From Verrucomicrobiota bacterium (GTDB lineage: Bacteria; Verrucomicrobiota; Verrucomicrobiia; Palsa-1439): a stretch of DNA of 64,000 bases. Positions within the stretch are counted from its first letter, which is position 1, and every line of letters starts with the position of its first letter. Shown in pieces: positions 1-64,000 of this stretch. The notes below the pieces were generated by a model. The model was given only the letters and a program-made list of their open reading frames with translations. It searched no databases and was not told the DNA's origin. The stretch is taken from NCBI GenBank assembly GCA_003152315.1, contig PLZV01000033.1, positions 39,689 through 103,688 of the forward strand, written 5' to 3'. The translations under genes and the position numbers were made by a program.

Positions 1-396
1 CGCAACAACGGCGGCGGCCACGCCAACCACTCCCTGTTCTGGACGATCATGAAGAAGGGCGGCGGCGGTGAACCCAAGGGCGCGTTGGCCGACGCGATCA
101 AGGGAACGTTTGGCGAGTTTGCGAAGTTCAAGGAGACGATCACGGGCAACGGCATGACGCGCTTCGGCAGCGGCTGGTCGTGGCTGGTCGTCACCAAGGA
201 CAAGAAACTGAAAGCGTACTCGACCGCCAATCAAGACAGCCCCCTTATGGAAGGCGATGTCCCGATCCTTGGCGTGGACGTGTGGGAGCATGCGTACTAC
301 TTGAAGTACCAGAACCTCCGCAAGAACTACCTCGACGCGTGGTGGAACGTCGTCAACTGGGACGAAGTGTCCGCGCGGTTCGGCAAGGCGAAGTAG
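1..396 (+). CDS. Superoxide dismutase (Fe/Mn family), C-terminal part, truncated by window start
   Basis: Frame open from base 1 ([17 protein letters not shown]...); conserved NxGGHxNHSLFW, GSGWSWLV and [28 protein letters not shown] motifs. Confidence 0.95.
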
Positions 397-454
397 GCGT
401 CAGATTTGACGGCAACAAACGCAAGGGCGACCCAGGGGGGTCGCCCTTGTCATT

Positions 455-691
455 TCAGTCACGCCCGATCTTCTCCCAGGCATATTTGCCCTTGATGTGC
501 TGGAGGAAGAGCTTACCGGGCGATGGCGTGCGGGCGAGTTCTTCCCACACATTCTTGGGAACGGAAAAGTAGCGGTAAATGCCCGTGGCCTTGAACTCGA
601 TCTCGAGTGTTTCCGCCGCGCCATCGTAGCCGATGGAAGCAATGTCGCTTGAATTGACTGGTTGTCGTTGGATCTCAGCCATGGGAATCAA
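455..691 (-). CDS. KTSC domain-containing small protein
   Basis: 78 aa, VNSSDIASIGYD...LEIEFKATGIYRYFSVPKNVWEEL pattern typical of KTSC domain; 4-nt overlap with upstream gene. Confidence 0.75.
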   Translation of the reverse strand: MIPMAEIQRQPVNSSDIASIGYDGAAETLEIEFKATGIYRYFSVPKNVWEELARTPSPGKLFLQHIKGKYAWEKIGRD

Positions 692-1716
692 TCCGCGAGA
701 AAATCCACTTTCGCCGTCAGTTCCGGCGTCAGGAAACGGTCGGGGTTTTCGACCTGCACCTTGACTTGCAGCGTGCCTTTGGAGCGGTTCGCCTCCGGCG
801 CGATCTCCGCGACGTAACCGCCGTAGCTCTTGTCGGGATACGCCTCGGGGCTGATGCGGCAGCGCTGTTTCATGTGCACTTTCGGTGTGTCGGCTTCGTT
901 CAAGTCAATCTCCACCTGCAAATCAGTCAGATCAGCCATCGCCAGAAATGCAGTGCTCGGACCGTTCCCGCCGCCGAAGCTTTGCGGAACCACGAGTTCA
1001 TTCGGGTTCACCAGTTTCTCCAGAATCGTCCCGTTGATCGGCGCGTGGATCGTGCACCAATCCAGATACGTTTGCGCCAAGGCAAGTTGTCCCCGCGCCA
1101 TCTTCACCTCGGCCACATCGCCGTCGCGCACACGTTGCGCGTCATCCAGAGCGCTGACGCTATCGACATCCTTGTGCGACAACTCGATCTGCCGTTTCAG
1201 GTTCACTTCGGCATTGGTCAAGTTCGCGTCCGCCAACGCGAGGCGGCCTTCGGTTTCCATCACCCGGGCGCGGTATTCATCATCCTCGAGCGACACAATC
1301 ACGTCGCCCTTCTTCACCTCATCGCCCTTCTTCACACCGATCCATTTAACCGTTCCCATAAACTTCGGACTGATCTCAACGCGTTCGCGCGGGATGACGT
1401 AACCGCTTACCGTCAGTACGGAGACGCCGGCCCTGGCCGGTGCTGCCGGAGTCGAAGCCATCCCGGTTGTCGCGGCTGTTGCTGCGCCGGCGGCGGTTGT
1501 CGTTGCGGCGGATTGCTTCGGCGAAATGGCTTCCCCCCCACCTTTGCGCATCGCCAGGAAAATCACCACCGCGCCCAAAAGGACCAGAGCCACGATCACC
1601 AGCAGGAACTTCGGCCCGCCCCGACGACGGGACTTTTTCTCCGCGCCGATGTGCAGTCTCGACAACGGTTCGTTGGTCGCTTCGCTCATGTTTCCCATTG
1701 CTCCGTTCCTCATCAT
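688..1716 (-). CDS. HlyD/RND-type periplasmic adaptor (membrane fusion protein)
   Basis: N-terminal TM segment, SGYVIPRERVEISPKFMGTVKWIGVKKGDEVKKGDVIVSLEDDEY lipoyl-like motif, followed by ABC permease/ATPase genes. Confidence 0.85.
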   Translation of the reverse strand: MMRNGAMGNMSEATNEPLSRLHIGAEKKSRRRGGPKFLLVIVALVLLGAVVIFLAMRKGGGEAISPKQSAATTTAAGAATAATTGMASTPAAPARAGVSVLTVSGYVIPRERVEISPKFMGTVKWIGVKKGDEVKKGDVIVSLEDDEYRARVMETEGRLALADANLTNAEVNLKRQIELSHKDVDSVSALDDAQRVRDGDVAEVKMARGQLALAQTYLDWCTIHAPINGTILEKLVNPNELVVPQSFGGGNGPSTAFLAMADLTDLQVEIDLNEADTPKVHMKQRCRISPEAYPDKSYGGYVAEIAPEANRSKGTLQVKVQVENPDRFLTPELTAKVDFLAD

Positions 1717-1718
1717 CG

Positions 1719-2882
1719 TCAGACCGCGCGCAGTGCGTCAAGCACGGGTTTTCGCGCGGCGAGACGCGCCGGCAACAACCCGCCGAGCACGCCCATCACC
1801 AGGGCAAAGGCGATTCCCTTGGCCATCATCAGCGGTGTGACGCGAAACTGAAACGCCACCTCCGCAAATGTCGTCTGGCTGAACGTGCCCGATGACAGCA
1901 GGTTGAGCGGCAGGGAAATCACGCAGCCCACCACGCCGCCCAGAAGCGCGAGCACGACCGACTCAAGGAGGAACGACATGTAGATCTGGCTGCGCCGGAA
2001 ACCCAGCACGCGTAGCGTCCCGATCTCACGCGTGCGCGCACCGACCGCCGCATACATCGTATTCATCGCCGCGAAGGCCGCGCCGACGCTCATGATGACT
2101 GCCAGAAATGACGCCAGGAAACGAAACAATTCCGCCGACTGCGTTTGCTCGCGATAGTAGTCGGTTTCGGACACAACTTTGAGGCTTAACAACTTGTCCG
2201 TCAGCATCCGCTGTTTCAGTTGTTCCGCGGCGGCGCTGTCGACGGGACGAATCAAGACAGAGCCATAAAAGTCGCGCTTGAACGACGAGCGGGCTTCGTC
2301 CACATCGATCCAGATCTCCGATTCGTACGCGGTCCTTTGCGCGTCGAAAATCCCGACGACATGCCAGGTAATCCGCCCCGACTGGAAACTGTCCCCCACC
2401 CGGCAATGGGCAAAGCGGTCGGCGATGCGGCGACTCACGAGGCATTCGTGCAATCCCGGTTGAAGCATCCGGCCCTCGGTGATTCTGATTTGCGGACGCA
2501 GTTCCATCGCCACGTCGCTCACGCCGCGCACCAGCACGTTGGCGCTACCGCTGCCATTGATTCGATCCAACAGAATCAACACGATCATCTCCGCCGAGGC
2601 CAGCGGTTCGCCGCGCCCGTTGCGGGCGATGCCGTCGAGGTATTTGACGCGCCGCGCCTCCTCGCGGGTGATCTGGCTGCTGGATTCGGCGGTCGATCCC
2701 TTGCGCAACACGATCAGGTTGCGCACATCGCCGGTATTGATATACGTGGACTCGATCCCGTGCGCGAGCGCGCGGACGAGGATGAACACCAGGACGACCA
2801 GCGCGATGCCGAGCATCGTGGCGAGCGTCGAGTGCCAGCGCACGCGCAAACTGCGCAAATTGTAGCGGAGCGGGATTGCCAT
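1719..2882 (-). CDS. ABC transporter permease (FtsX/MacB-like)
   Basis: N-terminal TM, periplasmic domain, C-terminal TMs with GARTREIGTLRVLGFRRSQI motif. Confidence 0.85.
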   Translation of the reverse strand: MAIPLRYNLRSLRVRWHSTLATMLGIALVVLVFILVRALAHGIESTYINTGDVRNLIVLRKGSTAESSSQITREEARRVKYLDGIARNGRGEPLASAEMIVLILLDRINGSGSANVLVRGVSDVAMELRPQIRITEGRMLQPGLHECLVSRRIADRFAHCRVGDSFQSGRITWHVVGIFDAQRTAYESEIWIDVDEARSSFKRDFYGSVLIRPVDSAAAEQLKQRMLTDKLLSLKVVSETDYYREQTQSAELFRFLASFLAVIMSVGAAFAAMNTMYAAVGARTREIGTLRVLGFRRSQIYMSFLLESVVLALLGGVVGCVISLPLNLLSSGTFSQTTFAEVAFQFRVTPLMMAKGIAFALVMGVLGGLLPARLAARKPVLDALRAV

Positions 2883-2885
2883 GGC

Positions 2886-4034
2886 TCAGTCCAGTTCCTG
2901 CAGTCCCTCCACCACGGACATCTTGATACTCGTGTAAGCCGGCGCCAGGCTACTAACCAACCCCAGAACGGCGGCCACGACCAGGCCGAGCGCCAGAGTA
3001 TCGCCAGACACCGGGAACAACGGGATGTTCCCGTGGGACAGCTTGTAGATGTCGACGTGCGCAAACAGATACTTTGTGCCGAAACATCCAATCAATCCGC
3101 CCGTCATGGCCAGGCCGAACGATTCCGCCAGAATCAGGCCGAAGACGTCCAGCCCATTGAACCCGAGCGCCTTCAGGATGGCCATCTCCCGCGCCCGCTC
3201 GCGAATGGCCATGCTCATGGTGCTGGCCGTCACCAGCAGCATGGTGAAGACAATCACGGTGGAGATCGCGCCGAGAAACAATTTCACATTTCCCAACATC
3301 GAGATGAACGTGAGCTGGAAAGAGCGCTCGGTTTCGGTCTTCGTCTCCGCATCGGTGTTGCGAAACGCGGCGTCGATACGGGCTATTAAATCCGGAATTA
3401 CCTCCGCGCTCGCCGCCTTGATCCAAAAGGTGCCGACCAGGCCGCGGTCGTTCATCAACTCATTGAAGTAATCATGATGAAAGAACATGATCGTCTCGTC
3501 GACATTGTGGGCATGATACACACCGCGGATGGTCAACTCGGGATTGCACGGCCAAATCGAGCCCAGTAATGTGACTTTGTCCCCGATTTTCCAGCCGAAC
3601 CGCTCCATCAGCTTGCCGCCAACGACGCACGACGATTTCTCCTTGATGAAATCGGCTTCCTCCTGCGGCGCGACCACCATTTCAGGAAAGATCTTGAAAA
3701 TCCGATCCGCGTCCACGGCGAACTGCCCGAAATTGCTGAAGCTGGGGTCCTTGTAGATGCCGCCGAACCAGGTGAACTTCGAGCAATACTGCACTCCCGG
3801 CAGGCGCTCGATGCGGAGCTGGTATTTCTCGGGCAGTACGTTCGCCAACGAGACGCGGTGGCGGGTCACGATCCGCAGCGCGGACTGGTCCGACGTCGGC
3901 GGGTTCGTCATCAGGTGCAAGGCCGTCTGCAACGTCGTAAACAGGAACAGCGAGACCGCAACGCTCAGGACCGTGAGCGCCAGCCGTCGCTTGTTGCGAA
4001 ACGCGTTTCTGACAATAAAACCGGAGATTGTCAC
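2886..4034 (-). CDS. ABC transporter permease (FtsX/MacB-like)
   Basis: IRERAREMAILKALGFNGLDVFGLILAES FtsX motif; operonic spacing. Confidence 0.85.
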   Translation of the reverse strand: MTISGFIVRNAFRNKRRLALTVLSVAVSLFLFTTLQTALHLMTNPPTSDQSALRIVTRHRVSLANVLPEKYQLRIERLPGVQYCSKFTWFGGIYKDPSFSNFGQFAVDADRIFKIFPEMVVAPQEEADFIKEKSSCVVGGKLMERFGWKIGDKVTLLGSIWPCNPELTIRGVYHAHNVDETIMFFHHDYFNELMNDRGLVGTFWIKAASAEVIPDLIARIDAAFRNTDAETKTETERSFQLTFISMLGNVKLFLGAISTVIVFTMLLVTASTMSMAIRERAREMAILKALGFNGLDVFGLILAESFGLAMTGGLIGCFGTKYLFAHVDIYKLSHGNIPLFPVSGDTLALGLVVAAVLGLVSSLAPAYTSIKMSVVEGLQELD

Positions 4035-4046
4035 GACGGAAACATC

Positions 4047-4769
4047 CTACTTGGCAAACCCCATGGAGAGGTTGCGCTGCGTTTGTCCCTCCTCATTGAG
4101 CAGTTCTCCCTTTTCCAAATGCACGATGCGGCGCGCGTAGGCCGCGGCCTTTGGATCGTGGGTCACCATGATGACTGTCTTGGCCGCCTCTTGATTGAGC
4201 CGCTGCAGCAACCCCAACACATCCGCCGCAGCGTGGGCGTCGAGGTTGCCGGTCGGTTCATCGGCCACCAACAGCGTCGGGTCTGTCACCAGCGCGCGGG
4301 CGATGGCGACACGTTGCTCCTGGCCGCCTGACAACTGCCGCGGCAAATGTTTCATGCGGTCGGCCAGACCGACCAATTCCAAAGCGGCGGTGACATGTTC
4401 GCGGCGTTCGCCGGCGCTGAGCGCCGTCAGCAACAGCGGGAGTTCCACGTTCTCGAAAGCGGTCAGCACGGGGATGAGATTGAACGTTTGAAAGACAAAG
4501 CCGACGTGTGTGTTGCGCCAGTCGGCCAGGTCGGTTTCGCTGAGCTCGGCCACATTTGTGCCCTGCACGAGGCACTGGCCGCTGGTTGGACGGTCGATCC
4601 CCGCGAGGATGTGCAACAAGGTGCTCTTGCCCGAGCCGCTCGGCCCCATCAACGCCAAAAACTCGCCCGCCGCAATGTCCAGGCCGACGTGATCGAGCGC
4701 CACTACCTCGATCTCGCCATGCCCGTACACCTTCGTCAGGTCACGAATCTGGACCATCGGTTCCTGCAT
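4047..4769 (-). CDS. ABC transporter ATP-binding protein (LolD/MacB-type)
   Basis: Walker [10 protein letters not shown], signature [15 protein letters not shown], Walker [13 protein letters not shown]. Confidence 0.95.
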
Positions 4770-4816
4770 CCTGGTGGAATTTTAGCACAAGCCCGCTGGA
4801 ATTGTCGCACCAAGTT

Positions 4817-5749
4817 TCAATGGACGAGGGTCAGCGCGATCACCCCGGCCACCGCGATGATGCCGCCGATGAGGGATCGTCCGCCGGGGCGGTCACCCTC
4901 GAACCGCCAGGCAAATGGAATCACCGCCAGCGGCAACGTGGCGACGATGGCCAGCACGATCCCGCTCGGTGTCGTTGACAACGCCCATTGATAGCAGGCC
5001 ACCCCGAGAACGGGTCCGCCCAGCGTGTTCACCAGCACCCACGGCCAGGCTTTGCGCCATTCAACGCGGCTGGCGATCGTCGCCTGCCGACCGCGCACCC
5101 AGACGAAGTAAATCGCCGCGACGCCGAGGCCGCCCAGAATGCGCTGGTATGCCGCCGTGCCGCCGTCGATGCTCTGGCCCGCCTCGTGCACCAACTGATA
5201 CGCCTTGCGGCTCAGCACCGCGCCCCCGCCCTGCCCGATGGCCGCGAGCACGCCGAAGATCGTTCCGCTGAAGAGATGCTTGCGGTCAAGATGCAGGTGG
5301 TTTCCCGGTGCGAGCGCCACGGCGATGCCGGCCAGAATGATCAGACCCGCGATACTCTGCGCAACACTGAGCGTCGTCCCGAGCCAGAGCCATTCGAGCA
5401 GCGCACCGATGGGCGCCGCAAGACATTGCGCGAGCAGCAGCGTGAGCCGCGAGCCAAGGCGCGGCAATGCTTCGTACAGAGCGAAGTCGCCCAATCCGAA
5501 GCCGACGAACCCGCTCCAAACAAAGAACCAGAGTCCTGCGCCGCCGAGACCTTTCCCAAACCCGTGCGCCCACAGCGCGAGCAGAACGGTGGCGAGGCCC
5601 AGCCGGGTGAGATTGGCCACGGCGCTACCCAAATAGCGCGTGGACCGCGTGGCGCAGACGACGGAAACGGACCAGAGAAGAGTCGTGAGCAGTGCTGGCA
5701 ACATGGTGCGAAGGAGATAACAGACGCGGGCGCGCGAAACAAGCGCCAC
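4817..5749 (-). CDS. EamA/DMT-family transporter
   Basis: About 10 hydrophobic segments, two EamA-like halves. Confidence 0.8.
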   Translation of the reverse strand: MALVSRARVCYLLRTMLPALLTTLLWSVSVVCATRSTRYLGSAVANLTRLGLATVLLALWAHGFGKGLGGAGLWFFVWSGFVGFGLGDFALYEALPRLGSRLTLLLAQCLAAPIGALLEWLWLGTTLSVAQSIAGLIILAGIAVALAPGNHLHLDRKHLFSGTIFGVLAAIGQGGGAVLSRKAYQLVHEAGQSIDGGTAAYQRILGGLGVAAIYFVWVRGRQATIASRVEWRKAWPWVLVNTLGGPVLGVACYQWALSTTPSGIVLAIVATLPLAVIPFAWRFEGDRPGGRSLIGGIIAVAGVIALTLVH

Positions 5750-5753
5750 ATTC

Positions 5754-6152
5754 CTACTTGGAGACGCTGATGTAGGAAGGCTGTCCCTGGACGTGCTCGA
5801 CTGTTATCTGCAACCCGTACTTCTGCGCCAGCAACCACAAAGCCTGGCGGCGCGTGACTTCGTTGGCGTGCAACGTGACCATTAGCGATTCGACGGGCGC
5901 GTCCGCCCGGGTAATCGCCAGTTTCATTCCGGCGAAGGCATCGGTCAACGGCAGGTGCATGATGCGCACCTCTGGAAGATCAACGTTCAGGCGCACGTCC
6001 AACCACTGGTTTAGCGAACTATCCGACGAATTCAGAAAGCCCTGGAGCGCCGGCATCGTCGTCGCGCATGAGATCGCCAGCGAAATTACAAACAGTAAAA
6101 GCGCCGGCCGCAGGAGTCGCATTCGTTTGGTGTTTTCGTAAATGCTGGTCAT
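5754..6152 (-). CDS. Small secreted protein with STN-like (secretin/TonB short N-terminal) region
   Basis: Signal peptide; LPLTDAFAGMKLAI...VTLHANEVTRRQALWLLAQKYGLQITVE resembles STN-domain proteins. Confidence 0.5.
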   Translation of the reverse strand: MTSIYENTKRMRLLRPALLLFVISLAISCATTMPALQGFLNSSDSSLNQWLDVRLNVDLPEVRIMHLPLTDAFAGMKLAITRADAPVESLMVTLHANEVTRRQALWLLAQKYGLQITVEHVQGQPSYISVSK

Positions 6153-6155
6153 GGT

Positions 6156-6638
6156 TCAATGCCCGTCTAAAGGCGGCTCGTTGAGCTGGTGTTTCAACTC
6201 TTTCTCGCCGGCCGGAGTGAATGCCGGGATTTGACGCCCGTTGATCTGCGCCTTCTTCCTGGTTTGATCAGCCTGCTTCCTGGTTTGATCAGCTTGCTTC
6301 CTGGCCTCATCGTTCGGCACGTCGACTGCCGCGCGCCGGGTGGTGAAATTCGCCTGAGGCAGGGTTGGCCTGGAAATCGTGGACATTCCCAACGTGTTGA
6401 ATTCCGCTTTTTCTTGATCGGTATCCTGAAACTTGAGGTTGCCCTTCGAGAGCGAAGAACCGGACAAATCGCGCGTCGGCTGCGAGAGCGTGTCGAACTG
6501 CACATTGCCGAAGTTGACCGTTTTGCCGGTTACATCTGCCTGCTTCGTGACGTCGATGGGCTTCACAATCTGGGCCTGAGCCGGCGAGGAAAGCGACGCC
6601 GCAAGAACAACCGCCAGTAATGTAAAGCCAAGCTTCAT
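6156..6638 (-). CDS. Hypothetical secreted protein with short heptapeptide repeats (KQADQTR)
   Basis: Signal peptide from internal ATG at 6638 (MKLGFTLLAVVLAASLSSPAQAQ); adjacent to the STN-like gene. Confidence 0.5.
   Translation of the reverse strand: MKLGFTLLAVVLAASLSSPAQAQIVKPIDVTKQADVTGKTVNFGNVQFDTLSQPTRDLSGSSLSKGNLKFQDTDQEKAEFNTLGMSTISRPTLPQANFTTRRAAVDVPNDEARKQADQTRKQADQTRKKAQINGRQIPAFTPAGEKELKHQLNEPPLDGH
6252..6314. repeat. 21-bp tandem repeat, about 3 copies, in-frame within CDS 6156-6638
   Basis: Consecutive units cttcttcctggtttgatcagc / ctgcttcctggtttgatcagc / ttgcttcctggcctcatcgtt. Confidence 0.8.
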
Positions 6639-6790
6639 GACGAGATTCCCGAAGGCGCATTCCCGCGCCAATTCAAGAATACCAAGACCATGAGCCGCAA
6701 GCAAGCCGAAGAAATCTGCCGCGCCAAGAACTGCCGTCGCAGGTGGAACTCACCTGCGACGGCTGGAAGCACTTCACAGGTAAATCTAAA

Positions 6791-8146
6791 TCACGAGCGC
6801 CTGCGCCTGCGCGATCGCCTTGCCAGTGCGAGCCCGAGCGCCCCCAACCCCAATGCCGCCAACTCGATTGTCGAGGGTTCGGGAACCGTCGCCACGTTTT
6901 CGATCCAGAAGCCCACGACTCCACGAAACGTCACGTTTGTGGCAGCGTTGGCATCGACCCCACTGGGGAGGATCGTCATTGTATGCTCTACGGATGAGGT
7001 CGTTGTGCCATTCTGATTGGGATCGTCGATGTACTTCAGAGTGTACGAGACGATGTTAGTGCCATTGAGATTCGGGGTAATGCTGCTGACAAAGGCTGCG
7101 TGCGCGCCCTGGTTGAAGGAGTTCGTGCCCTGTTGCCTGACACCCCAAGAGAGGTAAACCTCAACATCACCTGTCCGACCCAGCGAGTTGATTGCCATGG
7201 GGAAAGCCGCAGCGCCATTATTGCTGTAAAACCCGCTGTACAGAGCCGTGTTGGTGTACACGGTCGGCATGATCCCCAATCCATTCGTGGCGAAATACGC
7301 GTTCGCGCCGGAAACAAAATTAGAATTCGCGGTGCCGGAGCTGTTGGCGCCGGTGGAACTCCGCATGTAATTGGTTAGCGTGCCGTAAATCTGCTGCGGG
7401 GTCTGTGTCACGCTGATCGACGTAGGAAACATCCGTGATAGATATGCGATCGAACGGGCCTTGGCGCCGGGGCCGCAGCCGTTTTGAGATTCAGCGATCC
7501 CCGGGATGTTTGTACTCGCGGTGCTGATGGCCCCTCCTTGAACCCTGGACACGGTCGTACCGGTCGGCGCGCCGACGAAATCCTCCGCTTGTTGCGCAGA
7601 TTCGTCACCGACGTCGCTGGGGCCATCTCCAGCCTCCACGACGGTTCCTTCCACTCGATCATGGTTCGCCACCGAGGCAGGCGCCAATGGCCCGCCTGGT
7701 TCGAGAGCCAGAGGGGCACTGGTAAGGGTGAGTGAATAATTCAAGCTGCTGACCGCCGTGCCGTCCGCCTGACCGAGGTCGAAATTCACCTGGGTCGGCA
7801 GATCGCCGCCGGCAAGGTTCCCGATGTTGGCGAAGCTCACCGGCAGATTCTCCACAGCCCAGTTGTTATTGCTGCCGCCACCTACCGACGTGACGATGTT
7901 CACGTAGCCGTAAAACCCCCCGAATCCGTCGGCCGTCATCGAACCGGCGTCGGTGGCTGAAAAGGCTACGGTGGCTTCTCCGTATTGGGAATTTTGGTCC
8001 TCGAATCCTATATTGGCGTTTCCCCAAGAAACCTGATCGAAATTGACGCTGACGGCGTGGGCTGGCGCAGCGATTAGTGTCAGTGAAGTAATCACCGCGC
8101 TGACAAAGACAAAAACCGAAATGCGATTAACGTGGTTCATGTGCAT
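6791..8146 (-). CDS. PEP-CTERM sorting domain protein
   Basis: Signal peptide; C-terminus VPEPSTIELAALGLGALGLALARRSRRRRRS. Confidence 0.85.
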   Translation of the reverse strand: MHMNHVNRISVFVFVSAVITSLTLIAAPAHAVSVNFDQVSWGNANIGFEDQNSQYGEATVAFSATDAGSMTADGFGGFYGYVNIVTSVGGGSNNNWAVENLPVSFANIGNLAGGDLPTQVNFDLGQADGTAVSSLNYSLTLTSAPLALEPGGPLAPASVANHDRVEGTVVEAGDGPSDVGDESAQQAEDFVGAPTGTTVSRVQGGAISTASTNIPGIAESQNGCGPGAKARSIAYLSRMFPTSISVTQTPQQIYGTLTNYMRSSTGANSSGTANSNFVSGANAYFATNGLGIMPTVYTNTALYSGFYSNNGAAAFPMAINSLGRTGDVEVYLSWGVRQQGTNSFNQGAHAAFVSSITPNLNGTNIVSYTLKYIDDPNQNGTTTSSVEHTMTILPSGVDANAATNVTFRGVVGFWIENVATVPEPSTIELAALGLGALGLALARRSRRRRRS

Positions 8147-8422
8147 TGATCCCCCCTGAAGTCGTGGAGTACACGACAACTGTTCTGGTTTGGTGGTTGA
8201 TCCCTACAGGTTACTCCGGATGAGTGAGAACCGTCGGCTTCGACAAAGACATGTCGATTAAGCCAGCTGCGACCTCGCCAATGAGAGTTAGGTGCTCGCC
8301 TCACCGAATTCTCCTACTGCCCCAAGACGGGGGGATTTTTACTGAAAAGTTATCCATAATTGCAAGAAAAAAATGCCCGTATTTGCAGGATTGGCGGTCG
8401 TAACCCCATCGGAAGTAAGTCG

Positions 8423-8452
8423 CCCTCTCCCTCCAAAACAAGGAGAGGGTCT
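8423..8452. repeat. REP-like hairpin CCCTCTCC...GGAGAGGG
   Basis: ccctctccctccaaaacaaggagaggg, same sequence class as 62647-62676. Confidence 0.5.
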
Positions 8453-8472
8453 TGTCTGAACGCTGCCGCAGA

Positions 8473-9921
8473 TTACGGCGAGCTGATACGGTAGAAGCGT
8501 TGCGGGAAGTTTGTCGCCTGCGGGTCGATAAACTGAAACTGGCCCGGCGAGACTTCCGTGCCGCTGCCAAGCGCCGTCCAGTTGGTCAGCGGTACCGTCA
8601 TGTCGGGGGATGTCAAAACCGTGTTGGTCCCGTAGGGGATGTTGGTATAAACGAGCTGGAACGTGCCGTCTGGTAGCTTTGCCGCACTGGTGATGACTGC
8701 CAGGTCCTGCTCCAGTTGAACCTTGACCACCTGATTCGGGCGACTGTCCTGTCCGAAATAGGCGTAGCCACGAACCGGGTCGAAGACTGCCGATCGAAAA
8801 AAGACCTCACCGAAAGGAAGGTTCGTGCCGTCCCCGGCCCAGTTATTGGTGGTAACGCCATTGGGTGGAGTTATGCTGCTCGTGCCTCCCTGCAATTGCA
8901 AATAACCGATTTCGACGGGCGGATTGGTTCCATTGAGACCAATTTGATACACCCTGCCGGGATAACTATTGTCGTCCGCGAAATAGACGTATCCTCCCAG
9001 GGGATCAATGACCGAAGCGGCCAGTCGTCCTTCGCCTGGATGGAGATTGACCCGGCCGACCAGCGTCGGTGCCACATCTCCATCTTCCAGCTTCACCTTG
9101 TAAACTTTGCCCGGGAGATTGGTGTCGCTGTCGTAGGTCCCGTAGTAGGCATAACCATGGAGCGTGTCAATCGAGCCGCCATCAATATTATCGCCCACCG
9201 TGTCCAGGCTGACGGCGCCGATGCGCACAGGCGCGTTCGTGCCGGGTGTGAGCTTGATCTTCACGACTTGGGGGATGGTGGGAGCGAGACCTGGCAAAGT
9301 CGCAAAATAAGCGTAGCCCTTTTGCGCATCCACACGGCCAACCCAAAAGCTGGTCTCCCCGTTAGTGAGGGTCACGGAACCGAGTTCCGTAAACGTGGAG
9401 AGCGCCACTTTCGCCACCTTGGCGGGATTCCCCGAAACTGTGCAGAGAACGTATCCGTAGTGATTGGAAGGATTGGGGTCAGAGTCGTCGATGACGACGC
9501 AAGCGGCGCTACCCGCGGCCAGAGCGAGTGAGCCAGCGCTGCTGACTGGATTGGTTCCCGCTCCCAACGCATACCGATTAAGGGTTGTTCTGGCCATGTA
9601 GGCATACCTGGCCGCTGAGTCGATCGCGCTTTCCGAAAATTGTCCCGTGAAGAAAGCCGGGCCGACTTGCGCGGGCAGATTCCCCGTGATATCGAGCTTG
9701 AAGAGGTAGGTGCCGACGAAATACGCATAACCGCTGGTCGGATCGATGAAGGCGGTATACATCCCCTTGTCATCGGGGAGAGGAACTCCGTTGGTATCGA
9801 GGAGTGTGTTGTGTCGCGGGACGAGGATTGTATGGCCAATCCGCTGCAGGCTTACAGCATGGGCCGGCAAGGCCAAACCAAACACGAGCGAAGCGACCAT
9901 CAGCAGAAACCTGCATCCCAT
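8473..9921 (-). CDS. Secreted repeat protein (GYAYFxT repeats, beta-propeller-like)
   Basis: Signal peptide from ATG at 9921; repeated GYAYFGTY/GYVYFADD/GYAYFATLP units; C-terminal FYRISSP typical of verrucomicrobial secreted proteins. Confidence 0.7.
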   Translation of the reverse strand: MGCRFLLMVASLVFGLALPAHAVSLQRIGHTILVPRHNTLLDTNGVPLPDDKGMYTAFIDPTSGYAYFVGTYLFKLDITGNLPAQVGPAFFTGQFSESAIDSAARYAYMARTTLNRYALGAGTNPVSSAGSLALAAGSAACVVIDDSDPNPSNHYGYVLCTVSGNPAKVAKVALSTFTELGSVTLTNGETSFWVGRVDAQKGYAYFATLPGLAPTIPQVVKIKLTPGTNAPVRIGAVSLDTVGDNIDGGSIDTLHGYAYYGTYDSDTNLPGKVYKVKLEDGDVAPTLVGRVNLHPGEGRLAASVIDPLGGYVYFADDNSYPGRVYQIGLNGTNPPVEIGYLQLQGGTSSITPPNGVTTNNWAGDGTNLPFGEVFFRSAVFDPVRGYAYFGQDSRPNQVVKVQLEQDLAVITSAAKLPDGTFQLVYTNIPYGTNTVLTSPDMTVPLTNWTALGSGTEVSPGQFQFIDPQATNFPQRFYRISSP

Positions 9922-10450
9922 GGGATTACCCTTGCGCCGTGTCCAAACATTTGTCAATCGCGTAGGCGCTCGGCAAGGTTCACTGTTTACGATTAACCCC
10001 TCTTCTCAACTCACACTGGCAATGGGAAGCCATTCGCCGATTCCATTGGAACTCCGCACCGATGACCATGAACCCCAGGTTTTTATTGGCTTCTGGCGTT
10101 ATTCTACAGGGTAAATTCCTTGACTAGAGGATCGTATTTTGATTTACTCCTTGGTAGCGAAGAAGCGAGTAAAAGTTAGGCGAGTCGATTCCTCATTCGC
10201 AGTGTCTCTTTCGGATTGAGGAACCAAGCAAAGCGCCTTGCAAGATGCGAGTACTCTCAAGGGCGAGAGCACCCGGTAGAGGGCATTGCTTTCCAGGGGT
10301 GTACCCTGCCTTACCTGCCGGATTCACCACTTCTTCCCGCCAGTGTTGCGTTTCATTTCCGGCAACATCTGGATGCAACGAGAGCGCTTTATGATGAATG
10401 TGGTTCGAAACAAAAATGCGGGGGATAAGAACGAAAGACGAGAACCTACG

Positions 10451-11092
10451 ATGAAAAAAACAGTACTAGTGGTGATATCGACGTGCGCGATCAGTTTGGC
10501 CGCCGCAATGAGCGCCAGCGCGCAAACGGTGTTTTCAGGCACCGGACTTAACAGCTTGTCTTACAGTGCGATGTACACCGGAGACGCGCAGTATGTTCCT
10601 GCGGCTGGGCCGACACCGGCCCTTGCGCAACTTTACACCGCCGACTCCAGCACCGCTGACACGGCTGACTCCCCGGCGGTCTTTGTCCCGGGTCCATGGG
10701 GATCGGTAAACGCTTTCAGCGCGAGTTACGATCTTTACAGCGGGAGCGGGGGGACTCCTTACTTTATTCTCTATATGGCGGACGATCCCACCTTCAGCTC
10801 GCCAATCGTCGCCGACGGCGGACCGACTCTGAACGGTTCTTCCCTCGTCCATGTGGGGGACTTGACCCACGGGTCGATAACCCTGTCGGCGCTTGACGCC
10901 GTTACAGACCCTAATTCCGGGCTCCCATACGGGCCGGAGACAATCGCTTGGGCCGGTATCGAGATCGGCGATGGCGGCAGCGGCGTCACGAGCGCGAACT
11001 TCGATTCGATCACCGTGGTGCCCGAACCGGCCACGATTTCCTTGCTGGTCATGGCTGTGGGCGGGCTGGTGTTGATTCGCAAGCGGAAGTAA
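10451..11092 (+). CDS. PEP-CTERM sorting domain protein
   Basis: MKKTVLVVISTCAISLAAAMSASAQ signal peptide; C-term VPEPATISLLVMAVGGLVLIRKRK. Confidence 0.85.
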   Translation: MKKTVLVVISTCAISLAAAMSASAQTVFSGTGLNSLSYSAMYTGDAQYVPAAGPTPALAQLYTADSSTADTADSPAVFVPGPWGSVNAFSASYDLYSGSGGTPYFILYMADDPTFSSPIVADGGPTLNGSSLVHVGDLTHGSITLSALDAVTDPNSGLPYGPETIAWAGIEIGDGGSGVTSANFDSITVVPEPATISLLVMAVGGLVLIRKRK

Positions 11093-11115
11093 GCGAAGAA
11101 TTCTTGAACGGAGCG

Positions 11116-11146
11116 AACGGGCGGGCCTTCAGGTCCGCCCGTTTTC
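11116..11146 (+). terminator. Rho-independent-like terminator after PEP-CTERM gene
   Basis: aacgggcgggcc-ttca-ggtccgcccgtttt inverted repeat followed by T-run. Confidence 0.7.
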
Positions 11147-11468
11147 CTGTCAGGGTGCTGTCGTTCACCCCAGTTGAGAGTTCATGAGAGCAGACTCATC
11201 GTGACCGCGCACGGGACTCCGACCAGATTGAGCCGGCCAAGTGCATCCCCTGAGGGATGGCTTGCCATCACGACGATTCCCCAATGAGACGCACTGCTGC
11301 CCGTTCGGTGTTTGATTGGTTTCCGAACCTCGGCCCCTGGAAATCGCTTCCGCCGTAGACAAAGTTTTCATGATGTTATTGAGTCCTCATTCACGTGCCC
11401 TAGTAGAGCCTTCACTGAAAAGATCATTATCTAACGGCGAAGCCCCACAACCCGGAAGGTTACGCGAA

Positions 11469-11553
11469 GGGCCGGGCCCTTTCTATGGGGTGTAACCCTA
11501 CCCTGTTGGAGAAAGCGCTCTCCAACAAAGACCCGCAGCAAGATGACTTTGGC
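11469..11553. repeat. Dispersed repeat X, copy 1
   Basis: atggggtgtaaccctac...gacccgcagcaagatgactttgg shared with 19184-19272. Confidence 0.75.
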
Positions 11554-11627
11554 GACTAACCGGAATCGCCAACCAGACTGTTAGCATCACACCCGCGAAC
11601 ACAGAGTTGCATTAACCGGAGTAGATC

Positions 11628-12377
11628 ATGAAAAAGCTTGAAGGAAAAGTTGCAGTCGTCACGGGCGCATCCAAGGGAATCGGCGCCTCCATCGCCAAAC
11701 ATCTGGCCGCCGAGGGCGCGGCGGTCGTCGTGAACTACGCTACCAGTAAAGAAGGGGCGGACCGCGTCGTTGCGGAGATCGCCGGCAAAGGCGGGAAAGC
11801 GCTTGCGGTTCAGGCAAATGTTGCGAAGCAGGCAGATATTGATCGTCTTTTTGCCGAGACGAAGAAGGCGTTCGGCAAACTCGATATCTTGGTCAACAAT
11901 GCCGGAGTGTACGAATTCTCTCCCGTCGAAGGCGTCACTGAGGCGCACTACCACAAGCAGTTCGATCTCAATGTGCTGGGCTTGATCCTCACCTCACAGG
12001 CGGCGGTCAAGCACTTCAGCCCGGCGGGCGGCAGCATTGTCAATATCAGTTCGATCGTCAGCACCCTTGCGCCGCCGAATGCCTCGGTCTACAGCGGCAC
12101 GAAGGGGGCCGTCGATGCGGTGACGAAGTCGCTGGCCAAGGAATTGGGGCCGCGCAAGATACGGGTCAATGCCATCAATCCCGGCATGGTCGAAACCGAG
12201 GGAGTCCACGCCGCCGGTATGGCTGACGGCGATTTTCGGAAGCGCCAGGAGGCGGAAACCCCGTTGGGCCGCATCGGACAGCCCGAGGACATCGCGCCCG
12301 CCGTGGTCTTTTTCGCTTCCGCCGACGCTTCGTGGATCACCGGGGAAACGCTGGTCATCGCTGGCGGCCTGCATTGA
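11628..12377 (+). CDS. SDR family oxidoreductase (3-oxoacyl-ACP reductase-like)
   Basis: TGASKGIG, NNAG, YSGTKGAVD(x)VTKSLAKELGPRKIRVNAINPG motifs. Confidence 0.9.
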   Translation: MKKLEGKVAVVTGASKGIGASIAKHLAAEGAAVVVNYATSKEGADRVVAEIAGKGGKALAVQANVAKQADIDRLFAETKKAFGKLDILVNNAGVYEFSPVEGVTEAHYHKQFDLNVLGLILTSQAAVKHFSPAGGSIVNISSIVSTLAPPNASVYSGTKGAVDAVTKSLAKELGPRKIRVNAINPGMVETEGVHAAGMADGDFRKRQEAETPLGRIGQPEDIAPAVVFFASADASWITGETLVIAGGLH

Positions 12378-12397
12378 TTCGTTGAGAGCGTAGGTGA

Positions 12398-12625
12398 TTA
12401 AGCCGTCGGATTACTTGTCCGGCCGGCAACCCAATCAACCAGTAAGAAAGCACAAACGAAGAATGGGAATACGCCGTAGAACGTATCACTCACGGAGTGA
12501 GAATGTCCGTCCACTGCCCGAAATACCGTGAGGCAAAATAAGGCAGCGAGAACGCACACGATTGCACCCGGAACCGAGACGGGTACGTAGAACCAACCGA
12601 ACCGCTTGAAACATTGTGTTTTCAT
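12398..12625 (-). CDS. Small membrane protein, hypothetical
   Basis: 75 aa, two hydrophobic segments; its 3' end is duplicated at about 19.66 kb. Confidence 0.5.
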   Translation of the reverse strand: MKTQCFKRFGWFYVPVSVPGAIVCVLAALFCLTVFRAVDGHSHSVSDTFYGVFPFFVCAFLLVDWVAGRTSNPTA

Positions 12626-12832
12626 ACGTGTTTTCGATGATTACGCCGCTTACTTTGCAATACAAAGCAACTCCTGTCAAGTCACATTCCGTCGTGTCCA
12701 AACATTTGTCAATCGCCGCGCAAGAGCCGGTTCGGTGGCGACGCGGCCGTGTTCGCTGGAGATTTCAACGGGCTAAAGGTTTGACAACACTTCCTGCTCC
12801 TGTCATCGTTCTCACACTCGTAGGCCAGCAAT

Positions 12833-12997
12833 GTTAGTTTCCTAACTGTAAAGCCATTCTGACTACCAACTCCCAGGTTGGTACGCTATTGCCCTTGAGG
12901 CAATAGTCCGAGGCTTTACACCTGATGACCGGCGTCTTCCCAGGAGATTTCCCAAGAGGGCCACAGGTGTATCTCACATCTGTGGCCCTTCTTTATT
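12833..12997 (+). promoter_or_regulatory. Putative structured 5' leader/transcription attenuator of erm-like gene
   Basis: Hairpin GTTAG/CTAAC; TGTAAAGCC (12847-12855)/GGCTTTACA (12912-12920) enclosing two perfect hairpins; terminator-like AGGGCCACAG/CTGTGGCCCT + TTCTTTATTT (12957-12997). Confidence 0.65.
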
Positions 12998-13026
12998 TGC
13001 GTGCGGGAAATCTCGCGGAGCCAGTC

Positions 13027-13952
13027 ATGAGAAGAAACAAGCGCGGACCGCCCATGAGCAACCCGTCGTCGATGGGGGAACGTATTAGGCGAAGCAAGTC
13101 GCTGTCACAGAATTTTCTGCGGGACAGTCGGCTGATCGAATCTCTCGTTTTACATTCTGGAATAACGAAGGCGGATACCGTGCTCGACCTTGGCGCTGGC
13201 AAAGGCTCGATCACCCGGGAGCTTGCCAGGCATTGCCGGCGCGTGGTGGCGATTGAAAAGGACCCGGAACTGGTTGGGTTACTGGCACAGGCTATTGGCG
13301 GTTTGACCAACGCCGAATTGATAGCGGGAGACATCCTTCACGTGGAGCTACCCCCTACCCTTACAAGGTATTTGCGAACATCCCCTACAGTTTGACAGCC
13401 GCGATCATTACCATGCTGACCAGTTCGCCACGGTCGCCACTCACAACGCATCTGGTTGTGCAAACTGAAGCCGCGCAAAAATACATGGGTCTGCCGCGCG
13501 AGACGATGTGCGCGCTTTTTTTGAAGCCCTGGTTTCGCGTCAGTATCGCGCATTACTTCAATCGGCAGGATTTTAGCCCGGTTCCCAGTGTGGATTCCGT
13601 TCTCCTGCGGATCGACAAACGTCAGCAGTCGCTGCTGTCGCCTGCCGCACAGACGCTTTACCGTGACTTTGTCGTCTATTGCTTCGTGCATGCCGGACAC
13701 TCGTTGTACGCGACACTGGAGCGGTTCGTGGGACCAAACGTGATGGGGGCCATGGCTTCCACGCTTCATATTTCGCGGTCGGTGACACCGAGCGCTGTGG
13801 ACTTCGAGATTTGGCTCTGCCTGTTCAGTGAGTTTGTCCAGCATGGATCACGATCGGCCCGACAGTTGATCGCCGGTAGTGAATGGCGCCTCAAGCAAGA
13901 GCAGTCACGCCTGCCCAAAGAGTATCATGCCCAGAGGCACAAGCGCTGGTAA
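13027..13952 (+). pseudogene. erm-like: Erm-family rRNA adenine N-6-methyltransferase, single frameshift near 13351-13361
   Basis: SLSQNFLRDSRLIE, VLDLGAGKGSITREL, (frame change) YKVFANIPYSLTAAIITMLTSS, LVVQTEAAQKYMGLP, KPWFRVSIAHYFNRQDFSPVPSVDSVLLRI; halves are in frames 1 and 3. Confidence 0.8.
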
Positions 13953-13985
13953 ACAGCTCCTATATGCAGGCTGATCCGGATATCT

Positions 13986-14457
13986 CTACTGAATGGGGAC
14001 GCATATGTCCGTGAGCGACTCGTCGTTGTCGGGGCCTTTGAAGCGAGCGTCATACCGTTCAAAATCGTATGGGACGGCTTGCTTGTAGCCGCGACCGGGG
14101 CAGCCACTCCCCGTAAATGTATCGAAAGGTTTCCATGATCCGCCCCGGCAGTTTTCCCTTGTGGGTAAAGATTGCGTAGCGGTTGGCGGCCAGGATTTTC
14201 CCAGCGAGTTGGATCGGAATTTCGTCCAGACTCGTGACCTCCACCGCAGCAAGATGGAACCATTTCCTCTGGGTCTCGAACTCGGCGGTGTAGGTCTCGA
14301 CCCCCAGATGGATCCACGGCTCCTTCTTATTCTTGACCTGATCCGCCAAGGAATGAAATAGGGGCCAGGTCGCCGGAATTTCTCCGTTCTTGTTATCTCC
14401 GTAGTACGGCACCCCTACGCACAGAATCTGTGGAAACTGTTCAATCTTCGGCTCCAT
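13986..14457 (-). pseudogene. GyrI-like/AraC effector-binding small-molecule-binding protein, frameshift near 14097-14100
   Basis: N-terminal part in ORF 14059-14457 (...RIMETFRYIYGEWLP), C-terminal part in another frame (GRGYKQAVPYDFERYDARFKGPDNDESLTDICVPIQ). Confidence 0.65.
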
Positions 14458-14693
14458 TGAGCGTTTATAGCATTCTGATCTACAACGCCGACAAGCCTTT
14501 AATTGCGCTGCGCGAATTCGCTACAAACTATTCCCGGAAATAACTTAAGGTAGTTTGAGCCCAACCGATGTCTTTACCGACAAGAGAATGCCTGACTCTC
14601 GTTTCCATGGCATGAGTCATGCGGGTCATTGGAGCAGCTTATGATCACCGCGACGTATATTCATGTAAATGATTGCCAGCGAGGAAGATCGAT

Positions 14694-16847
14694 TTGAAAA
14701 CTCATATAATCCCGAGCAGTGTCGACTTCGCCTTTCCCATCGAATGGACGAATGCGGTGTTAATCCTCGCACTCATGAGCATCTGCATGGTGCTGACGCT
14801 CTTCGCCTACCTTAACCACCGCACCAAGCGGCCGTATTTCAGCCTGTGGATTGTCTCATGGATGTTCTATGCCGGGTATCTGGCGGCGGCCATCGGCTTG
14901 CAGGAATCGCCGGCGTTTCCTTTGCTGGTAATGATGCGCCGGAGCTGCATCGGGTTGAGCGCCTTGTACATGTTCTATGGGAGCTTTTACCTCGCCGGTC
15001 GTCCCCGCTCCCTGCGGGAACTCAAGTTTGCCACCGGGATGCTCGTCGTGTGGAGTGCCGTCGCGGCGTTCGTGGTGCGCGACCGGTTTTGGATCACGAT
15101 GCCGGTCTTCGCACTGTTGGCGGCGGCGGGAATCTACACCGGCATTGCGTACCTGCTCCGGCGGAAGACGTACCACGGGGCGACGATTCTGAGCATTGGG
15201 TTTCTCCTGTGGGGCGCACATCTCGCCGCCTTTCCCTACGCGGAAAGCTCACAACTCCTGACCACTCTCGAATACTTCCTGACGGCGGTGCTGACCATCA
15301 TGATCGCGATCGGCATGATCGTGGAACGCGAGGTGGCGATAGCCGAGCAATCCTACCGGGTCCTGTTCGATTCGGCCTCCGATGCCATTCTCCTGATCGA
15401 CCTGGTACACTATCGCATCGTGGAAGCCAACGGCGCCGCGTTGCGCCTGACCAAACGCTCGGTCCTGGAGCTGGTCGGACGACCGTTTGTCGAACTGTGT
15501 CCGACGCTCCAATCCACGGAGGCGACCAGCGTGCAGATGGACGGCATCAAGTTGTTCAACGCGATATTCCGTCCATTCAACGAAGTCCCCATTGTGCGGG
15601 GTGATGGAACGACGGTGAACTGTGAGGGCGACGCCACACTGGTGCAGTGGCGTCAGCGTTTGGCCCTGCAGGTCAACCTGATGGATGTTAGCGAACGCAA
15701 GAAAGTTGGCGAGCAGTTGCGCCGTGCGGAAAAGCTGTCGGCGCTGGGGCAATTGATTGCCGGCGTGGCGCACGAGTTGAACAATCCGCTGGCGGTGGTC
15801 ATCGGTTACTCGCAGATCCTGGCCGAGAAGAGCGGTTTGGACAAGGAAACCATCGAAGACATCCACCGTATCCATCACGAGAGCGAGCGCGCGTCGCGCA
15901 TCGTTCGCGACCTGCTGTCGTTCGCCCGCCCGTCCGAACCCCAGAAAATTGCGGTGGACATCAATCGTCTCGTAGCGAGCGTGCTGGAAACGCAAGAGGC
16001 GAACCTTCAGGCGGCGGGGATTCAACTGGAACAACAGCTAGCCAACGAGGTGTGCACGACGATGGCCGATCCCAACCAGATCGAACAGGTCCTCGTCAAT
16101 CTGATCGGCAACGCGATTCAGGTACTCAACGGGCGGCCCAAGCCTCGTGCTTTGACCATCCGCACGGAAGCAGCCGGCAATTTTATCCGGATGATCGTGA
16201 CGGACAACGGCCCCGGCATTCCCCGGGAAATCCTTGGCCAGATCTTCGATCCGTTCTTCACCACGAAACCGCTCGGCAAGGGAACGGGATTGGGTCTCAC
16301 GATTTCCAATACCATCATTCAGGAGCACCGCGGCAGGATTCAGGTCGAGAACCAACCGACCGGTGGCGCCAAATTCACCGTGGAACTGCCCGTGGTCCAA
16401 TGCGCCATCGCACCGACGCCGGCTCGACTCCCCTCCGCAATCAAACCGCTGGCCGCAGAGTCCGCCAAGCGGGCCGTACTGGTCGTGGACGATGAACCGA
16501 ACGTCCTGGCTCTGATAAAAAATGTCATGACGCGAAACGGCTACGAGGTGGTCACCGCCACCAACGGCCAGGAAGCCCTGGAGCGCATGGCCGCCCGATC
16601 GTACGACGTGATCCTCTCCGACATGCGCATGCCCGGCATGGATGGCCGGAAGTTGTTCGAGACTGTGAAGAAGCAGGACCCGGCGTTGGCCCACCGCATT
16701 GTGTTCATCACCGGCGACACCGTGAGCGCGGACACACAGGCGTTCTTCGAAGACACGGGAAACCGTTGGCTGAGCAAGCCGTTCCGGATCGCGCAGATCA
16801 CGGATACGGTGAACGAAGTTCTCAAGAAGGAAGCTGTTCCCGTTTAG
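14694..16847 (+). CDS. Hybrid sensor histidine kinase with PAS domain and C-terminal receiver domain
   Basis: 7 hydrophobic segments, PAS region, [18 protein letters not shown]-box, HATPase motifs, receiver [12 protein letters not shown]...[12 protein letters not shown]; likely TTG start at 14694 after GAGGAAG. Confidence 0.9.
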
Positions 16848-16880
16848 ACCCCCTCCGGCGCATTCCGCAGAAATCCATTG

Positions 16881-16915
16881 GCGCAGCGCAAATCGGTGGG
16901 CGGTGAACGTGGGAC
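16881..16915. repeat. HAD-linked dispersed repeat, partial copy E
   Basis: gcgcagcgcaaatcggtgggcggtgaacgtg matches the gcggcgcaaatcggtgggcgctgaatgtg core of full copies. Confidence 0.65.
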
Positions 16916-16922
16916 AGCCGGT

Positions 16923-17609
16923 TTATTCCAGCCATTCGATCAATTCGCGTAGGGAGGCGATTTCGCGGGTGATTTCGGGAGTGGTGGGACGCGGTTTGCG
17001 TGCGGGATTGTACCAACAGGCGTCGATGCCATATTGGACGGCCCCTTGGATGTCCGAGGTCCAACCATCACCAATCATCAGCACTTCGCGCAGGGACGGA
17101 TGTCCCAACCGCGCCAACGCGACGTCGAAAAACTCTTTGGCTGGTTTTGCAAAGCCGATCTCTTCGGAGATGATGATGTCCGCAATGTGATCGTGGATCA
17201 CGGACCGGGCCAGTCGGCCGCGTTGGACCACCTGTAAGCCGTTGGTCAAAATGGCGATTCGATATTTCTCCTGCAACGCCTGCAGCACTTCGCTGGCGTC
17301 TTCGATCAGTTCCGAGCACGCGGCCAGGCACTCGAGATAGTTGGCGCTCAACGCAGCCGCCGAGCTGTCAACTCCGATGGCTTGGAGCAACAGTTCAAAG
17401 CGTTTTATTTTTACGACGCCGGGCGTGATCTCTCCCCTTTCCACCGCTTGCCAGAGAGCCTGGTTGAGGCGCTGGTAGGTAGCCAGATAACCGGGGTCGA
17501 ACGTGACTCCGATCAGCCCGAATGCCTGTTCGAGCGCCGTGCCTTCCGCGCGTTCGAAGTCAAAGAGCGTGCCGTCGGCATCGAACAAGAGCCACTGATA
17601 ACGTTGCAT
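16923..17609 (-). CDS. HAD superfamily hydrolase (YjjG-like nucleotidase)
   Basis: FDADGTLFDFERAEGTAL, ILTNGL, GFAKPAKEFFDVAL, VLMIGDGWTSDIQGA motifs. Confidence 0.9.
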   Translation of the reverse strand: MQRYQWLLFDADGTLFDFERAEGTALEQAFGLIGVTFDPGYLATYQRLNQALWQAVERGEITPGVVKIKRFELLLQAIGVDSSAAALSANYLECLAACSELIEDASEVLQALQEKYRIAILTNGLQVVQRGRLARSVIHDHIADIIISEEIGFAKPAKEFFDVALARLGHPSLREVLMIGDGWTSDIQGAVQYGIDACWYNPARKPRPTTPEITREIASLRELIEWLE

Positions 17610-17765
17610 CGGTGATTGTTAAACGGATTGGCGGGTCAGGTAAAGTCAAAGCGAACCGCGGGTGCTGAGAAGAACGCCCGCTGAGAATATCAGCAACGGC
17701 GCGGCGCAAATCAGTGGGTACTGAATGTGGCGTTAAGAGCGGGGCGTTGAGCCTATTCACACGCT
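17553..17765. repeat. HAD-linked dispersed repeat, copy A (spans the HAD start codon and upstream region)
   Basis: gtcaaagagcgtgccgtcggcatcgaacaagagccactgataacgttgcat...gttaaacggattggcgggtcaggtaaag...gagaatatcagcaa...gcggcgcaaatc. Confidence 0.85.
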
Positions 17766-17768
17766 GGC

Positions 17769-18806
17769 TTACCCTGCGGCGCGGCGGTGCTTCAGCAGTC
17801 GCAATACCGCCGCCTCTTCGGAGCTCAAACCAGTTTGAGTGGTGCGGGACGATTGGTCGACGAACGACTGCGTGAGTGTGCCATGCAAATAGGCGACCAT
17901 GATGGCCGGGTGGACGTAATACTTGCGGCAGACAGCGCGCGTGTTGCCCAACGCTGCGGCCACTTCGTCAATCGCCTTCACGAGTGCCGATTCGGTTGGT
18001 TCTTCGTTGTCGTCCTCATCGAGGCGTTGCAATATCTTCGCCGCCAGAGTGGTCCCGGCCCAGGTTCGAAAGTCTTTCGCGCTGAACTCTTCGCCGGCGA
18101 TTGCGCGCAGATAATCGTTCACATCCTCGGAGGTCATGTTGCGGATTTCGCCGGCGGCGTCGATGTATTGGAACAATTCGTAGCCGGTCAGGTCCTGGCA
18201 GCGTTTGACAATGCGAGCGAGGCGCTTGTTGGTCAAGTCCACCTCGTGAAACTTGCCGCTCTTGCCACGAAACCGAAATTGCAGCCGTTCGCCACGCACC
18301 TCGACATGGCGGTTGCGCATGGTGCTCAATCCAAAGGACTGGTTCTCATCGGCGTACTCCGCGTTGCCGACACGGATATGGGTTCGTTCCAGCAACCGCA
18401 CCACAACCGCGACCACCTTCTCGCGCGGCAATCCGCGTAATCGCAAATCGCGCGCGACTCGTCGGCGAATCTTGGGCAGCGCCTGGCCGAATTCAGTCAG
18501 GCGATGAAACTTGGTCTCCTTGCGAATGGCGTGCCACCGAGGATGGTAGAGATACTGTTTGCGGCCTTTGGCGTCCCGACCGGTGACCTGCAAGTGTCCG
18601 TTCGGATAGGGACAGATCCAGACCTGCTCCCAAGCGGGTGGGATGGTTAGTTCGCGAATGCGTCTTACCTCCTCACGGTTCACCTGTTTTCCATCGGCGG
18701 TGACATAGCGAAAGCCGGTTCCACAACGCTTTCGCTGGAGACCGGGACGTCGGTCAGACATGTAGCGCAACCGACCGTTACGCGCGGGTATCTGTTGGTG
18801 GGTCAT
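17769..18806 (-). CDS. DNA topoisomerase IB (eukaryotic/poxvirus-type)
   Basis: RRIRELTIPPAWEQVWICPYPNGHLQVTGRDAKGRKQYLYHPRW, RLLERTHIRVGNAEYADENQSFGLSTMRNRHV, EFSAKDFRTWAGT. Confidence 0.93.
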   Translation of the reverse strand: MTHQQIPARNGRLRYMSDRRPGLQRKRCGTGFRYVTADGKQVNREEVRRIRELTIPPAWEQVWICPYPNGHLQVTGRDAKGRKQYLYHPRWHAIRKETKFHRLTEFGQALPKIRRRVARDLRLRGLPREKVVAVVVRLLERTHIRVGNAEYADENQSFGLSTMRNRHVEVRGERLQFRFRGKSGKFHEVDLTNKRLARIVKRCQDLTGYELFQYIDAAGEIRNMTSEDVNDYLRAIAGEEFSAKDFRTWAGTTLAAKILQRLDEDDNEEPTESALVKAIDEVAAALGNTRAVCRKYYVHPAIMVAYLHGTLTQSFVDQSSRTTQTGLSSEEAAVLRLLKHRRAAG

Positions 18807-18995
18807 AGTAGGCGGAGTTACTGAACCGTGAGTCCAAGAATGGAGATTTGGCGCGCTACGGGAACACCCTTAATGTCGGTGTGCTTTACTTGAATTCCGT
18901 CGTCGACCATAAGATCGCCGAGCGAGCCCTGCGGTTTGTCTTTTGCAACAATGTCCGCCTCGCCCTGCGTCTTAAAACTCTCCAAGCCACTTTCG

Positions 18996-19121
18996 TTAGC
19001 GAAGCAATAGCACCGCAATAACAATGACGAGAAGCAGGCCGCCACCGCCAATATAGTAGAAGCCGCCCAACACCGGCGAAAACAACAAGCCGGCCAATAC
19101 GGGTGATAATAGAAGGTTCAT
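18996..19121 (-). CDS. 41-aa hydrophobic microprotein (DUF3309-like pattern)
   Basis: Not in supplied ORF track (<60 aa): MNLLLSPVLAGLLFSPVLGGFYYIGGGGLLLVIVIAVLLLR*; AAAGGAAA SD just upstream. Confidence 0.5.
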   Translation of the reverse strand: MNLLLSPVLAGLLFSPVLGGFYYIGGGGLLLVIVIAVLLLR

Positions 19122-19183
19122 GCGTTTCCTTTCAATTCTGACGGCAAATCATTTGCCATCACTTTCTACCGTGATTTTAGGGG

Positions 19184-19272
19184 ATGGGTCGGGCCTTTGG
19201 TATGGGGTGTAACCCTACTATGGATTGGAGGGAGCGCTTTCCGACAAGGACCCGCAACAAGATGACTTTGGT
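19184..19272. repeat. Dispersed repeat X, copy 2
   Basis: atggggtgtaaccctac...gacccgcaacaagatgactttggtg; abuts HAD-linked repeat copy F. Confidence 0.75.
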
Positions 19273-19325
19273 GCGGGGCAAATCGTTGGGCGCTGGACGT
19301 GACGGCGGGAGACTGGTGGTGAGCG
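19271..19325. repeat. HAD-linked dispersed repeat, partial copy F
   Basis: gtgcggggcaaatcgttgggcgctggacgtgacggcggga. Confidence 0.65.
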
Positions 19326-19335
19326 GCCTCGATGA

Positions 19336-19611
19336 CTACCGATTAACAAAGGCAGAAAATGCGAGCGCGGCTCCCGCAATAATCACGCAGAGCACGCCGA
19401 ATAATCGAACCTGTCTGCTGCAATTTCTGCAAACTTTAGAAGGCCACCAGGGAACCCTGGCAATGAGAAGAAAACCAATGTTCCCCAACCAACCAACTGA
19501 ACCTCGCTCGCTATCGGGCTTCTCCCGTCTATAATTGGCGCAAGTAAACATGCTCGAATCCCAGTGCTGTCCTAACGCTCCAAAACTGAGGTGCGCCGTG
19601 ACAAAAGGCAA
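19336..19611 (-). CDS. Small CxxC membrane protein, hypothetical
   Basis: 91 aa; GWLGNIGFLLIARVPWWPSKVCRNCSRQVRLFGVLCVIIAGAALAF; start uncertain. Confidence 0.4.
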   Translation of the reverse strand: MPFVTAHLSFGALGQHWDSSMFTCANYRREKPDSERGSVGWLGNIGFLLIARVPWWPSKVCRNCSRQVRLFGVLCVIIAGAALAFSAFVNR

Positions 19612-19657
19612 GTTCGCAATAGCGGAACCAAAGGCGTAATCGGCGTTGACTCCAGTG

Positions 19658-19927
19658 GCTGGCTAGGCCGTTGGATTACTCGTTCGGCCAGCTACCCAGC
19701 CGACCAATAAGAAGGCGCAGACGAAGAAGCGGCGCACTTTTATGACACCGGGAGTGATCTCTCCCCTTTCCACCGCTTGCCAGAGAGCCTGGTTGAGGCG
19801 CTGGTAGGTAGCCAGATAACCGGGGACGAACGTGACTCCGATCAGCCCGAATGCCTGTTCGAGCGCCGTGCCTTCCGCGCGTTCGAAGTCAAAGAGCGTG
19901 CCGTCGGCATGGAACAAGAGCCACTCT
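19658..19927 (-). pseudogene. Chimeric ORF: HAD hydrolase N-terminus fused to 3' end of the 12398-12625 gene
   Basis: ORF 19663-19917 = DGTLFDFERAEGTALEQAFGLIGVTFVPGYLATYQRLNQALWQAVERGEITPG + FFVCAFLLVGWVAGRTSNPTA. Confidence 0.85.
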
Positions 19928-19957
19928 GCTAACGACCCGACACTAATTCCTGCTTGT

Positions 19958-22138
19958 TTACTTCACAGGCTGGAAGTCTTTGTGCCCCGTCTGCCAGAGG
20001 AGGAAGGCGGATTGGCCCGCGAAGTTTTTGAAGGTGACATTCTTCTCCTCCGTGAAGTGGCCGTTGTCGTAGTTCACCTTCATCAGAATGGGATTGCCCG
20101 AGGCCGTTGCGGCCTGCAAGGCAGCCACGAACTTGCCAGGTTCCCAGGCTGTGACTCGGGGATCATTCCAGCCACCCACACCCATAACCGCCGGGTACTT
20201 CACACCATTCTGGACGTGCTGGACCCCATCCATCTCGAACAGGGCCTGGCACTCAACGGGGTCTTTCACGGTGCCAAATTCCGGCGTGTTGACCGGACCA
20301 TTGGGCGAGAACTCCAGTCGCATCGCGTTCGCGCACCCGACGTTGCAAACGGCGGCAGCAAATAAATCCGGGCGTTCCGTGATGGCACGGCTGATCAGGA
20401 TTCCGCCAGCGCTGGTGCCGGTTCCGGCGAGCTTCTGGGGACTGGTATATCCCTTCTTTACGAGGTACTCCGCGCAGGAAATGAAGTCCTTCCAGGTGTT
20501 GGGCTTGGTCGTCTTGTAACCGGCCTTGTACCAGGCCTCGCCCTTTTCGCCACCGCCCCGGGGGTGCGCGATGGCAAGCACCACACCTCGGAGTGCCACT
20601 GAATTGCGAATACTGAAGTTCGGAGTGGCACTGCTCCCATAAGCGCCATAGCCAGTGAGGATACAGCAGTTTGACCCGTCCAGCGGAATACCCTTCTTGT
20701 AAATGATGGAGAGCGGGATCAGGGTGCCGTCGTGACCGGGCGCTTCAACTTCTTCGGAGACGAGGTTCTCAAAGCCGGGATACGAGACATCCGCATTGAA
20801 AATGCTCTTTGCGAAGGTGTCCTTCTGCGCATCGAAATCATAGATCGTCAAGGGAGAGATCCAGGAGGTGATAGACACCAGGCAACGATCCGTTTTCCAA
20901 TCCGGACAACTGACGTTCACGGTCCCGGATGCCGGGAGTTTGATCTCGGCGGTCTTGCCGGTGGTGAGGTCATATTTCACGAGGCGACAGACAACCCCAT
21001 TGGAGTACACGATGAGGAGGTAGTGCTTGCTCTTCGTGAAGTACCGGATGGTGTCAGCCCCCTCGGGAACCACGGTCTCGGCGTGTTCCCAGTCAGGATG
21101 CTTTACGTCTGTTCGAACAACCTTGTACTTTGGCGCACCCGTATGGGTGACGGCATAGACGTGATCCCGGTAGAACGCGAACCCTCGGACCAGATTGTCC
21201 GGGCGTTTACACAGGACATCCCATTTGATTTTCGTGTGCTTCAGTTCGGAGATGGGAGCATAGAAAATCCGCAGCTCGCTTTGTACGGTTTCCGCGGATC
21301 CGACCATGTAGTCGGGGTATGATTCATCAACGGAAGCACCCGGAATCTCCTTGGCGGTGATCCCCAGTTCAGGGTTGCTCTCGTTGCTGAAGATATCGAC
21401 GTCCGTGCTGGCCTCGGTGCCGAGCCTGTGCACTTTGGTTTTGCGGTTCAGTTCGATTTCGAGACTCTTGATGTCAGCAACCTTGCCAGCGTCATAGAAT
21501 AGAGACTTGTTGTCCCTCATCCACCCATGGGGCCCGTAGGAAGGGTAGATGCTCTCAGGCAGCAGGGTTCCCCGTTCCACGTCCAATACACGGATCTCCG
21601 ACCATTCAGCGCCGCCCGAAGAAAGCCCCATGGCGACGTATTTCCCGTCCCACGAAGGGACTATGCTTTGGATGGTCGTGGTCACTCCGGTTTTATACGT
21701 GGCGGGATCGAAAAGCAGTTTTTCCGTCCCATTCCAACCTTGACGACAATAGAGTTTGCCCACGTTTTCGCCACCCAGAGTCTTCTTGTAGAAGACGCGG
21801 CCGTGTTCATACCGGATTCCCGAGTACTCCGCGGGTTTGAGTTTGTCCAACGCCAGCCATTCCTGCACCAGCGCATCCCTTCCCGGAATCTTTGCGAGCA
21901 GGCCATCCGTCAATTCCGCCTGGGCCTTGAACCAGGCATCGACATCCGTATCCTTCAGGTTCTCCAGCCAGCGGTAAGGATCATTGTAGGTCTTCCCAAA
22001 GTAGGTGTCCGACGCATCGACGGTCTTTGTCGGAGGATAGTTCCACTGGGCATGGCATGGCATGACAGCCAGGACTGGAAGGACGAAAAAAAGGAATCTC
22101 TTCATGATTGATAGTATTACCTTTGACAATGCCGACAA
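19958..22138 (-). CDS. Prolyl oligopeptidase family serine peptidase (S9A)
   Basis: YPPTKTVDASDTYFGKTYNDPYRWLENL, GYGAYGSSATPNFS, GTGTSAGGILI catalytic Ser, DNGHF catalytic His region. Confidence 0.93.
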   Translation of the reverse strand: MSALSKVILSIMKRFLFFVLPVLAVMPCHAQWNYPPTKTVDASDTYFGKTYNDPYRWLENLKDTDVDAWFKAQAELTDGLLAKIPGRDALVQEWLALDKLKPAEYSGIRYEHGRVFYKKTLGGENVGKLYCRQGWNGTEKLLFDPATYKTGVTTTIQSIVPSWDGKYVAMGLSSGGAEWSEIRVLDVERGTLLPESIYPSYGPHGWMRDNKSLFYDAGKVADIKSLEIELNRKTKVHRLGTEASTDVDIFSNESNPELGITAKEIPGASVDESYPDYMVGSAETVQSELRIFYAPISELKHTKIKWDVLCKRPDNLVRGFAFYRDHVYAVTHTGAPKYKVVRTDVKHPDWEHAETVVPEGADTIRYFTKSKHYLLIVYSNGVVCRLVKYDLTTGKTAEIKLPASGTVNVSCPDWKTDRCLVSITSWISPLTIYDFDAQKDTFAKSIFNADVSYPGFENLVSEEVEAPGHDGTLIPLSIIYKKGIPLDGSNCCILTGYGAYGSSATPNFSIRNSVALRGVVLAIAHPRGGGEKGEAWYKAGYKTTKPNTWKDFISCAEYLVKKGYTSPQKLAGTGTSAGGILISRAITERPDLFAAAVCNVGCANAMRLEFSPNGPVNTPEFGTVKDPVECQALFEMDGVQHVQNGVKYPAVMGVGGWNDPRVTAWEPGKFVAALQAATASGNPILMKVNYDNGHFTEEKNVTFKNFAGQSAFLLWQTGHKDFQPVK

Positions 22139-22148
22139 GCCCTTTTTG

Positions 22149-22382
22149 CGGGATTTTCCGCCCAGTCGAAGTCAAAGGGCGTGCCGTCGGCATCGAACAA
22201 GAGCCACTGATAACGTTGCATCAATGAATGATTGTTAAACGGATTGGCAGGTCAGGTAAAGGCAAGACGGAGCTTGGGTGGTGGGATAGAGTCTCCACCG
22301 AGAATATCAGCAATGGTGCGGCGCAAATCGGTGGGCGCTGAATGTGACGGCGGGAGTCAGGCGGTGAACCTGTTCACAAACC
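22149..22382. repeat. HAD-linked dispersed repeat, copy C
   Basis: gcgggattttccgcccagtcgaagtcaaagggcgtgccgtcggcatcgaacaagagccactgataacgttgcat...gttaaacggattggcaggtcaggtaaag. Confidence 0.85.
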
Positions 22383-22466
22383 GGGTTTGACTTCTCCTGG
22401 CGGGATCGTTCGAAAAACTTTCTGGCCAGTCAACGGTCACGCGGTATAGGCTCGCATCTCAGGCCG

Positions 22467-24044
22467 TTGAGAACAGAAACGTCATCAGATCAAAACCACT
22501 ACGACGCCATTGTCATCGGCTCCGGCATGGGCGGCCTTTCCGCCGCGAGTCTTCTGGTTCAGGAAAAGAAGTATCGAGTGCTCGTTCTGGAAAGGCATTT
22601 CAAGACAGGAGGATTCACCCACGCTTTTTCCCGGCCTGGCGGATATACCTGGGATGTTGGCCTCCACTATGTTGGGCAAATGGCCCCAGGCGATCAGATG
22701 AGAAACGCGTTTGACTATCTGACTCAAGGCAAAGTGAAGTGGAATCCGATGAAAGATCCATTCGAGATCTTTAGTTATCCGGGCTTTCAATTTGCTGTGA
22801 GTTCTGACTCCAGAGCCTATGAACAAGATCTCATCGCTTGTTTCCCTGAAGAAGACCGTGCCATTCAACGGTATTTTAAGGACATTAAATCAATTTCCCG
22901 ATACATGGTATCGCTCTTGTTGCCGAGGGTGCTGAGGCTCTTACTGTCCCCTATTTTCTTCCGCACTTCCCGTCTGGCAAAGCAAAGCCTTAGATCCGTG
23001 TTGGACAACAATTTCAAAGACCCTCGCCTCAAAGCGGTGCTGGCAAGTCAATGGGGGGATTATGGGCTTCCGCCTGGTCAAAGTTCATTTTTCATTCATG
23101 CAGTCATTGCCGAGCATTATCTGAACGGTGGATTTTACCCCGAGGGTGGCGCAGCAACGATTGCCAAATCGATTCAAGAGATTGTGGAATCCCGGTCCGG
23201 CCGATTTCTGCTGAACCACGAGGTCTCCGAGATTTTACTTGAGGGTCGAAAAGCCATCGGAGTCCGCGTTCGTTTAACAAATGGATCGACTGAAACCTAC
23301 TACGCCCCCGAGATCTATTCCGATGCAGGGGCTCAAACGACTTTCCTTAAACTATTGCCACCGGCGGTGGGATTGTCCTTCCGGAAAGAGCTCGAGGATG
23401 AAAAGCCCGGGTCCTCGTGTGTCACTCTTTATCTCGGACTAAAACACGATCCTTCTTCCCTTGGAATCCACGGGCAAAATTTCTGGATATACAGTGGCTG
23501 GGACCACGATGATACTTTTCGGAAGCGCAACGAGGTCGTTGATGGAAGGCCAAGCAGTTGCTATCTTTCATTCCCATCCAAGAAAGATCCGAAAGCCGTC
23601 TTTCATACGGCGGAGATCATCGCCCTTGTCGATTATGAGCCCTTCAAGCGGTGGACGGATTTGCCATGGAAAAACCGAAGTTCAGAATATGAAGAGCTGA
23701 AGAAGAAAATCTCGAAAGGCCTCGTTCAGTTGGTGGACAGTCAAGTGCCGGGGTTCTCCTCGAATATTGCTTATCAAGAGCTATCCACTCCGCTCACAGT
23801 TGAGCATTTCACCGGACACCCAAGAGGACAGATTTACGGATTTCCCGCCACGCCGGAACGACTCAGAAAGAATTATCTGACGGCACGAACTCCTATTGAG
23901 AATCTGTACCTGGTTGGTGCCGATGTCGGCGGGCATGGGATTGTGGGGGCAATGGTCGGTGGAATTCTTGGCGTCGCCGCCAAGCACGGGTTTTCACTTC
24001 TTTGGCGCGTGATGCGTGGCAAAATGCATCAAACGACTACCTGA
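22467..24044 (+). CDS. FAD-dependent phytoene desaturase/retinol saturase-like oxidoreductase
   Basis: YDAIVIGSGMGGLSAASLL dinucleotide-binding motif; GYTWDVGLHYVGQM; C-term NLYLVGADVGGHGIVGAMVGGI. Confidence 0.85.
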   Translation: MRTETSSDQNHYDAIVIGSGMGGLSAASLLVQEKKYRVLVLERHFKTGGFTHAFSRPGGYTWDVGLHYVGQMAPGDQMRNAFDYLTQGKVKWNPMKDPFEIFSYPGFQFAVSSDSRAYEQDLIACFPEEDRAIQRYFKDIKSISRYMVSLLLPRVLRLLLSPIFFRTSRLAKQSLRSVLDNNFKDPRLKAVLASQWGDYGLPPGQSSFFIHAVIAEHYLNGGFYPEGGAATIAKSIQEIVESRSGRFLLNHEVSEILLEGRKAIGVRVRLTNGSTETYYAPEIYSDAGAQTTFLKLLPPAVGLSFRKELEDEKPGSSCVTLYLGLKHDPSSLGIHGQNFWIYSGWDHDDTFRKRNEVVDGRPSSCYLSFPSKKDPKAVFHTAEIIALVDYEPFKRWTDLPWKNRSSEYEELKKKISKGLVQLVDSQVPGFSSNIAYQELSTPLTVEHFTGHPRGQIYGFPATPERLRKNYLTARTPIENLYLVGADVGGHGIVGAMVGGILGVAAKHGFSLLWRVMRGKMHQTTT

Positions 24045-24047
24045 AGC

Positions 24048-24092
24048 TCAGGTAAGGTCAAAGCGAACCTCGGGTGGTGAGGAGAGCCTCTA
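24048..24092. repeat. HAD-linked dispersed repeat, partial copy H
   Basis: tcaggtaaggtcaaagcgaacctcgggtggtgaggag. Confidence 0.6.
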
Positions 24093-24146
24093 CTGCGTCA
24101 ACCAAATGCAGAATGAAGAGATGTGACGCCAAAGTCCCATTTGTAG

Positions 24147-24446
24147 TCAGGGTATGCTGACCAAAGGAGACGCGACGATGACGGCAGATGCCTCGGGCAC
24201 GGACTCGGTTTCATCGGCGAATTCGTACCCGAGCTTGCCCTCGCTGATTTCCTTCAGCGCGATATCGGAGAACTCCATCCACGCAGCCGTCTGCGTGAGA
24301 GCGCGATGCCCCTGCACGAGTTGGCGGACACGCCTTCTTACCACATTGATAAGCAACTCGGGGCTGGGAATGCGTAGCAGCGCAGCCTCCAAGAAGGTAT
24401 TTTTGATCCGTAAAGGGAGTTTGACTGGCACGGAAACCGGTTCCAT
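24147..24446 (-). CDS. RNA polymerase omega subunit (RpoZ)-like protein
   Basis: LLINVVRRRVRQLVQGHRALTQ...DIALKEISEGKLGYEF resembles the RpoZ core. Confidence 0.6.
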   Translation of the reverse strand: MEPVSVPVKLPLRIKNTFLEAALLRIPSPELLINVVRRRVRQLVQGHRALTQTAAWMEFSDIALKEISEGKLGYEFADETESVPEASAVIVASPLVSIP

Positions 24447-24663
24447 AGAGAAGCCTTCTTTTACTTTCTGCCACGAACCTTGGGCGGCCTAATCGACCGC
24501 CCCCAACTCATGGCGTGGTTTGAACAGTTAACGAAATGTCACGGTACAGCCTTTGGCGGTCAGCAACAAGCACACAATGAGTCAAGATACGCCTTGTCGT
24601 ACAATGACCACCATGGGGTAAACACCCCATGGCGTCCCGCCGCTGGTTTACGTAGTTTGGAGC

Positions 24664-24870
24664 GTGACTGAAATAAAGGGCACCAAGCCCGCCTCTGAAA
24701 TTAGCCCGAAACGAAGCCCTGAAGAGCGCAACATCCGCAAACAGCTCGGCAAGGTGCGCCGCTATCTCGCCGCATCGACGAATCCCAATATGCGGAATTC
24801 ATGGGAAAGCAAAATCGTGATCTATAAAGCGCAACTGGTAAAGGCTGAGGCCCGCGCTCGGTTCGGGTAG
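24664..24870 (+). CDS. Hypothetical small basic protein
   Basis: 68 aa, GTG start; no family recognised. Confidence 0.3.
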   Translation: MTEIKGTKPASEISPKRSPEERNIRKQLGKVRRYLAASTNPNMRNSWESKIVIYKAQLVKAEARARFG

Positions 24871-25657
24871 GCATTCGACGCGGCTGGCGCATGGTGCGGT
24901 GGTCTGAAATGGTTGGAACGGCTCGGCGACGCCTGGCTCAAGCTCCTCGTTTTTGAGCCTGCTTACCGAAGCGCTGAAAAAACAGCTTTTCGTATTGCTT
25001 CTTCCAGGACTGTGGAGGCGCCAGGCAAATGTTGTCCTTCCGGACAAACGCGCAGACCCCCGGAAGGGAATGCTTGGCACAAACGCTTGGATTTGTATGA
25101 CGACAACCGTGAGTTTGGTTTTCGCTGTCGAGCGGATGTAGCAGGGCGTGAAAAGCCAGCTTTTGGTCTTTCTTGACAAGATGTTCAATCATTCAATCAC
25201 TTCTTCTGTATTAGCCCGTTGATGTGACCATTGTACCCGTCTTTCCAACTGTTGGCAATGCGCGCCCCATATTGCCGCCGTTGTCTCGCCGAGTATGCTG
25301 GCGGTTGCATTCCCTGGATCAAGGCGTAGAATTGCAGTGGAGAGCCGAGCCGTTCTCTCAGTACGTTGTTTAGGGGATCAATCCCCCCCTGCGTCATCCT
25401 GATGATGCATGGACTGCTGATGACAAGCCTCGACTCTCCTCTTGTTTGACCCCTGATCCCCGCCGCCGAGACTGCCAGGAAACTATCGGTTGCTATTCCC
25501 CCAATCAGGCTTATATTGCAGCGGAGAGTCGAGGGCAAGTTGAAGTTGCGGCGTAGAGCAGAGCAGTTCGAGCCTCGACTCTCCAATTTTTTACTGCCGT
25601 CGAAATCTCCCGCCGCCTGAACCCTCAACAAATCCGGCTCAATCCCTCCACTTTTTC

Positions 25658-25885
25658 CGGGATTTTCCGCGCGGTCGAAGTCAAAGAGCGTGCCGTCGGC
25701 ATCGGGCACGAGGCGCTGGAAACGGTGTATTGGTGAGTGAGAAACGGATTGGCGGGCCGAGTGAAGTTGAATCGGAGCTCGGGTGGTGGGAAGAATCTCC
25801 GCCGAGAACATCAGCAATGGCGCGGTGTAAATCGGTGAGCGCGGAATGTGACATTAAGAGGCGGGAGGCGGGCCGGTTCATTGCG
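25658..25885. repeat. HAD-linked dispersed repeat, copy D
   Basis: cgggattttccgcgcggtcgaagtcaaagagcgtgccgtcggcatcg...gaaacggattggcgggccg...gagaacatcagcaatggcgcgg. Confidence 0.85.
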
Positions 25886-25955
25886 CGAATTGACAGAATG
25901 CAGGTAGCAGGACTACCCTCCGCTAAGGTAACTCGTCTTTGCCGAAAGGAACGAT

Positions 25956-27278
25956 ATGTCTCACACGACGCGATATGAGCTAATTGACCACGCACATGGT
26001 GAAGGTGCATTCGGGAAAATTCAGAAGCGACGAGACACACTCCTTGAGCGATTCGTAGCCGTAAAGACGCTGAAGCTATTCAAAGACGCAGGCGATCGGC
26101 AGCGCTTTATCAATGAGGCGAAAACCCTTGCGCGAATGTCCCATCCGAATGTTCCGGCAATTTATGACGTAGAGTTTCTTGATGAGGAGATGAGTATCTA
26201 TTTCGAATATATTGATGGCAACAATGTCCGCCATGCCATTAACGAAAAAAGGATTCCGACAGTAGAGCATGCTCGTCGATGGTTTACCCAGATAGCCTCC
26301 GCGCTATCGCATGCCCACAGCCTTGGAATTATCCATCGCGACATTAAGCCGGACAACATCGTCATTTCCCCGGATAATATGGCAGCAACACTGGTGGATT
26401 TTGGGATTGCCCTAACTAGCGCCGACGCTAAACGACTTACAGGAAGCGGATACGTTATCGGAACACCGACCTACATGTCGCCAGAGCAAGCAGAGGGCTT
26501 GGATTTAGACGGTCGCTCTGACCTGTACTCGCTAGGTATCACTCTTTACGAAACTCTAGCGGGGCACCTACCTCATCCTGGTGACTACAATGATTTGTCC
26601 GATTTGAATGAGGCTATACCTCCAGCGGTTGATGAATTGATAAAGAAATGCCTCATTAAGGATAGAACCCATCGCATAGCTTCTGCGGAGATTTTCGCTG
26701 ATGCACTTCGAGCCAGCATTCGCACTGATGTTCCTCTTTCGAGCCTCCTGACAGATGCACGTCTGCATGAAATACTCGCCGCACTTGCTCAACTTTCAGC
26801 AGAAGACTTCCATGGCAAACCCCGCGGACAGCGCCTGCTGATAATAAATCGGTTGAAGGATCTTGTACGCACCGACAGGCAAGAGCTGCGCACCGCCACT
26901 GGCGATCTCATCGTACATCTTCTTCGGCTGGCAACATTGGAGCCGCCTTCAGATTTTCAACCAGTTGTTGAATTTGCTTTTTTGTGGGGCTTCGACAAAG
27001 TCTTTACGGAGAGCTGGCAGGGCGATCAGGATGTTCGTGACATGTTGGCTGAAACCGCAAAAACTGCAAACATGGATGCACACGAAGTCATATCTTCCGT
27101 GTATTTGCGCCACGTGAAGGAAAAGAACCTGGCAGAGCTTCCCGGGGGATGGTATCACCACGACTTGCGAAGGATCATTGTTGCGCTTCTGGCCAATCCG
27201 AATTGTGGAGACATCGCAGGTGATCTCGCCGCGTTTTACAACAAATTGAACGAGGAAACCCACAAGGCTAGCGGTTGA
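25956..27278 (+). CDS. Serine/threonine protein kinase (Pkn-type) with uncharacterised C-terminal region
   Basis: VAVKTLK, HRDIKPDNIVIS, LVDFGIAL, GTPTYMSPEQAEG, DLYSLGITLYETLAG; no TM segment evident. Confidence 0.92.
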   Translation: MSHTTRYELIDHAHGEGAFGKIQKRRDTLLERFVAVKTLKLFKDAGDRQRFINEAKTLARMSHPNVPAIYDVEFLDEEMSIYFEYIDGNNVRHAINEKRIPTVEHARRWFTQIASALSHAHSLGIIHRDIKPDNIVISPDNMAATLVDFGIALTSADAKRLTGSGYVIGTPTYMSPEQAEGLDLDGRSDLYSLGITLYETLAGHLPHPGDYNDLSDLNEAIPPAVDELIKKCLIKDRTHRIASAEIFADALRASIRTDVPLSSLLTDARLHEILAALAQLSAEDFHGKPRGQRLLIINRLKDLVRTDRQELRTATGDLIVHLLRLATLEPPSDFQPVVEFAFLWGFDKVFTESWQGDQDVRDMLAETAKTANMDAHEVISSVYLRHVKEKNLAELPGGWYHHDLRRIIVALLANPNCGDIAGDLAAFYNKLNEETHKASG

Positions 27279-27336
27279 GCGATTTCTCACTTCATCAATT
27301 GCAGTCTATTGGCAGCACCAAAACCGGAGCCACTGA

Positions 27337-27858
27337 ATTAGGATAACCAGTCCTCTCATACTCGGCGGACCTTCGGGAGTCGGGAAGACAAGCTTCTGCA
27401 AATTCCTTGAAGGAACCGGGTGGTTGTATCTGGAGGCTGACCAATATCCAAAAGACGGAATAAATGAATTGGGCCTCCGCTTTTCATGGGATCTGTTTTG
27501 GAATAATCACGATCCACATAATCTTGCAGGGGAACTCGTAGACCGGCGCACTACAGGCCAGAATGGGGGCGTTGTACTGTCTCTGCCCAGTCTGGCCATC
27601 GCAGGAGAAAGGCATCTTGCTGCAGCCAAGAATATCCTGACAATCCGGTTTTTATGGGGCGATCCTAAGTTCTGTCTGAATTCCTTTCTTGAAAGGGAAC
27701 AGAGAGATGGTCGCCATTTCGATGCCGTCCACTGGCATAAGAACAATGATGGGGCTTTCGACATTCTTTCCAAGTCCCTATACGCACCATACCGGCGTGT
27801 CGTATTCGCATCTGACGGAAAACGAATACGGTGGGAAGACGTACTTCAAAAGCTGTGA
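27337..27858 (+). CDS. P-loop NTPase/kinase-like protein (AAA_33/zeta-like), start codon unclear
   Basis: Frame open upstream of the supplied TTG start: IRITSPLILGGPSGVGKTSFCKFLEGTGWLYLEADQYPKDG; Walker A GGPSGVGKTS lies upstream of 27424. Confidence 0.65.
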   Translation: MRITSPLILGGPSGVGKTSFCKFLEGTGWLYLEADQYPKDGINELGLRFSWDLFWNNHDPHNLAGELVDRRTTGQNGGVVLSLPSLAIAGERHLAAAKNILTIRFLWGDPKFCLNSFLEREQRDGRHFDAVHWHKNNDGAFDILSKSLYAPYRRVVFASDGKRIRWEDVLQKL

Positions 27859-27947
27859 GCCACCGCCGCAGGCCGATCTCACGGTTGTCGACCACCCATG
27901 CGGAAGGATGCGTCCCGTAAATAGTAAAGCGTTGACCCCCGTTAATT

Positions 27948-28010
27948 GATAAACGGATTGGCGAGCGTTGAACATGACCTCAAGAGTCAGGAATTGACGC
28001 TGTTCACCAG
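27948..28010. repeat. HAD-linked dispersed repeat, internally deleted copy G
   Basis: gataaacggattggcgagcgttgaacatgacctcaagagtcagg...ctgttcacc. Confidence 0.6.
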
Positions 28011-29539
28011 TGATCGCCACATGGGGTTTCTTGGAAGCAGAGACTCTCAACAAAACTCTCTAGTTTGAATTGTGCGAGTGTGTTGTTCACAACGATTTCA
28101 GCGGTGTGTTCGACGGCCTGCATTTCCGAGCGAATTGCCTCCCGGCCGTGCCGAGCCATCATGGGCCCTAGTAGCTTTGTGACGTCTGCTGTCTCATCCG
28201 AGGGTGAAGCTTCGCGCATTAGCTTGGCGGCAAGAAGTAGACTGGCAACTGCCTCTGTGGTGCCATCATGCGCATCAAAATGGTCGGCCATCGCGCGAAG
28301 CGCTGCCGCTTGGCGCGAACGGTCAGGAATCGCTCGGGCGATCAAAAATGCCTTGGCTAGACATTCGTGGCCAAAAGAACAGTCTGCTCCTGAAGCAGTA
28401 GTTCCAATAGTTTCATGTCCTAGCTCCATGAATGCAGTGCACATGCAAAATGGACAGCTCGGAGCGTCCTTGCGAAGGTTGGCGACGGACCTGAGAAGCC
28501 AGCGCTTGGCGCGCTTATGGTCGTTTACCCATCGATAATATCTGCCCACTGTTACGGCTGCTTCGGCTTTGTTGTGGGTGTTACCGGTCTTTCGCGCACA
28601 CCGCAACATTTTCTTTAAGGATTGAAGTGCGTGCCGGTCACAGTGGCCGGAGACGGCCAAGGTGGCCCAACGCCTAGCGATGTGAAACTCGTAGACTGTA
28701 ATGGACGCCTTCTCAACAAGCAAATTGGCTTCATCGAACGCGGCTCTCCCTACGAGAGAATATGGATTGGAGTCATGCAGTTCCATCAGAAGCCTGACTC
28801 GCAGGGTCGGGTCTGTGATCTTGGAAGGAGGAGTGAGACTGGGTAACTCAAGAAGTTCGGCCAACATTTCTGGATAAAGCGCGAGAACCCCAAGGCGTCT
28901 CAAGTCCTTCTGTGTTGAGCAATCGATGAGAAAATGCGCGGCCTCAGTGTAATGTTGGTGCTGTACGAATGTGTAGAAGCGAGCAAGTGTGTCAATAGTG
29001 GATCCACCGCCGCGCTGTTCAGCTACGGCTACTACATTCGGCAATAAAAAGAACCATTTTGCCAAGTCCCGCAAGACATGTCCGCGCAGTTCCTCGGGGG
29101 ATGCAAAAGCATCTCGTTTCTTTTGCTTATCAATTTTTTCTTTAAAAGCCTTCAGGGAAGAAACTTTGGGCGGGTCAAGGTCGATATTTTCCACAAGCAT
29201 AAGGGCTTTGTCGGATTTTAAATAGCAGAGTTGGTACTTGCTGTGTTTGGACGCCTCATCGTACTCAAGTTCAGTAAATGAAAGTCCGGATTTGGTTATA
29301 GAGCCGTACTTCATGCCAACCACTGTGACGACTAAATCGCAATGGCGAACTTCATCGAGGCAGACCTCTAAAGGAGGGTGGGTGCTCGCTCCGGTAATCA
29401 GGTCAACAGGCACGACGGCTAGGCCAAGATGATTGATGACAATGTTCAGGTCAGAGATGGCATGGAGTACCGCTTGGCGTTCCGGTCTTAAATCTTCAAA
29501 AGTTGAGGAAACGAGTACGCGATATACAGGATGGGGCAT
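28004..29539 (-). CDS. DUF4062 domain protein with long helical C-terminal region
   Basis: YRVLVSSTFEDLRPERQAVLHAI...VPVDLITG...CLDEVRHCDLVVTVVGMKYGS...SFTELEYDEA is the DUF4062 pattern. Confidence 0.85.
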   Translation of the reverse strand: MPHPVYRVLVSSTFEDLRPERQAVLHAISDLNIVINHLGLAVVPVDLITGASTHPPLEVCLDEVRHCDLVVTVVGMKYGSITKSGLSFTELEYDEASKHSKYQLCYLKSDKALMLVENIDLDPPKVSSLKAFKEKIDKQKKRDAFASPEELRGHVLRDLAKWFFLLPNVVAVAEQRGGGSTIDTLARFYTFVQHQHYTEAAHFLIDCSTQKDLRRLGVLALYPEMLAELLELPSLTPPSKITDPTLRVRLLMELHDSNPYSLVGRAAFDEANLLVEKASITVYEFHIARRWATLAVSGHCDRHALQSLKKMLRCARKTGNTHNKAEAAVTVGRYYRWVNDHKRAKRWLLRSVANLRKDAPSCPFCMCTAFMELGHETIGTTASGADCSFGHECLAKAFLIARAIPDRSRQAAALRAMADHFDAHDGTTEAVASLLLAAKLMREASPSDETADVTKLLGPMMARHGREAIRSEMQAVEHTAEIVVNNTLAQFKLESFVESLCFQETPCGDHW

Positions 29540-30048
29540 GACCTAGAAGTCGAATAGCATAGTATCGAGATGCATGCAATCGTGAAACTGCAGCACTGAG
29601 CGCTTTGGGGAAAGATTGGATGTCACTGAGGAGTCTAGAGCGCCGTGACTACAACGGGGGGAATAGGACGATTATACCGGATGGGACGGATGGGGCTGGG
29701 GCAGTTTAGGTCGGTGGTTTGGAGGATTCTCGCAATAGAGATTTTTTTTGTTTCCGCTCTGGACATCGTATTCCGATAGTGGTATGATGCGGGAATGAAC
29801 AAATTAACGTTCAACATGAAACGCTCAACCCCGAAAAGGATTCGGGGCAGGCCGTCCAACGTTCATCCGCCTTCGCCAAGGCTTCCGCCGTCGCTGGAGC
29901 TATGGCGGACAAGTCGGCGGACTCGCTGCTGTGCGCAGCTCGGGGCGGCACGGCGACAGAGTCCCGGTCTCGGAACCGTGGATGCCGCCGAATGGCGGCA
30001 CGCCGTGGCTACAGGGGACAAGGGTTGAAAGAGATGTGCCATTCTACG

Positions 30049-30164
30049 AAACGAACCCATTTCGTTTTCGAGGAATTATTCATGCATCCTAGCAATGCAG
30101 AGCAACTTATGACGTTTGCAGAGTCGTTTGCAAATGGGTTCGTTTTCCAGAACGAACCCATTTT
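30049..30164. repeat. Composite inverted-repeat element, unit 1
   Basis: AAACGAACCCATTT (30049-30062), 69-nt spacer, AAATGGGTTCGTTT (30132-30145), then local palindrome to 30164. Confidence 0.85.
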
Positions 30165-30190
30165 GAGGGGGTATGAGGTCACAAATGGAG

Positions 30191-30282
30191 ACCTGCGGTC
30201 GAATTAAAGTGCGCGGTCGGGAGACCGGCGCACAACCGGGGCGATTTCGGCGCGGCGGCAACCGGGCCGGTTGCCCTACAAT
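30191..30282. repeat. Double-hairpin repeat, copy 1
   Basis: gtgcgcggtcgggagaccggcgcac and ggcaacc-gggcc-ggttgcc; near copy at 30607-30692. Confidence 0.8.
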
Positions 30283-30315
30283 GGGAGCCAAAGGGGGCCC
30301 CTATATGTTTTTGCG

Positions 30316-30431
30316 AAACGAACCCACCGTTTTTTGAAGGATTTTCCTATGGAAGTAGCTATGAATAAACGCGTTAGGGAAGAAACAGACGAGGGAAATC
30401 GGTGGGTTCGTTTTGGAAAACGAACCCACCG
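30316..30431. repeat. Composite inverted-repeat element, unit 2
   Basis: AAACGAACCCACCG (30316-30329), 70-nt spacer, CGGTGGGTTCGTTTTGGAAAACGAACCCACCG (30400-30431). Confidence 0.88.
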
Positions 30432-30606
30432 GGAGGGGTTTTTAAGAGGGCCGGAAGCGATATTTGGCGGAAAATGGACCTGAAATGAGAAGCAGAAGAG
30501 ATCGGGAGAGCGGTTCACGGCGGAGATTCCTCGACAAGTCCCGCAATCCTGCGGGATCCCGTCGCACGACGGGACTCGGAACGACGGGCTTAGCGATCGA
30601 CAGAGG

Positions 30607-30692
30607 AGACCTTCGGTCCAATGAAGTGCGCGGTCGGGAGACCGGCGCACAACGGAGGCACGGCGGCAACCGGGCCGGTTGCCCTACAATCG
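30607..30692. repeat. Double-hairpin repeat, copy 2
   Basis: gtgcgcggtcgggagaccggcgcacaac...ggcaaccgggccggttgccctacaat. Confidence 0.8.
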
Positions 30693-30748
30693 GACTTTGG
30701 CAAGACGGCAAACGGGACGTTCGCCCTACGAATCCAATAACAGGCGGG

Positions 30749-31966
30749 TTATTTGGGGAGGTCGCGCGCCAAGGTTTCGTAGCGGTCGATGACCTGGCGG
30801 ACGAAGTCGCGTTTTTCGCTGTAGGTGCCGGGGAAGAAGCTGCCTTTGAAACCGGCGATGACGACGTTGCGGAGTTCGCGCGGGGTCATTTTGAGTTTGT
30901 CGATGGCGAGGCGGAGTTCGTGGGTGACGGAGGTATTGGACATGAGGCGGTTGTCGGTGCAGATGGAAACGGACAATTCGTGGTCGAGCATCTGGCGCAG
31001 GGGATGGTGCGCGAGGTTGCGCATGCGCGGGAGGGTCTGGGCGTTGCTGGTGAGGCAGACTTCCATGGTAATGCGCTGGCTGGCGACGTACTCGGCGAGG
31101 TGGTGGACGTATTTCTTCGGGTCGGTGATGGCAGGGTCCTCGATCATGTCGTGGGCAAAGAGCCAGGTGCCGTGGCCGATGCGGTTGGCGTAGCATTTGG
31201 TGATGGCCTGGAAGATGGACTCGGGGCCGTAGGCTTCGCCGGCGTGGACGGTCTTGCGGATGAAATGGTTGTGGACGTACTGGTAGGCGGCGGTGTGATC
31301 GTCGGCGGGATAACCCGCTTCGGCGCCCGCGAGGTCGAAGCCGACGACGGGCAGGCCTTTGTTGTGGGCGAGGTCGACGGCGGCGCGGGCGAGTTCCATC
31401 GAGGCGGCCATGCAGACCTGTTTCGAGGAGGCGTAGGGCATGACGTCGAAGAGGCGGCGGTAGTACGGCGAAAAGACCGGCAAGATGAAGCGCAGCGCGC
31501 AGACGATGATGCCGAAGTGGAACGGAACGTCGGCGCCGGTGCGAACGGCCTTGGAGAGATTGTGGCGTTTTTGCGCGCGACCGAGACCGCGGCAGACGGC
31601 GGTGACGACCTCTTCCATGTTGAGGCGGTCATTGATGTGCAACTGCGGCGCGTAGCGGACTTCGATGTAGCGGACGCCCTCGGCGAGGTTGTCCTCGGCC
31701 AGTTCGAAGGCGATGCGCTCGAGGCTCTCGGCGGTTTGCATTACCGCGCAGGTGTAGGCGAATCCCTGCAGGTACTCGGGGAGGTGGGCGTACGTGTCCT
31801 TGAACACGAGGCGGCGCAGTCCGTCCTCGGTGTACGACGGCAACTTGACGCGATGGCGCTTCGCCAATTCGATCAAGGTGGGAATCCGCAGCGAGCCGTC
31901 GAGGTGCAGATGCAGGTCGGTCTTCGGGATGCGTTGGAGGAAATCGGTGGGTATGGTCTTGTTCAT
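30749..31966 (-). CDS. add: Adenosine deaminase
   Basis: PKTDLHLHLDGSLR, VVGFDLAGAE, HAGEAYGP, RIGHGT motifs. Confidence 0.9.
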   Translation of the reverse strand: MNKTIPTDFLQRIPKTDLHLHLDGSLRIPTLIELAKRHRVKLPSYTEDGLRRLVFKDTYAHLPEYLQGFAYTCAVMQTAESLERIAFELAEDNLAEGVRYIEVRYAPQLHINDRLNMEEVVTAVCRGLGRAQKRHNLSKAVRTGADVPFHFGIIVCALRFILPVFSPYYRRLFDVMPYASSKQVCMAASMELARAAVDLAHNKGLPVVGFDLAGAEAGYPADDHTAAYQYVHNHFIRKTVHAGEAYGPESIFQAITKCYANRIGHGTWLFAHDMIEDPAITDPKKYVHHLAEYVASQRITMEVCLTSNAQTLPRMRNLAHHPLRQMLDHELSVSICTDNRLMSNTSVTHELRLAIDKLKMTPRELRNVVIAGFKGSFFPGTYSEKRDFVRQVIDRYETLARDLPK

Positions 31967-32211
31967 AGGACTCTCTTCATCAGGGCAATCGAATCAGTGG
32001 AAGGACGGTATGTTCCCCCGCCTGAAACATCAAGCAAAACAGGCGAGAGTGGTTGCTATCTTATTCAGCGGCAATCGTTTAGGCGACCGTGCGAAAAGAA
32101 GCTTCTAATCGTCCGAAAGCCGTATATAAGTAAAGAAAACATTGCACGGAAGCGGGATTTCTTCGATGGCTACGAAAATGCTTTTTTATCCGTCGAGCAA
32201 TTGTCGCGGAT

Positions 32212-33906
32212 GTGGCGAGAAATTTGAAAATGGATACAAGCCTCAACACGATCACTGTCACGCTGGACGATGGCTCCGAGATTCGCTGCGCGGCCGGCAC
32301 CCCGGTCTGCGCGATTCTGCCCCAACGGCGTTCGCCGGAGGGCCTCGATTACATCGCCGCGCTGGTGAACAACGACGCGGTCTCGACCACGTACCCGGTG
32401 GAGGTGGACAGCAAGATCACACTGCTGACGCGGGGCGACTCGGATGCCTTCCAAATCTACCGGCGTTCGGTCTGCTTTCTGTTGGCCAAGGCGGTCAAGG
32501 AACAGTTTCCCGAGGCACGATTCGCGATCGAGCATTCGCTGGGCTCGGGTTTTTACTGCAGTTTCGAGATGAGCGGCAAGGCGGGGCTCTGCGAGGAGCG
32601 GTTGCAGAGTCTCGACAAACACATGCGGGCGATTGTCGAGCGCGACATCCCCATCGAGCGGCGCAAGATCGCCTTTACCGAGGTCGTCCGCCGTTTCGAG
32701 CAGGAGAAACAATGGGACAAGTACAATCTCCTGCGCTTCAGCAACCCGCCCAAGGTCGCGACGTGCTGGTGTGAGAATTTCTCCGACCTGGATCACGGGC
32801 CGCTGGCCCCGAGCACCGGGTCGCTGACACTGTTCAAGCTGATTTCGTACGCGCCGGGCTTCGTGCTGCAAGTCCCCGAGCGGGAGAACCCGAAGGAGTT
32901 GCCGCCGTTCGAACCGCAGCCGCAACTGTTCCAGATCTTCAAGGAACACAAGGAATGGGGCCGGATCCTCGGCGTCAACACAGTGGGGCGGCTCAATGAA
33001 ATCATCGCCAACCGGGAGATCAGCGACTTCATCAAGATCGCCGAGGCTTTCCACGAGAAGAAGATCGCGCAAATCGCCGACCATATCTACGGACATCGGG
33101 ACCTGATCAAGTGGGCCCTGATCGCCGGGCCATCTTCCTCGGGCAAGACCACGTTCGCCAAGCGGCTTGCGGTCCAGTTGCGCGTCAACGGCCTCCGTCC
33201 GGTGACCATTTCGGTGGACAACTACTTCGTCAGTCGCGAGCAGACGCCGCTGGATGAGCATGGCGCGTCCGATTTTGAGAATATCGAGACCGTTGATCTG
33301 CCGCTCTTCAACGAGCACCTGATGCGGCTGGACAAGGGCGAAGAGGTCGAAGTACCCAGTTTCAATTTCGAGAAGGGCTACCGGGAATATCGCGGGGAGA
33401 AGCTGCACATCGAACCCGACCAGATCGTGCTGGTCGAGGGCATTCACGGGTTGAATCCCCGACTGACCCAATCCGTGCCGCCCGCGCACAAGTTACGGAT
33501 CTACATCAGCGCCCTGACGCAGTTGAACCTGGATTCGAACAACCGCATCTCCACGACGGACAACCGGCTGGTGCGACGGATGGTCCGGGACCACAACTTC
33601 CGCGGCAACTCGGCGCTGGCAACATTGAACATGTGGCCCAGCGTGCGCCGCGGCGAGAAGACCTGGATATTCCCCTTCCAGCAAGGGGCCGACATCGCGT
33701 TCAACTCGGCGCTGGATTACGAGCTCGCGGTTCTCAAACCATTCGTTGAACCGTTGCTGGTCGAGATCAAGCCCCACCATCCGCAGTACGCCGAGGCGCG
33801 GCGGCTGCTGGCGTTCCTGTCCAGTTTCCTCGGCGTCTCCGATCATCTGGTGCCGCCGACTTCGATCCTGCGCGAGTTTATTGGCCACAGCAGCTTCAGC
33901 TACTGA
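32212..33906 (+). CDS. Nucleoside (uridine) kinase with N-terminal TGS/ThrRS-like domains
   Basis: N-term TVTLDDGSEIRCAAGTPVCAIL (TGS); C-term IAGPSSSGKTTFAKRL, TISVDNYF, VLVEGIHGLNP. Confidence 0.88.
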   Translation: MARNLKMDTSLNTITVTLDDGSEIRCAAGTPVCAILPQRRSPEGLDYIAALVNNDAVSTTYPVEVDSKITLLTRGDSDAFQIYRRSVCFLLAKAVKEQFPEARFAIEHSLGSGFYCSFEMSGKAGLCEERLQSLDKHMRAIVERDIPIERRKIAFTEVVRRFEQEKQWDKYNLLRFSNPPKVATCWCENFSDLDHGPLAPSTGSLTLFKLISYAPGFVLQVPERENPKELPPFEPQPQLFQIFKEHKEWGRILGVNTVGRLNEIIANREISDFIKIAEAFHEKKIAQIADHIYGHRDLIKWALIAGPSSSGKTTFAKRLAVQLRVNGLRPVTISVDNYFVSREQTPLDEHGASDFENIETVDLPLFNEHLMRLDKGEEVEVPSFNFEKGYREYRGEKLHIEPDQIVLVEGIHGLNPRLTQSVPPAHKLRIYISALTQLNLDSNNRISTTDNRLVRRMVRDHNFRGNSALATLNMWPSVRRGEKTWIFPFQQGADIAFNSALDYELAVLKPFVEPLLVEIKPHHPQYAEARRLLAFLSSFLGVSDHLVPPTSILREFIGHSSFSY

Positions 33907-33927
33907 GCCGGGGAATTGATCTTGAGT

Positions 33928-34014
33928 TGGTGCGGACGAGAGGAGTTGAACCTCCATGACCTTGCGGTCACAGCCTTCTGAGGGCTGCGCGTCTGCCAGT
34001 TTCGCCACGTCCGC
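33928..34014 (-). tRNA. tRNA-Leu(CAG), CCA encoded
   Basis: Reverse complement GCGGACGTGGCGAAACTGGCAGACGCGCAGCCCTCAGAAGGCTG...GGTTCAACTCCTCTCGTCCGCACCA; 7-nt anticodon loop CTCAGAA; long variable arm. Confidence 0.95.
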
Positions 34015-34113
34015 GCACCAGATCATCTGCAATATAGCGGGCACCGTTTCGACACGCAACGGTAAACCGCGCCGCCAGCGCCCGGATGAATGAATTCGGT
34101 CTATGCTCATCTC

Positions 34114-35097
34114 CTACGGGCCCGTGCTGGCGGCGGGTGCTGGCGCGGCGTTCTTGTTCCCAAACATCTGCTGGGCCATCTTCATTCCAGCCGCCGCCAT
34201 CGAGTTCATCTGCTGTTGGAACTTCGTGAACTGGTCAAGCTGCGCGGGAGTGAGAATCGTCGCCGCGCGTTCCGCGTCCCGTTGCTGCAATTGCTCCATT
34301 TGCTTCAAAGCCTCCGCGATGCCCTCTTCCGTAAACTTCGACGGATCGGGTGACTGGTTGTTCACCATCGACGTGGTCGGCAATGCCTTGCGCTCCTCGG
34401 CCATCGCCGCGACCAGGCTCTCCTCCTGTTGGTCCGTCAACGTGGCGTCGGCTGGAAGCGAACCCTTGAACATCTGCACCGACATCCGGTCCGCCGCGCT
34501 CTTCTCGTAATCCTGGAAAACCGTGTAATCCTGCGTGCCGAGCAGATCCGAAATCTTCTTGTCATACTCAGCTTTGACCGTCTTGGCGTCCTCCGCCGCC
34601 TGTTTCTGATCCGTCCCGGTACCATTCATCATGGACATCCCCGCATCCACCAGGGCCATCTGCCGGTCCAAGAGCAGCTCCTTGAGCGCGTTCATGTCAT
34701 TCGTGGAGAGAGTCAGATACTTGGAGAGCGACCCGTACATCCCTTCGAGTGCAAACTTCTGCTGGCCACGTATCATCTCCTTCATCTGCGGGTTCTTCAT
34801 CATCGCCGCAAGCCCTGACAAAGGATTGTTCGTCGTCCCTCCGGCCGGTGCCGACGGCGGAACGGGCGCCGCCTCAGCCACAGGTTCAACCGGCTTGGTT
34901 GCCGGCAATGGCGCCGGCGCTTCCTCAACCGGTGCAGGCGCGGGCGCGCGCGCTGACTTCGCCACCGCCCTCTCCACCTCACGCATCGCCCGCATTTGCT
35001 CCTTCAACGCCGCAATCTGCTGGCTCTGGAACCCGACCAAAGCCGCCAGCATCACCACCGCAATCAGCAACACTCCGATCCAAATGTTTTTCTTCAT
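34114..35097 (-). CDS. Hypothetical membrane-anchored protein with Pro/Ala-rich linker
   Basis: N-terminal TM helix, PAPAPVEEAPAPLPA linker. Confidence 0.65.
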   Translation of the reverse strand: MKKNIWIGVLLIAVVMLAALVGFQSQQIAALKEQMRAMREVERAVAKSARAPAPAPVEEAPAPLPATKPVEPVAEAAPVPPSAPAGGTTNNPLSGLAAMMKNPQMKEMIRGQQKFALEGMYGSLSKYLTLSTNDMNALKELLLDRQMALVDAGMSMMNGTGTDQKQAAEDAKTVKAEYDKKISDLLGTQDYTVFQDYEKSAADRMSVQMFKGSLPADATLTDQQEESLVAAMAEERKALPTTSMVNNQSPDPSKFTEEGIAEALKQMEQLQQRDAERAATILTPAQLDQFTKFQQQMNSMAAAGMKMAQQMFGNKNAAPAPAASTGP

Positions 35098-35128
35098 AAC
35101 TTTCCTTTTCCCTTCAAATTGTCATCAC

Positions 35129-36124
35129 CTACGGCAACGGCTTGCCTCCCACTTTCCCGCCAAGGCGCCGCATCGCCACTTCCTCGCCCAGGTTCAGCAC
35201 ATCATTAAAATACTGCACCATCTCCGTCTCCGTCGCCACATCCACCGCGTCGCGCTCGACCGCCGTCATCAACGCCTTGATCTCCTCCCGCCGCGAATCC
35301 AGTTCGACGTTCCGCATGGAAACCTCCGCGCCCGTCTGCCCTTCCACCCCCGCCGCCGTCGCCGCGCGCTCCACCGTCTCCCCCACCAACTCCGTCAGCA
35401 AATACATCGGCCGCTCCTGCATCGCCCGCGCCACCCCCAACAAAAACGGCGCCGCCGCCTTCTCAATCGGTTGCTCCGTCAACTCGCGCGCCATGCCGAC
35501 CGCTATCGTATCCGGCGCGAACCCCAGGCGCCGCGCCGCATAAGGCGAATACCCCGCCGCTTCCAACAAACGAATCCGCGCCCGCGCCGCCTCGCCCGCG
35601 TAATCGCGATAATGCGCCGTCCCCGGCGCCGGCAACTTCAACTCCGCAAACCCTTTCGACTCCCACTGCAACAATCTCAACTCCACCAGCCACGGCACCG
35701 CGTTGCCCTCGTCCTTTTTCTCCACAAAATGCAGCAACGGCAGCGCGACATCCTCGTCCCGCTGCTGCGCCGCCACGCACGCATACCGCAACGCCACCGC
35801 CACATTCGACCCGCTCGCCGCCAACGCCGACTCAAAGAGCGTCCGCTTCACAGTCCAGCCGCCCATCAACTCCGCCGCGCCCCATACCACCTGAAAATCA
35901 TTCGTCGCCTGCAACGCCGTCCGCTGGATCAACCCCCGATCGATCTGCGTCACCTTCATCAACTCCGCCGTCTGCAACTGACCCGTCGCCCGCCGCGCCC
36001 AATCCACCCGCCGAAAATCCTCATAAGTCGGCAACCCCTGCCCTGAACTCTTGGCAGTAAGAGCCGAAAACCCCAACCCGAGAACTCCAATAACCACCAA
36101 CAGTTTTTTTACGAATGTCTTAAT
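35129..36124 (-). CDS. Hypothetical secreted protein; start uncertain (ORF runs upstream into a repeat element)
   Basis: Signal-like KTFVKKLLVVIGVLGLGFSALTAKSSGQG; the upstream extension KLGSFSKTNPILRG is encoded by repeat unit 3. Confidence 0.55.
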   Translation of the reverse strand: MKTFVKKLLVVIGVLGLGFSALTAKSSGQGLPTYEDFRRVDWARRATGQLQTAELMKVTQIDRGLIQRTALQATNDFQVVWGAAELMGGWTVKRTLFESALAASGSNVAVALRYACVAAQQRDEDVALPLLHFVEKKDEGNAVPWLVELRLLQWESKGFAELKLPAPGTAHYRDYAGEAARARIRLLEAAGYSPYAARRLGFAPDTIAVGMARELTEQPIEKAAAPFLLGVARAMQERPMYLLTELVGETVERAATAAGVEGQTGAEVSMRNVELDSRREEIKALMTAVERDAVDVATETEMVQYFNDVLNLGEEVAMRRLGGKVGGKPLP

Positions 36125-36240
36125 GTGTCGCCCTTCATAGTAGCGCGGGCAGCTTGGCCTTCGTAGCGTCCTGCCCTGCACCCCAAAAACTTGCCAAAAC
36201 AAACCCAGTTTTCCATGAAACCGGCCCCAAATACCCCTTA

Positions 36241-36356
36241 AAATTGGGTTCGTTTTGGAAAACGAACCCAATTTTTTTTGCGATTTCAAGATTCATAAGT
36301 CCCTATCAAATAGGTGGATACGCTTCCATTTTTGAGAAATTGAATTGGGTTCGTTT
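36241..36356. repeat. Composite inverted-repeat element, unit 3 (opposite orientation)
   Basis: AAATTGGGTTCGTTTTGGAAAACGAACCCAATTT (36241-36274), 69-nt spacer, AATTGGGTTCGTTT (36343-36356). Confidence 0.88.
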
Positions 36357-36609
36357 CGCAGAATCATATATAGGCCCCTCTTGGCCCTCGATGACGGCCT
36401 CGGTGGGGACGCACTGCCGCGCGTCCGCGCCTGCCTTTCGCCCCTTGCCCTTCGTGCCAAGCTGTCCATCTCTTATATCATACCACTATCGGAATCCGAT
36501 GTCCAGCAGAATCGCATCGCCGTTGGTAGCCGCCCCTCCGGTGATTTCTGACTTGTTGCGCCCTCTCCGGGCTGTCAGGATACGTCTCACGGAAGGACTG
36601 GTCATCACT

Positions 36610-37272
36610 ATGAAACACACCCGTCTCGTTCGTCTCGCCGCACTCCTCTTTCTCACAGCGGCCCTCCACGCCAGCTATGCGGCAGAACCCGCCAACGTAA
36701 CCGCCGACGAGGCCCTCGCCCGACTCAAGGCGGGCAACGAACGCTTTGTCACGGGCAAGCTCATCCACCCGAACGTGGGCACCGATCGTCGCGCCGAGGT
36801 CGCCAAGGGACAAAACCCGTTCGCCATCATCGTCGGCTGCTCGGACTCGCGCGTCGGACCCGAGGTCGTGTTCGATCAGGGTCTCGGCGATATCTTCGTA
36901 ATCCGCACGGCGGGCAACGTCGTGGATGATGTCGCCCTCGGCAGTATCGAATACGCCGCCGACCATTTTGGCGTGCCGGTGATTCTCGTGCTGGGACACA
37001 CCCGCTGTGGAGCCGTGTCGGCCGCAGTCGCCGGCGGCCAAGCACCGGGACACGTCGCCTCCGTTGTCGAGAAGATCAAACCCGCAGTAGACGAAACCAA
37101 GGGCAAACCCGGCGACGCCGTGGACAACGCCGTCCGCGCCAACGTCCGCCACGTCGTCAATCAACTGCGCAACGCCACCCCGATTCTCTCCGCACTGGTC
37201 AAGTCAGGCAAACTCCGGGTCGTCGGCGCGTGCTACGATCTCGACACCGCCCGCGTCGACTTGCTGGAGTGA
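36610..37272 (+). CDS. Periplasmic beta-class carbonic anhydrase
   Basis: Signal peptide MKHTRLVRLAALLFLTAALHASYA; CSDSRVGPEVVFDQGLGDIFVIRTAGN, GHTRCGA. Confidence 0.93.
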   Translation: MKHTRLVRLAALLFLTAALHASYAAEPANVTADEALARLKAGNERFVTGKLIHPNVGTDRRAEVAKGQNPFAIIVGCSDSRVGPEVVFDQGLGDIFVIRTAGNVVDDVALGSIEYAADHFGVPVILVLGHTRCGAVSAAVAGGQAPGHVASVVEKIKPAVDETKGKPGDAVDNAVRANVRHVVNQLRNATPILSALVKSGKLRVVGACYDLDTARVDLLE

Positions 37273-37439
37273 TGTTGAAGTTCTGCAGCACCCGATCCGA
37301 ACCGATCTTGTCTCCGCTGTAGCGGCGGTCTATGACCGCCGATTCACGTTCCGCTCGATTCCCCCGCCTGTCACCCCGAGCTTGTCGGAGCCGAGTTGGA
37401 CGAGACGCGCTTCAGTGATCTGAAGTGCAACGGTCTCTG

Positions 37440-37815
37440 TCGTCATTCGGACCGTCTCGCCGTCGGCAAATCCCGCCCGGTCACCTCTTTGAACTTCTTC
37501 CCGAAAATCCAATCCAGGTTTGCCAGATTGCGCGGGTACAGAGAAATAAACTTCACGCCAAGCTCGTGGTACTGTCGCATCTTCCACTTCATCGAGCGAA
37601 CGTATTTCGCCCGGTCACGTTCATCCCCGACATCGACCGTTCCCCAGGTGTGTCACCCTGAGCTTGTCGAAGGGTCTCTGTCGTTCGTCGTTCGTCCACA
37701 TTCCGCCGCGATTCACTCTCTCATCCCGACAGGAACTACTTCGCCACGCCAAAATCGTAGAGTTCAACATCGGCATGCTTGAGTGCCTCTCGCGACGCTT
37801 GCGTCTTGCAGTCAC
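37440..37815 (-). pseudogene. Fragmented nuclease-like/hypothetical gene remnant
   Basis: Minus-strand read-through VDVGDERDRAKYVRSMKWKMRQYHELGVKFISLYPRNLANLDWIFGKKFKEVTGRDLP, interrupted by ccctgagcttgtcgaaggg repeat. Confidence 0.35.
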
Positions 37816-38081
37816 AATGACTGACAGATGGCGACAAATGCTAACGGCGTGCTAGACCCAACGCCGATTGCGCTGTTCATTTCGAGCGTTTTATCTACAC
37901 TGCCGGACGTGAAACGCCATGTGCAACCGCTCATGTCGATTGCTTCCTTCACCAGCAATGATGCCATCGAAAACACCTTGAGTGTTGTTGTGAAAGCTAC
38001 GAGCGGTGGCCCGTTGACCGCCAACTTGCTTGCAGTCAGAGAATCGGGTTTGAACCAATCCGAATCGACGGAGAAAGCCTT

Positions 38082-39134
38082 ATGAAATACTTATTTCTCG
38101 TATGTTTGGGCCTCCTATGCACGGGATGCGCCTCGACCTCCTTTTCTCGCTACGAGGGAACACAGATTGCGTGGCCGATTTCCCAAGGTTCATTTGTCCA
38201 ATCGGAAAAACATGGAGCTGACGTCATTCACGGTTTACCCACAAAACCCTACGAGGTCTTAGGATTCGTTGAAGGTTCAGGCATGGAAAGAATGAACGCA
38301 TACGGTGGACGGTCGATCTACAGTCCTGATGTTTTGCGTTCAATCGCGAAGAAAGCAAAAAAACGGGGCGCTGACGCGATTGTTATCCTCAGTTCCGAGC
38401 GCGAATTCGCTGGATTCTTCAATTATCACCAGAGCTATACCTCTCCGACGTATGCTTTCGGAACCGCAACGACAATGGGGTCTTTCACATCTGTAAACCT
38501 GCAATCATCCGGAGCTACTACAACGGGCTGGGGTTACAGTACGCCCATGTATGAAAGGCGTTTTAGTGCCATCGCCATCCGCTACATCGCGAATTACCCA
38601 GAACCTCGTTTTCTGGTTAACGGCCAACAAATGACTGCTGAACAATTGCGTGAGTATTATTATGCGAAAAATCCTGAGCAGAAAGGGCGTGAACCTCTGG
38701 TGAATTCGGTCACACCCTGGATCAAGTGGCCTCAATCGGAGACGCTGGACGGCGGGTTAGAATCTCTGGCTAGTCAGGTGCGTGAGGTGATAAAGACTGA
38801 AAGCCAGGACGACATGAACGGCACGTGGTACGGGTACTACACGCAAACCACTCAACTGGCAAATGGATCACCTACAACTGGATCTGCCCATCTTCGCGTC
38901 ACTTTTACTCAAGCGCAGAATAGGATCGTTGGTAACGGAAACTTGGATTCGGGAGAGACGATTTCCTTACAGGGCGATATTGAAGGCGCGAAGATTAGTG
39001 GTTCAGTTATCAACACAGCGTCTGGTAATCAATCAACCTTTAGCGGAACAGCCACTAGCCAGCAAATGACTGGCGACTTCTCCGGCGCGGGTTCAGGTCA
39101 AACCTTCAAAGGAGTATTCACGATTTACAGATAA
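38082..39134 (+). CDS. Lipoprotein, hypothetical
   Basis: MKYLFLVCLGLLCTGCAST lipobox. Confidence 0.7.
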   Translation: MKYLFLVCLGLLCTGCASTSFSRYEGTQIAWPISQGSFVQSEKHGADVIHGLPTKPYEVLGFVEGSGMERMNAYGGRSIYSPDVLRSIAKKAKKRGADAIVILSSEREFAGFFNYHQSYTSPTYAFGTATTMGSFTSVNLQSSGATTTGWGYSTPMYERRFSAIAIRYIANYPEPRFLVNGQQMTAEQLREYYYAKNPEQKGREPLVNSVTPWIKWPQSETLDGGLESLASQVREVIKTESQDDMNGTWYGYYTQTTQLANGSPTTGSAHLRVTFTQAQNRIVGNGNLDSGETISLQGDIEGAKISGSVINTASGNQSTFSGTATSQQMTGDFSGAGSGQTFKGVFTIYR

Positions 39135-39146
39135 GTGGTCGAAGCC

Positions 39147-39251
39147 ATGTGCGGCCGCTTTACACGCAATGCCGATCTGAAACAGGTTCCCCCCGTCGAA
39201 TCGCCTCAGACGGCTCCGAGGGCTGCAATAGCCAGCAAAGCGCAGAAATGA
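39147..39251 (+). pseudogene. Truncated SRAP/HMCES (YedK)-like N-terminus
   Basis: MCGRFTRNADLKQVPPVES... then stop after 34 aa; MCGRFT is the catalytic-Cys2 N-terminus of SRAP proteins. Confidence 0.55.
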
Positions 39252-39260
39252 AGGTGCAAA

Positions 39261-39503
39261 ATGAACATAAGGGTGACTTTTTCAGAGAAAGACATGGTGC
39301 TCGCCGCAGTCATTAGGGCACTTGCCTTCAAGATAGCTGGCAGATCAACCACAACAGGAAGAACCGAAGACTTTCTGGCGGAGCACGGGTTCTATGACTA
39401 CGATTTTTCTCCCGGCCAATTGGAGAAATTCAAAGCATTCGTCAGAGATTATCTGCCAGAGAGATGGAACAAAACCCTTCAAATAACCGACGTCTCAAAT
39501 TAA
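39261..39503 (+). CDS. Hypothetical 80-aa protein
   Basis: ORF with ATG start; no family recognised. Confidence 0.4.
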   Translation: MNIRVTFSEKDMVLAAVIRALAFKIAGRSTTTGRTEDFLAEHGFYDYDFSPGQLEKFKAFVRDYLPERWNKTLQITDVSN

Positions 39504-39760
39504 CTCACTATCTCAGCGTAAGCGGATTATTCGAGCGACTGCTGGGCTTTTTAAGGGCCTGTCTGTGGTCTTGCTGCTAGTCGACGCTCTTTTCTACGCG
39601 GTATTTGCCAACCCCGCAAGTGACGACCTACCAAACAACTGGCTTCGGTTGTACGCTCTTATTATCGTGGCCTTGGCAGCGTTTTTCTATTGGGTCGGTA
39701 AGAGGCTAACCCGCAATCTGATTTCAAATTAGGACATTACCCCGCCTCTCCATACTCTCG

Positions 39761-39825
39761 CATTCGCATGGGCCTCCGAAGAACAGTAAGTTCAGGCCGA
39801 ATAGCTTTCGCCGTCAATGCAGCAG
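39761..39825. repeat. Repeat Y, copy 1
   Basis: cgcatgggcctccgaagaacagtaagttcaggccgaatagctttcgccgtcaatgcagcag. Confidence 0.85.
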
Positions 39826-39859
39826 CGCAACGGGTAGTGTCTTAATTTGAAAGCACGTT

Positions 39860-40027
39860 CTAAAATCTCACCGGTTGGTTAAGCCAGTGGATGATAATGA
39901 ACACGATTGTGATGGTGATTACTGCCGCCCAGATCAGCCGTCGAGCTCTACGCGTCTTGCCGCACTGGGGGCATGAAGCAGACGAACCGATCTGATTTCC
40001 GCATCCTGCGCATGTTACGAAAGCCAT
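39860..40027 (-). CDS. 55-aa zinc-ribbon membrane microprotein
   Basis: Not in ORF track: MAFVTCAGCGNQIGSSASCPQCGKTRRARRLIWAAVITITIVFIIIHWLNQPVRF*. Confidence 0.65.
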   Translation of the reverse strand: MAFVTCAGCGNQIGSSASCPQCGKTRRARRLIWAAVITITIVFIIIHWLNQPVRF

Positions 40028-40093
40028 AATGTGAACGGGATCAGACCTGTATTCGTGACGAATTTACTTTCGCCGCAGTTGCTCCATCACTTG

Positions 40094-40158
40094 CAATCGC
40101 ATGGGCCTCCGGAGGACAGGAAGTCTAGGCCGAATAACTTTCGCCGTCAATGCAGCAG
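40094..40158. repeat. Repeat Y, copy 2
   Basis: cgcatgggcctccggaggacaggaagtctaggccgaataactttcgccgtcaatgcagcag; 7 mismatches to copy 1 over 65 nt. Confidence 0.85.
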
Positions 40159-40170
40159 GCGACCACAGAT

Positions 40171-40404
40171 TCACGACTTTTTATGGCGGGACCTCACGCG
40201 ATAACGCTTGGAAGCATTGAGTTCAGCCAATGCTTCGTCGGGCTGGATGAAAGCGACCCTACCATCTTTCCAAACCGACAGCGGCATCCGCCGTCGACGA
40301 TGGTCTTCGATCACTCCAGCAATGGCATCCCGCATGGCAGCCTCCGCCATGTCTGTCAGTGACATTCGATCAGTGCGCCTTCTCTTCATGGCGTTGCCTC
40401 GCAT
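40171..40404 (-). CDS. Small basic protein, paralogue of 40414-40644
   Basis: MKRRRTDRMSLTDMAEAAMRDAIAGVIEDHRRRRMPLSVWKDGRVAFI. Confidence 0.55.
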   Translation of the reverse strand: MRGNAMKRRRTDRMSLTDMAEAAMRDAIAGVIEDHRRRRMPLSVWKDGRVAFIQPDEALAELNASKRYRVRSRHKKS

Positions 40405-40413
40405 GATAAAAAA

Positions 40414-40644
40414 CTACGACTTTCTACGGCGGCTGCGCATTCTGTAAGTTGCCGGGGTTCCACGAACGACGGTAGGCCTGCCCGCTGACACCAGCACGGC
40501 TTTGCCATTCCGCCACACTGCGAGCGGACGACCGTCGCGGCGATGTTGCGCCACGACCTTTGCCACGGCGGACTGTAAGGCAGCCAGCGCCTTTTGAGTC
40601 AGTGCGTTCTTCGATGTCTTCACCCTCTTCATCGCTTCCTCCAA
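40414..40644 (-). CDS. Small basic protein, paralogue of 40171-40404
   Basis: MKRVKTSKNALTQKALAALQSAVAKVVAQHRRDGRPLAVWRNGKAVLV. Confidence 0.55.
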   Translation of the reverse strand: MEEAMKRVKTSKNALTQKALAALQSAVAKVVAQHRRDGRPLAVWRNGKAVLVSAGRPTVVRGTPATYRMRSRRRKS

Positions 40645-41269
40645 AGACTACCGATTTTTCCCGTTTCTGGCTACCGTCTTCCGTCTTCACTCCCTCCACT
40701 CCCCAATCCTCAATCCCCAATCCAAAATCCACAATCATTTCCCCCTTCCCCGCTTCCGTCCCGAATCCGCCTTTCAGGCATGCTCCATGCACCAAAATAG
40801 GGTTGTGAGCGAAGCCGACCAACGTCCTGTTGACGAGTACCCCAATGAAGCGTGTCGCACATGTTATCTGGGTCACATCCTTAATCTGTCGGAATGTCTG
40901 GTAGATTGCCCAATTCAGTGTCCGTTTGTGAGGAGACATGAGCAGGAGTTTTTCTGTCAGCATCCCGACTGCCGGAAGTTCGAGAAATCAGTCCAGAAGC
41001 CCTAAGAGTTCCTCAGGTGACCAGACATGATCGGCGCCGCCCGCCACCTTTGAATGATTATCGAAAATAGTCGATGCACTTCGCTCGATTCTGCCATAGC
41101 CACAGAAGCAGCCGCAGAACACCGCCCACGATTAGAAGTGGCACTGCAATTCTAACCCACAGCCACTATATCCCCCCGGTGGCCGGAGCGCTGGCGCTGG
41201 CCGGCGGAATCGCGCTGCTGCTCGGGGGATCCAAAGCGGCCTGATGGCGAGGCTAAAGAGAGTCAACGG

Positions 41270-42091
41270 CTACGGTACCAGACGCACCCGATAATACCGC
41301 GTCGGACTGTTCGTCGCGCCGCCCACATCGAGGTAGTTGGTGGTCGTAAAGTCGCCACCCTTCGGAATGATGATCGGGCTGAGGTCGGTGAAGTTGCTGG
41401 AGTAGCTGCCAGAGGTCCCCGTCGTCGCCTGGACCACGTTGGTCTCGCCGCCCAGTGTCTGCCAGGTAATGAGCATGTCGTTGCCTTGCGGCGCGATACT
41501 GGTGATGTTGAAAAGACCCGGGACCGGCACGGGGTTCACGAAATACGCGTTCGCCTGCAGGCCGGAACCGTAATGATCGCCGGTAAAGTACACCTCACCG
41601 CCCAGGCCGATCAACAGTCGCATCGGTCCGGGAAAACCGACGGTGCCAAATGGTTCGACGGTCTTGTCATACGTGCCGCTGGCGATGTTGATGCTGAACC
41701 AAACCACGAATTCCATGTAGTAGTTGTTTCCTTTTCGCGGAATATTCGGCAGCTCGCCCGGATTGAAGTTGAAGAATCCACCGTCGTTCGATTCGGCGGT
41801 GATGCAGTAACCGGCGCGGATGCGCGCCAACGTCAAGCTGACGTCGATGGGACCCGTGTAAACCAGCTCATTGAAATTATAGACCTGAACAGCATTCGTT
41901 TGGCTGAGGGCGTCGTACACCACACCGGCGTTCGTGGGCACGTTGGCGATGGCCGCCGCGACCGAGGCTGCGTTGTTGGGAAAAGCTCCAAAGGCCGTGG
42001 GCGCGGCGTGGACTGGCGTAACAAATGCCACCGTCGAGACCAGCGCCAACAGACCTGCCCAGCGGTGCCATGCGTTCATTCGCGTAAACAT
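41270..42091 (-). CDS. Hypothetical secreted protein
   Basis: Signal peptide; C-term NSPTRYYRVRLVP typical of verrucomicrobial secreted proteins. Confidence 0.65.
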   Translation of the reverse strand: MFTRMNAWHRWAGLLALVSTVAFVTPVHAAPTAFGAFPNNAASVAAAIANVPTNAGVVYDALSQTNAVQVYNFNELVYTGPIDVSLTLARIRAGYCITAESNDGGFFNFNPGELPNIPRKGNNYYMEFVVWFSINIASGTYDKTVEPFGTVGFPGPMRLLIGLGGEVYFTGDHYGSGLQANAYFVNPVPVPGLFNITSIAPQGNDMLITWQTLGGETNVVQATTGTSGSYSSNFTDLSPIIIPKGGDFTTTNYLDVGGATNSPTRYYRVRLVP

Positions 42092-42324
42092 GTTTCGAGT
42101 ACCTCCTGCGATTCCCCGGGGAATATGAGCCAGTATCGTCCTGCAACCTTGGAGTCGTAGTAGACCAAAGCATCACTCACAAGTCCAGTAAATTCAGCCC
42201 TTCCAAGCCTGCAGGCGTTATTAGAGCGTGCTCAGGGTGCTGGTCGCGCGGACGCGCGGCAGCGCATCAGTCGAACGACGGTCGCCGACCGCCCGCTAGG
42301 TGGACAAGCAGCCCGAACGGCTCG

Positions 42325-43383
42325 CTATTTGGCAGTGGCGCTTACGACCACGACCATGAACGAGTCAGGTTTCTGGGCTGGTCGAGATTGACCTTCCACC
42401 GGGGGCCCAAACTCCGCCGTGGGCAGATACACCGTATGGGTCGTCGGATCGTTACCCATGGTTCGGGCATTCCGTGGCGTCGAAACGGTCTGGACTACCT
42501 CGAATTTGCCCGGCGCGGTCTCACGGACAACGGCCAGGGTGCCGTCGCGGCAACTGGCAAAAGCGTCGCCATCGAATAGCGTGGCGTCGACGCCGGCGCC
42601 AATCGGGACATCGCCAAGGACTTTGCCATCATCCGCGCCCATCACGATCAGCTTCTGCGGCTTTCGACAACCAATGAACAAACGGCGATGCACGCGATCC
42701 ATCGACATACCAACCGGCGAACCGCCGGGAGCGGTGGCCCATTTGTTGACGACCTTCATCGTCTTGGTGTCCAGCACCGCCACCTGGTCCTTGTCTTCGA
42801 GGTTGATGTACGCCTTGCCCGCGCCATCGGCCACGAGAAACTCCGGCTTGCCCCCGAGTTCAACCGCCGCGTCCGCCTTGCCCGTCTTGGGATCCACGTC
42901 CGCCGAGATGGGAACCAGTACACCCGCGTCCCCACAGACCACCAGCACCTTGCCACTGGCCGGGTCGTAGATGATCCCGTCGGCGTCGGCAGCCGCTTTG
43001 ACCGTGCCGAGCACCGCGTAGGTCTTCAAGTCGAAGATGACAACCGAGGCATCCTCGCCGTCGGTGATGAAGCCGCGTCCGACGCTGGGGACGATGGCCA
43101 CGCCGTGGTTGCGCTTCTGGCCGGGGATGTCAGCAACGGTCTTGCCCGTGGTGGCATCGAGAACCATCGTGTGCGTCGAGCGCGGAATGTAGAGAAGCTT
43201 GTGCTCAGGATCGACGGTCAGGTAATCCCACCCACCTTCGCCACCGACATGGAACAGCTTGGAGACGTGATACGATCGCGTGTTCTTCGGCGTGGAGGCG
43301 GAAGTCTGCGCGTGTGCCAACGAGGCGACCAGGACTGTCAGTGATAATGGAAAAAGGATGTGCGTGATCTTGCTCATCTTCAT
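42325..43383 (-). CDS. YVTN/NHL-type beta-propeller secreted protein
   Basis: Signal peptide MKMSKITHILFPLSLTVLVASLAHA; repeated VAVLDTKTMKVVNKW, VVIFDLKTYAVLGTVK. Confidence 0.8.
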   Translation of the reverse strand: MKMSKITHILFPLSLTVLVASLAHAQTSASTPKNTRSYHVSKLFHVGGEGGWDYLTVDPEHKLLYIPRSTHTMVLDATTGKTVADIPGQKRNHGVAIVPSVGRGFITDGEDASVVIFDLKTYAVLGTVKAAADADGIIYDPASGKVLVVCGDAGVLVPISADVDPKTGKADAAVELGGKPEFLVADGAGKAYINLEDKDQVAVLDTKTMKVVNKWATAPGGSPVGMSMDRVHRRLFIGCRKPQKLIVMGADDGKVLGDVPIGAGVDATLFDGDAFASCRDGTLAVVRETAPGKFEVVQTVSTPRNARTMGNDPTTHTVYLPTAEFGPPVEGQSRPAQKPDSFMVVVVSATAK

Positions 43384-43617
43384 GAAACCTCCAATTGATT
43401 GAGTTCCGTCGTTCCCGCGAACGTGCGTCGTGCTGTGGAACCAGTCCATACCAACAAACCGAAGAGGGGTCAAACCCCTTTGTGTGTGGCTGGGACCGCA
43501 CTTGTCTTCTTAACGGATTTACTCTTCGCTGCACCTCCGCTTTCCTCCTTTACCCATTCCCCTTGAATAAATCTCTATCGGGAGTAGTCTACTTATGTAA
43601 GCAGAATGGAGTGCATC

Positions 43618-44316
43618 ATGAAACAAACATCAAAACTTCTCGTAGTCGCGGTTGTAGCCCTCAGCACCAGCCTTTTAGGCGCAAAAACAACCTTCGCCCA
43701 ACATGGTGGCTTTGGCGGCGGTGGATCTCATGGCGGCGGGGGATTTCATGGCGAAAGTGGCGGATTCCATGGAGGTGGCGGGGGATTTCATGGCAGCGGG
43801 GGATTCCACGGCGGTTGGGGCGGCGGCTGGGGCTGGCGCGGCTGGTATCCCTGGGGCCTCTCGTTTTCCTACGCGGCTTCACCGTACTACTACGACCCTT
43901 ATTATTACTACCCACCCGCGTACTATCCGGCGACCTCCTACTACTACGCGCCGCCTGCGGTCTACAGTTCGCAGCCAGCCTATGTCTATGACTCACCACC
44001 GCCCGACCCAAAGGTAATCGACGTCCAACCACAGCGGTCTGTTGACCGTCCGCTTTCACCGACAGCCGTCGATCGTGATTCGCCTCCACCGCCACCGCCA
44101 ACAATCCAGCGCGGCGGTCAGGGTCAATTGACCACCGTGGCCGATGTAAAGGCGCTGGCAAAAGCGGGCCTCAGTGACGAAGTCATTCTCAGCCACATCC
44201 GCAATTCCCAAGCGGTGTATCACTTGACGACAGCCGAGATCATCGACCTCAAGAACAGCGGCGTCAGCGAGAAGATAATCGACTTCATGATCAACACGGC
44301 CAGCTCGTATCGCTGA
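43618..44316 (+). CDS. Gly/His- and Tyr/Pro-rich secreted protein
   Basis: Signal peptide, HGGFGGGGSHGGGGFHG low-complexity, YYYDPYYYYPPAYYP. Confidence 0.75.
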   Translation: MKQTSKLLVVAVVALSTSLLGAKTTFAQHGGFGGGGSHGGGGFHGESGGFHGGGGGFHGSGGFHGGWGGGWGWRGWYPWGLSFSYAASPYYYDPYYYYPPAYYPATSYYYAPPAVYSSQPAYVYDSPPPDPKVIDVQPQRSVDRPLSPTAVDRDSPPPPPPTIQRGGQGQLTTVADVKALAKAGLSDEVILSHIRNSQAVYHLTTAEIIDLKNSGVSEKIIDFMINTASSYR

Positions 44317-44475
44317 ACACAACCTTCGGTCTGTCCGAGAGTCCGACGGGAAATACCGGGCCAACCGCGCCTTGGTCCGTCATCGCGTCCGCACTTGCAC
44401 GAAGTGCAATGGCGAAAGCCTCCTGACTTCTGAATTCTGTCCCCCGTCCTTCATCTGCTATATTCTTTCCTCGGA

Positions 44476-46929
44476 ATGTCCGTCAAAATCCATTTGGCCA
44501 AGAAGACCGTCGCGCTCGGCGTCGGCGACATCGTCGCGGAGCCACTCGCCAATGGCGGGCGCGTGGCGGGGTTGGGCGTCTGGACGCGGCTGGCGCTCGG
44601 ACGCGAGGCGCATGTGACCCATCAGCGCACCCAGGCCGGACTGTACGAGGGCTACGCGCGGGAAATCACCATCCGCCACAAGACGGTCGTCGATGGTTTC
44701 GACGTGACGATCTCGGGCCGCATCGACGGCGTTCATCCGCCCCACAACGGCGGCGCGTACGTCATCGAGGAAGTCAAATCCGTCATCGTCCCGCCGCTCG
44801 TGTTCGCCGCGCTCGACGCGAATTCCTACCCGCATTACGTCGAGCAACTCCGCCTCTACTGCTTCTTCATCGAACAGGAACAGAAAACCGCCCTCGGCCG
44901 CCTGGTCTTCGTGAATGTGGCGGACGGCACCACGAAGGAAGTCGAAATTCGCGGCCCGTTCGACGACTGCGCGCGCCTGATCGCCGACCGCGTGCGTTCG
45001 CTCATCGCCCAAGCGCAGGAAGAGCAACGCCGCCAGGAGGAACGCCGCACGCACTCCGGTTCACTCCGCTTTCCCCACGACAAACCCCGTGCGCATCAGG
45101 ACGAAATGATGGCCGCGGTCGACCACGCCCTGAAAGAAGGTCGTCACCTGCTCGTCTCCGCCCCAGCCGGCGTGGGCAAAACCACTGCGGCGCTCTATCC
45201 CGTGGTAAAGTACGCCCTCGCCCACGATAAACGCGTCTTCTTCGTCACCGCCAAGAATACCCAACAGCAAATCGTCCGCGAAACTCTCAAGCGTATGGGG
45301 GTCGACCGCTCGGCCCACCCGAACGCCGTTTTCTTCCGCGCCCGCGAAAGCATGTGCATCAACGATGTCTATGCCTGCCGCGAAGAATTTTGCCCGCACC
45401 TCCGTGACTTCCACGCAAAGCTCGAAGGCACCGGCATCGTGAACCGCCTCCTCGCGCAACGCCTTATCATTCCTGACGCGATGATGGAAGCTGGTCGCGG
45501 CGTGAGCCTGTGTCCCTTCGAACTGGCCCTGATCGAGGCCGAGCTGACCGATGTGATCGTCTGCGACTACAACTACGTCTTCGACCCGCAGGTTTACTTC
45601 CGCCGTTTCTTCCTCGACGCCGATTACTCGGACGCCATTCTGATCATCGACGAAGCGCACAACCTCGTGCAGCGCGCGCTGGAGTATTATTCGCCCGTCC
45701 TCTCGCGCCAGCAAATCCTCGACCTGAAACGCAACCTCCGTCACGTGGATCCGTCCCTCGCCAAAGAACTGAAGAAGTTCCTCGACCAAATCGACGACTT
45801 CTTCCGCCAACAAACCCGTCCCCAGGTCGACGAATACACCCAACTCGACGACGCCGAACTCGCCCAGGACAAATATCTCATTCCCTCGCCGCGCGGTTTC
45901 TTCGACGAACTCAAGCCGACCTTCAGCAAGCTGTCGATGCGCTACCTCTTGGACAAAACGACCAGCGGACGCGCCATCCCCGACGACCCCGTGGACGAAT
46001 TCTTTTCGACGCTCGGCCAGTTCTGCGGTGTGCTCGCGATGGAAGGCGAGGAGTTCTCCTACATCTACGACACCACCGGCGGCGAGGCGCTGAAGATCGT
46101 CTGCAAAGATCCGTCGCGGCAGTTGGCGCAGCGGCTCGAAGGTTTCCACAGCGTCATCGCGATGTCAGCCACCCTCGACCCGATGGAGTTCTACCGAAAA
46201 ATGCTCGGCTTCGACCCCGAGCGGACCGACCAGGCGAATTTCCCCTCACCTTTCCCCAAGGAAAACCGGCGCATCATCGTGGTGCCAACCGTCTCAACCA
46301 CGTTTCGGGCGCGGGTCGCGCATTACGGCAAGATCGCCAACATCATCGCGACCACCGCCTCCGCCCGACCCGGCAACTACATGGCCTTGTTCCCCAGCTA
46401 CGACTTTATGCGCGGCGTCGCCACCCGACTGCCTGACGGCCTCTGGGAGGTCATCGTCCAGGAACCGAAAATGTCCGAGTCGCAGCGCCTCGCGCTTTTG
46501 GAATCACTCAAGGAACCCCAACCGCCAAAACTGATCTTCGCCGTCCAGGGCGGACTCTTCGCCGAAGGCGTCGACTATCCGGGGGAAACCCTCTCGGGCG
46601 TGATTATCGTCAGCCCAGCCCTCCCGCAGGTCAGTTTCGAGCGGGAATTGATGCGTCAATACTATGAGCAGCATTACGGCAAAGGCTTCGAATTCGCCTA
46701 CCTCTACCCCGGCATGAACCGCGTCATTCAGTCGGTCGGTCGCCTCATCCGCTCAGAATCGGATTTGGGCGTGGCAGTGCTTGTCTGCCAACGCTTTGCG
46801 CAGCCGCAATATTCAACGCTTTTCCCTCCCGATTGGTCTAATAGCTTGGCCGATGCGCGCGCTGGTTACAATTTGGCTACGGAGCTGCGAGATTTCTGGG
46901 GTGGTAACCGCCGTAACCACCCTCGGTAA
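44476..46929 (+). CDS. ATP-dependent helicase, DinG/XPD (Rad3) family
   Basis: SAPAGVGKTTAAL, VCDYNYVFDP, ILIIDEAHNLV (DEAH), AVQGGLFAEGVDYPG, QSVGRLIRS; Cys cluster C..C..C consistent with Fe-S. Confidence 0.9.
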   Translation: MSVKIHLAKKTVALGVGDIVAEPLANGGRVAGLGVWTRLALGREAHVTHQRTQAGLYEGYAREITIRHKTVVDGFDVTISGRIDGVHPPHNGGAYVIEEVKSVIVPPLVFAALDANSYPHYVEQLRLYCFFIEQEQKTALGRLVFVNVADGTTKEVEIRGPFDDCARLIADRVRSLIAQAQEEQRRQEERRTHSGSLRFPHDKPRAHQDEMMAAVDHALKEGRHLLVSAPAGVGKTTAALYPVVKYALAHDKRVFFVTAKNTQQQIVRETLKRMGVDRSAHPNAVFFRARESMCINDVYACREEFCPHLRDFHAKLEGTGIVNRLLAQRLIIPDAMMEAGRGVSLCPFELALIEAELTDVIVCDYNYVFDPQVYFRRFFLDADYSDAILIIDEAHNLVQRALEYYSPVLSRQQILDLKRNLRHVDPSLAKELKKFLDQIDDFFRQQTRPQVDEYTQLDDAELAQDKYLIPSPRGFFDELKPTFSKLSMRYLLDKTTSGRAIPDDPVDEFFSTLGQFCGVLAMEGEEFSYIYDTTGGEALKIVCKDPSRQLAQRLEGFHSVIAMSATLDPMEFYRKMLGFDPERTDQANFPSPFPKENRRIIVVPTVSTTFRARVAHYGKIANIIATTASARPGNYMALFPSYDFMRGVATRLPDGLWEVIVQEPKMSESQRLALLESLKEPQPPKLIFAVQGGLFAEGVDYPGETLSGVIIVSPALPQVSFERELMRQYYEQHYGKGFEFAYLYPGMNRVIQSVGRLIRSESDLGVAVLVCQRFAQPQYSTLFPPDWSNSLADARAGYNLATELRDFWGGNRRNHPR

Positions 46930-47005
46930 ATCCGCTTTACAAGCCCGGTTGGCGTATTGTACTGTTCTGAGCGCTACAGGGTTTAAGGAGGAAGTTGTTG
47001 ATAGT

Positions 47006-49075
47006 ATGATTCAAGCGAAGGAAGATTCGTATCTACAATTAATCGAGCGGCTCGAAGGTGCCATCTCCGGAGCGCAGGATTGGTTGTTGGATCAGCAGGC
47101 CCATGACGGGCATTGGTGCGCCGAGCTGGAGGGTGACACCATTCTGGAGTCGGAGTACCTCTTCTACCTCCATTTCGTTGAAAAACTCGACCCGGTTATT
47201 GTCCGTAAGGTTGCCAACTACGTCCGCTCCAAGGCGCTCCCGGAAGGTGGCTGGTCCATCTATCCCGATGGCCCGATGGAGTTAAGCGCCTCCGTCAAGG
47301 GCTACCTCGCCCTCAAAATGGCGGGCGATTCCGTCGACGCGCCACACATGGTCAAGACTCGTGACGCGATCCTCGCCGCCGGCGGGATGACGCGCTGCAA
47401 CACCTTTACGAAAATCGCCCTCGCCATGATCGGGCTGTACCCCTGGGGCGGCTGCCCGGCGATTCCACCGGAGCTAATTCTCCTCCCGAAGTGGTTCAGC
47501 TTTAGCATTTACAACATGTCCTCGTGGTCGCGGGCGATGCTCGTACCGCTGTCGATCATCCGCTCCTGTGAACCGGTCAAGCCCCTTCCCCGCGAATGGC
47601 AGTTGGATGAACTGTGGGTCGGTGGTCGCGAAAAAGCCGACATCCGCCTGGCACGGGACGAACGTACCTGCACCTGGCACAATTTCTTTTTGCTCGTTGA
47701 CCACTTGCTGAAATTCGTCCACCGCCATCACCCCGCGCCGTTCGTGCGACGTTTCGCGCTGCTCAAGGCGGAACGCTGGGTGATCGAGCACGGCCGGACG
47801 CCCGGCGGCTTGGGCGCGATTTTCCCGGCGATGGCCAACTACGTCATGTCCCTGCGCGTGCTCGGTTACAGCAATGAGAGCTACCTCGTTGTGCACGGTA
47901 TTCGCGAGATGGAAAAACTCGAAATCGAGGAAGGCGACACACTGCGGCTCCAGCCCTGCTTCTCCCCGGTTTGGGACACCGCCATCAGTATCAACGCCCT
48001 CCACGAGTCCGGCCTTTCCGCCGACCACGCCGCGCTTCAGTCCGCCACCCGCTGGCTGCTGGACAAGGAAGTGCGTCGCCCCGGCGACTGGCGCGTGAAA
48101 CATTCCGAGAGCCATCGCTATACCGAACCGAACAAGCCCGTGGGCGCGTGGTTCTTCGAGTACGACAACGAATTCTATCCCGATGTTGACGACACCGCCA
48201 TGGTCTTGATGGCGTTGAACCGCGTCAGCACGGAGTTTGATCGCGAAAAATTTGCCGCCATCCGTCGTGGTACCCGCTGGGTCCTCGGCATGCAGGGCAA
48301 GGACGGCGGCTGGGCCAGTTTCGACAAGGACAACGACAAGTGGCTCTTCACCCAGGTGCCCTTCGCCGACCACAACGCCATGATCGATTCAAGCACGTCG
48401 GACATCACCGCCCGCGTGTTGGAGTGTCTGGGACATTTCGGATTCACGATGGAGGACGATTGCGTCCAGAAGGCCATTCGCTTCCTCAAACGCGACCAGT
48501 GCGCGGACGGCTCCTGGTTTGGTCGCTGGGGCACGAACTACATCTATGGGACATGGCAGGTGCTGCGCGGGCTGCACCTCATCGGTGAAGACATGCGCCT
48601 GCCCTACATTCGCCGCGCCGTGGCCTGGCTCAAGACGTCGCAAAACGCCGACGGCGGCTGGGGCGAATCGTTGCGCAGTTACGACGACACCCAGTTCAAG
48701 GGCATTGGCAAGAGCACGGCCTCGCAGACGGCCTGGGCGCTCATGGGTCTGATTTCCGCCAACGAAGTCGACTCACCCGAAGTCGGCCGCGGCATCAAGT
48801 ACCTGCTCAATCAACAGGAACTCGATGGCGGGTGGGATGAGGAATTGTTCACGGGCACCGGTTTCCCTCGCGTGTTCTATCTGCGTTATCATTACTACCG
48901 TCATTATTTCCCGCTCATGGCATTGGGGATGTATGCGCGCCACCTGCTGCAGGGCTTCCCGCCCGTGCCGCGCGAACAGGAGAAATCGCGCGTCATCCAG
49001 TTGTTCTACAAGCAACCGCGCATCTTGAGAAAAGTGGCGCGCTTGCGCGCGTTGGCGCACCTAACCGAAGTCTAG
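47006..49075 (+). CDS. shc: Squalene-hopene cyclase
   Basis: DVDDTAMV (DXDD) motif, repeated QW motifs (QDGSWFGRWG, QNADGGWGES, QELDGGWDE). Confidence 0.95.
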   Translation: MIQAKEDSYLQLIERLEGAISGAQDWLLDQQAHDGHWCAELEGDTILESEYLFYLHFVEKLDPVIVRKVANYVRSKALPEGGWSIYPDGPMELSASVKGYLALKMAGDSVDAPHMVKTRDAILAAGGMTRCNTFTKIALAMIGLYPWGGCPAIPPELILLPKWFSFSIYNMSSWSRAMLVPLSIIRSCEPVKPLPREWQLDELWVGGREKADIRLARDERTCTWHNFFLLVDHLLKFVHRHHPAPFVRRFALLKAERWVIEHGRTPGGLGAIFPAMANYVMSLRVLGYSNESYLVVHGIREMEKLEIEEGDTLRLQPCFSPVWDTAISINALHESGLSADHAALQSATRWLLDKEVRRPGDWRVKHSESHRYTEPNKPVGAWFFEYDNEFYPDVDDTAMVLMALNRVSTEFDREKFAAIRRGTRWVLGMQGKDGGWASFDKDNDKWLFTQVPFADHNAMIDSSTSDITARVLECLGHFGFTMEDDCVQKAIRFLKRDQCADGSWFGRWGTNYIYGTWQVLRGLHLIGEDMRLPYIRRAVAWLKTSQNADGGWGESLRSYDDTQFKGIGKSTASQTAWALMGLISANEVDSPEVGRGIKYLLNQQELDGGWDEELFTGTGFPRVFYLRYHYYRHYFPLMALGMYARHLLQGFPPVPREQEKSRVIQLFYKQPRILRKVARLRALAHLTEV

Positions 49076-49104
49076 AAATTTTTGAACCCAGGAGAAGCCT
49101 AACA

Positions 49105-50463
49105 ATGAGATTCCCATTTACACTGTCGGCGAAGATCGCGCGCCACATCATCACCAACAAGATCAAGAAAACCGGGAAATTCGCCCTCGTGCTCCAGCTC
49201 GAGCCGTTGCATACCTGCAACCTCACCTGCACCGGCTGCGGACGTATTCGCGAGTATTCCACCAATCTCAAGGACATGATGAGCCTTGAGGAGTGCCTCG
49301 ACTCCGCAGTCGAGTGCAATGCGCCCATGGTCTCGATCTGTGGCGGCGAACCGCTCATTTACCCGAAGATCGAGGAACTCGTTGACGGCCTGCTCGACCA
49401 GGGCCGCATCGTTTACGTCTGCACGAACGGCATGTTCATGCGCAAGAAAATGCGCGACCACCTCGCCCGCACCTACAGCACCGCCATCGAGCCAAAACTG
49501 GAAGCGTTGCTCGCGCAGGACCTCATCACCGACAAGGAAGCCGTCGAGATCCGCAAGGGCAAGAATGACGGCCGCCCGGGCATCAAGCCTTCAAAATGGA
49601 TGTATTGGAACGTCCATATCGACGGTCTCGAATACATCCACGATCTCATCGTCGAGCGCGAAGGCGTTTTCAAGGAATGCATCGAAGCCATCAAGATGGC
49701 CAAAATTCTCGGCTATCAGGTCGCCACGAATTGCACGGTCTACAAAGAGACCGACATGGACGAAATCGAGAAGATGTTCGACTTCCTCTCGGCCCTCGGC
49801 GTGGACGGTCACACGATCACCCCCGGCTACGAGTACGATGCCGCCAAAAAAGACATGCTCAAGCGCCTGAACAAGCAGCCCGAGGACTTCTTCCTCACGC
49901 GCAAGCTGACCCGCGACAAGTTTAAGAAAGTCGTGGAGTGGGGCCAGAAATACACCTTCTTCGGTTCACCGATTTATCTCGAATTCCTCGCCGGCAAGCG
50001 CGACCTGCATTGCACCGCCTGGGCGATCCCGACGCGCAACGTCAAAGGTTGGAAGGCCCCCTGCTATCTCATGACCGACGGACATTACGCAGGCTATCGA
50101 GAGATGCTCACGAAGGTCGATTGGGACAAATACGGCGTCTTCGACGGCGTTGCCCGCGACCCGCGCTGCGAGAATTGCATGACGCACTGCGGTTACGAGC
50201 CCACGCCGTCCCTCGGCATCGACACCCAACGGGGCGACACGTGGAAGCTCATTCGCTACAACTTCGGCGCGAAACCACAGCCCATCGCCGCGGGTTCCCA
50301 AGTGGACGTCTACAACGGCGTCACCACCGGCCGCGGCCACCTCACCGGCAAGCGCGACTCCGTACAGTCCAATATCCGTCAGGTGCTCGCGGACAAGGAA
50401 GTCAATGCTGCCGTTGCCGCGGCAACCCATGATCACGACCATGGTGACGACTGCTGCAGCTAG
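49105..50463 (+). CDS. hpnH: Adenosyl-hopene transferase, radical SAM (HpnH)
   Basis: CNLTCTGCGRI (CxxxCxxC), ICGGEPLIYPKI, follows shc. Confidence 0.93.
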   Translation: MRFPFTLSAKIARHIITNKIKKTGKFALVLQLEPLHTCNLTCTGCGRIREYSTNLKDMMSLEECLDSAVECNAPMVSICGGEPLIYPKIEELVDGLLDQGRIVYVCTNGMFMRKKMRDHLARTYSTAIEPKLEALLAQDLITDKEAVEIRKGKNDGRPGIKPSKWMYWNVHIDGLEYIHDLIVEREGVFKECIEAIKMAKILGYQVATNCTVYKETDMDEIEKMFDFLSALGVDGHTITPGYEYDAAKKDMLKRLNKQPEDFFLTRKLTRDKFKKVVEWGQKYTFFGSPIYLEFLAGKRDLHCTAWAIPTRNVKGWKAPCYLMTDGHYAGYREMLTKVDWDKYGVFDGVARDPRCENCMTHCGYEPTPSLGIDTQRGDTWKLIRYNFGAKPQPIAAGSQVDVYNGVTTGRGHLTGKRDSVQSNIRQVLADKEVNAAVAAATHDHDHGDDCCS

Positions 50464-50501
50464 GATAGTCGTCGCGACGCCTCGTTGAGGCGCCGAAAAC
50501 C

Positions 50502-51278
50502 ATGATCGCCATTCTTGTTGCCGTTCGCCAGGAACTCAAGCCCATCCTGCGCCGCGCCGACGCCGACCACGTCGTCCGCCAGGAACATCTCGACTTCCAC
50601 GAAGGCACGCTCGGCGGCCAGCCCGTTGCCCTGCTGGCGCTCGGCATCGGCAAGGAGTGTGCCCGTATCGCCGCCGAGATGACCATCCACTGCTACCGGC
50701 CGGATCTGGTTATCAGTTCCGGTTTTGGCGGCGGGCTTCAGTCGGACATCCGCGCTGGTGACATCGTCGTCGGCACCGAGATTCTCGAACTTCGGAAAGA
50801 TCAGGGAGCCAGGATCACGTGGGACACAACTCACAAACCCGTCCACCCGGATCGCATCCATGGTGACGACACGACGGGAATCCGCGTCCACTATGGAAAA
50901 ATCCTGACGACCGATGAGATGGTATTGCGGGCGGAGAACAAGGCACGGATCGGTAAGGCCACCGGTGCCCTCGCCGTCGACATGGAAACCAGCGCCGTCG
51001 CCGCCGTTTGCGCGGCGCGCCAGACGGATTTCCTCGCCGTCCGCTGCATCACCGACAACGTTGACGAGAATCTGCCCGACGAGTTCAACGACTTCTTCGT
51101 CCTCGGCCAGTTGCGCGCCAAACGGGTGATTTCCAGTTGCGCTCGCGACCCGCGCGTCCTCGCCGATCTCGCGCGCCTCGGTTACCGCGCCAAACTCTCC
51201 GGCGATAAACTCGCCCGCTTCCTCGAAGCCGCCGTCGCGCAGCTACACCTTCCAGCCCTTGCGCCGCGCGGCCTCTAA
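50502..51278 (+). CDS. hpnG: Hopanoid-associated nucleoside phosphorylase (HpnG)
   Basis: ISSGFGGGL, DMETSAVAAVCAARQTDFLAVRCITDN; after hpnH. Confidence 0.85.
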   Translation: MIAILVAVRQELKPILRRADADHVVRQEHLDFHEGTLGGQPVALLALGIGKECARIAAEMTIHCYRPDLVISSGFGGGLQSDIRAGDIVVGTEILELRKDQGARITWDTTHKPVHPDRIHGDDTTGIRVHYGKILTTDEMVLRAENKARIGKATGALAVDMETSAVAAVCAARQTDFLAVRCITDNVDENLPDEFNDFFVLGQLRAKRVISSCARDPRVLADLARLGYRAKLSGDKLARFLEAAVAQLHLPALAPRGL

Positions 51279-53981
51279 TAACGCCGGCAGCAGCGCCAGC
51301 GCGGCGATCAGGCAAGAGATGACCCCAATGGTCATCACCAGCCCAAGGCTGCGGATGCCGCGATGCGCGCCGATGAGCAGGCTGGCAAAAGCGACCGTCG
51401 TCGTCAGCGCCGAAAGTATGACGGCCCGCCCTGTGCTCTTGCTGTAGAACGTCGCTTCGTGGCTCTCGCGATAGCGCTGGACGACATAAATCCCGTACGC
51501 GACGCCAATGCCAACGATCAATGGCAATACCATGATGTTGGCGGGGTTGAAATCAATCCGCGCCACCGCCATCGCCCCGAGCATCCAGGCCGTGCCGACC
51601 AGCAGCGGCAGAATCGTCAACAACGTGGCGTACGCACCGCGAAAATCAATGAAGATCAGGATGGCGATCACGAGCAGCGCCCATAACGCCGCCTTGCAAT
51701 ACCCTGTCTTCAGGATCTCGACGAACTCGTAAAGACCCGATGGCGTGCCCGTCACGTTCGGAGCCACGCCCTTGACGTCGTTGACAAACCTGACCAGGGC
51801 TTCCCGTTCCCAAATGTTCTCCTTCGGAAACACACGAATCAGGAATTTACCCGTCTTGCCCACAAGCATCTGCCGCACCTCCTGCGGTACATCGCCCAAC
51901 TCCATCGGCTTGTCCGCCTGTCCCGCGAGGAGTTGCATTTGCGCATCCAGGTCCGTGTAGAACTGCCGTTCGTATTTTTCCAACCACGACCGGAGCACAT
52001 TCGGCTCCAAGGCTTGCAGCTTCGTGCGTGTCTGCAGGGCTGCTTCGATGAGAGGTTTCAAGGCCGCCTCGCTGGTGCGATCGTCGCGCGCGGTTGCCGC
52101 GCCCAAAAGCTGGTTGGCCCGCAGCCGCAATGACGCCAGGGAGTGCAGCACCACTTCCGTGTCGCCTGGATCGTACGGTGGGACGACAAACTGTACCGAT
52201 CCGAGTTCTCGTTTGATACCCCGAATGATTTCCACCTTCTGTTTCTGCTGCTCGGGGATCAACTCGGCGATGCTGTGCACCGTCGCCACGCTCGGAAGTT
52301 TGCTCAAACGTTCGTGCACGGCGCGCACTTCCGCGAGGTCGTTGCAGACAATCGACGCAAAGAGAGTCGATTCCACATCCGCGTTCAAGAGCCGCAACTC
52401 CGTTTCGACGGATGGCAAACCTTTCGATTGCAGATTCAACACGTTGTAGTCGAACCGTACCGTCCAGCCCACCAACAACGCACCCGCCGTGAGGATGCCA
52501 CATGCCATGAGCATCCAGTAAGGCCGTCGCACCAGGAATTGTTCGATGCGCGTCGCCACCGATTGCGCGGGGATGTGTGTGGCCTCATGTTTGCGATGGA
52601 CCAGCAACAGCAACGCGGGCAGCACGGTCATGGTCGCCGCTGTCGCAATCAGCATCCCGCCGCCTGCGATGACGCCGAGTTCGATCACCCCGCGAAAGCC
52701 GCTGAGTCCCATTGCAAAGAAGGCGGCGGCATTCGTCACTCCCGCGGTGATGATGCTCGGTCCCGTGTGCTGGATCGCCATCTGCACGGCCTCCACACGC
52801 TGGGAACCTTTTTTCAATTCTTCCTCGTAGCGCGCGATAAACTGGATCCCCAGATCAATCCCCAATCCCAGGATCATCACGGCGAATGTCACCGTGATCA
52901 TATTTAGGTGGCCGACGGAGAGCGTGGCGTATCCCATGCACGCGGCCAGGACGATGACCATCGTGACCACCGCCATCAGTGGCCGCAGCACTTCGCGAAA
53001 ACCGGCCGCAAACAAAATGCAAATAAGAACAAAGGTGAGCCCGGTCGCCTTGGTCGCGTCATTCTGTGACTGCAGCATCTCGTCATAATCCAGCACCGGC
53101 TCTCCCGTCAGATTGATTTTTACGTCGGGGAACTGCGTTTGCACCTGCGCCATGATCCGCCGCAATTTCGGAATCGTCACTTCATGCAGGGCCTCTGCCG
53201 TCCCGTTCTCGACCCGCGGATGAACCAACAGCAGGAACATCTGCCCCTTGCGAAAGGTCTGATACCCCTGCCACTGCATCTGTTCCTCGGCCTGGCTCAC
53301 CATGTCCGTGCTGAAGAACGCGCTCGCCCACGGCGACAGCAGGCCTCCCGCTTCATTGTTGGTCTTGACCGTCGACATTTGTCCCACGATCGCGCTCACC
53401 GTCGGCAGGAATGCCTCCATTTGCCGCCGCTGCGTTTCCGAGGACCGGTCCATTTCCCACAACATTCGATTCATCGAATCGAAGAACGTGTCGAGCTTCG
53501 GGCGGTGTTCCAGAATCGCAACGAGTTGCTTGAAATCCTTGATGGAACTCAGAATCTGCTTCAGATCGTCAATCGAGAGGTAGTAGAGAAACCAGGGCTT
53601 CAGCTTGTCGAGGTTGACGCGGTAATACAGGTCCTCACGCGCGAACAACTGTGCCCCCGTCGCGTCGCCTGCCGAGGGATTGTTCGTCGGCGACAGCAAC
53701 GTCGTGGCGAGCGCATCGATGACCGCACGGTTCCGCGTCGGCTGGCCGCTTTCGACCACGAGAATATAATCTTCTTCCGCATGAAACTCGCGGGCGTACT
53801 CGCTGTAAAGACGCCAATACTCGCTATCGCGCCCGATCAGGTCGTTGCGGCTGGTCTTGAATTCCAGCCGCCGTGCCGTATAGACACCGGAGACGATCGC
53901 CAGCGCGATGCCGATAAGCACCATGAGCCACGGCCAGCGGCAAACGGCGTTGGCCAGCGCAGTTAAAGACCGTCGTCGCAT
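51243..53981 (-). CDS. hpnN: Hopanoid RND/MMPL-family transporter (HpnN)
   Basis: Two MMPL/SSD-like TM blocks, GLGIDLGIQFIARYEEEL, GIGVAYGIYVVQRYRE; adjacent to hopanoid genes. Confidence 0.88.
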   Translation of the reverse strand: MRRRSLTALANAVCRWPWLMVLIGIALAIVSGVYTARRLEFKTSRNDLIGRDSEYWRLYSEYAREFHAEEDYILVVESGQPTRNRAVIDALATTLLSPTNNPSAGDATGAQLFAREDLYYRVNLDKLKPWFLYYLSIDDLKQILSSIKDFKQLVAILEHRPKLDTFFDSMNRMLWEMDRSSETQRRQMEAFLPTVSAIVGQMSTVKTNNEAGGLLSPWASAFFSTDMVSQAEEQMQWQGYQTFRKGQMFLLLVHPRVENGTAEALHEVTIPKLRRIMAQVQTQFPDVKINLTGEPVLDYDEMLQSQNDATKATGLTFVLICILFAAGFREVLRPLMAVVTMVIVLAACMGYATLSVGHLNMITVTFAVMILGLGIDLGIQFIARYEEELKKGSQRVEAVQMAIQHTGPSIITAGVTNAAAFFAMGLSGFRGVIELGVIAGGGMLIATAATMTVLPALLLLVHRKHEATHIPAQSVATRIEQFLVRRPYWMLMACGILTAGALLVGWTVRFDYNVLNLQSKGLPSVETELRLLNADVESTLFASIVCNDLAEVRAVHERLSKLPSVATVHSIAELIPEQQKQKVEIIRGIKRELGSVQFVVPPYDPGDTEVVLHSLASLRLRANQLLGAATARDDRTSEAALKPLIEAALQTRTKLQALEPNVLRSWLEKYERQFYTDLDAQMQLLAGQADKPMELGDVPQEVRQMLVGKTGKFLIRVFPKENIWEREALVRFVNDVKGVAPNVTGTPSGLYEFVEILKTGYCKAALWALLVIAILIFIDFRGAYATLLTILPLLVGTAWMLGAMAVARIDFNPANIMVLPLIVGIGVAYGIYVVQRYRESHEATFYSKSTGRAVILSALTTTVAFASLLIGAHRGIRSLGLVMTIGVISCLIAALALLPALLEAARRKGWKV

Positions 53982-54019
53982 GTAAAGAATCGCCCGCTTG
54001 CGTTGTGTGGCGGGTTGGG

Positions 54020-55441
54020 TTACCGGGCGCCGGCGGCTGCCGGCTCCGCCTGCTTTTCGCCCTTGTTGCGCATCGCCGCCTTCACCAGGTTCGCCCCGAG
54101 GTCCCACATCGGCCCAGGCAGCTTGTAGCAATCACTCAGCACGTCGTCGAGCGCATGGACGAAATACTCGATGTCTTCGTCCGAAATGACGAACGGTGGC
54201 AGGATCCGGATGATGTCGCCGTGGTTCCCGCTCACTTGCGTCAGCACGTGGTGCTTCTGCAACAGCGGCATCACCAGCATCTGCGCGAACAAACCGTCGT
54301 GCGCCGCATGAATCATCTTCCACGCCATCTTCAGCTTGAGGCTCTTCGGCTCGTGGAACTCGATGCCGATCATGCAGCCCTTGCCGCGGGCTTCCAGCAG
54401 CATTTCGTGTTTGGACTTCAGTCCGTTGATGGCGTCGAGGAGCTTCTGGCCCTGCGCGGCGCTGCGTTCGACCAGCTTCTCTTCATCCAGGACATGCAAT
54501 GTCGCCAGGCCGACGGCCATTCCGAGATTGTTGCGGCCAAAGCTCGACGAATGGACCCAGCAGCGGTCCATGCGATTGAATACCTTCTGGTAAATCCAAC
54601 GCCGCGTGATCATCGCGCCAACCGGCACGTACCCGCCACTGAGCGCCTTGCTGGTGGAGATGATGTCGGGCTCCAGGTTCCAATGCTGAAAGGAAAATAG
54701 CTTGCCAGTTCTTCCGTAGCCCGTTTGCACCTCGTCGCAGAAGAACAACGTGCCGTACTTGCGGCAGAGCGCCTGCGCCGCGGGCAGGTAATCCTCCGGC
54801 GGAATCCGCACGCCCTTGCCCTGGATGCATTCCACGGCAAGCGCCGCGATGTCCTTCTTCGCCAGCGCCTTCTCCAGCGCTTCCAAATCACCGTACGGCA
54901 CTTCCACGCCGGGCAACATCTCGCCAAACCCCTCGCGAAACTCTTCATTGCCCATGATGGCCAGCGAACCGAGCGACAACCCGTGCCAGCCGTGGTCGAG
55001 ATAGGCGAACTTGCTGCGCCCCGTCGCCGCGCGGGCAAACTTCAACGAGGCTTCCACCGCTTCCGTGCCGGAGTTGCAAAAGAAAACAGAGTCGAGATGC
55101 GGCGGACAGCGTTTGACGAGCGCCTCGGCCAGCAGCCCCGCCAGGAACGCGCAGTCCATCTGCACCATGTTGGGCAAATCCAGGTCGAGGACGTCGCGAA
55201 TGACCTGCGCCACCTGCGGGTGATTGCGGCCAATCGAATAGACACCGAAACCGCTTAGCATATCGAGATAGCGGTTGCCTTCCTTGTCCCACAGATACTG
55301 GCCCTTGGCTTTCGTGTACACTCTGTCGAAACCAATGGTGCGAAAGACCTTCACCAGCGTCGGGTTGATATACTTCTCGTGCAACTCGTAGTTCTCCCCG
55401 AGCCGCTGGGAAACAATCTGCTTAATGTCAAAAGTCGACAT
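54020..55441 (-). CDS. hpnO: Class-III aminotransferase, HpnO-like
   Basis: FCNSGTEAVEASLKFARAATGR, FFCDEVQTGYGRTGK, STSKALSGGYVPVGA; in hopanoid cluster. Confidence 0.8.
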   Translation of the reverse strand: MSTFDIKQIVSQRLGENYELHEKYINPTLVKVFRTIGFDRVYTKAKGQYLWDKEGNRYLDMLSGFGVYSIGRNHPQVAQVIRDVLDLDLPNMVQMDCAFLAGLLAEALVKRCPPHLDSVFFCNSGTEAVEASLKFARAATGRSKFAYLDHGWHGLSLGSLAIMGNEEFREGFGEMLPGVEVPYGDLEALEKALAKKDIAALAVECIQGKGVRIPPEDYLPAAQALCRKYGTLFFCDEVQTGYGRTGKLFSFQHWNLEPDIISTSKALSGGYVPVGAMITRRWIYQKVFNRMDRCWVHSSSFGRNNLGMAVGLATLHVLDEEKLVERSAAQGQKLLDAINGLKSKHEMLLEARGKGCMIGIEFHEPKSLKLKMAWKMIHAAHDGLFAQMLVMPLLQKHHVLTQVSGNHGDIIRILPPFVISDEDIEYFVHALDDVLSDCYKLPGPMWDLGANLVKAAMRNKGEKQAEPAAAGAR

Positions 55442-55710
55442 GACGCTACTCACTTTATCGTGCGCCAGACTACTGAGCAAGTCGCAAACAACGCCGGTAG
55501 TGTCCCAATCCGACAGGGCTTCGTAGAGAGACCCAGGTGACGCAGGCGCTTTGGCGGTAACGCCAGCTTTCTGCGGCAAGCGGAGCGCAGCACTGGCTGC
55601 GCAATACGCGGTGAGATTCCTTTTTTTGCCGCAACCGACTCGCGCCAGTGAAGTTCCTGACGCAACTGATACGCTACACGCCGTACTTCCGCAACAAACG
55701 CCGCGATGTT

Positions 55711-55825
55711 GTTTTCGCGGAAAACGAACCCGAATGTAGCCTTCCCTTTTGCTAGCCATATGTGATTTCGCCACAATGACTTAACCCCTGTTTGGCGAGT
55801 GAAATAATTCGGGTTCGTTTCGCAG
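55711..55825. repeat. Composite inverted-repeat element, unit 4
   Basis: AAACGAACCCGAAT (55722-55735), 71-nt spacer, ATTCGGGTTCGTTT (55807-55820)CGCAG. Confidence 0.85.
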
Positions 55826-55965
55826 AAACACATGTTTTTGCGGCCACATCCTCCCCCAAAAAACGACGCACTCTCCTCTCCCATGTCAAAGAACTGGGCT
55901 GAGAATACCCCTCTCAGCACACCGTGTCCAGCAAAAATAATCGCTTGCCGATATACAAGTGGAAT

Positions 55966-56271
55966 TCATTTCCGAATGCATCCGCTTTGCTGTGTCGAGT
56001 GGTCGGTCGCGCAAGGCCAAATTATCGAAAGAAACTTCACAACCTCGGACTCAAATACGAGTAGCGACTTGAGCAACTCTTGTAATACGGTCGTCAACTT
56101 GGCGGCAGCTCGGTCTGGTTGTTTCATCAGCTTGCGTTTAATCGCGTCGAGCAGGCCGAGTTCCTTTGTTAACAGAGAGAGCTTACGTCCGACATCTAGA
56201 ATCGAAACTTCAGGGGTCGTAATAGTTTCCTCCAATGCGACCGGGACCGTCACTAAGAACATCTCCGTCAC
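55966..56271 (-). CDS. Hypothetical protein
   Basis: 101-aa ORF, plausible helical composition. Confidence 0.35.
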   Translation of the reverse strand: MTEMFLVTVPVALEETITTPEVSILDVGRKLSLLTKELGLLDAIKRKLMKQPDRAAAKLTTVLQELLKSLLVFESEVVKFLSIIWPCATDHSTQQSGCIRK

Positions 56272-56349
56272 GTCATATTATCGAACAATTTAGCCTCCAG
56301 CTTGTTGACGACGCCACTCGCCTAGCAGAGGTGCCGACGACTTTACCCG

Positions 56350-57780
56350 TCACTCCTCCCTTCGCGGCGATTCCTTGCGCGTAAAAGTATGTGTGGCCTG
56401 CCCGTAAAACGCCTCGGCGCTTTCCATGAGCGTTTCGGAAAGCGTTGGGTGCGGGTGGATCGTCGACGCGATATCGTAAGCCGTCGCGCCCATCTCGATG
56501 GCCAGGACCACCTCGCTAATCAATTCGCCCGCGCCGTGGCCGGTGATGCCGGCGCCGAGTACGCGCTCGGTCACGGGATCGATGATCAACTTGGTCAACC
56601 CATCCGTGCGGTCGTACGTGAGGGCGCGTCCCGAAGCGCCCCACGGGAACCGCGAAACTTTCACCGCGATCCCCTTCTCCTTCGCCTCGGCTTCCGTCAA
56701 ACCACACCATGCAATTTCTGGATCTGTGAACACAACGGCGGGGACGATATATTTATCGGGCGACTCATACTCGCCCAGGATGGCATCCACCGCCACTTTC
56801 CCTTCACGCGTCGCCTTGTGCGCAAGCATCACGCCGCCGGCCACATCGCCGATCGCGTAAATCTTCGGGTCGTTCGTCTGCTGCTTCTCATTGACCTTGA
56901 TGAAGCCGCGGTCGTCCTTGGTTATCTTCGTGTTCCCGAGGCCGAGGTCGGCGTGGTTCGGCACGCGACCGACGGACACGAGCACGCGGTCGTAAAGTTC
57001 CTCGATCTTCTTGCCGTTCATCTCCATGACCACTTTGATCTGCTTGCCCACGGTCGCCATGGAAACCACCTTCGTCTTCACGCGGACTTCCTGGAATGCC
57101 CTCTCCGCGTACTTTTGAACCGGCCGCACCAGATCCGGGTCCGCCCCGGTCAAAATCGAACCCAGCGCCTCGACAACCACCACCTTGCTGCCCAGCGTCG
57201 CGTACACCGTTCCCAACTCCATGCCGATGTAGCCGCCGCCCACGATCAACAATGTCCCCGGCACATCCGGCACCTCCAGCGCCGTGCTCGAGGTCATGAT
57301 GCGCGGATTCCCGAGATCAAATGCCTTCGGTATCGCGGACTTCGAACCGACCGCGATAATGGCCGCATCGTACGTGACGAACTTCTGCCCTTCCGACGTC
57401 TCGACCCGCAATGTCTTCGAGTCCTCAAAATAACCGCGACCGCACAACACGTCGACCCCGCGCAACTTGGCCAGGCTCGCAACACCGCCCGATAGCTTCC
57501 CAATGATCGTGTCCTTCCACGCGCGCAGTTTTTCCAAATCGATCTTCGGCGGCCCGAAAGTGATGCCGCGATGCTCGGATTCGCGCGCCTCGGCGATGAG
57601 TTGGGTCGCGTGCAGCAGCGCCTTGGACGGGATGCAACCGCGATTGAGGCAGACGCCCCCCAGGACTTTCTCCATCTCAACGAGCAGCACTTTCTTGCCC
57701 TTGTCCGCGGCGTAGAATGCCGCCGCGTACCCGCCCGGGCCCGCGCCCAACACCACAACTTCCGTCTTGATCGACTCCAT
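56350..57780 (-). CDS. lpdA: Dihydrolipoyl dehydrogenase (E3)
   Basis: GGVCLNRGCIPSKALLH redox motif; NAD-binding GGGYIGMELG; HPHPTLSE. Confidence 0.95.
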   Translation of the reverse strand: MESIKTEVVVLGAGPGGYAAAFYAADKGKKVLLVEMEKVLGGVCLNRGCIPSKALLHATQLIAEARESEHRGITFGPPKIDLEKLRAWKDTIIGKLSGGVASLAKLRGVDVLCGRGYFEDSKTLRVETSEGQKFVTYDAAIIAVGSKSAIPKAFDLGNPRIMTSSTALEVPDVPGTLLIVGGGYIGMELGTVYATLGSKVVVVEALGSILTGADPDLVRPVQKYAERAFQEVRVKTKVVSMATVGKQIKVVMEMNGKKIEELYDRVLVSVGRVPNHADLGLGNTKITKDDRGFIKVNEKQQTNDPKIYAIGDVAGGVMLAHKATREGKVAVDAILGEYESPDKYIVPAVVFTDPEIAWCGLTEAEAKEKGIAVKVSRFPWGASGRALTYDRTDGLTKLIIDPVTERVLGAGITGHGAGELISEVVLAIEMGATAYDIASTIHPHPTLSETLMESAEAFYGQATHTFTRKESPRREE

Positions 57781-57804
57781 TGCTTTCCTTTGCTGAACCA
57801 GATC

Positions 57805-59088
57805 TTAAATCTTAACGCCCGCTTCCTTGAATTGTTCAAGCGCCTGCACCACCTCGACAGTAAACCGCGCCGCCGTCCCGCCGTCAATGACGCGATGATC
57901 GTACGACAACCCCAGTGGCAGCAGCATGCGCTTCACAATCTTCGCACCGCGAACGACCGGCTTCAAGACACCGCGCCCCACCCCCAGGATCGCGACCTCG
58001 GGTTTGTTGACGATCGGCGTGAAAAAGCTGCTGCCGATGCCGCCCTGGTTCGAGATGGTGAAGGTGCCACCCTTCAAATCGTCGGCGGAAACCTTCCGCT
58101 GGCGCGCTTTCTCGGCCAACTCGGCCAGTTCCTTCGAAAGTTGCAGCAGGCTTTTCTTGTCCACATCGCGAATCACGGGCACGAGCAACCCCTGCTCGGT
58201 ATCGACAGCAATGCCGATGTGATAGTACTTCTTAAAAACAATTTCCTCGCTCGCCTCATCCAGGCTGCTGTTGAACGTCGGGTACTTCTTCAGCACTTCG
58301 ACAACCGCCTTCATCAGGAACGGCGTCAGTGTGAGGTTTCCGCCCTTCTTCTTATACTTCGCAATGTATTTCTTCCGTAGCGCCCCGATGCCGGTAATGT
58401 CGGCCTCGTCAAACTGGGTCACGCGCGGAACGCTGGCCCACGACTCGTGCATGCGCTGGGCAATGATCTTGCGCAGGGATGTCAAAGGCTGACGGTCAAC
58501 CGGACCCCACTTCGCAAAATCGATCTTCTCCGTCGTTGGTTTGGACGCGGATGCCGTGGGCGAAGGCGCGGCAGCCATCTGTTGAAGCTGCTGCACGTAA
58601 GCACGCAGGTCTTCCACCGAGATACGCCCACCGCGTTCGCTGCCGCGCACATAAGACAAATCAATACCCAAATCGCGCGCCAATTTGCGAACGGTCGGCG
58701 AGGCAGCCACGGCCCCGTTCGTAACCGGTTCTCCCTGAACGACGACCCTGGGAACCTCCGCGAGCGGACGTTGGGGCTGCGCAACCGCTACAGCCGCCGG
58801 GGGTGTTGTAGGCCGCGTGCCCTCACGCGGCGCTTCTTTCACAGGCGTTGCCGCGCCATCGTCCGCCAATGAAAGAATCGGCTGGCCGGCTGAAATCTTG
58901 TCGCCTTCCTTGACGTAGAGTTTGTCGACGCGACCAGAGGCGCTGGCCGGGATCGGCGCCACGGCCTTCTCGTTTTCCAATTCGAGGATCGTCTGACCCT
59001 CTTTGATCTGATCGCCCGGTTTGACGAAGATGCTGACGACCGTTCCCGACTCAGCCCCTTCGCCTAAACGCGGTAACTTGATATCCAT
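57805..59088 (-). CDS. Dihydrolipoamide acetyltransferase (E2)
   Basis: N-term biotinyl-lipoyl domain (LELENEKAV: E-K variant), E3-binding region, C-term LSYDHRVIDGGTAARF. Confidence 0.93.
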   Translation of the reverse strand: MDIKLPRLGEGAESGTVVSIFVKPGDQIKEGQTILELENEKAVAPIPASASGRVDKLYVKEGDKISAGQPILSLADDGAATPVKEAPREGTRPTTPPAAVAVAQPQRPLAEVPRVVVQGEPVTNGAVAASPTVRKLARDLGIDLSYVRGSERGGRISVEDLRAYVQQLQQMAAAPSPTASASKPTTEKIDFAKWGPVDRQPLTSLRKIIAQRMHESWASVPRVTQFDEADITGIGALRKKYIAKYKKKGGNLTLTPFLMKAVVEVLKKYPTFNSSLDEASEEIVFKKYYHIGIAVDTEQGLLVPVIRDVDKKSLLQLSKELAELAEKARQRKVSADDLKGGTFTISNQGGIGSSFFTPIVNKPEVAILGVGRGVLKPVVRGAKIVKRMLLPLGLSYDHRVIDGGTAARFTVEVVQALEQFKEAGVKI

Positions 59089-59118
59089 TCGAGTTTCCTT
59101 TTGGCGGGATCGACGCGC

Positions 59119-61854
59119 CTACACCGTAAACGGGTACGCTTTTTCAGGATCAACCTTCAGATCCTTGATCGCCTGCCCGACAACACTCATCTCAATCGCA
59201 CCCTTCTTCGCCAGCGAGTAGAGCGTGGCGATGACGGTGCTTTCGGCGTCGATCTCAAAGAAGCGGCGCAGGTTTTCACGGGTGTCGCTGCGGCCAAAAC
59301 CGTCCGTCCCGAGCGTATCAAGTCCGCCGGGCACCCACGGCGCGATCTGGTCGGGCACGAGCTTGATGTTGTCCGAAACGGCCACAAACACGCCCTGCTC
59401 ACTCTGCAAAAGCGTCTCCAAGTAAGACTTTCGCGGCGGCTCGGTCGGATGCAGCATGTTCCAACGGCTCGCGCGCTGCACATCGGTCTTCAGCAGTTTG
59501 TAACTCGTCGCGCTCCACACGTCGGCGGAAACATCGTACCGCTCCGCAAGAATCTCCTGCGCCCGCAACGCCTGGCGGATAATCGTGCCGCTGCCGAAAA
59601 TGTGGGCCTTGTGTTTCTTGCCTTCCGCGCCCTTGCGGAATTTATAGAGCCCCTTGAGAATACCATCTTCCACGCCCTCGGGCATCGGTGGCATCGGGTA
59701 ATTCTCATTGTAGAGCGAAAGATAATAAAACACATCCTCGCCTTCCTGGTACATGCGGCGCATCCCGTCCTGGACGATCACCGCGATCTCATAGGCGAAC
59801 GCGGGATCATAGGCCATCAACGTCGGGATCGTCGCCGCCATCAACTGGCTGTGGCCGTCCTGATGCTGCAGCCCCTCGCCATTCAGCGAGGTCCGGCCCG
59901 CCGTCGCGCCGAGCAGAAAACCCTTGGCACGGATGTCGCCCGCCAACCACATCAGGTCGCCGATGCGCTGGAAGCCGAACATCGAGTAATAAATGTAAAA
60001 AGGAATCATGTTCACGGCGTGGTTCGCGTACGCCGTGCCTGCGGCAATGAACGATGACATCGACCCGGCCTCGGTGATGCCCTCTTCGAGAATCTGTCCG
60101 TCCTTCGTCTCGTGATAGTACAACAATGCCTCCCGATCGACGGGTTCGTAAAGCTGCCCTCTCGGCGCGTAGATGCCTATCTCGCGAAACAGCGCATCCA
60201 TCCCGAAAGTGCGTGCCTCATCAGGGATGATCGGCACGATATGCTTCCCAATTTTGCTGTTGCGCAACAACATGCTGAGCAGTCGCACGAACGCCATCGT
60301 CGTCGACGCTTCCAGATGCCCCGAGCCCTTAAACAGCTCGCCAAATTCGTTGCGGGCCGGTATCTCGATCTTCGGCGCCCGCACCACCCGCGCCGGCAGG
60401 AACCCACCCAGCGCCTTGCGGCGTTCGAGCAGGTACTTCGTCTCGGGACTGTCCAAAGGCGGACGGTAAAACGGCGTCTGCGCCACTTCTTCATCGCTGA
60501 TCGGCACGCCAAAGCGCTCACGAAACTCGCGCAGCTCTTTTTCGTTCATCTTCTTCTGCTGGTGGCTGATGTTGCGGCCCTCACCGGCTTCGCCGAGGCC
60601 GTATCCCTTGACGGTCTTCGCGAGAATCACCGTCGGCGCGCCCTTGTGCTCCACCGCCGCCTTGAACGCCGCGTAAACCTTCTGTGGGTCGTGACCGCCA
60701 CGCACGAGCTTGTGAATCTGGTCGTCTGAAAGGTCGTTCACCAATTCGAGCAGTTCGGGATACTTGCCGAAGAAATGTTTACGCGTGTAACTACCCGGCT
60801 CCACCGAATATTTCTGATAGTCGCCATCGACCGCTTCCTCCATGCGCTTGGCCAACAGCCCCGTCTTGTCCGCACGCAGCAACCGATCCCAATTCGAGCC
60901 CCAGATGACCTTGATCACATTCCAGCCCGCACCACGGAATGCCGCTTCCAGTTCCTGGATAATCTTGCCATTGCCGCGTACGGGTCCGTCGAGCCGCTGG
61001 AGATTGCAGTTGACCACCCAAACCAGGTTGTCCAGTCCTTCGCGCGAAGCCAGTGTCAGCGCGCCAAGCGTTTCCGGTTCATCGCTCTCGCCGTCGCCGA
61101 CAAAGCACCACACCTTCGGCTCCTCCCCGTGAACCAGGCCGCGCGCGCGCAGGTACCGATTGAACCGCGCCTGGTAAATCGACATGATTGGACCGAGCCC
61201 CATCGACACCGTTGGGAATTGCCAGAAGTCCGGCATCAAATACGGATGCGGGTACGAAGACAACCCGCCGCCCTCGGCAAGTTCCTGGCGAAAATGCAGC
61301 AGATGACGCTCATCCAGCCGGCGCTCGAGGAAGGCGCGCGCATAGTTCCCCGGCGAAGCATGGCCCTGGAAATAAACCAAATCACCAACTCGGTTGCCGT
61401 CGCCACCATGGAAGAAATGGTTGAAGCCGACTTCATACAACGTGGCGCAAGAGGCGTACGTGGAGATGTGGCCGCCGAGTCCTGCGTGCTCCCGGTTGGC
61501 ATTGACGACCATGGCCATGGCGTTCCACCGCGTGAGGCTCTTGATGCGGCGTTCCAGTTCACGATTACCCGGATACGCCGGCTCGTCCTCGGGGGGAATC
61601 GTGTTCACATACGGCGTGCTGACGGTCGACGGCAGCTTGATCCCCGCTTCCCGCAACCGCTTCAACAGCTTGCTCAACACCAGCGAGGCGTGCTCCGTGC
61701 CCTGGTTCTTGAGCACGTATTCCAGGATGAATTCGAGCGAATCCACCCACCGCTGGTCTTCGCCGCCATTCTTGCTCGGGGCCGGAACGACAGGCGGTTC
61801 CAACCGCCCCGTGGATGGCGTACTTTGTTGTTGTTCTTTTGTGTCCGCTTTCAC
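59119..61854 (-). CDS. aceE: Pyruvate dehydrogenase E1 component (homodimeric)
   Basis: GHISTYASCATLYEVGFNHFF, FVGDGESDEPETLGAL TPP motif. Confidence 0.96.
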   Translation of the reverse strand: MKADTKEQQQSTPSTGRLEPPVVPAPSKNGGEDQRWVDSLEFILEYVLKNQGTEHASLVLSKLLKRLREAGIKLPSTVSTPYVNTIPPEDEPAYPGNRELERRIKSLTRWNAMAMVVNANREHAGLGGHISTYASCATLYEVGFNHFFHGGDGNRVGDLVYFQGHASPGNYARAFLERRLDERHLLHFRQELAEGGGLSSYPHPYLMPDFWQFPTVSMGLGPIMSIYQARFNRYLRARGLVHGEEPKVWCFVGDGESDEPETLGALTLASREGLDNLVWVVNCNLQRLDGPVRGNGKIIQELEAAFRGAGWNVIKVIWGSNWDRLLRADKTGLLAKRMEEAVDGDYQKYSVEPGSYTRKHFFGKYPELLELVNDLSDDQIHKLVRGGHDPQKVYAAFKAAVEHKGAPTVILAKTVKGYGLGEAGEGRNISHQQKKMNEKELREFRERFGVPISDEEVAQTPFYRPPLDSPETKYLLERRKALGGFLPARVVRAPKIEIPARNEFGELFKGSGHLEASTTMAFVRLLSMLLRNSKIGKHIVPIIPDEARTFGMDALFREIGIYAPRGQLYEPVDREALLYYHETKDGQILEEGITEAGSMSSFIAAGTAYANHAVNMIPFYIYYSMFGFQRIGDLMWLAGDIRAKGFLLGATAGRTSLNGEGLQHQDGHSQLMAATIPTLMAYDPAFAYEIAVIVQDGMRRMYQEGEDVFYYLSLYNENYPMPPMPEGVEDGILKGLYKFRKGAEGKKHKAHIFGSGTIIRQALRAQEILAERYDVSADVWSATSYKLLKTDVQRASRWNMLHPTEPPRKSYLETLLQSEQGVFVAVSDNIKLVPDQIAPWVPGGLDTLGTDGFGRSDTRENLRRFFEIDAESTVIATLYSLAKKGAIEMSVVGQAIKDLKVDPEKAYPFTV

Positions 61855-61910
61855 AATGTTACCGAGCCGTTAATTGAATAGTAGCTCTTTTCCGACCAAA
61901 TCCAAGTGCC

Positions 61911-62630
61911 ATGAAATACTTAGACCGAACCCTCCGCACTCCGCAAGAGAATCTCGCGGGCGACGAGGCGCTTCTCGATTGGTGCGAGGAAGAGTCGGGC
62001 GACGAAATCCTCCGCTTCTGGGAGCCTCGCCAACACTTCGTCGTACTCGGATATTCTAACAGAACCCGCACAGAAGTGAACCTCGATTCCTGCAAAATGC
62101 TGGCTATCCCGGTGCTGCGCCGGTGCAGCGGCGGCGGGACGGTCTTGCAGGGGCCGGGTTGCCTGACTTACGCGCTCGTCCTCAAAATCCACAGCGACTT
62201 ACCACTCGCGAACATTGCCGAAGCCAATGCGTTCATCATGAACCGAAACCGCAACGCGCTGAACCCACTGCTCGACGGCAAGGTCCTCATCCAGGGCCAC
62301 ACCGACCTGACGCTGCAAGGGCTCAAATTCTCCGGCAACTCGCAACGCCGTAAACGGCATTTCCTCCTCTTCCACGGCTCCTTCCTGCTCAACCTCGATC
62401 TCGCGCTGGTGGAACAAGCGTTGCAGATGCCCTCCCAACAACCGCAGTATCGCCGCCGCCGCGCCCACAAGGACTTCCTCACAAACCTCGATTTGCCGGC
62501 GGACGACATTAAGGAAGCGATAAAGCGCGTTTGGAATGCGGGCGACGCGTTGAACGAGATTCCCAAGAAGCGCGTGGAACAGCTTGTGCAAGAGAAATAC
62601 GCCACCGACGCATGGAACTTGAAATTCTGA
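61911..62630 (+). CDS. Lipoate-protein ligase A family
   Basis: PVLRRCSGGGTVLQGPGCLTYALVL (RRxSGGGxVxHxxG-like) motif; divergent from aceE. Confidence 0.88.
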   Translation: MKYLDRTLRTPQENLAGDEALLDWCEEESGDEILRFWEPRQHFVVLGYSNRTRTEVNLDSCKMLAIPVLRRCSGGGTVLQGPGCLTYALVLKIHSDLPLANIAEANAFIMNRNRNALNPLLDGKVLIQGHTDLTLQGLKFSGNSQRRKRHFLLFHGSFLLNLDLALVEQALQMPSQQPQYRRRRAHKDFLTNLDLPADDIKEAIKRVWNAGDALNEIPKKRVEQLVQEKYATDAWNLKF

Positions 62631-62646
62631 TCTCCGTCCTATATCC

Positions 62647-62686
62647 CCCTCTCCCTATCATCAAGGGGAGAGGGTTAGGGTGAGGG
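62647..62686. repeat. REP-like hairpin CCCTCTCC...GGGGAGAGGGTTAGGGTGAGGG
   Basis: ccccctctccctatcatcaaggggagagggttagggtgaggg. Confidence 0.55.
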
Positions 62687-62745
62687 TATGAATTGTCCCG
62701 CTTCTCCCCGTTGCACAGCGCCACGTTACGCGCTACAATCCTCCC

Positions 62746-63180
62746 ATGAAAATCCCCGGTCTTCGCAGTCCACATGAAAAGCTTGGCGACATTGTGTACG
62801 TTGGCCGCATGCTCGACAAGATTCGCCTCCACGCGCTCGGCAAGTTGCCCGAGGATTACCATAAGGCCCTCGGCGGCGGATTCGACGCCCGTTGCTGCGC
62901 CTTCCTGGGCGTGAAATACGAAGATGTTGCCGTCCGCGTCAAGCTGGGCGGCGAGGATGCCGACATGCTCGAATGGTGTTTCACCAATGGACGGAAGCCG
63001 TCACCCGAAGAAATCGAAGTCTGGAACAGCTACCTACGCAAACGCGGTTGGCGCGACGACGCCAGCCAGCGCCTCGCGGAACGCAAAAAAGAATTCGGCA
63101 TCTCGGACCGCGATGACATTCAAACCTTCTTCGATATCCTCGACCTCGACGAAGGCAACGAAATCCGCACGCAGTGGTGA
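62746..63180 (+). CDS. DUF5069 domain-containing protein
   Basis: LRSPHEKLGDIVYVGRMLDKIRLHALGKLPEDY...GFDARCCAFLGVKY. Confidence 0.8.
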   Translation: MKIPGLRSPHEKLGDIVYVGRMLDKIRLHALGKLPEDYHKALGGGFDARCCAFLGVKYEDVAVRVKLGGEDADMLEWCFTNGRKPSPEEIEVWNSYLRKRGWRDDASQRLAERKKEFGISDRDDIQTFFDILDLDEGNEIRTQW

Positions 63181-63446
63181 TGTAGGTCGTTGGTAGGGCG
63201 TGGTGGCCCACCGCGCCGTGCTGCTTTTACTATATTCAGGCTGCGAAGCCCGGCCTTGTCAGGGCCAAGTCCGAAACCACCGAGACGGATAAGGCCGATG
63301 CCTCGAAGTTTGAATCGGAACGCACCCGTTAATATCACTGTGATACTAAACGCAACGGCTGTGCGGGCCGCTATTGCAAGCAGGGCGCAGAACTTCAAAT
63401 TAAGACACTACCCGCCGGCCTGCTTCTTACGGTAATTGTCTTCATA

Positions 63447-63890
63447 GTGAAGTCGCGGCTTGGTACCCAGCCCAAGTTGCGCGTCCGCATTCTTGGCGAA
63501 CTGTACAGTTCCACGGCAGCTGGGCCACGCAGAATCAAGTGCATTTGGCAAGACTACCTAGAGATATATAATTCCACGGCCTTCAACGCACTCGGCGTTG
63601 CCTTCGTTTGGCCAGATCCTGTTCGCAAGCTCCCACTTACGCAGTTCGAGCCACCGCATGTCAACGCGATGGAAACGAGGAGCCTCAAGTTCAAAACAGA
63701 AAGGGACTTTCCAAAAGAACAGGTGGTCGCGTGTAGGGACCGCTTCAAAGAACTACTCCCGGACGAGCTGAAGACGGCTGTCCTATTTTTGCAGTACCAG
63801 AACGACAAGGGAATCACTTTCTACACTCGCTACGAACGCAATGGTGATACAGAGAACTCAATGTTTCATCGGTTCAGACCAAAATCGTGA
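63447..63890 (+). CDS. Hypothetical protein
   Basis: 147-aa ORF; no family recognised. Confidence 0.4.
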   Translation: MKSRLGTQPKLRVRILGELYSSTAAGPRRIKCIWQDYLEIYNSTAFNALGVAFVWPDPVRKLPLTQFEPPHVNAMETRSLKFKTERDFPKEQVVACRDRFKELLPDELKTAVLFLQYQNDKGITFYTRYERNGDTENSMFHRFRPKS

Positions 63891-64000
63891 ACGTTCATTA
63901 AACTCCACCCTTTATCTATCTACACCACTGCCGCCTCCCGCGATAGCACGGGCTGAAGGTTTGCCGCCAGCACTTTCCGTTTATCTCGCAGCCGCGCAAA

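What the first reader, a model, noticed from the sequence alone, without database searches (positions are those of the whole stretch)
16881..28010. Repeat-bounded gene island: eight degenerate copies of one HAD-linked repeat separate unrelated single genes
Seen directly: copies E (16881), A (17553-17765), F (19271), B (19737-19927), C (22149-22382), H (24048), D (25658-25885) and G (27948) share segments such as gtcaaagagcgtgccgtcggcatcg, taaacggattggcgggtcaggtaaag, gagaatatcagcaatggcgcggcgcaaatcggtgggcgctgaatgtgac. Copies sit at gene boundaries: E-HAD-A-topoisomerase IB-F/B-prolyl oligopeptidase-C-FAD desaturase-like-H-(rpoZ-like and small ORFs)-D-Ser/Thr kinase+NTPase-G-DUF4062. The unit contains the 5' end of the HAD hydrolase gene (MQRYQWLLFDADGTLFDF) plus about 170 bp upstream, so only copy A is attached to an intact HAD gene. 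The island looks modular, like gene cassettes, but with no integrase or attC consensus. Possible meanings: homologous-recombination hotspots for cassette exchange, a non-autonomous element, or serial duplication relics.
Basis: partly seen in the sequence, partly recalled or inferred. Interest (0 to 1): 0.78.

Follow-up and report, generated by a model that had tools for sequence, protein, structure and literature searches.

The report
Gene-exchange hotspot with HAD-fragment repeats
In a Verrucomicrobia-type genome, short broken copies of one enzyme gene's start, joined to a sequence resembling the end of a known mobile element, mark the edges of four blocks of genes that a sister species lacks at this locus; it looks like a patchwork recombination hotspot, not a new gene-cassette machine.

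Summary
The repeats are real. Eight copies lie at 16862-28006, four long (A, B, C, D) and four fragments (E, F, G, H). They are not genome-wide: models find two more outside the island in the 4.9-Mb genome and one in sister species G002. The repeat is a mosaic of three pieces: the first 66-188 bp of the HAD hydrolase gene; about 70 bp from upstream of it; and an ~80-bp palindromic core. The core's right end resembles the terminal repeat of TIR-associated tyrosine transposases (TIRYT/RAYT, Y1 family), which flanks intact transposase genes in this genome and in G001. In G002 the order is SDR-HAD-POP-rpoZ-D-ADA. The window adds four blocks: RsmA-like/histidine kinase, topoisomerase IB, FAD oxidoreductase, and Ser/Thr kinase/NTPase/DUF4062. 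Six of eight block edges fall in repeat copies (circular-shift p about 0.001). The FAD, kinase and DUF4062 genes have foreign GC3. Copy B is the decayed native HAD 5' end beside POP; topoisomerase IB sits inside a recent 188-bp duplication. No integron integrase above cut-off and no attC motif was found. Best reading: a recombination hotspot seeded by old local duplications and a decayed TIR element, acquiring genes by homologous or illegitimate recombination, not a new cassette system.

The parts
16862..16925 (+). Copy E: core fragment (GGCGCAGCGCAAATCGGTGGGCGGTGAACGTG) between convergent histidine kinase and HAD stop codons
   Evidence: model R1 E 1.1e-10, training row
16923..17609 (-). Intact HAD-family hydrolase gene (228 aa); 87% aa identity to the orthologue in G002
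   Evidence: PF00702 5.7e-22
17544..17770 (+). Copy A: HAD start + ~70-bp upstream segment (L) + ~80-bp core, ending at the topoisomerase stop codon
17769..18806 (-). DNA topoisomerase IB; in G002 it lies elsewhere (C41:81764-82811), on the other strand
   Evidence: PF01028 1.1e-40
19250..19340 (+). Copy F: core only, abutting the stop codon of a small minus-strand ORF (19336-19611)
   Evidence: R1 E 1.3e-17, training row
19727..19925 (+). Copy B: decayed native HAD 5' end beside POP, start codon lost; right arm of the 188-bp direct repeat enclosing the topoisomerase block
   Evidence: 183/188 to A; 87.2% to G002
19958..22138 (-). Prolyl oligopeptidase (S9); shared backbone gene, HAD-POP adjacency conserved in G002
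22142..22387 (+). Copy C: HAD start + L + core; left edge of the FAD block
22467..24044 (+). FAD oxidoreductase (phytoene-desaturase/carotenoid-isomerase-like), GC3 0.53; no match in G001 or G002
24045..24132 (+). Copy H: partial L segment plus native rpoZ downstream flank; right edge of the FAD block (about 45-bp direct repeat of L with copy C)
25651..25891 (+). Copy D: HAD start + L + core; the matching G002 site (C41:88918-89053) has HAD start + L but not the core
25956..27278 (+). Ser/Thr protein kinase (closest PADLOC model PD-T4-6), GC3 0.49
27917..27940 (+). TIRYT-terminal-repeat-like sequence GTAAATAGTAAAGCGTTGACCCCC (3 mismatches in 22)
   Evidence: none at 3 or fewer mismatches in 20 shuffles of 64 kb
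27945..28006 (+). Copy G: L fused by internal deletion to the core's right half; overlaps the DUF4062 stop codon
   Evidence: (R2 E 1.4e-9, training row)
28004..29539 (-). DUF4062 protein, GC3 0.52; a match in only 2 of 145 class genomes at E<=1e-10, own included

Best explanation
The region is a lineage-specific recombination hotspot. Step 1 (shown by comparison; order inferred): before the split from sister species G002, the first ~66 bp of the HAD gene plus ~70 bp upstream (L) had been copied to the POP/rpoZ gap and to position D. Step 2 (shown in sequence; mobility inferred): an ~80-bp palindromic core, whose right end matches TIRYT terminal repeats, became joined to L and is now next to each window-specific block. 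Step 3 (inferred from junctions): DNA blocks entered at these short repeats by homologous or microhomology-driven recombination. For the topoisomerase block the signature is a 188-bp direct repeat of the HAD 5' end (97.3%), as a single-crossover integration or tandem duplication would leave. For the FAD block it is a ~45-bp direct repeat of L. The FAD, kinase and DUF4062 genes are low-GC acquisitions. The repeats are therefore scars and substrates of recombination; no dedicated recombinase need be assumed.
For: Synteny with G002: window 19727-22177 aligns in one piece to G002:C41:85235-87695, so B is the native HAD/POP junction and the topoisomerase block is extra. Six of eight block edges fall within 10 bp of a repeat copy, circular-shift p 0.001. 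Unit copies diverge star-like (A-C 82%, A-D 77%, A-G2D 84%, D-G2D 78%), so they are old; A-B is 97.3% against 87-89% to G002, so that one is recent. The L-plus-core joint in A, C and D is replaced in G002-D by the rpoZ-side flank. TIRYT link: core consensus GTCAAGAGTCAGGCGGTGAGCC matches 19 of 22 to the ends that flank a Y1 transposase gene in G001:C34; the ends at G000:C49 and C57 differ from those by one base. Copies C2, C1, G and G2topo match those ends better than all or nearly all of 1000 shuffles. GC3 0.47-0.53 for FAD, kinase, NTPase and DUF4062 against 0.69-0.87.
Against: Only one relative shares the locus, so polarity (gain in the window or loss in G002) is not fixed; the FAD gap in G002 could be a single deletion between two GTCAAAG microhomologies. 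Repeat copies at the edges of inserted DNA may be part of that DNA, which inflates the edge association. Copies D, E and F do not match the TIRYT end by themselves. No repeat copy is at the far edges 12686 and 29640, and other synteny breaks in the window (9957-11558, after 33911) have none. No reads or strains were available.
Confidence: 0.58

Rival explanations
1. The array is ancestral and G002 has lost the blocks by deletions between repeats; the repeats are deletion substrates, not entry sites.
For: The G002 POP/rpoZ gap reads as copy-C left end joined to copy-H right end at a shared GTCAAAG, so one deletion would remove the FAD block. Unit copies are older than or as old as the species split. 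G002 is smaller (3.8 against 4.9 Mb).
Against: FAD, kinase and DUF4062 have foreign GC3, and FAD and DUF4062 have no match in either genus relative; the 188-bp repeat around the topoisomerase is younger than the split; the topoisomerase is present in G002 at another place.
Confidence: 0.2
2. TIRYT (Y1/HUH transposase) activity moves the unit: one end fixed at the TIR-like core, the other end variable, dragging the HAD start and neighbouring genes (one-ended transposition).
For: The right end of the unit is constant and TIR-like while left ends vary; intact Y1 transposase genes with matching ends exist in the genome; a near-perfect TIR lies at 27917; the core is also found at two unlinked sites, each next to a stop codon.
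Against: The core is low-copy (about 8); no copy has two inverted TIRs around a block; direct repeats of 45 and 188 bp around the blocks are not a Y1 signature; D, E and F lack a recognisable TIR.
Confidence: 0.15
3. The island is an integron-like cassette array with the core as an attC-like site.
For: In six copies (E, A, F, G, C2, C1) the core's right end lies within about 20 bp of the stop codon of an opposite-strand gene, as attC sites do; CCACCGA...TCGGTGG arms with some compensatory change.
Against: No integron integrase above cut-off (own best 92 bits against 265); no RYYYAAC...GTTRRRY pair in any copy; in C and D the gene points the other way; REP repeats are also known to abut stop codons (PMC3733652).
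Confidence: 0.04

Closest known systems
TIR repeats of TIRYT elements (TIR-associated tyrosine transposases; PMC3733652; probably subclass 2.1 of PMC6006769)
   Same: Y1_Tnp genes flanked by inverted ends GGGGTCAASSCTTGACTCTTGACA in this genus; ends close to the published GGGGWSAS motif (7 of 8); solitary end copies; stop-codon adjacency as reported for REPs.
   Different: The island core is only partly TIR-like, has about 8 copies, is clustered in one 11-kb region and is fused to fragments of a host gene.
REP/BIME repeats with RAYT transposases (PMC2817692)
   Same: Extragenic palindromic repeats, often at gene 3' ends; related Y1 transposase (NF047646 E 1.5e-18, below its curated cut-off).
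   Different: No GTAG/GTGG head, low copy number, no high-abundance dispersed family.
Integron gene-cassette arrays
   Same: Unrelated genes separated by related short repeats, most next to stop codons.
   Different: No IntI above cut-off, no attC core motifs, mixed gene orientation, backbone genes inside the array.
Single-crossover (Campbell-type) integration or tandem-duplication relics
   Same: Topoisomerase block flanked by a 188-bp direct repeat of the HAD 5' end; FAD block by a ~45-bp repeat.
   Different: The donor circle or duplicated source was not found.

Membership tests
Integron cassette array | Integron integrase IntI (TIGR02249) in the genome | tested here: not met
   best own hit 92 bits, Xer-like, cut-off 265; genome 95.8% complete. 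Related genera G003 and G004 do have IntI
Integron cassette array | attC inverse core/core sites RYYYAAC...GTTRRRY | tested here: not met
   no such pair in any of 8 copies on either strand
TIRYT terminal repeat (TIR) family | Repeat matches the inverted ends of a Y1 transposase gene of the same lineage | tested here: inconclusive
   consensus 19 of 22; C2, C1, G, G2topo beyond all or nearly all of 1000 shuffles, C p 0.004, A p 0.013; D, E, F not; a 3-mismatch copy at 27917
TIRYT terminal repeat (TIR) family | Cleavage or mobilisation by the transposase | not testable with these tools
   needs biochemistry
REP (GTAG-tagged) element | GTAG or GTGG head next to a short hairpin, high copy number | tested here: not met
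   about 8 copies; no conserved GTAG or GTGG head in the core alignments
Known Rfam RNA | Match to a covariance model | tested here: not met
   none at E<=0.5 in 10000-32000
Plasmid- or phage-borne repeat | Copy C present in plasmid or phage records | tested here: not met
   no match

The most novel reading that the evidence does not exclude
A gene-acquisition site without an integron integrase: a TIR-like palindrome placed just after stop codons acts as a reusable junction at which new one- to few-gene blocks are joined, with single strands processed by a Y1 (TIRYT) transposase and fixed by short-homology recombination, giving cassette-like arrays.
Probability: 0.08. Interest if true: 0.75.

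Novelty: new variant of a known kind. Interest (0 to 1): 0.36.

Why it matters
It shows at base resolution how a bacterial genome can build a cassette-looking array without an integron: fragments of one host gene and a decayed mobile-element end mark the places where gene blocks differ between sister species. If the TIRYT link were proved, it would give these little-studied Y1 transposases a role in gene acquisition. As it stands it is a well-documented case of a recombination hotspot, and a caution against reading repeat-separated genes as cassettes.

Tried and rejected
Genome-wide intergenic family: rejected, only 2 unlinked copies in the genome. Integron: rejected. Rfam RNA: none. Plasmid or phage origin of the repeat: no match. 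Ancestral context of HAD in other Limisphaerales/Verrucomicrobia MAGs (L088-L091): HAD present at 66-76% aa, but no convincing copy of L, core or neighbouring window genes, so no help with polarity. Conserved hairpin CCACCGA..TCGGTGG: 5 of 15 predicted pairs show two-sided changes, but from only 6 sequences, too few to claim an RNA or single-strand structure. Intrinsic terminators in the copies: one weak site in A on the minus strand; the region has no excess.
Full report
Observation. Pairwise BLAST between A, B, C and D gives E from 1e-42 to 1e-86; the shorter copies E, F and H match at 86-89% over 36-54 bp. Scanning the window with the 36-bp C core returns only A, C, D, E and F above 22 of 36 matches. 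G is weak by BLAST but is placed by a model of the core's right half (G is one of that model's training rows).

The unit is a mosaic. In the orientation of the window it consists of the reversed 5' end of the HAD gene (66 bp in C and D, 188 bp in B), then ~70 bp (L) from upstream of HAD, then an ~80-bp core beginning CCACCGAGAATATC and ending GTGAACCTG. A, C and D have all three; B has HAD only; E and F have only the core; H has only L; G has L fused to the right half of the core by an internal deletion. The core alone also occurs at G000:C2:14862-14956 and, weaker, G000:C1:35978-36037, after the stop codons of a PEP-CTERM-like ORF and an ECF-sigma-like ORF. There is no wider family in the genome, so 'genome-wide intergenic repeat' is excluded.

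Comparison with a sister species. The genus holds three genomes here. No HAD or POP orthologue was found in G001. G002 has the locus at about 86% nucleotide identity. Its order is SDR-HAD-POP-rpoZ-D copy-ADA. The window aligns to it in blocks: 11558-12686, 16930-17609, 19727-22177, 24073-24864, 25490-25793, 30749-33911. What lies between is window-specific at this locus: 12687-16930 (RsmA-like fragments, a histidine kinase), 17610-19726 (topoisomerase IB and small ORFs), 22178-24064 (FAD oxidoreductase), 25794-29640 (Ser/Thr kinase, P-loop protein, DUF4062). Six of these eight edges lie within 10 bp of a repeat copy; under circular shift of the repeat map p is 0.001. Copies at block edges can be part of the block, so this measures association, not cause.

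Junctions. Window 19727-22177 aligns through the HAD/POP joint of G002, so B is the native HAD 5' end; it has lost its start codon. HAD with A is the working copy. Topoisomerase IB, resident in G002 at 81764-82811 on the other strand, is enclosed by a 188-bp direct repeat of the HAD 5' end, 97.3% identical where both arms are 87-89% to G002, so this duplication is younger than the species split unless gene conversion has kept the arms alike. The FAD gene is enclosed by a ~45-bp direct repeat of L (C against H). The G002 POP/rpoZ gap is a C-left/H-right fusion at GTCAAAG, and G002's D has HAD start and L but the rpoZ-side flank in place of the core. Unit copies diverge star-like (77-84%), D being no closer to its positional counterpart in G002 than to A: the first duplications are old.

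Mobile-element link. Weak relatives of the core's right half in G001, G005 and G009 share sequences like GGGTCAACGCYTGACTCTTGACG. A pattern search finds this end in G000 (4) and G001 (5) against 0-1 for the reversed control. At G001:C34, G000:C49 and G000:C57 it flanks, in inverted orientation, a Y1 transposase gene (G001:C34 protein: PF01797 1.4e-15; NF047646 REP_Tyr_transpos 1.5e-18, below its cut-off). This is the layout described as TIRYT/TIRtron with a GGGGWSAS motif (PMC3733652; PMC6006769). The core consensus matches that end at 19 of 22; C2, C1, G and G2topo beat all or nearly all of 1000 shuffles, C p 0.004, A p 0.013, while D, E and F do not. A 3-mismatch copy lies at 27917-27938 beside G. 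I read the core as a decayed TIR-type element; that it was ever moved by a TIRYT is inference.

Genes. FAD, kinase, P-loop and DUF4062 genes have GC3 0.47-0.53 against 0.69-0.87 for neighbours; FAD and DUF4062 have no match in G001 or G002 and are rare in the class. They are probably acquired. Topoisomerase and histidine kinase are native in composition; the histidine kinase has an 87% paralogue at G000:C30 whose match ends within ~45 bp of the gene.

Known systems. The array resembles integron cassettes in layout: in six copies the core's right end lies within about 20 bp of a stop codon. But no integrase reaches the family cut-off in this 95.8%-complete genome and no copy has attC core sites, so it is not filed there. 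REP repeats are also reported to abut stop codons (PMC3733652), so the adjacency does not call for a cassette system.

Conclusion. The best-supported account is a recombination hotspot made of old local duplications of the HAD 5' region and a decayed TIR-type element, at which gene blocks were gained, moved or lost. Polarity of the FAD and kinase blocks, and any part played by the transposase, remain open; more genomes of this genus would settle the first.

Noticed in passing
window 14629-16860: Histidine kinase gene has an 87% paralogue at G000:C30:93158-95389 (orthologue at G001:C102); the match covers the gene plus about 45 bp before and 13 bp after it, as if moved as a single gene.
   Followed up: partly
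window 29640-30700, 36230-36430, 55700-55860: A separate, highly dispersed intergenic repeat family (CGTTTTGGAAAACGAACCCA-type palindromes) with dozens of copies in G000 and G002.
   Followed up: no
window 25490-25593: Another dispersed repeat (GAGAGTCGAGG...CCTCGACTCTCC), up to 91% identical to copies in G001 and G002.
   Followed up: no
G000:C34:24648-24934 (L156 2648-2934): Degenerate copy of the topoisomerase block: its last 114 bp joined to 18974-19167; its edge at window 17770 coincides with the end of copy A.
   Followed up: partly
window 25956-29539: Ser/Thr kinase (PD-T4-6-like), P-loop protein and DUF4062/TPR protein, low GC: possible defence-type acquisition.
   Followed up: partly
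G003:C1, G004:C233, G011:C3, G014:C23: Related genomes of the same family or class do carry integron integrases above cut-off.
   Followed up: no

What the first reader, a model, noticed from the sequence alone, without database searches (positions are those of the whole stretch)
30049..30431. Composite inverted-repeat elements with constant spacer and co-varying arms (units 1 and 2 of 4)
Each unit has one arm (gcGAAACGAACCC+NNNN), a 69-71 nt spacer and a reverse-complement arm that is itself part of a local palindrome (GGGTTCGTTTTggAAAACGAACCC). Arm ends differ between units but always match within a unit: CATTT/AAATG (unit 1), CACCG/CGGTG (unit 2), CAATT/AATTG (unit 3, 36.2 kb), CGAAT/ATTCG (unit 4, 55.7 kb). 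Fixed spacer length with unrelated spacer sequence plus compensatory arm changes argues for selection on a folded DNA/RNA structure or a hairpin-based copying mechanism, REP/BIME-like. No RAYT (TnpA_REP) is encoded in the window. The element also creates the in-frame peptide FxKTNPI/FxNEPI in overlapping ORFs, a pattern I recall from PVC genomes but cannot verify here.
Basis: seen in the sequence. Interest (0 to 1): 0.8.

Follow-up and report, generated by a model that had tools for sequence, protein, structure and literature searches.

The report
Genus-wide three-arm hairpin repeat family
The finding is real: these ~115-base elements, each with matching inverted ends around a middle of almost fixed length, occur in well over a hundred copies in this bacterium and in its two sister species; they behave like an old REPIN-type mobile repeat whose parts are swapped between copies, but the enzyme that spreads them is not identified.

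Summary
Confirmed and much larger than described. The window holds four units; the genome holds at least 150. Outer arms AAACGAACCC+NNNN pair over 14 bp and enclose 69-71 nt; total length stays at 97-99 nt in almost all copies. Two other species of the genus carry the family (one with different arms, AAACGAAGCC or AAACAAACCC); eight genomes of other genera in the family have none. Covariation is strong but confined to the outer stem, with almost no G-U pairs and no interior helix, which points to DNA rather than RNA. Spacers are not unrelated: they form subtypes with shared motifs. Similar copies (80-88%) sit between unrelated flanks, so the unit was once copied to new places; nothing sampled is recent. 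In a 120-kb collinear region all three units of the sister species lie in intervals that also hold a unit here, yet at two of three the interior differs as much as random pairs and the arm types changed. The family is therefore a mosaic that exchanges parts. It resembles REPINs/BIMEs, but no RAYT is tied to it and no GTAG or CGTC tag is visible, so I do not file it as a REPIN. Mobiliser and function stay unproven.

The parts
30035..30048 (+). unit 1 left module (TGTGCCATTCTACG)
   Evidence: conserved left end in family alignment
30049..30062 (+). unit 1 arm 1 AAACGAACCCATTT
30063..30131 (+). unit 1 interior, 69 nt, TTTGCAG subtype
30132..30145 (+). unit 1 arm 2 AAATGGGTTCGTTT
30150..30163 (+). 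unit 1 third arm GAACGAACCCATTT, palindromic to arm 2
   Evidence: fold
30302..30315 (+). unit 2 left module (TATATGTTTTTGCG)
30316..30329 (+). unit 2 arm 1 AAACGAACCCACCG
30330..30399 (+). unit 2 interior, 70 nt
30400..30413 (+). unit 2 arm 2 CGGTGGGTTCGTTT
30418..30431 (+). unit 2 third arm AAACGAACCCACCG
36260..36356 (-). unit 3 core (97 nt, AATT arms); orthologous interval in sister species G002 holds an ACCG-arm unit
36242..36255 (-). unit 3 third arm
55722..55820 (-). unit 4 core (99 nt, GAAT arms), no full third arm

Best explanation
The units are an old, genus-specific family of non-autonomous short interspersed elements. Each is a left module, arm 1, a 69-71 nt interior and arm 2, usually followed by a third arm. 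SHOWN: many copies; near-fixed length; stem-only covariation; copies with similar interiors but unrelated flanks; shared sites with switched arm and interior types; mosaic combinations of modules. INFERRED: an enzyme, most plausibly a single-strand (HUH/Y1-like) transposase that reads the inverted arms as a hairpin, once copied the unit into intergenic DNA; the fixed length reflects the geometry it needs. Since then copies have mostly been inherited in place and reshuffled by recombination or gene conversion between copies, with break points in the shared arm sequences; this also keeps the arms of one unit alike. No host function is required by the data.
For: At least 150 (G000), 130-133 (G002) and 59-88 (G001) model hits, with 0 in the 8 other genomes of the family. 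Length 97-99 nt in 144 of 151 units. Stem: 95.7% of cells paired, 213 double-change cells against 62 shuffled and at most 54 slid; no interior helix by covariation or folding. Pairs with 0.79-0.88 identical interiors have random-like left flanks (0.45-0.58). The third arm equals arm 1 in 91 of 122 against 38 expected. Orthologous sites hold units whose arm types changed in all three arms: L030/L195, L023/L184, L094/L139, window unit 3. Collinear C38/C41: all 3 G002 units lie in intervals that hold a G000 unit, with interior identity 0.75, 0.52 and 0.45 against a random baseline of 0.54. One of these keeps interior, arm 2 and third arm while left module and arm 1 differ.
Against: No excision, insertion or transposition was seen directly, and no copy in the sample exceeds 0.88 interior identity, so activity is not shown. 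Y1 transposases are not tied to units: the single Y1 gene of G002 has no full unit in the 16.7 kb fetched around it, and related Y1 genes occur in genera without units. Units lie nearer to the gene on their third-arm side (99 of 132), which a purely selfish model does not predict. Shared sites could also be insertion hot spots.
Confidence: 0.55

Rival explanations
1. Cis-regulatory or DNA-architecture element: a host protein binds the inverted arms and the interior motifs upstream of genes, and selection on that function keeps length and position.
For: Never inside a called gene; nearer to the right-hand gene in 99 of 132 (p=7e-9); same-direction context 45 ++ against 21 --; right gene + in 96 of 132, p=7e-4. 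Kept at orthologous sites. Interior motifs conserved (53 bits in G001, about 28 in G000 and G002).
Against: Interior and arm type switch freely at shared sites; four of seven units of C38 have no counterpart in G002; no shared gene class was looked for or noticed. Gene calls are from a home-made codon score.
Confidence: 0.2
2. REPIN proper: REP doublets mobilised by a RAYT (TnpA_REP) of this genome.
For: Inverted doublets with fixed spacing, compensatory changes and variable spacer match the published description (PMC3116915). The genome has 11 Y1_Tnp matches, two above the NCBIfam REP_Tyr_transpos cut-off; six have a unit within about 3 kb. In G002 a half-unit lies about 0.5 kb from the only Y1 gene.
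Against: Unit density is about 1 per 16-20 kb, so this proximity is near chance. No Y1 gene is flanked on both sides by arms. No GTAG or CGTC tag. Similar long Y1 genes occur in genera without units.
Confidence: 0.15
3. Family of small structured RNAs or alternating-hairpin attenuators (arm 2 pairs with arm 1 or arm 3).
For: Arm 2 can pair with either neighbour; the predicted single-strand fold of units 1-3 prefers arm 2-arm 3; whole units fold better than shuffles (mean z -3.5).
Against: G-U pairs in 7 of 1834 cells; interior unfolded; no Rfam match; third arm missing in 27 of 150 units and in direct, not inverted, orientation in G001.
Confidence: 0.07
4. Invertible promoter: a recombinase flips the 70-nt interior between the arms.
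For: Inverted repeats around a short segment, often upstream of a gene.
Against: Interiors of similar units keep one orientation relative to the flanks; the top reverse matches go back to mis-oriented units.
Confidence: 0.03

Closest known systems
REPINs (REP doublets forming hairpins) of Pseudomonas, PMC3116915
   Same: Inverted conserved ends at fixed spacing, variable middle, compensatory changes, many intergenic copies, persistence in lineages
   Different: No RAYT linkage, no GTAG tag, a third arm, interior subtypes with conserved motifs, module exchange seen at orthologous sites
BIMEs (bacterial interspersed mosaic elements), described in PMC3733652 and PMC8266576
   Same: Mosaic of inverted palindromic repeats in intergenic DNA
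   Different: Unrelated sequence; one dominant architecture of near-constant length
TIR repeats / TIRtrons with TIRYT transposases, PMC3733652; subclass 2.1 TnpA in PMC6006769
   Same: Short elements with terminal inverted repeats; long Y1 genes that look like this class are present in the genome
   Different: No Y1 gene is flanked by these arms
MITEs such as RUP, ERIC, NEMIS (listed in PMC3733652)
   Same: About 100 bp, inverted ends, no coding capacity, next to genes
   Different: Length almost invariant despite about 50% interior divergence; no transposase with matching ends found; duplicated target site not tested

Membership tests
REPIN | two REPs in inverted orientation with conserved spacing | tested here: met
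   97-99 nt in 144 of 151; pattern matches 100-104 nt only, though 88-118 was allowed
REPIN | compensatory changes in the paired ends | tested here: met
   213 double-change cells against 62 shuffled
REPIN | RAYT gene flanked by the same REPs | tested here: not met
   no Y1 gene flanked on both sides; the G002 Y1 has no full unit in 16.7 kb around it
REPIN | GTAG or CGTC tag at the REP foot (GTAG-/CGTC-tagged superfamilies) | tested here: not met
   by inspection of alignments: no such tetranucleotide is conserved at the arms
MITE / TIR element | terminal inverted repeats and unrelated flanks of similar copies | tested here: met
MITE / TIR element | autonomous transposase element with the same ends | tested here: inconclusive
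   no arm pair around a gene noticed; most left ends without a partner are a half-unit subtype or third-arm matches; not every transposase family was searched
MITE / TIR element | target-site duplication or precise empty site | tested here: inconclusive
   unit 4 lies in a 905-nt stretch absent from G002, much larger than the unit; no empty site of unit size found
structured non-coding RNA | covarying helices with G-U pairs, known family | tested here: not met
invertible promoter | interior found in both orientations | tested here: not met

The most novel reading that the evidence does not exclude
The arms act as exchange sites: the ~70-nt interiors are cassettes replaced in situ at fixed chromosomal places by a dedicated recombination system of this genus, so that related species keep the sites but carry different cassettes, with the arm ends re-matched after each exchange.
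Probability: 0.12. Interest if true: 0.8.

Novelty: new variant of a known kind. Interest (0 to 1): 0.5.

Why it matters
REPIN-type families are explained by their RAYT partners; a family of the same design, more than a hundred copies strong, without a tied RAYT, and with sites that persist while arms and interiors are swapped, separates dispersal from maintenance and makes the question of what keeps such repeats alive testable by comparing sister species.

Tried and rejected
RAYT link by proximity: near chance, and absent as full units in G002. Invertible promoter. Structured RNA. Integron attC resemblance: rejected by eye, no R-box consensus in the arms. Named relatives by one collection scan: only three stray hits. 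An early arm-mismatch count was mis-indexed and is replaced. Literature searches found no description of this family; the library holds open-licence papers only. One model build failed on structure length.

Full report
Observation. The two units lie where stated and two more lie at 36.2 and 55.7 kb. In the own genome (4.89 Mb) the palindromic arm pair occurs about 67 times with no match for the reversed control, and the asymmetric unit pattern 111 times. A covariance model built from 84 units scores at least 150 places in the own genome (the tool scored no more), 130 in sister species G002 and 59 in G001; with a model that includes G001 the last rises to 88, and eight genomes of other genera of the family give none. 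The window and contig C38 give one unit per 16-20 kb, i.e. roughly 240-300 per genome by extrapolation.

Anatomy. From left to right: YATRYG-TTTCTGCG (containing GTTTC-TGC-GAAAC, which can form a mini hairpin), arm 1 AAACGAACCC+NNNN, 69-71 nt, arm 2, a gap of 2-5 nt, and in 122-123 of 150 units a third arm that makes a palindrome with arm 2. Conservation stops near -18 on the left and fades about 40 nt after arm 2 on the right. The arm-to-arm length is 97-99 nt in 144 of 151 units.

Stem and interior. On 131 units of three species the 14-bp outer stem has 95.7% paired cells and 213 cells changed on both sides (62 by shuffling, at most 54 when slid); seven pairs change on both sides, including C-G to G-C and G-C to A-U. 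Only 7 of 1834 cells are G-U or U-G. By general knowledge, helices selected as RNA pass through G-U often; its near absence suggests that both arms are recognised as DNA or are copied from each other (inference). Interiors show no covarying helix and fold no better than shuffles (mean z -0.33), yet they carry shared motifs (TGTA, AG..GTTA) and fall into subtypes.

Dispersal. Copies with 79-88% identical interiors have random-like left flanks and random-like tails beyond 40 nt, apart from one local duplicate: the unit was copied to new places. None in the sample is closer than 88%, so the copying is old.

Sites and exchange. G000 contig C38 and G002 contig C41 are collinear over about 120 kb at 76-92% nucleotide identity. 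This pair was chosen by gene position and not by unit content. All three G002 units in the collinear part lie in intervals that hold a G000 unit; four of the seven G000 units have no counterpart and lie in G000-specific stretches, unit 4 in a 905-nt one. At the shared sites the interiors are 0.75, 0.52 and 0.45 identical against a random baseline of 0.54 +/- 0.07. In unit 3 all three arms changed; in unit 2 arms 1 and 3 changed fully and arm 2 reads AAAT. At the third site interior, arm 2 and third arm are kept while left module and arm 1 differ, leaving arm 1 and arm 2 of the G002 unit unmatched. Further pairs from stretches chosen around units show the same: L030/L195 keep the interior (0.79, no gap) with arms ATTT to AATT in all three places. 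Modules are associated but not locked (Cramer V 0.23-0.59). This is what recombination or conversion between copies would leave; independent insertion into hot spots remains possible.

Context. Of 132 units none lies in a called gene; 99 are nearer to the gene on the third-arm side; same-direction contexts are 45 against 21. The gene calls come from a simple codon score, so distances are approximate.

Sister species G001. Same design with arms AAACGAAGCC, AAACAAAGCC or AAACAAACCC and a stronger interior motif (TTGAGGGACAA..GTTAG); its third arm is often a direct repeat of arm 2.

Mobiliser. Eleven Y1_Tnp matches exist; of the nine proteins scanned, all hit the NCBIfam REP-associated tyrosine transposase model, two above its cut-off. 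Six of the eleven have a unit within about 3 kb, close to what density gives; none is flanked on both sides. G002 has one Y1 gene and no full unit in the 16.7 kb fetched around it, only a half-unit about 0.5 kb away. Published REPINs and TIR repeats are tied to such genes (PMC3116915, PMC3733652); here that test fails, so I say it works like a REPIN, not that it is one.

Limits.

Noticed in passing
L026:2407, L029:2311(-), L173:6186, L183:10874, L188:9859: Half-units: the same left end (TTTTGCGAAACGAAC) followed by CCCCCAGTTAAG and no right arm; one lies about 0.5 kb upstream of the only Y1 transposase gene of G002, another beside the unit orthologous to window unit 2.
   Followed up: partly
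window 29541-30800 and G002 stretches: A promoter-like repeat GGACATCGTATTCCGATAGTGGTATGATG, 2 copies in the window and 13 in 1.12 Mb of G002; a TATGAT box with a -35-like GGACAT 16 nt before it.
   Followed up: no
window 29900-30700: Other short palindromic intergenic repeats (GGTCGGGAGACCGGCGCAC; CAACCGGGCCGGTTGCCCTACAA; CTGCTGTGCGCAGCTCG) packed around the units, also present in G002.
   Followed up: partly
window 55443-56347: A 905-nt stretch holding unit 4 is absent in sister species G002, where the aminotransferase start and the neighbouring oxidoreductase gene abut.
   Followed up: partly
window 35129-36289(-), 36154-37272(+), 29902-30207(+): ORF predictions run through the units and gain KTNPI/NEPI/KRTHF peptides from the three frames of ACGAACCCA; start codons near units are probably mis-called.
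   Followed up: yes
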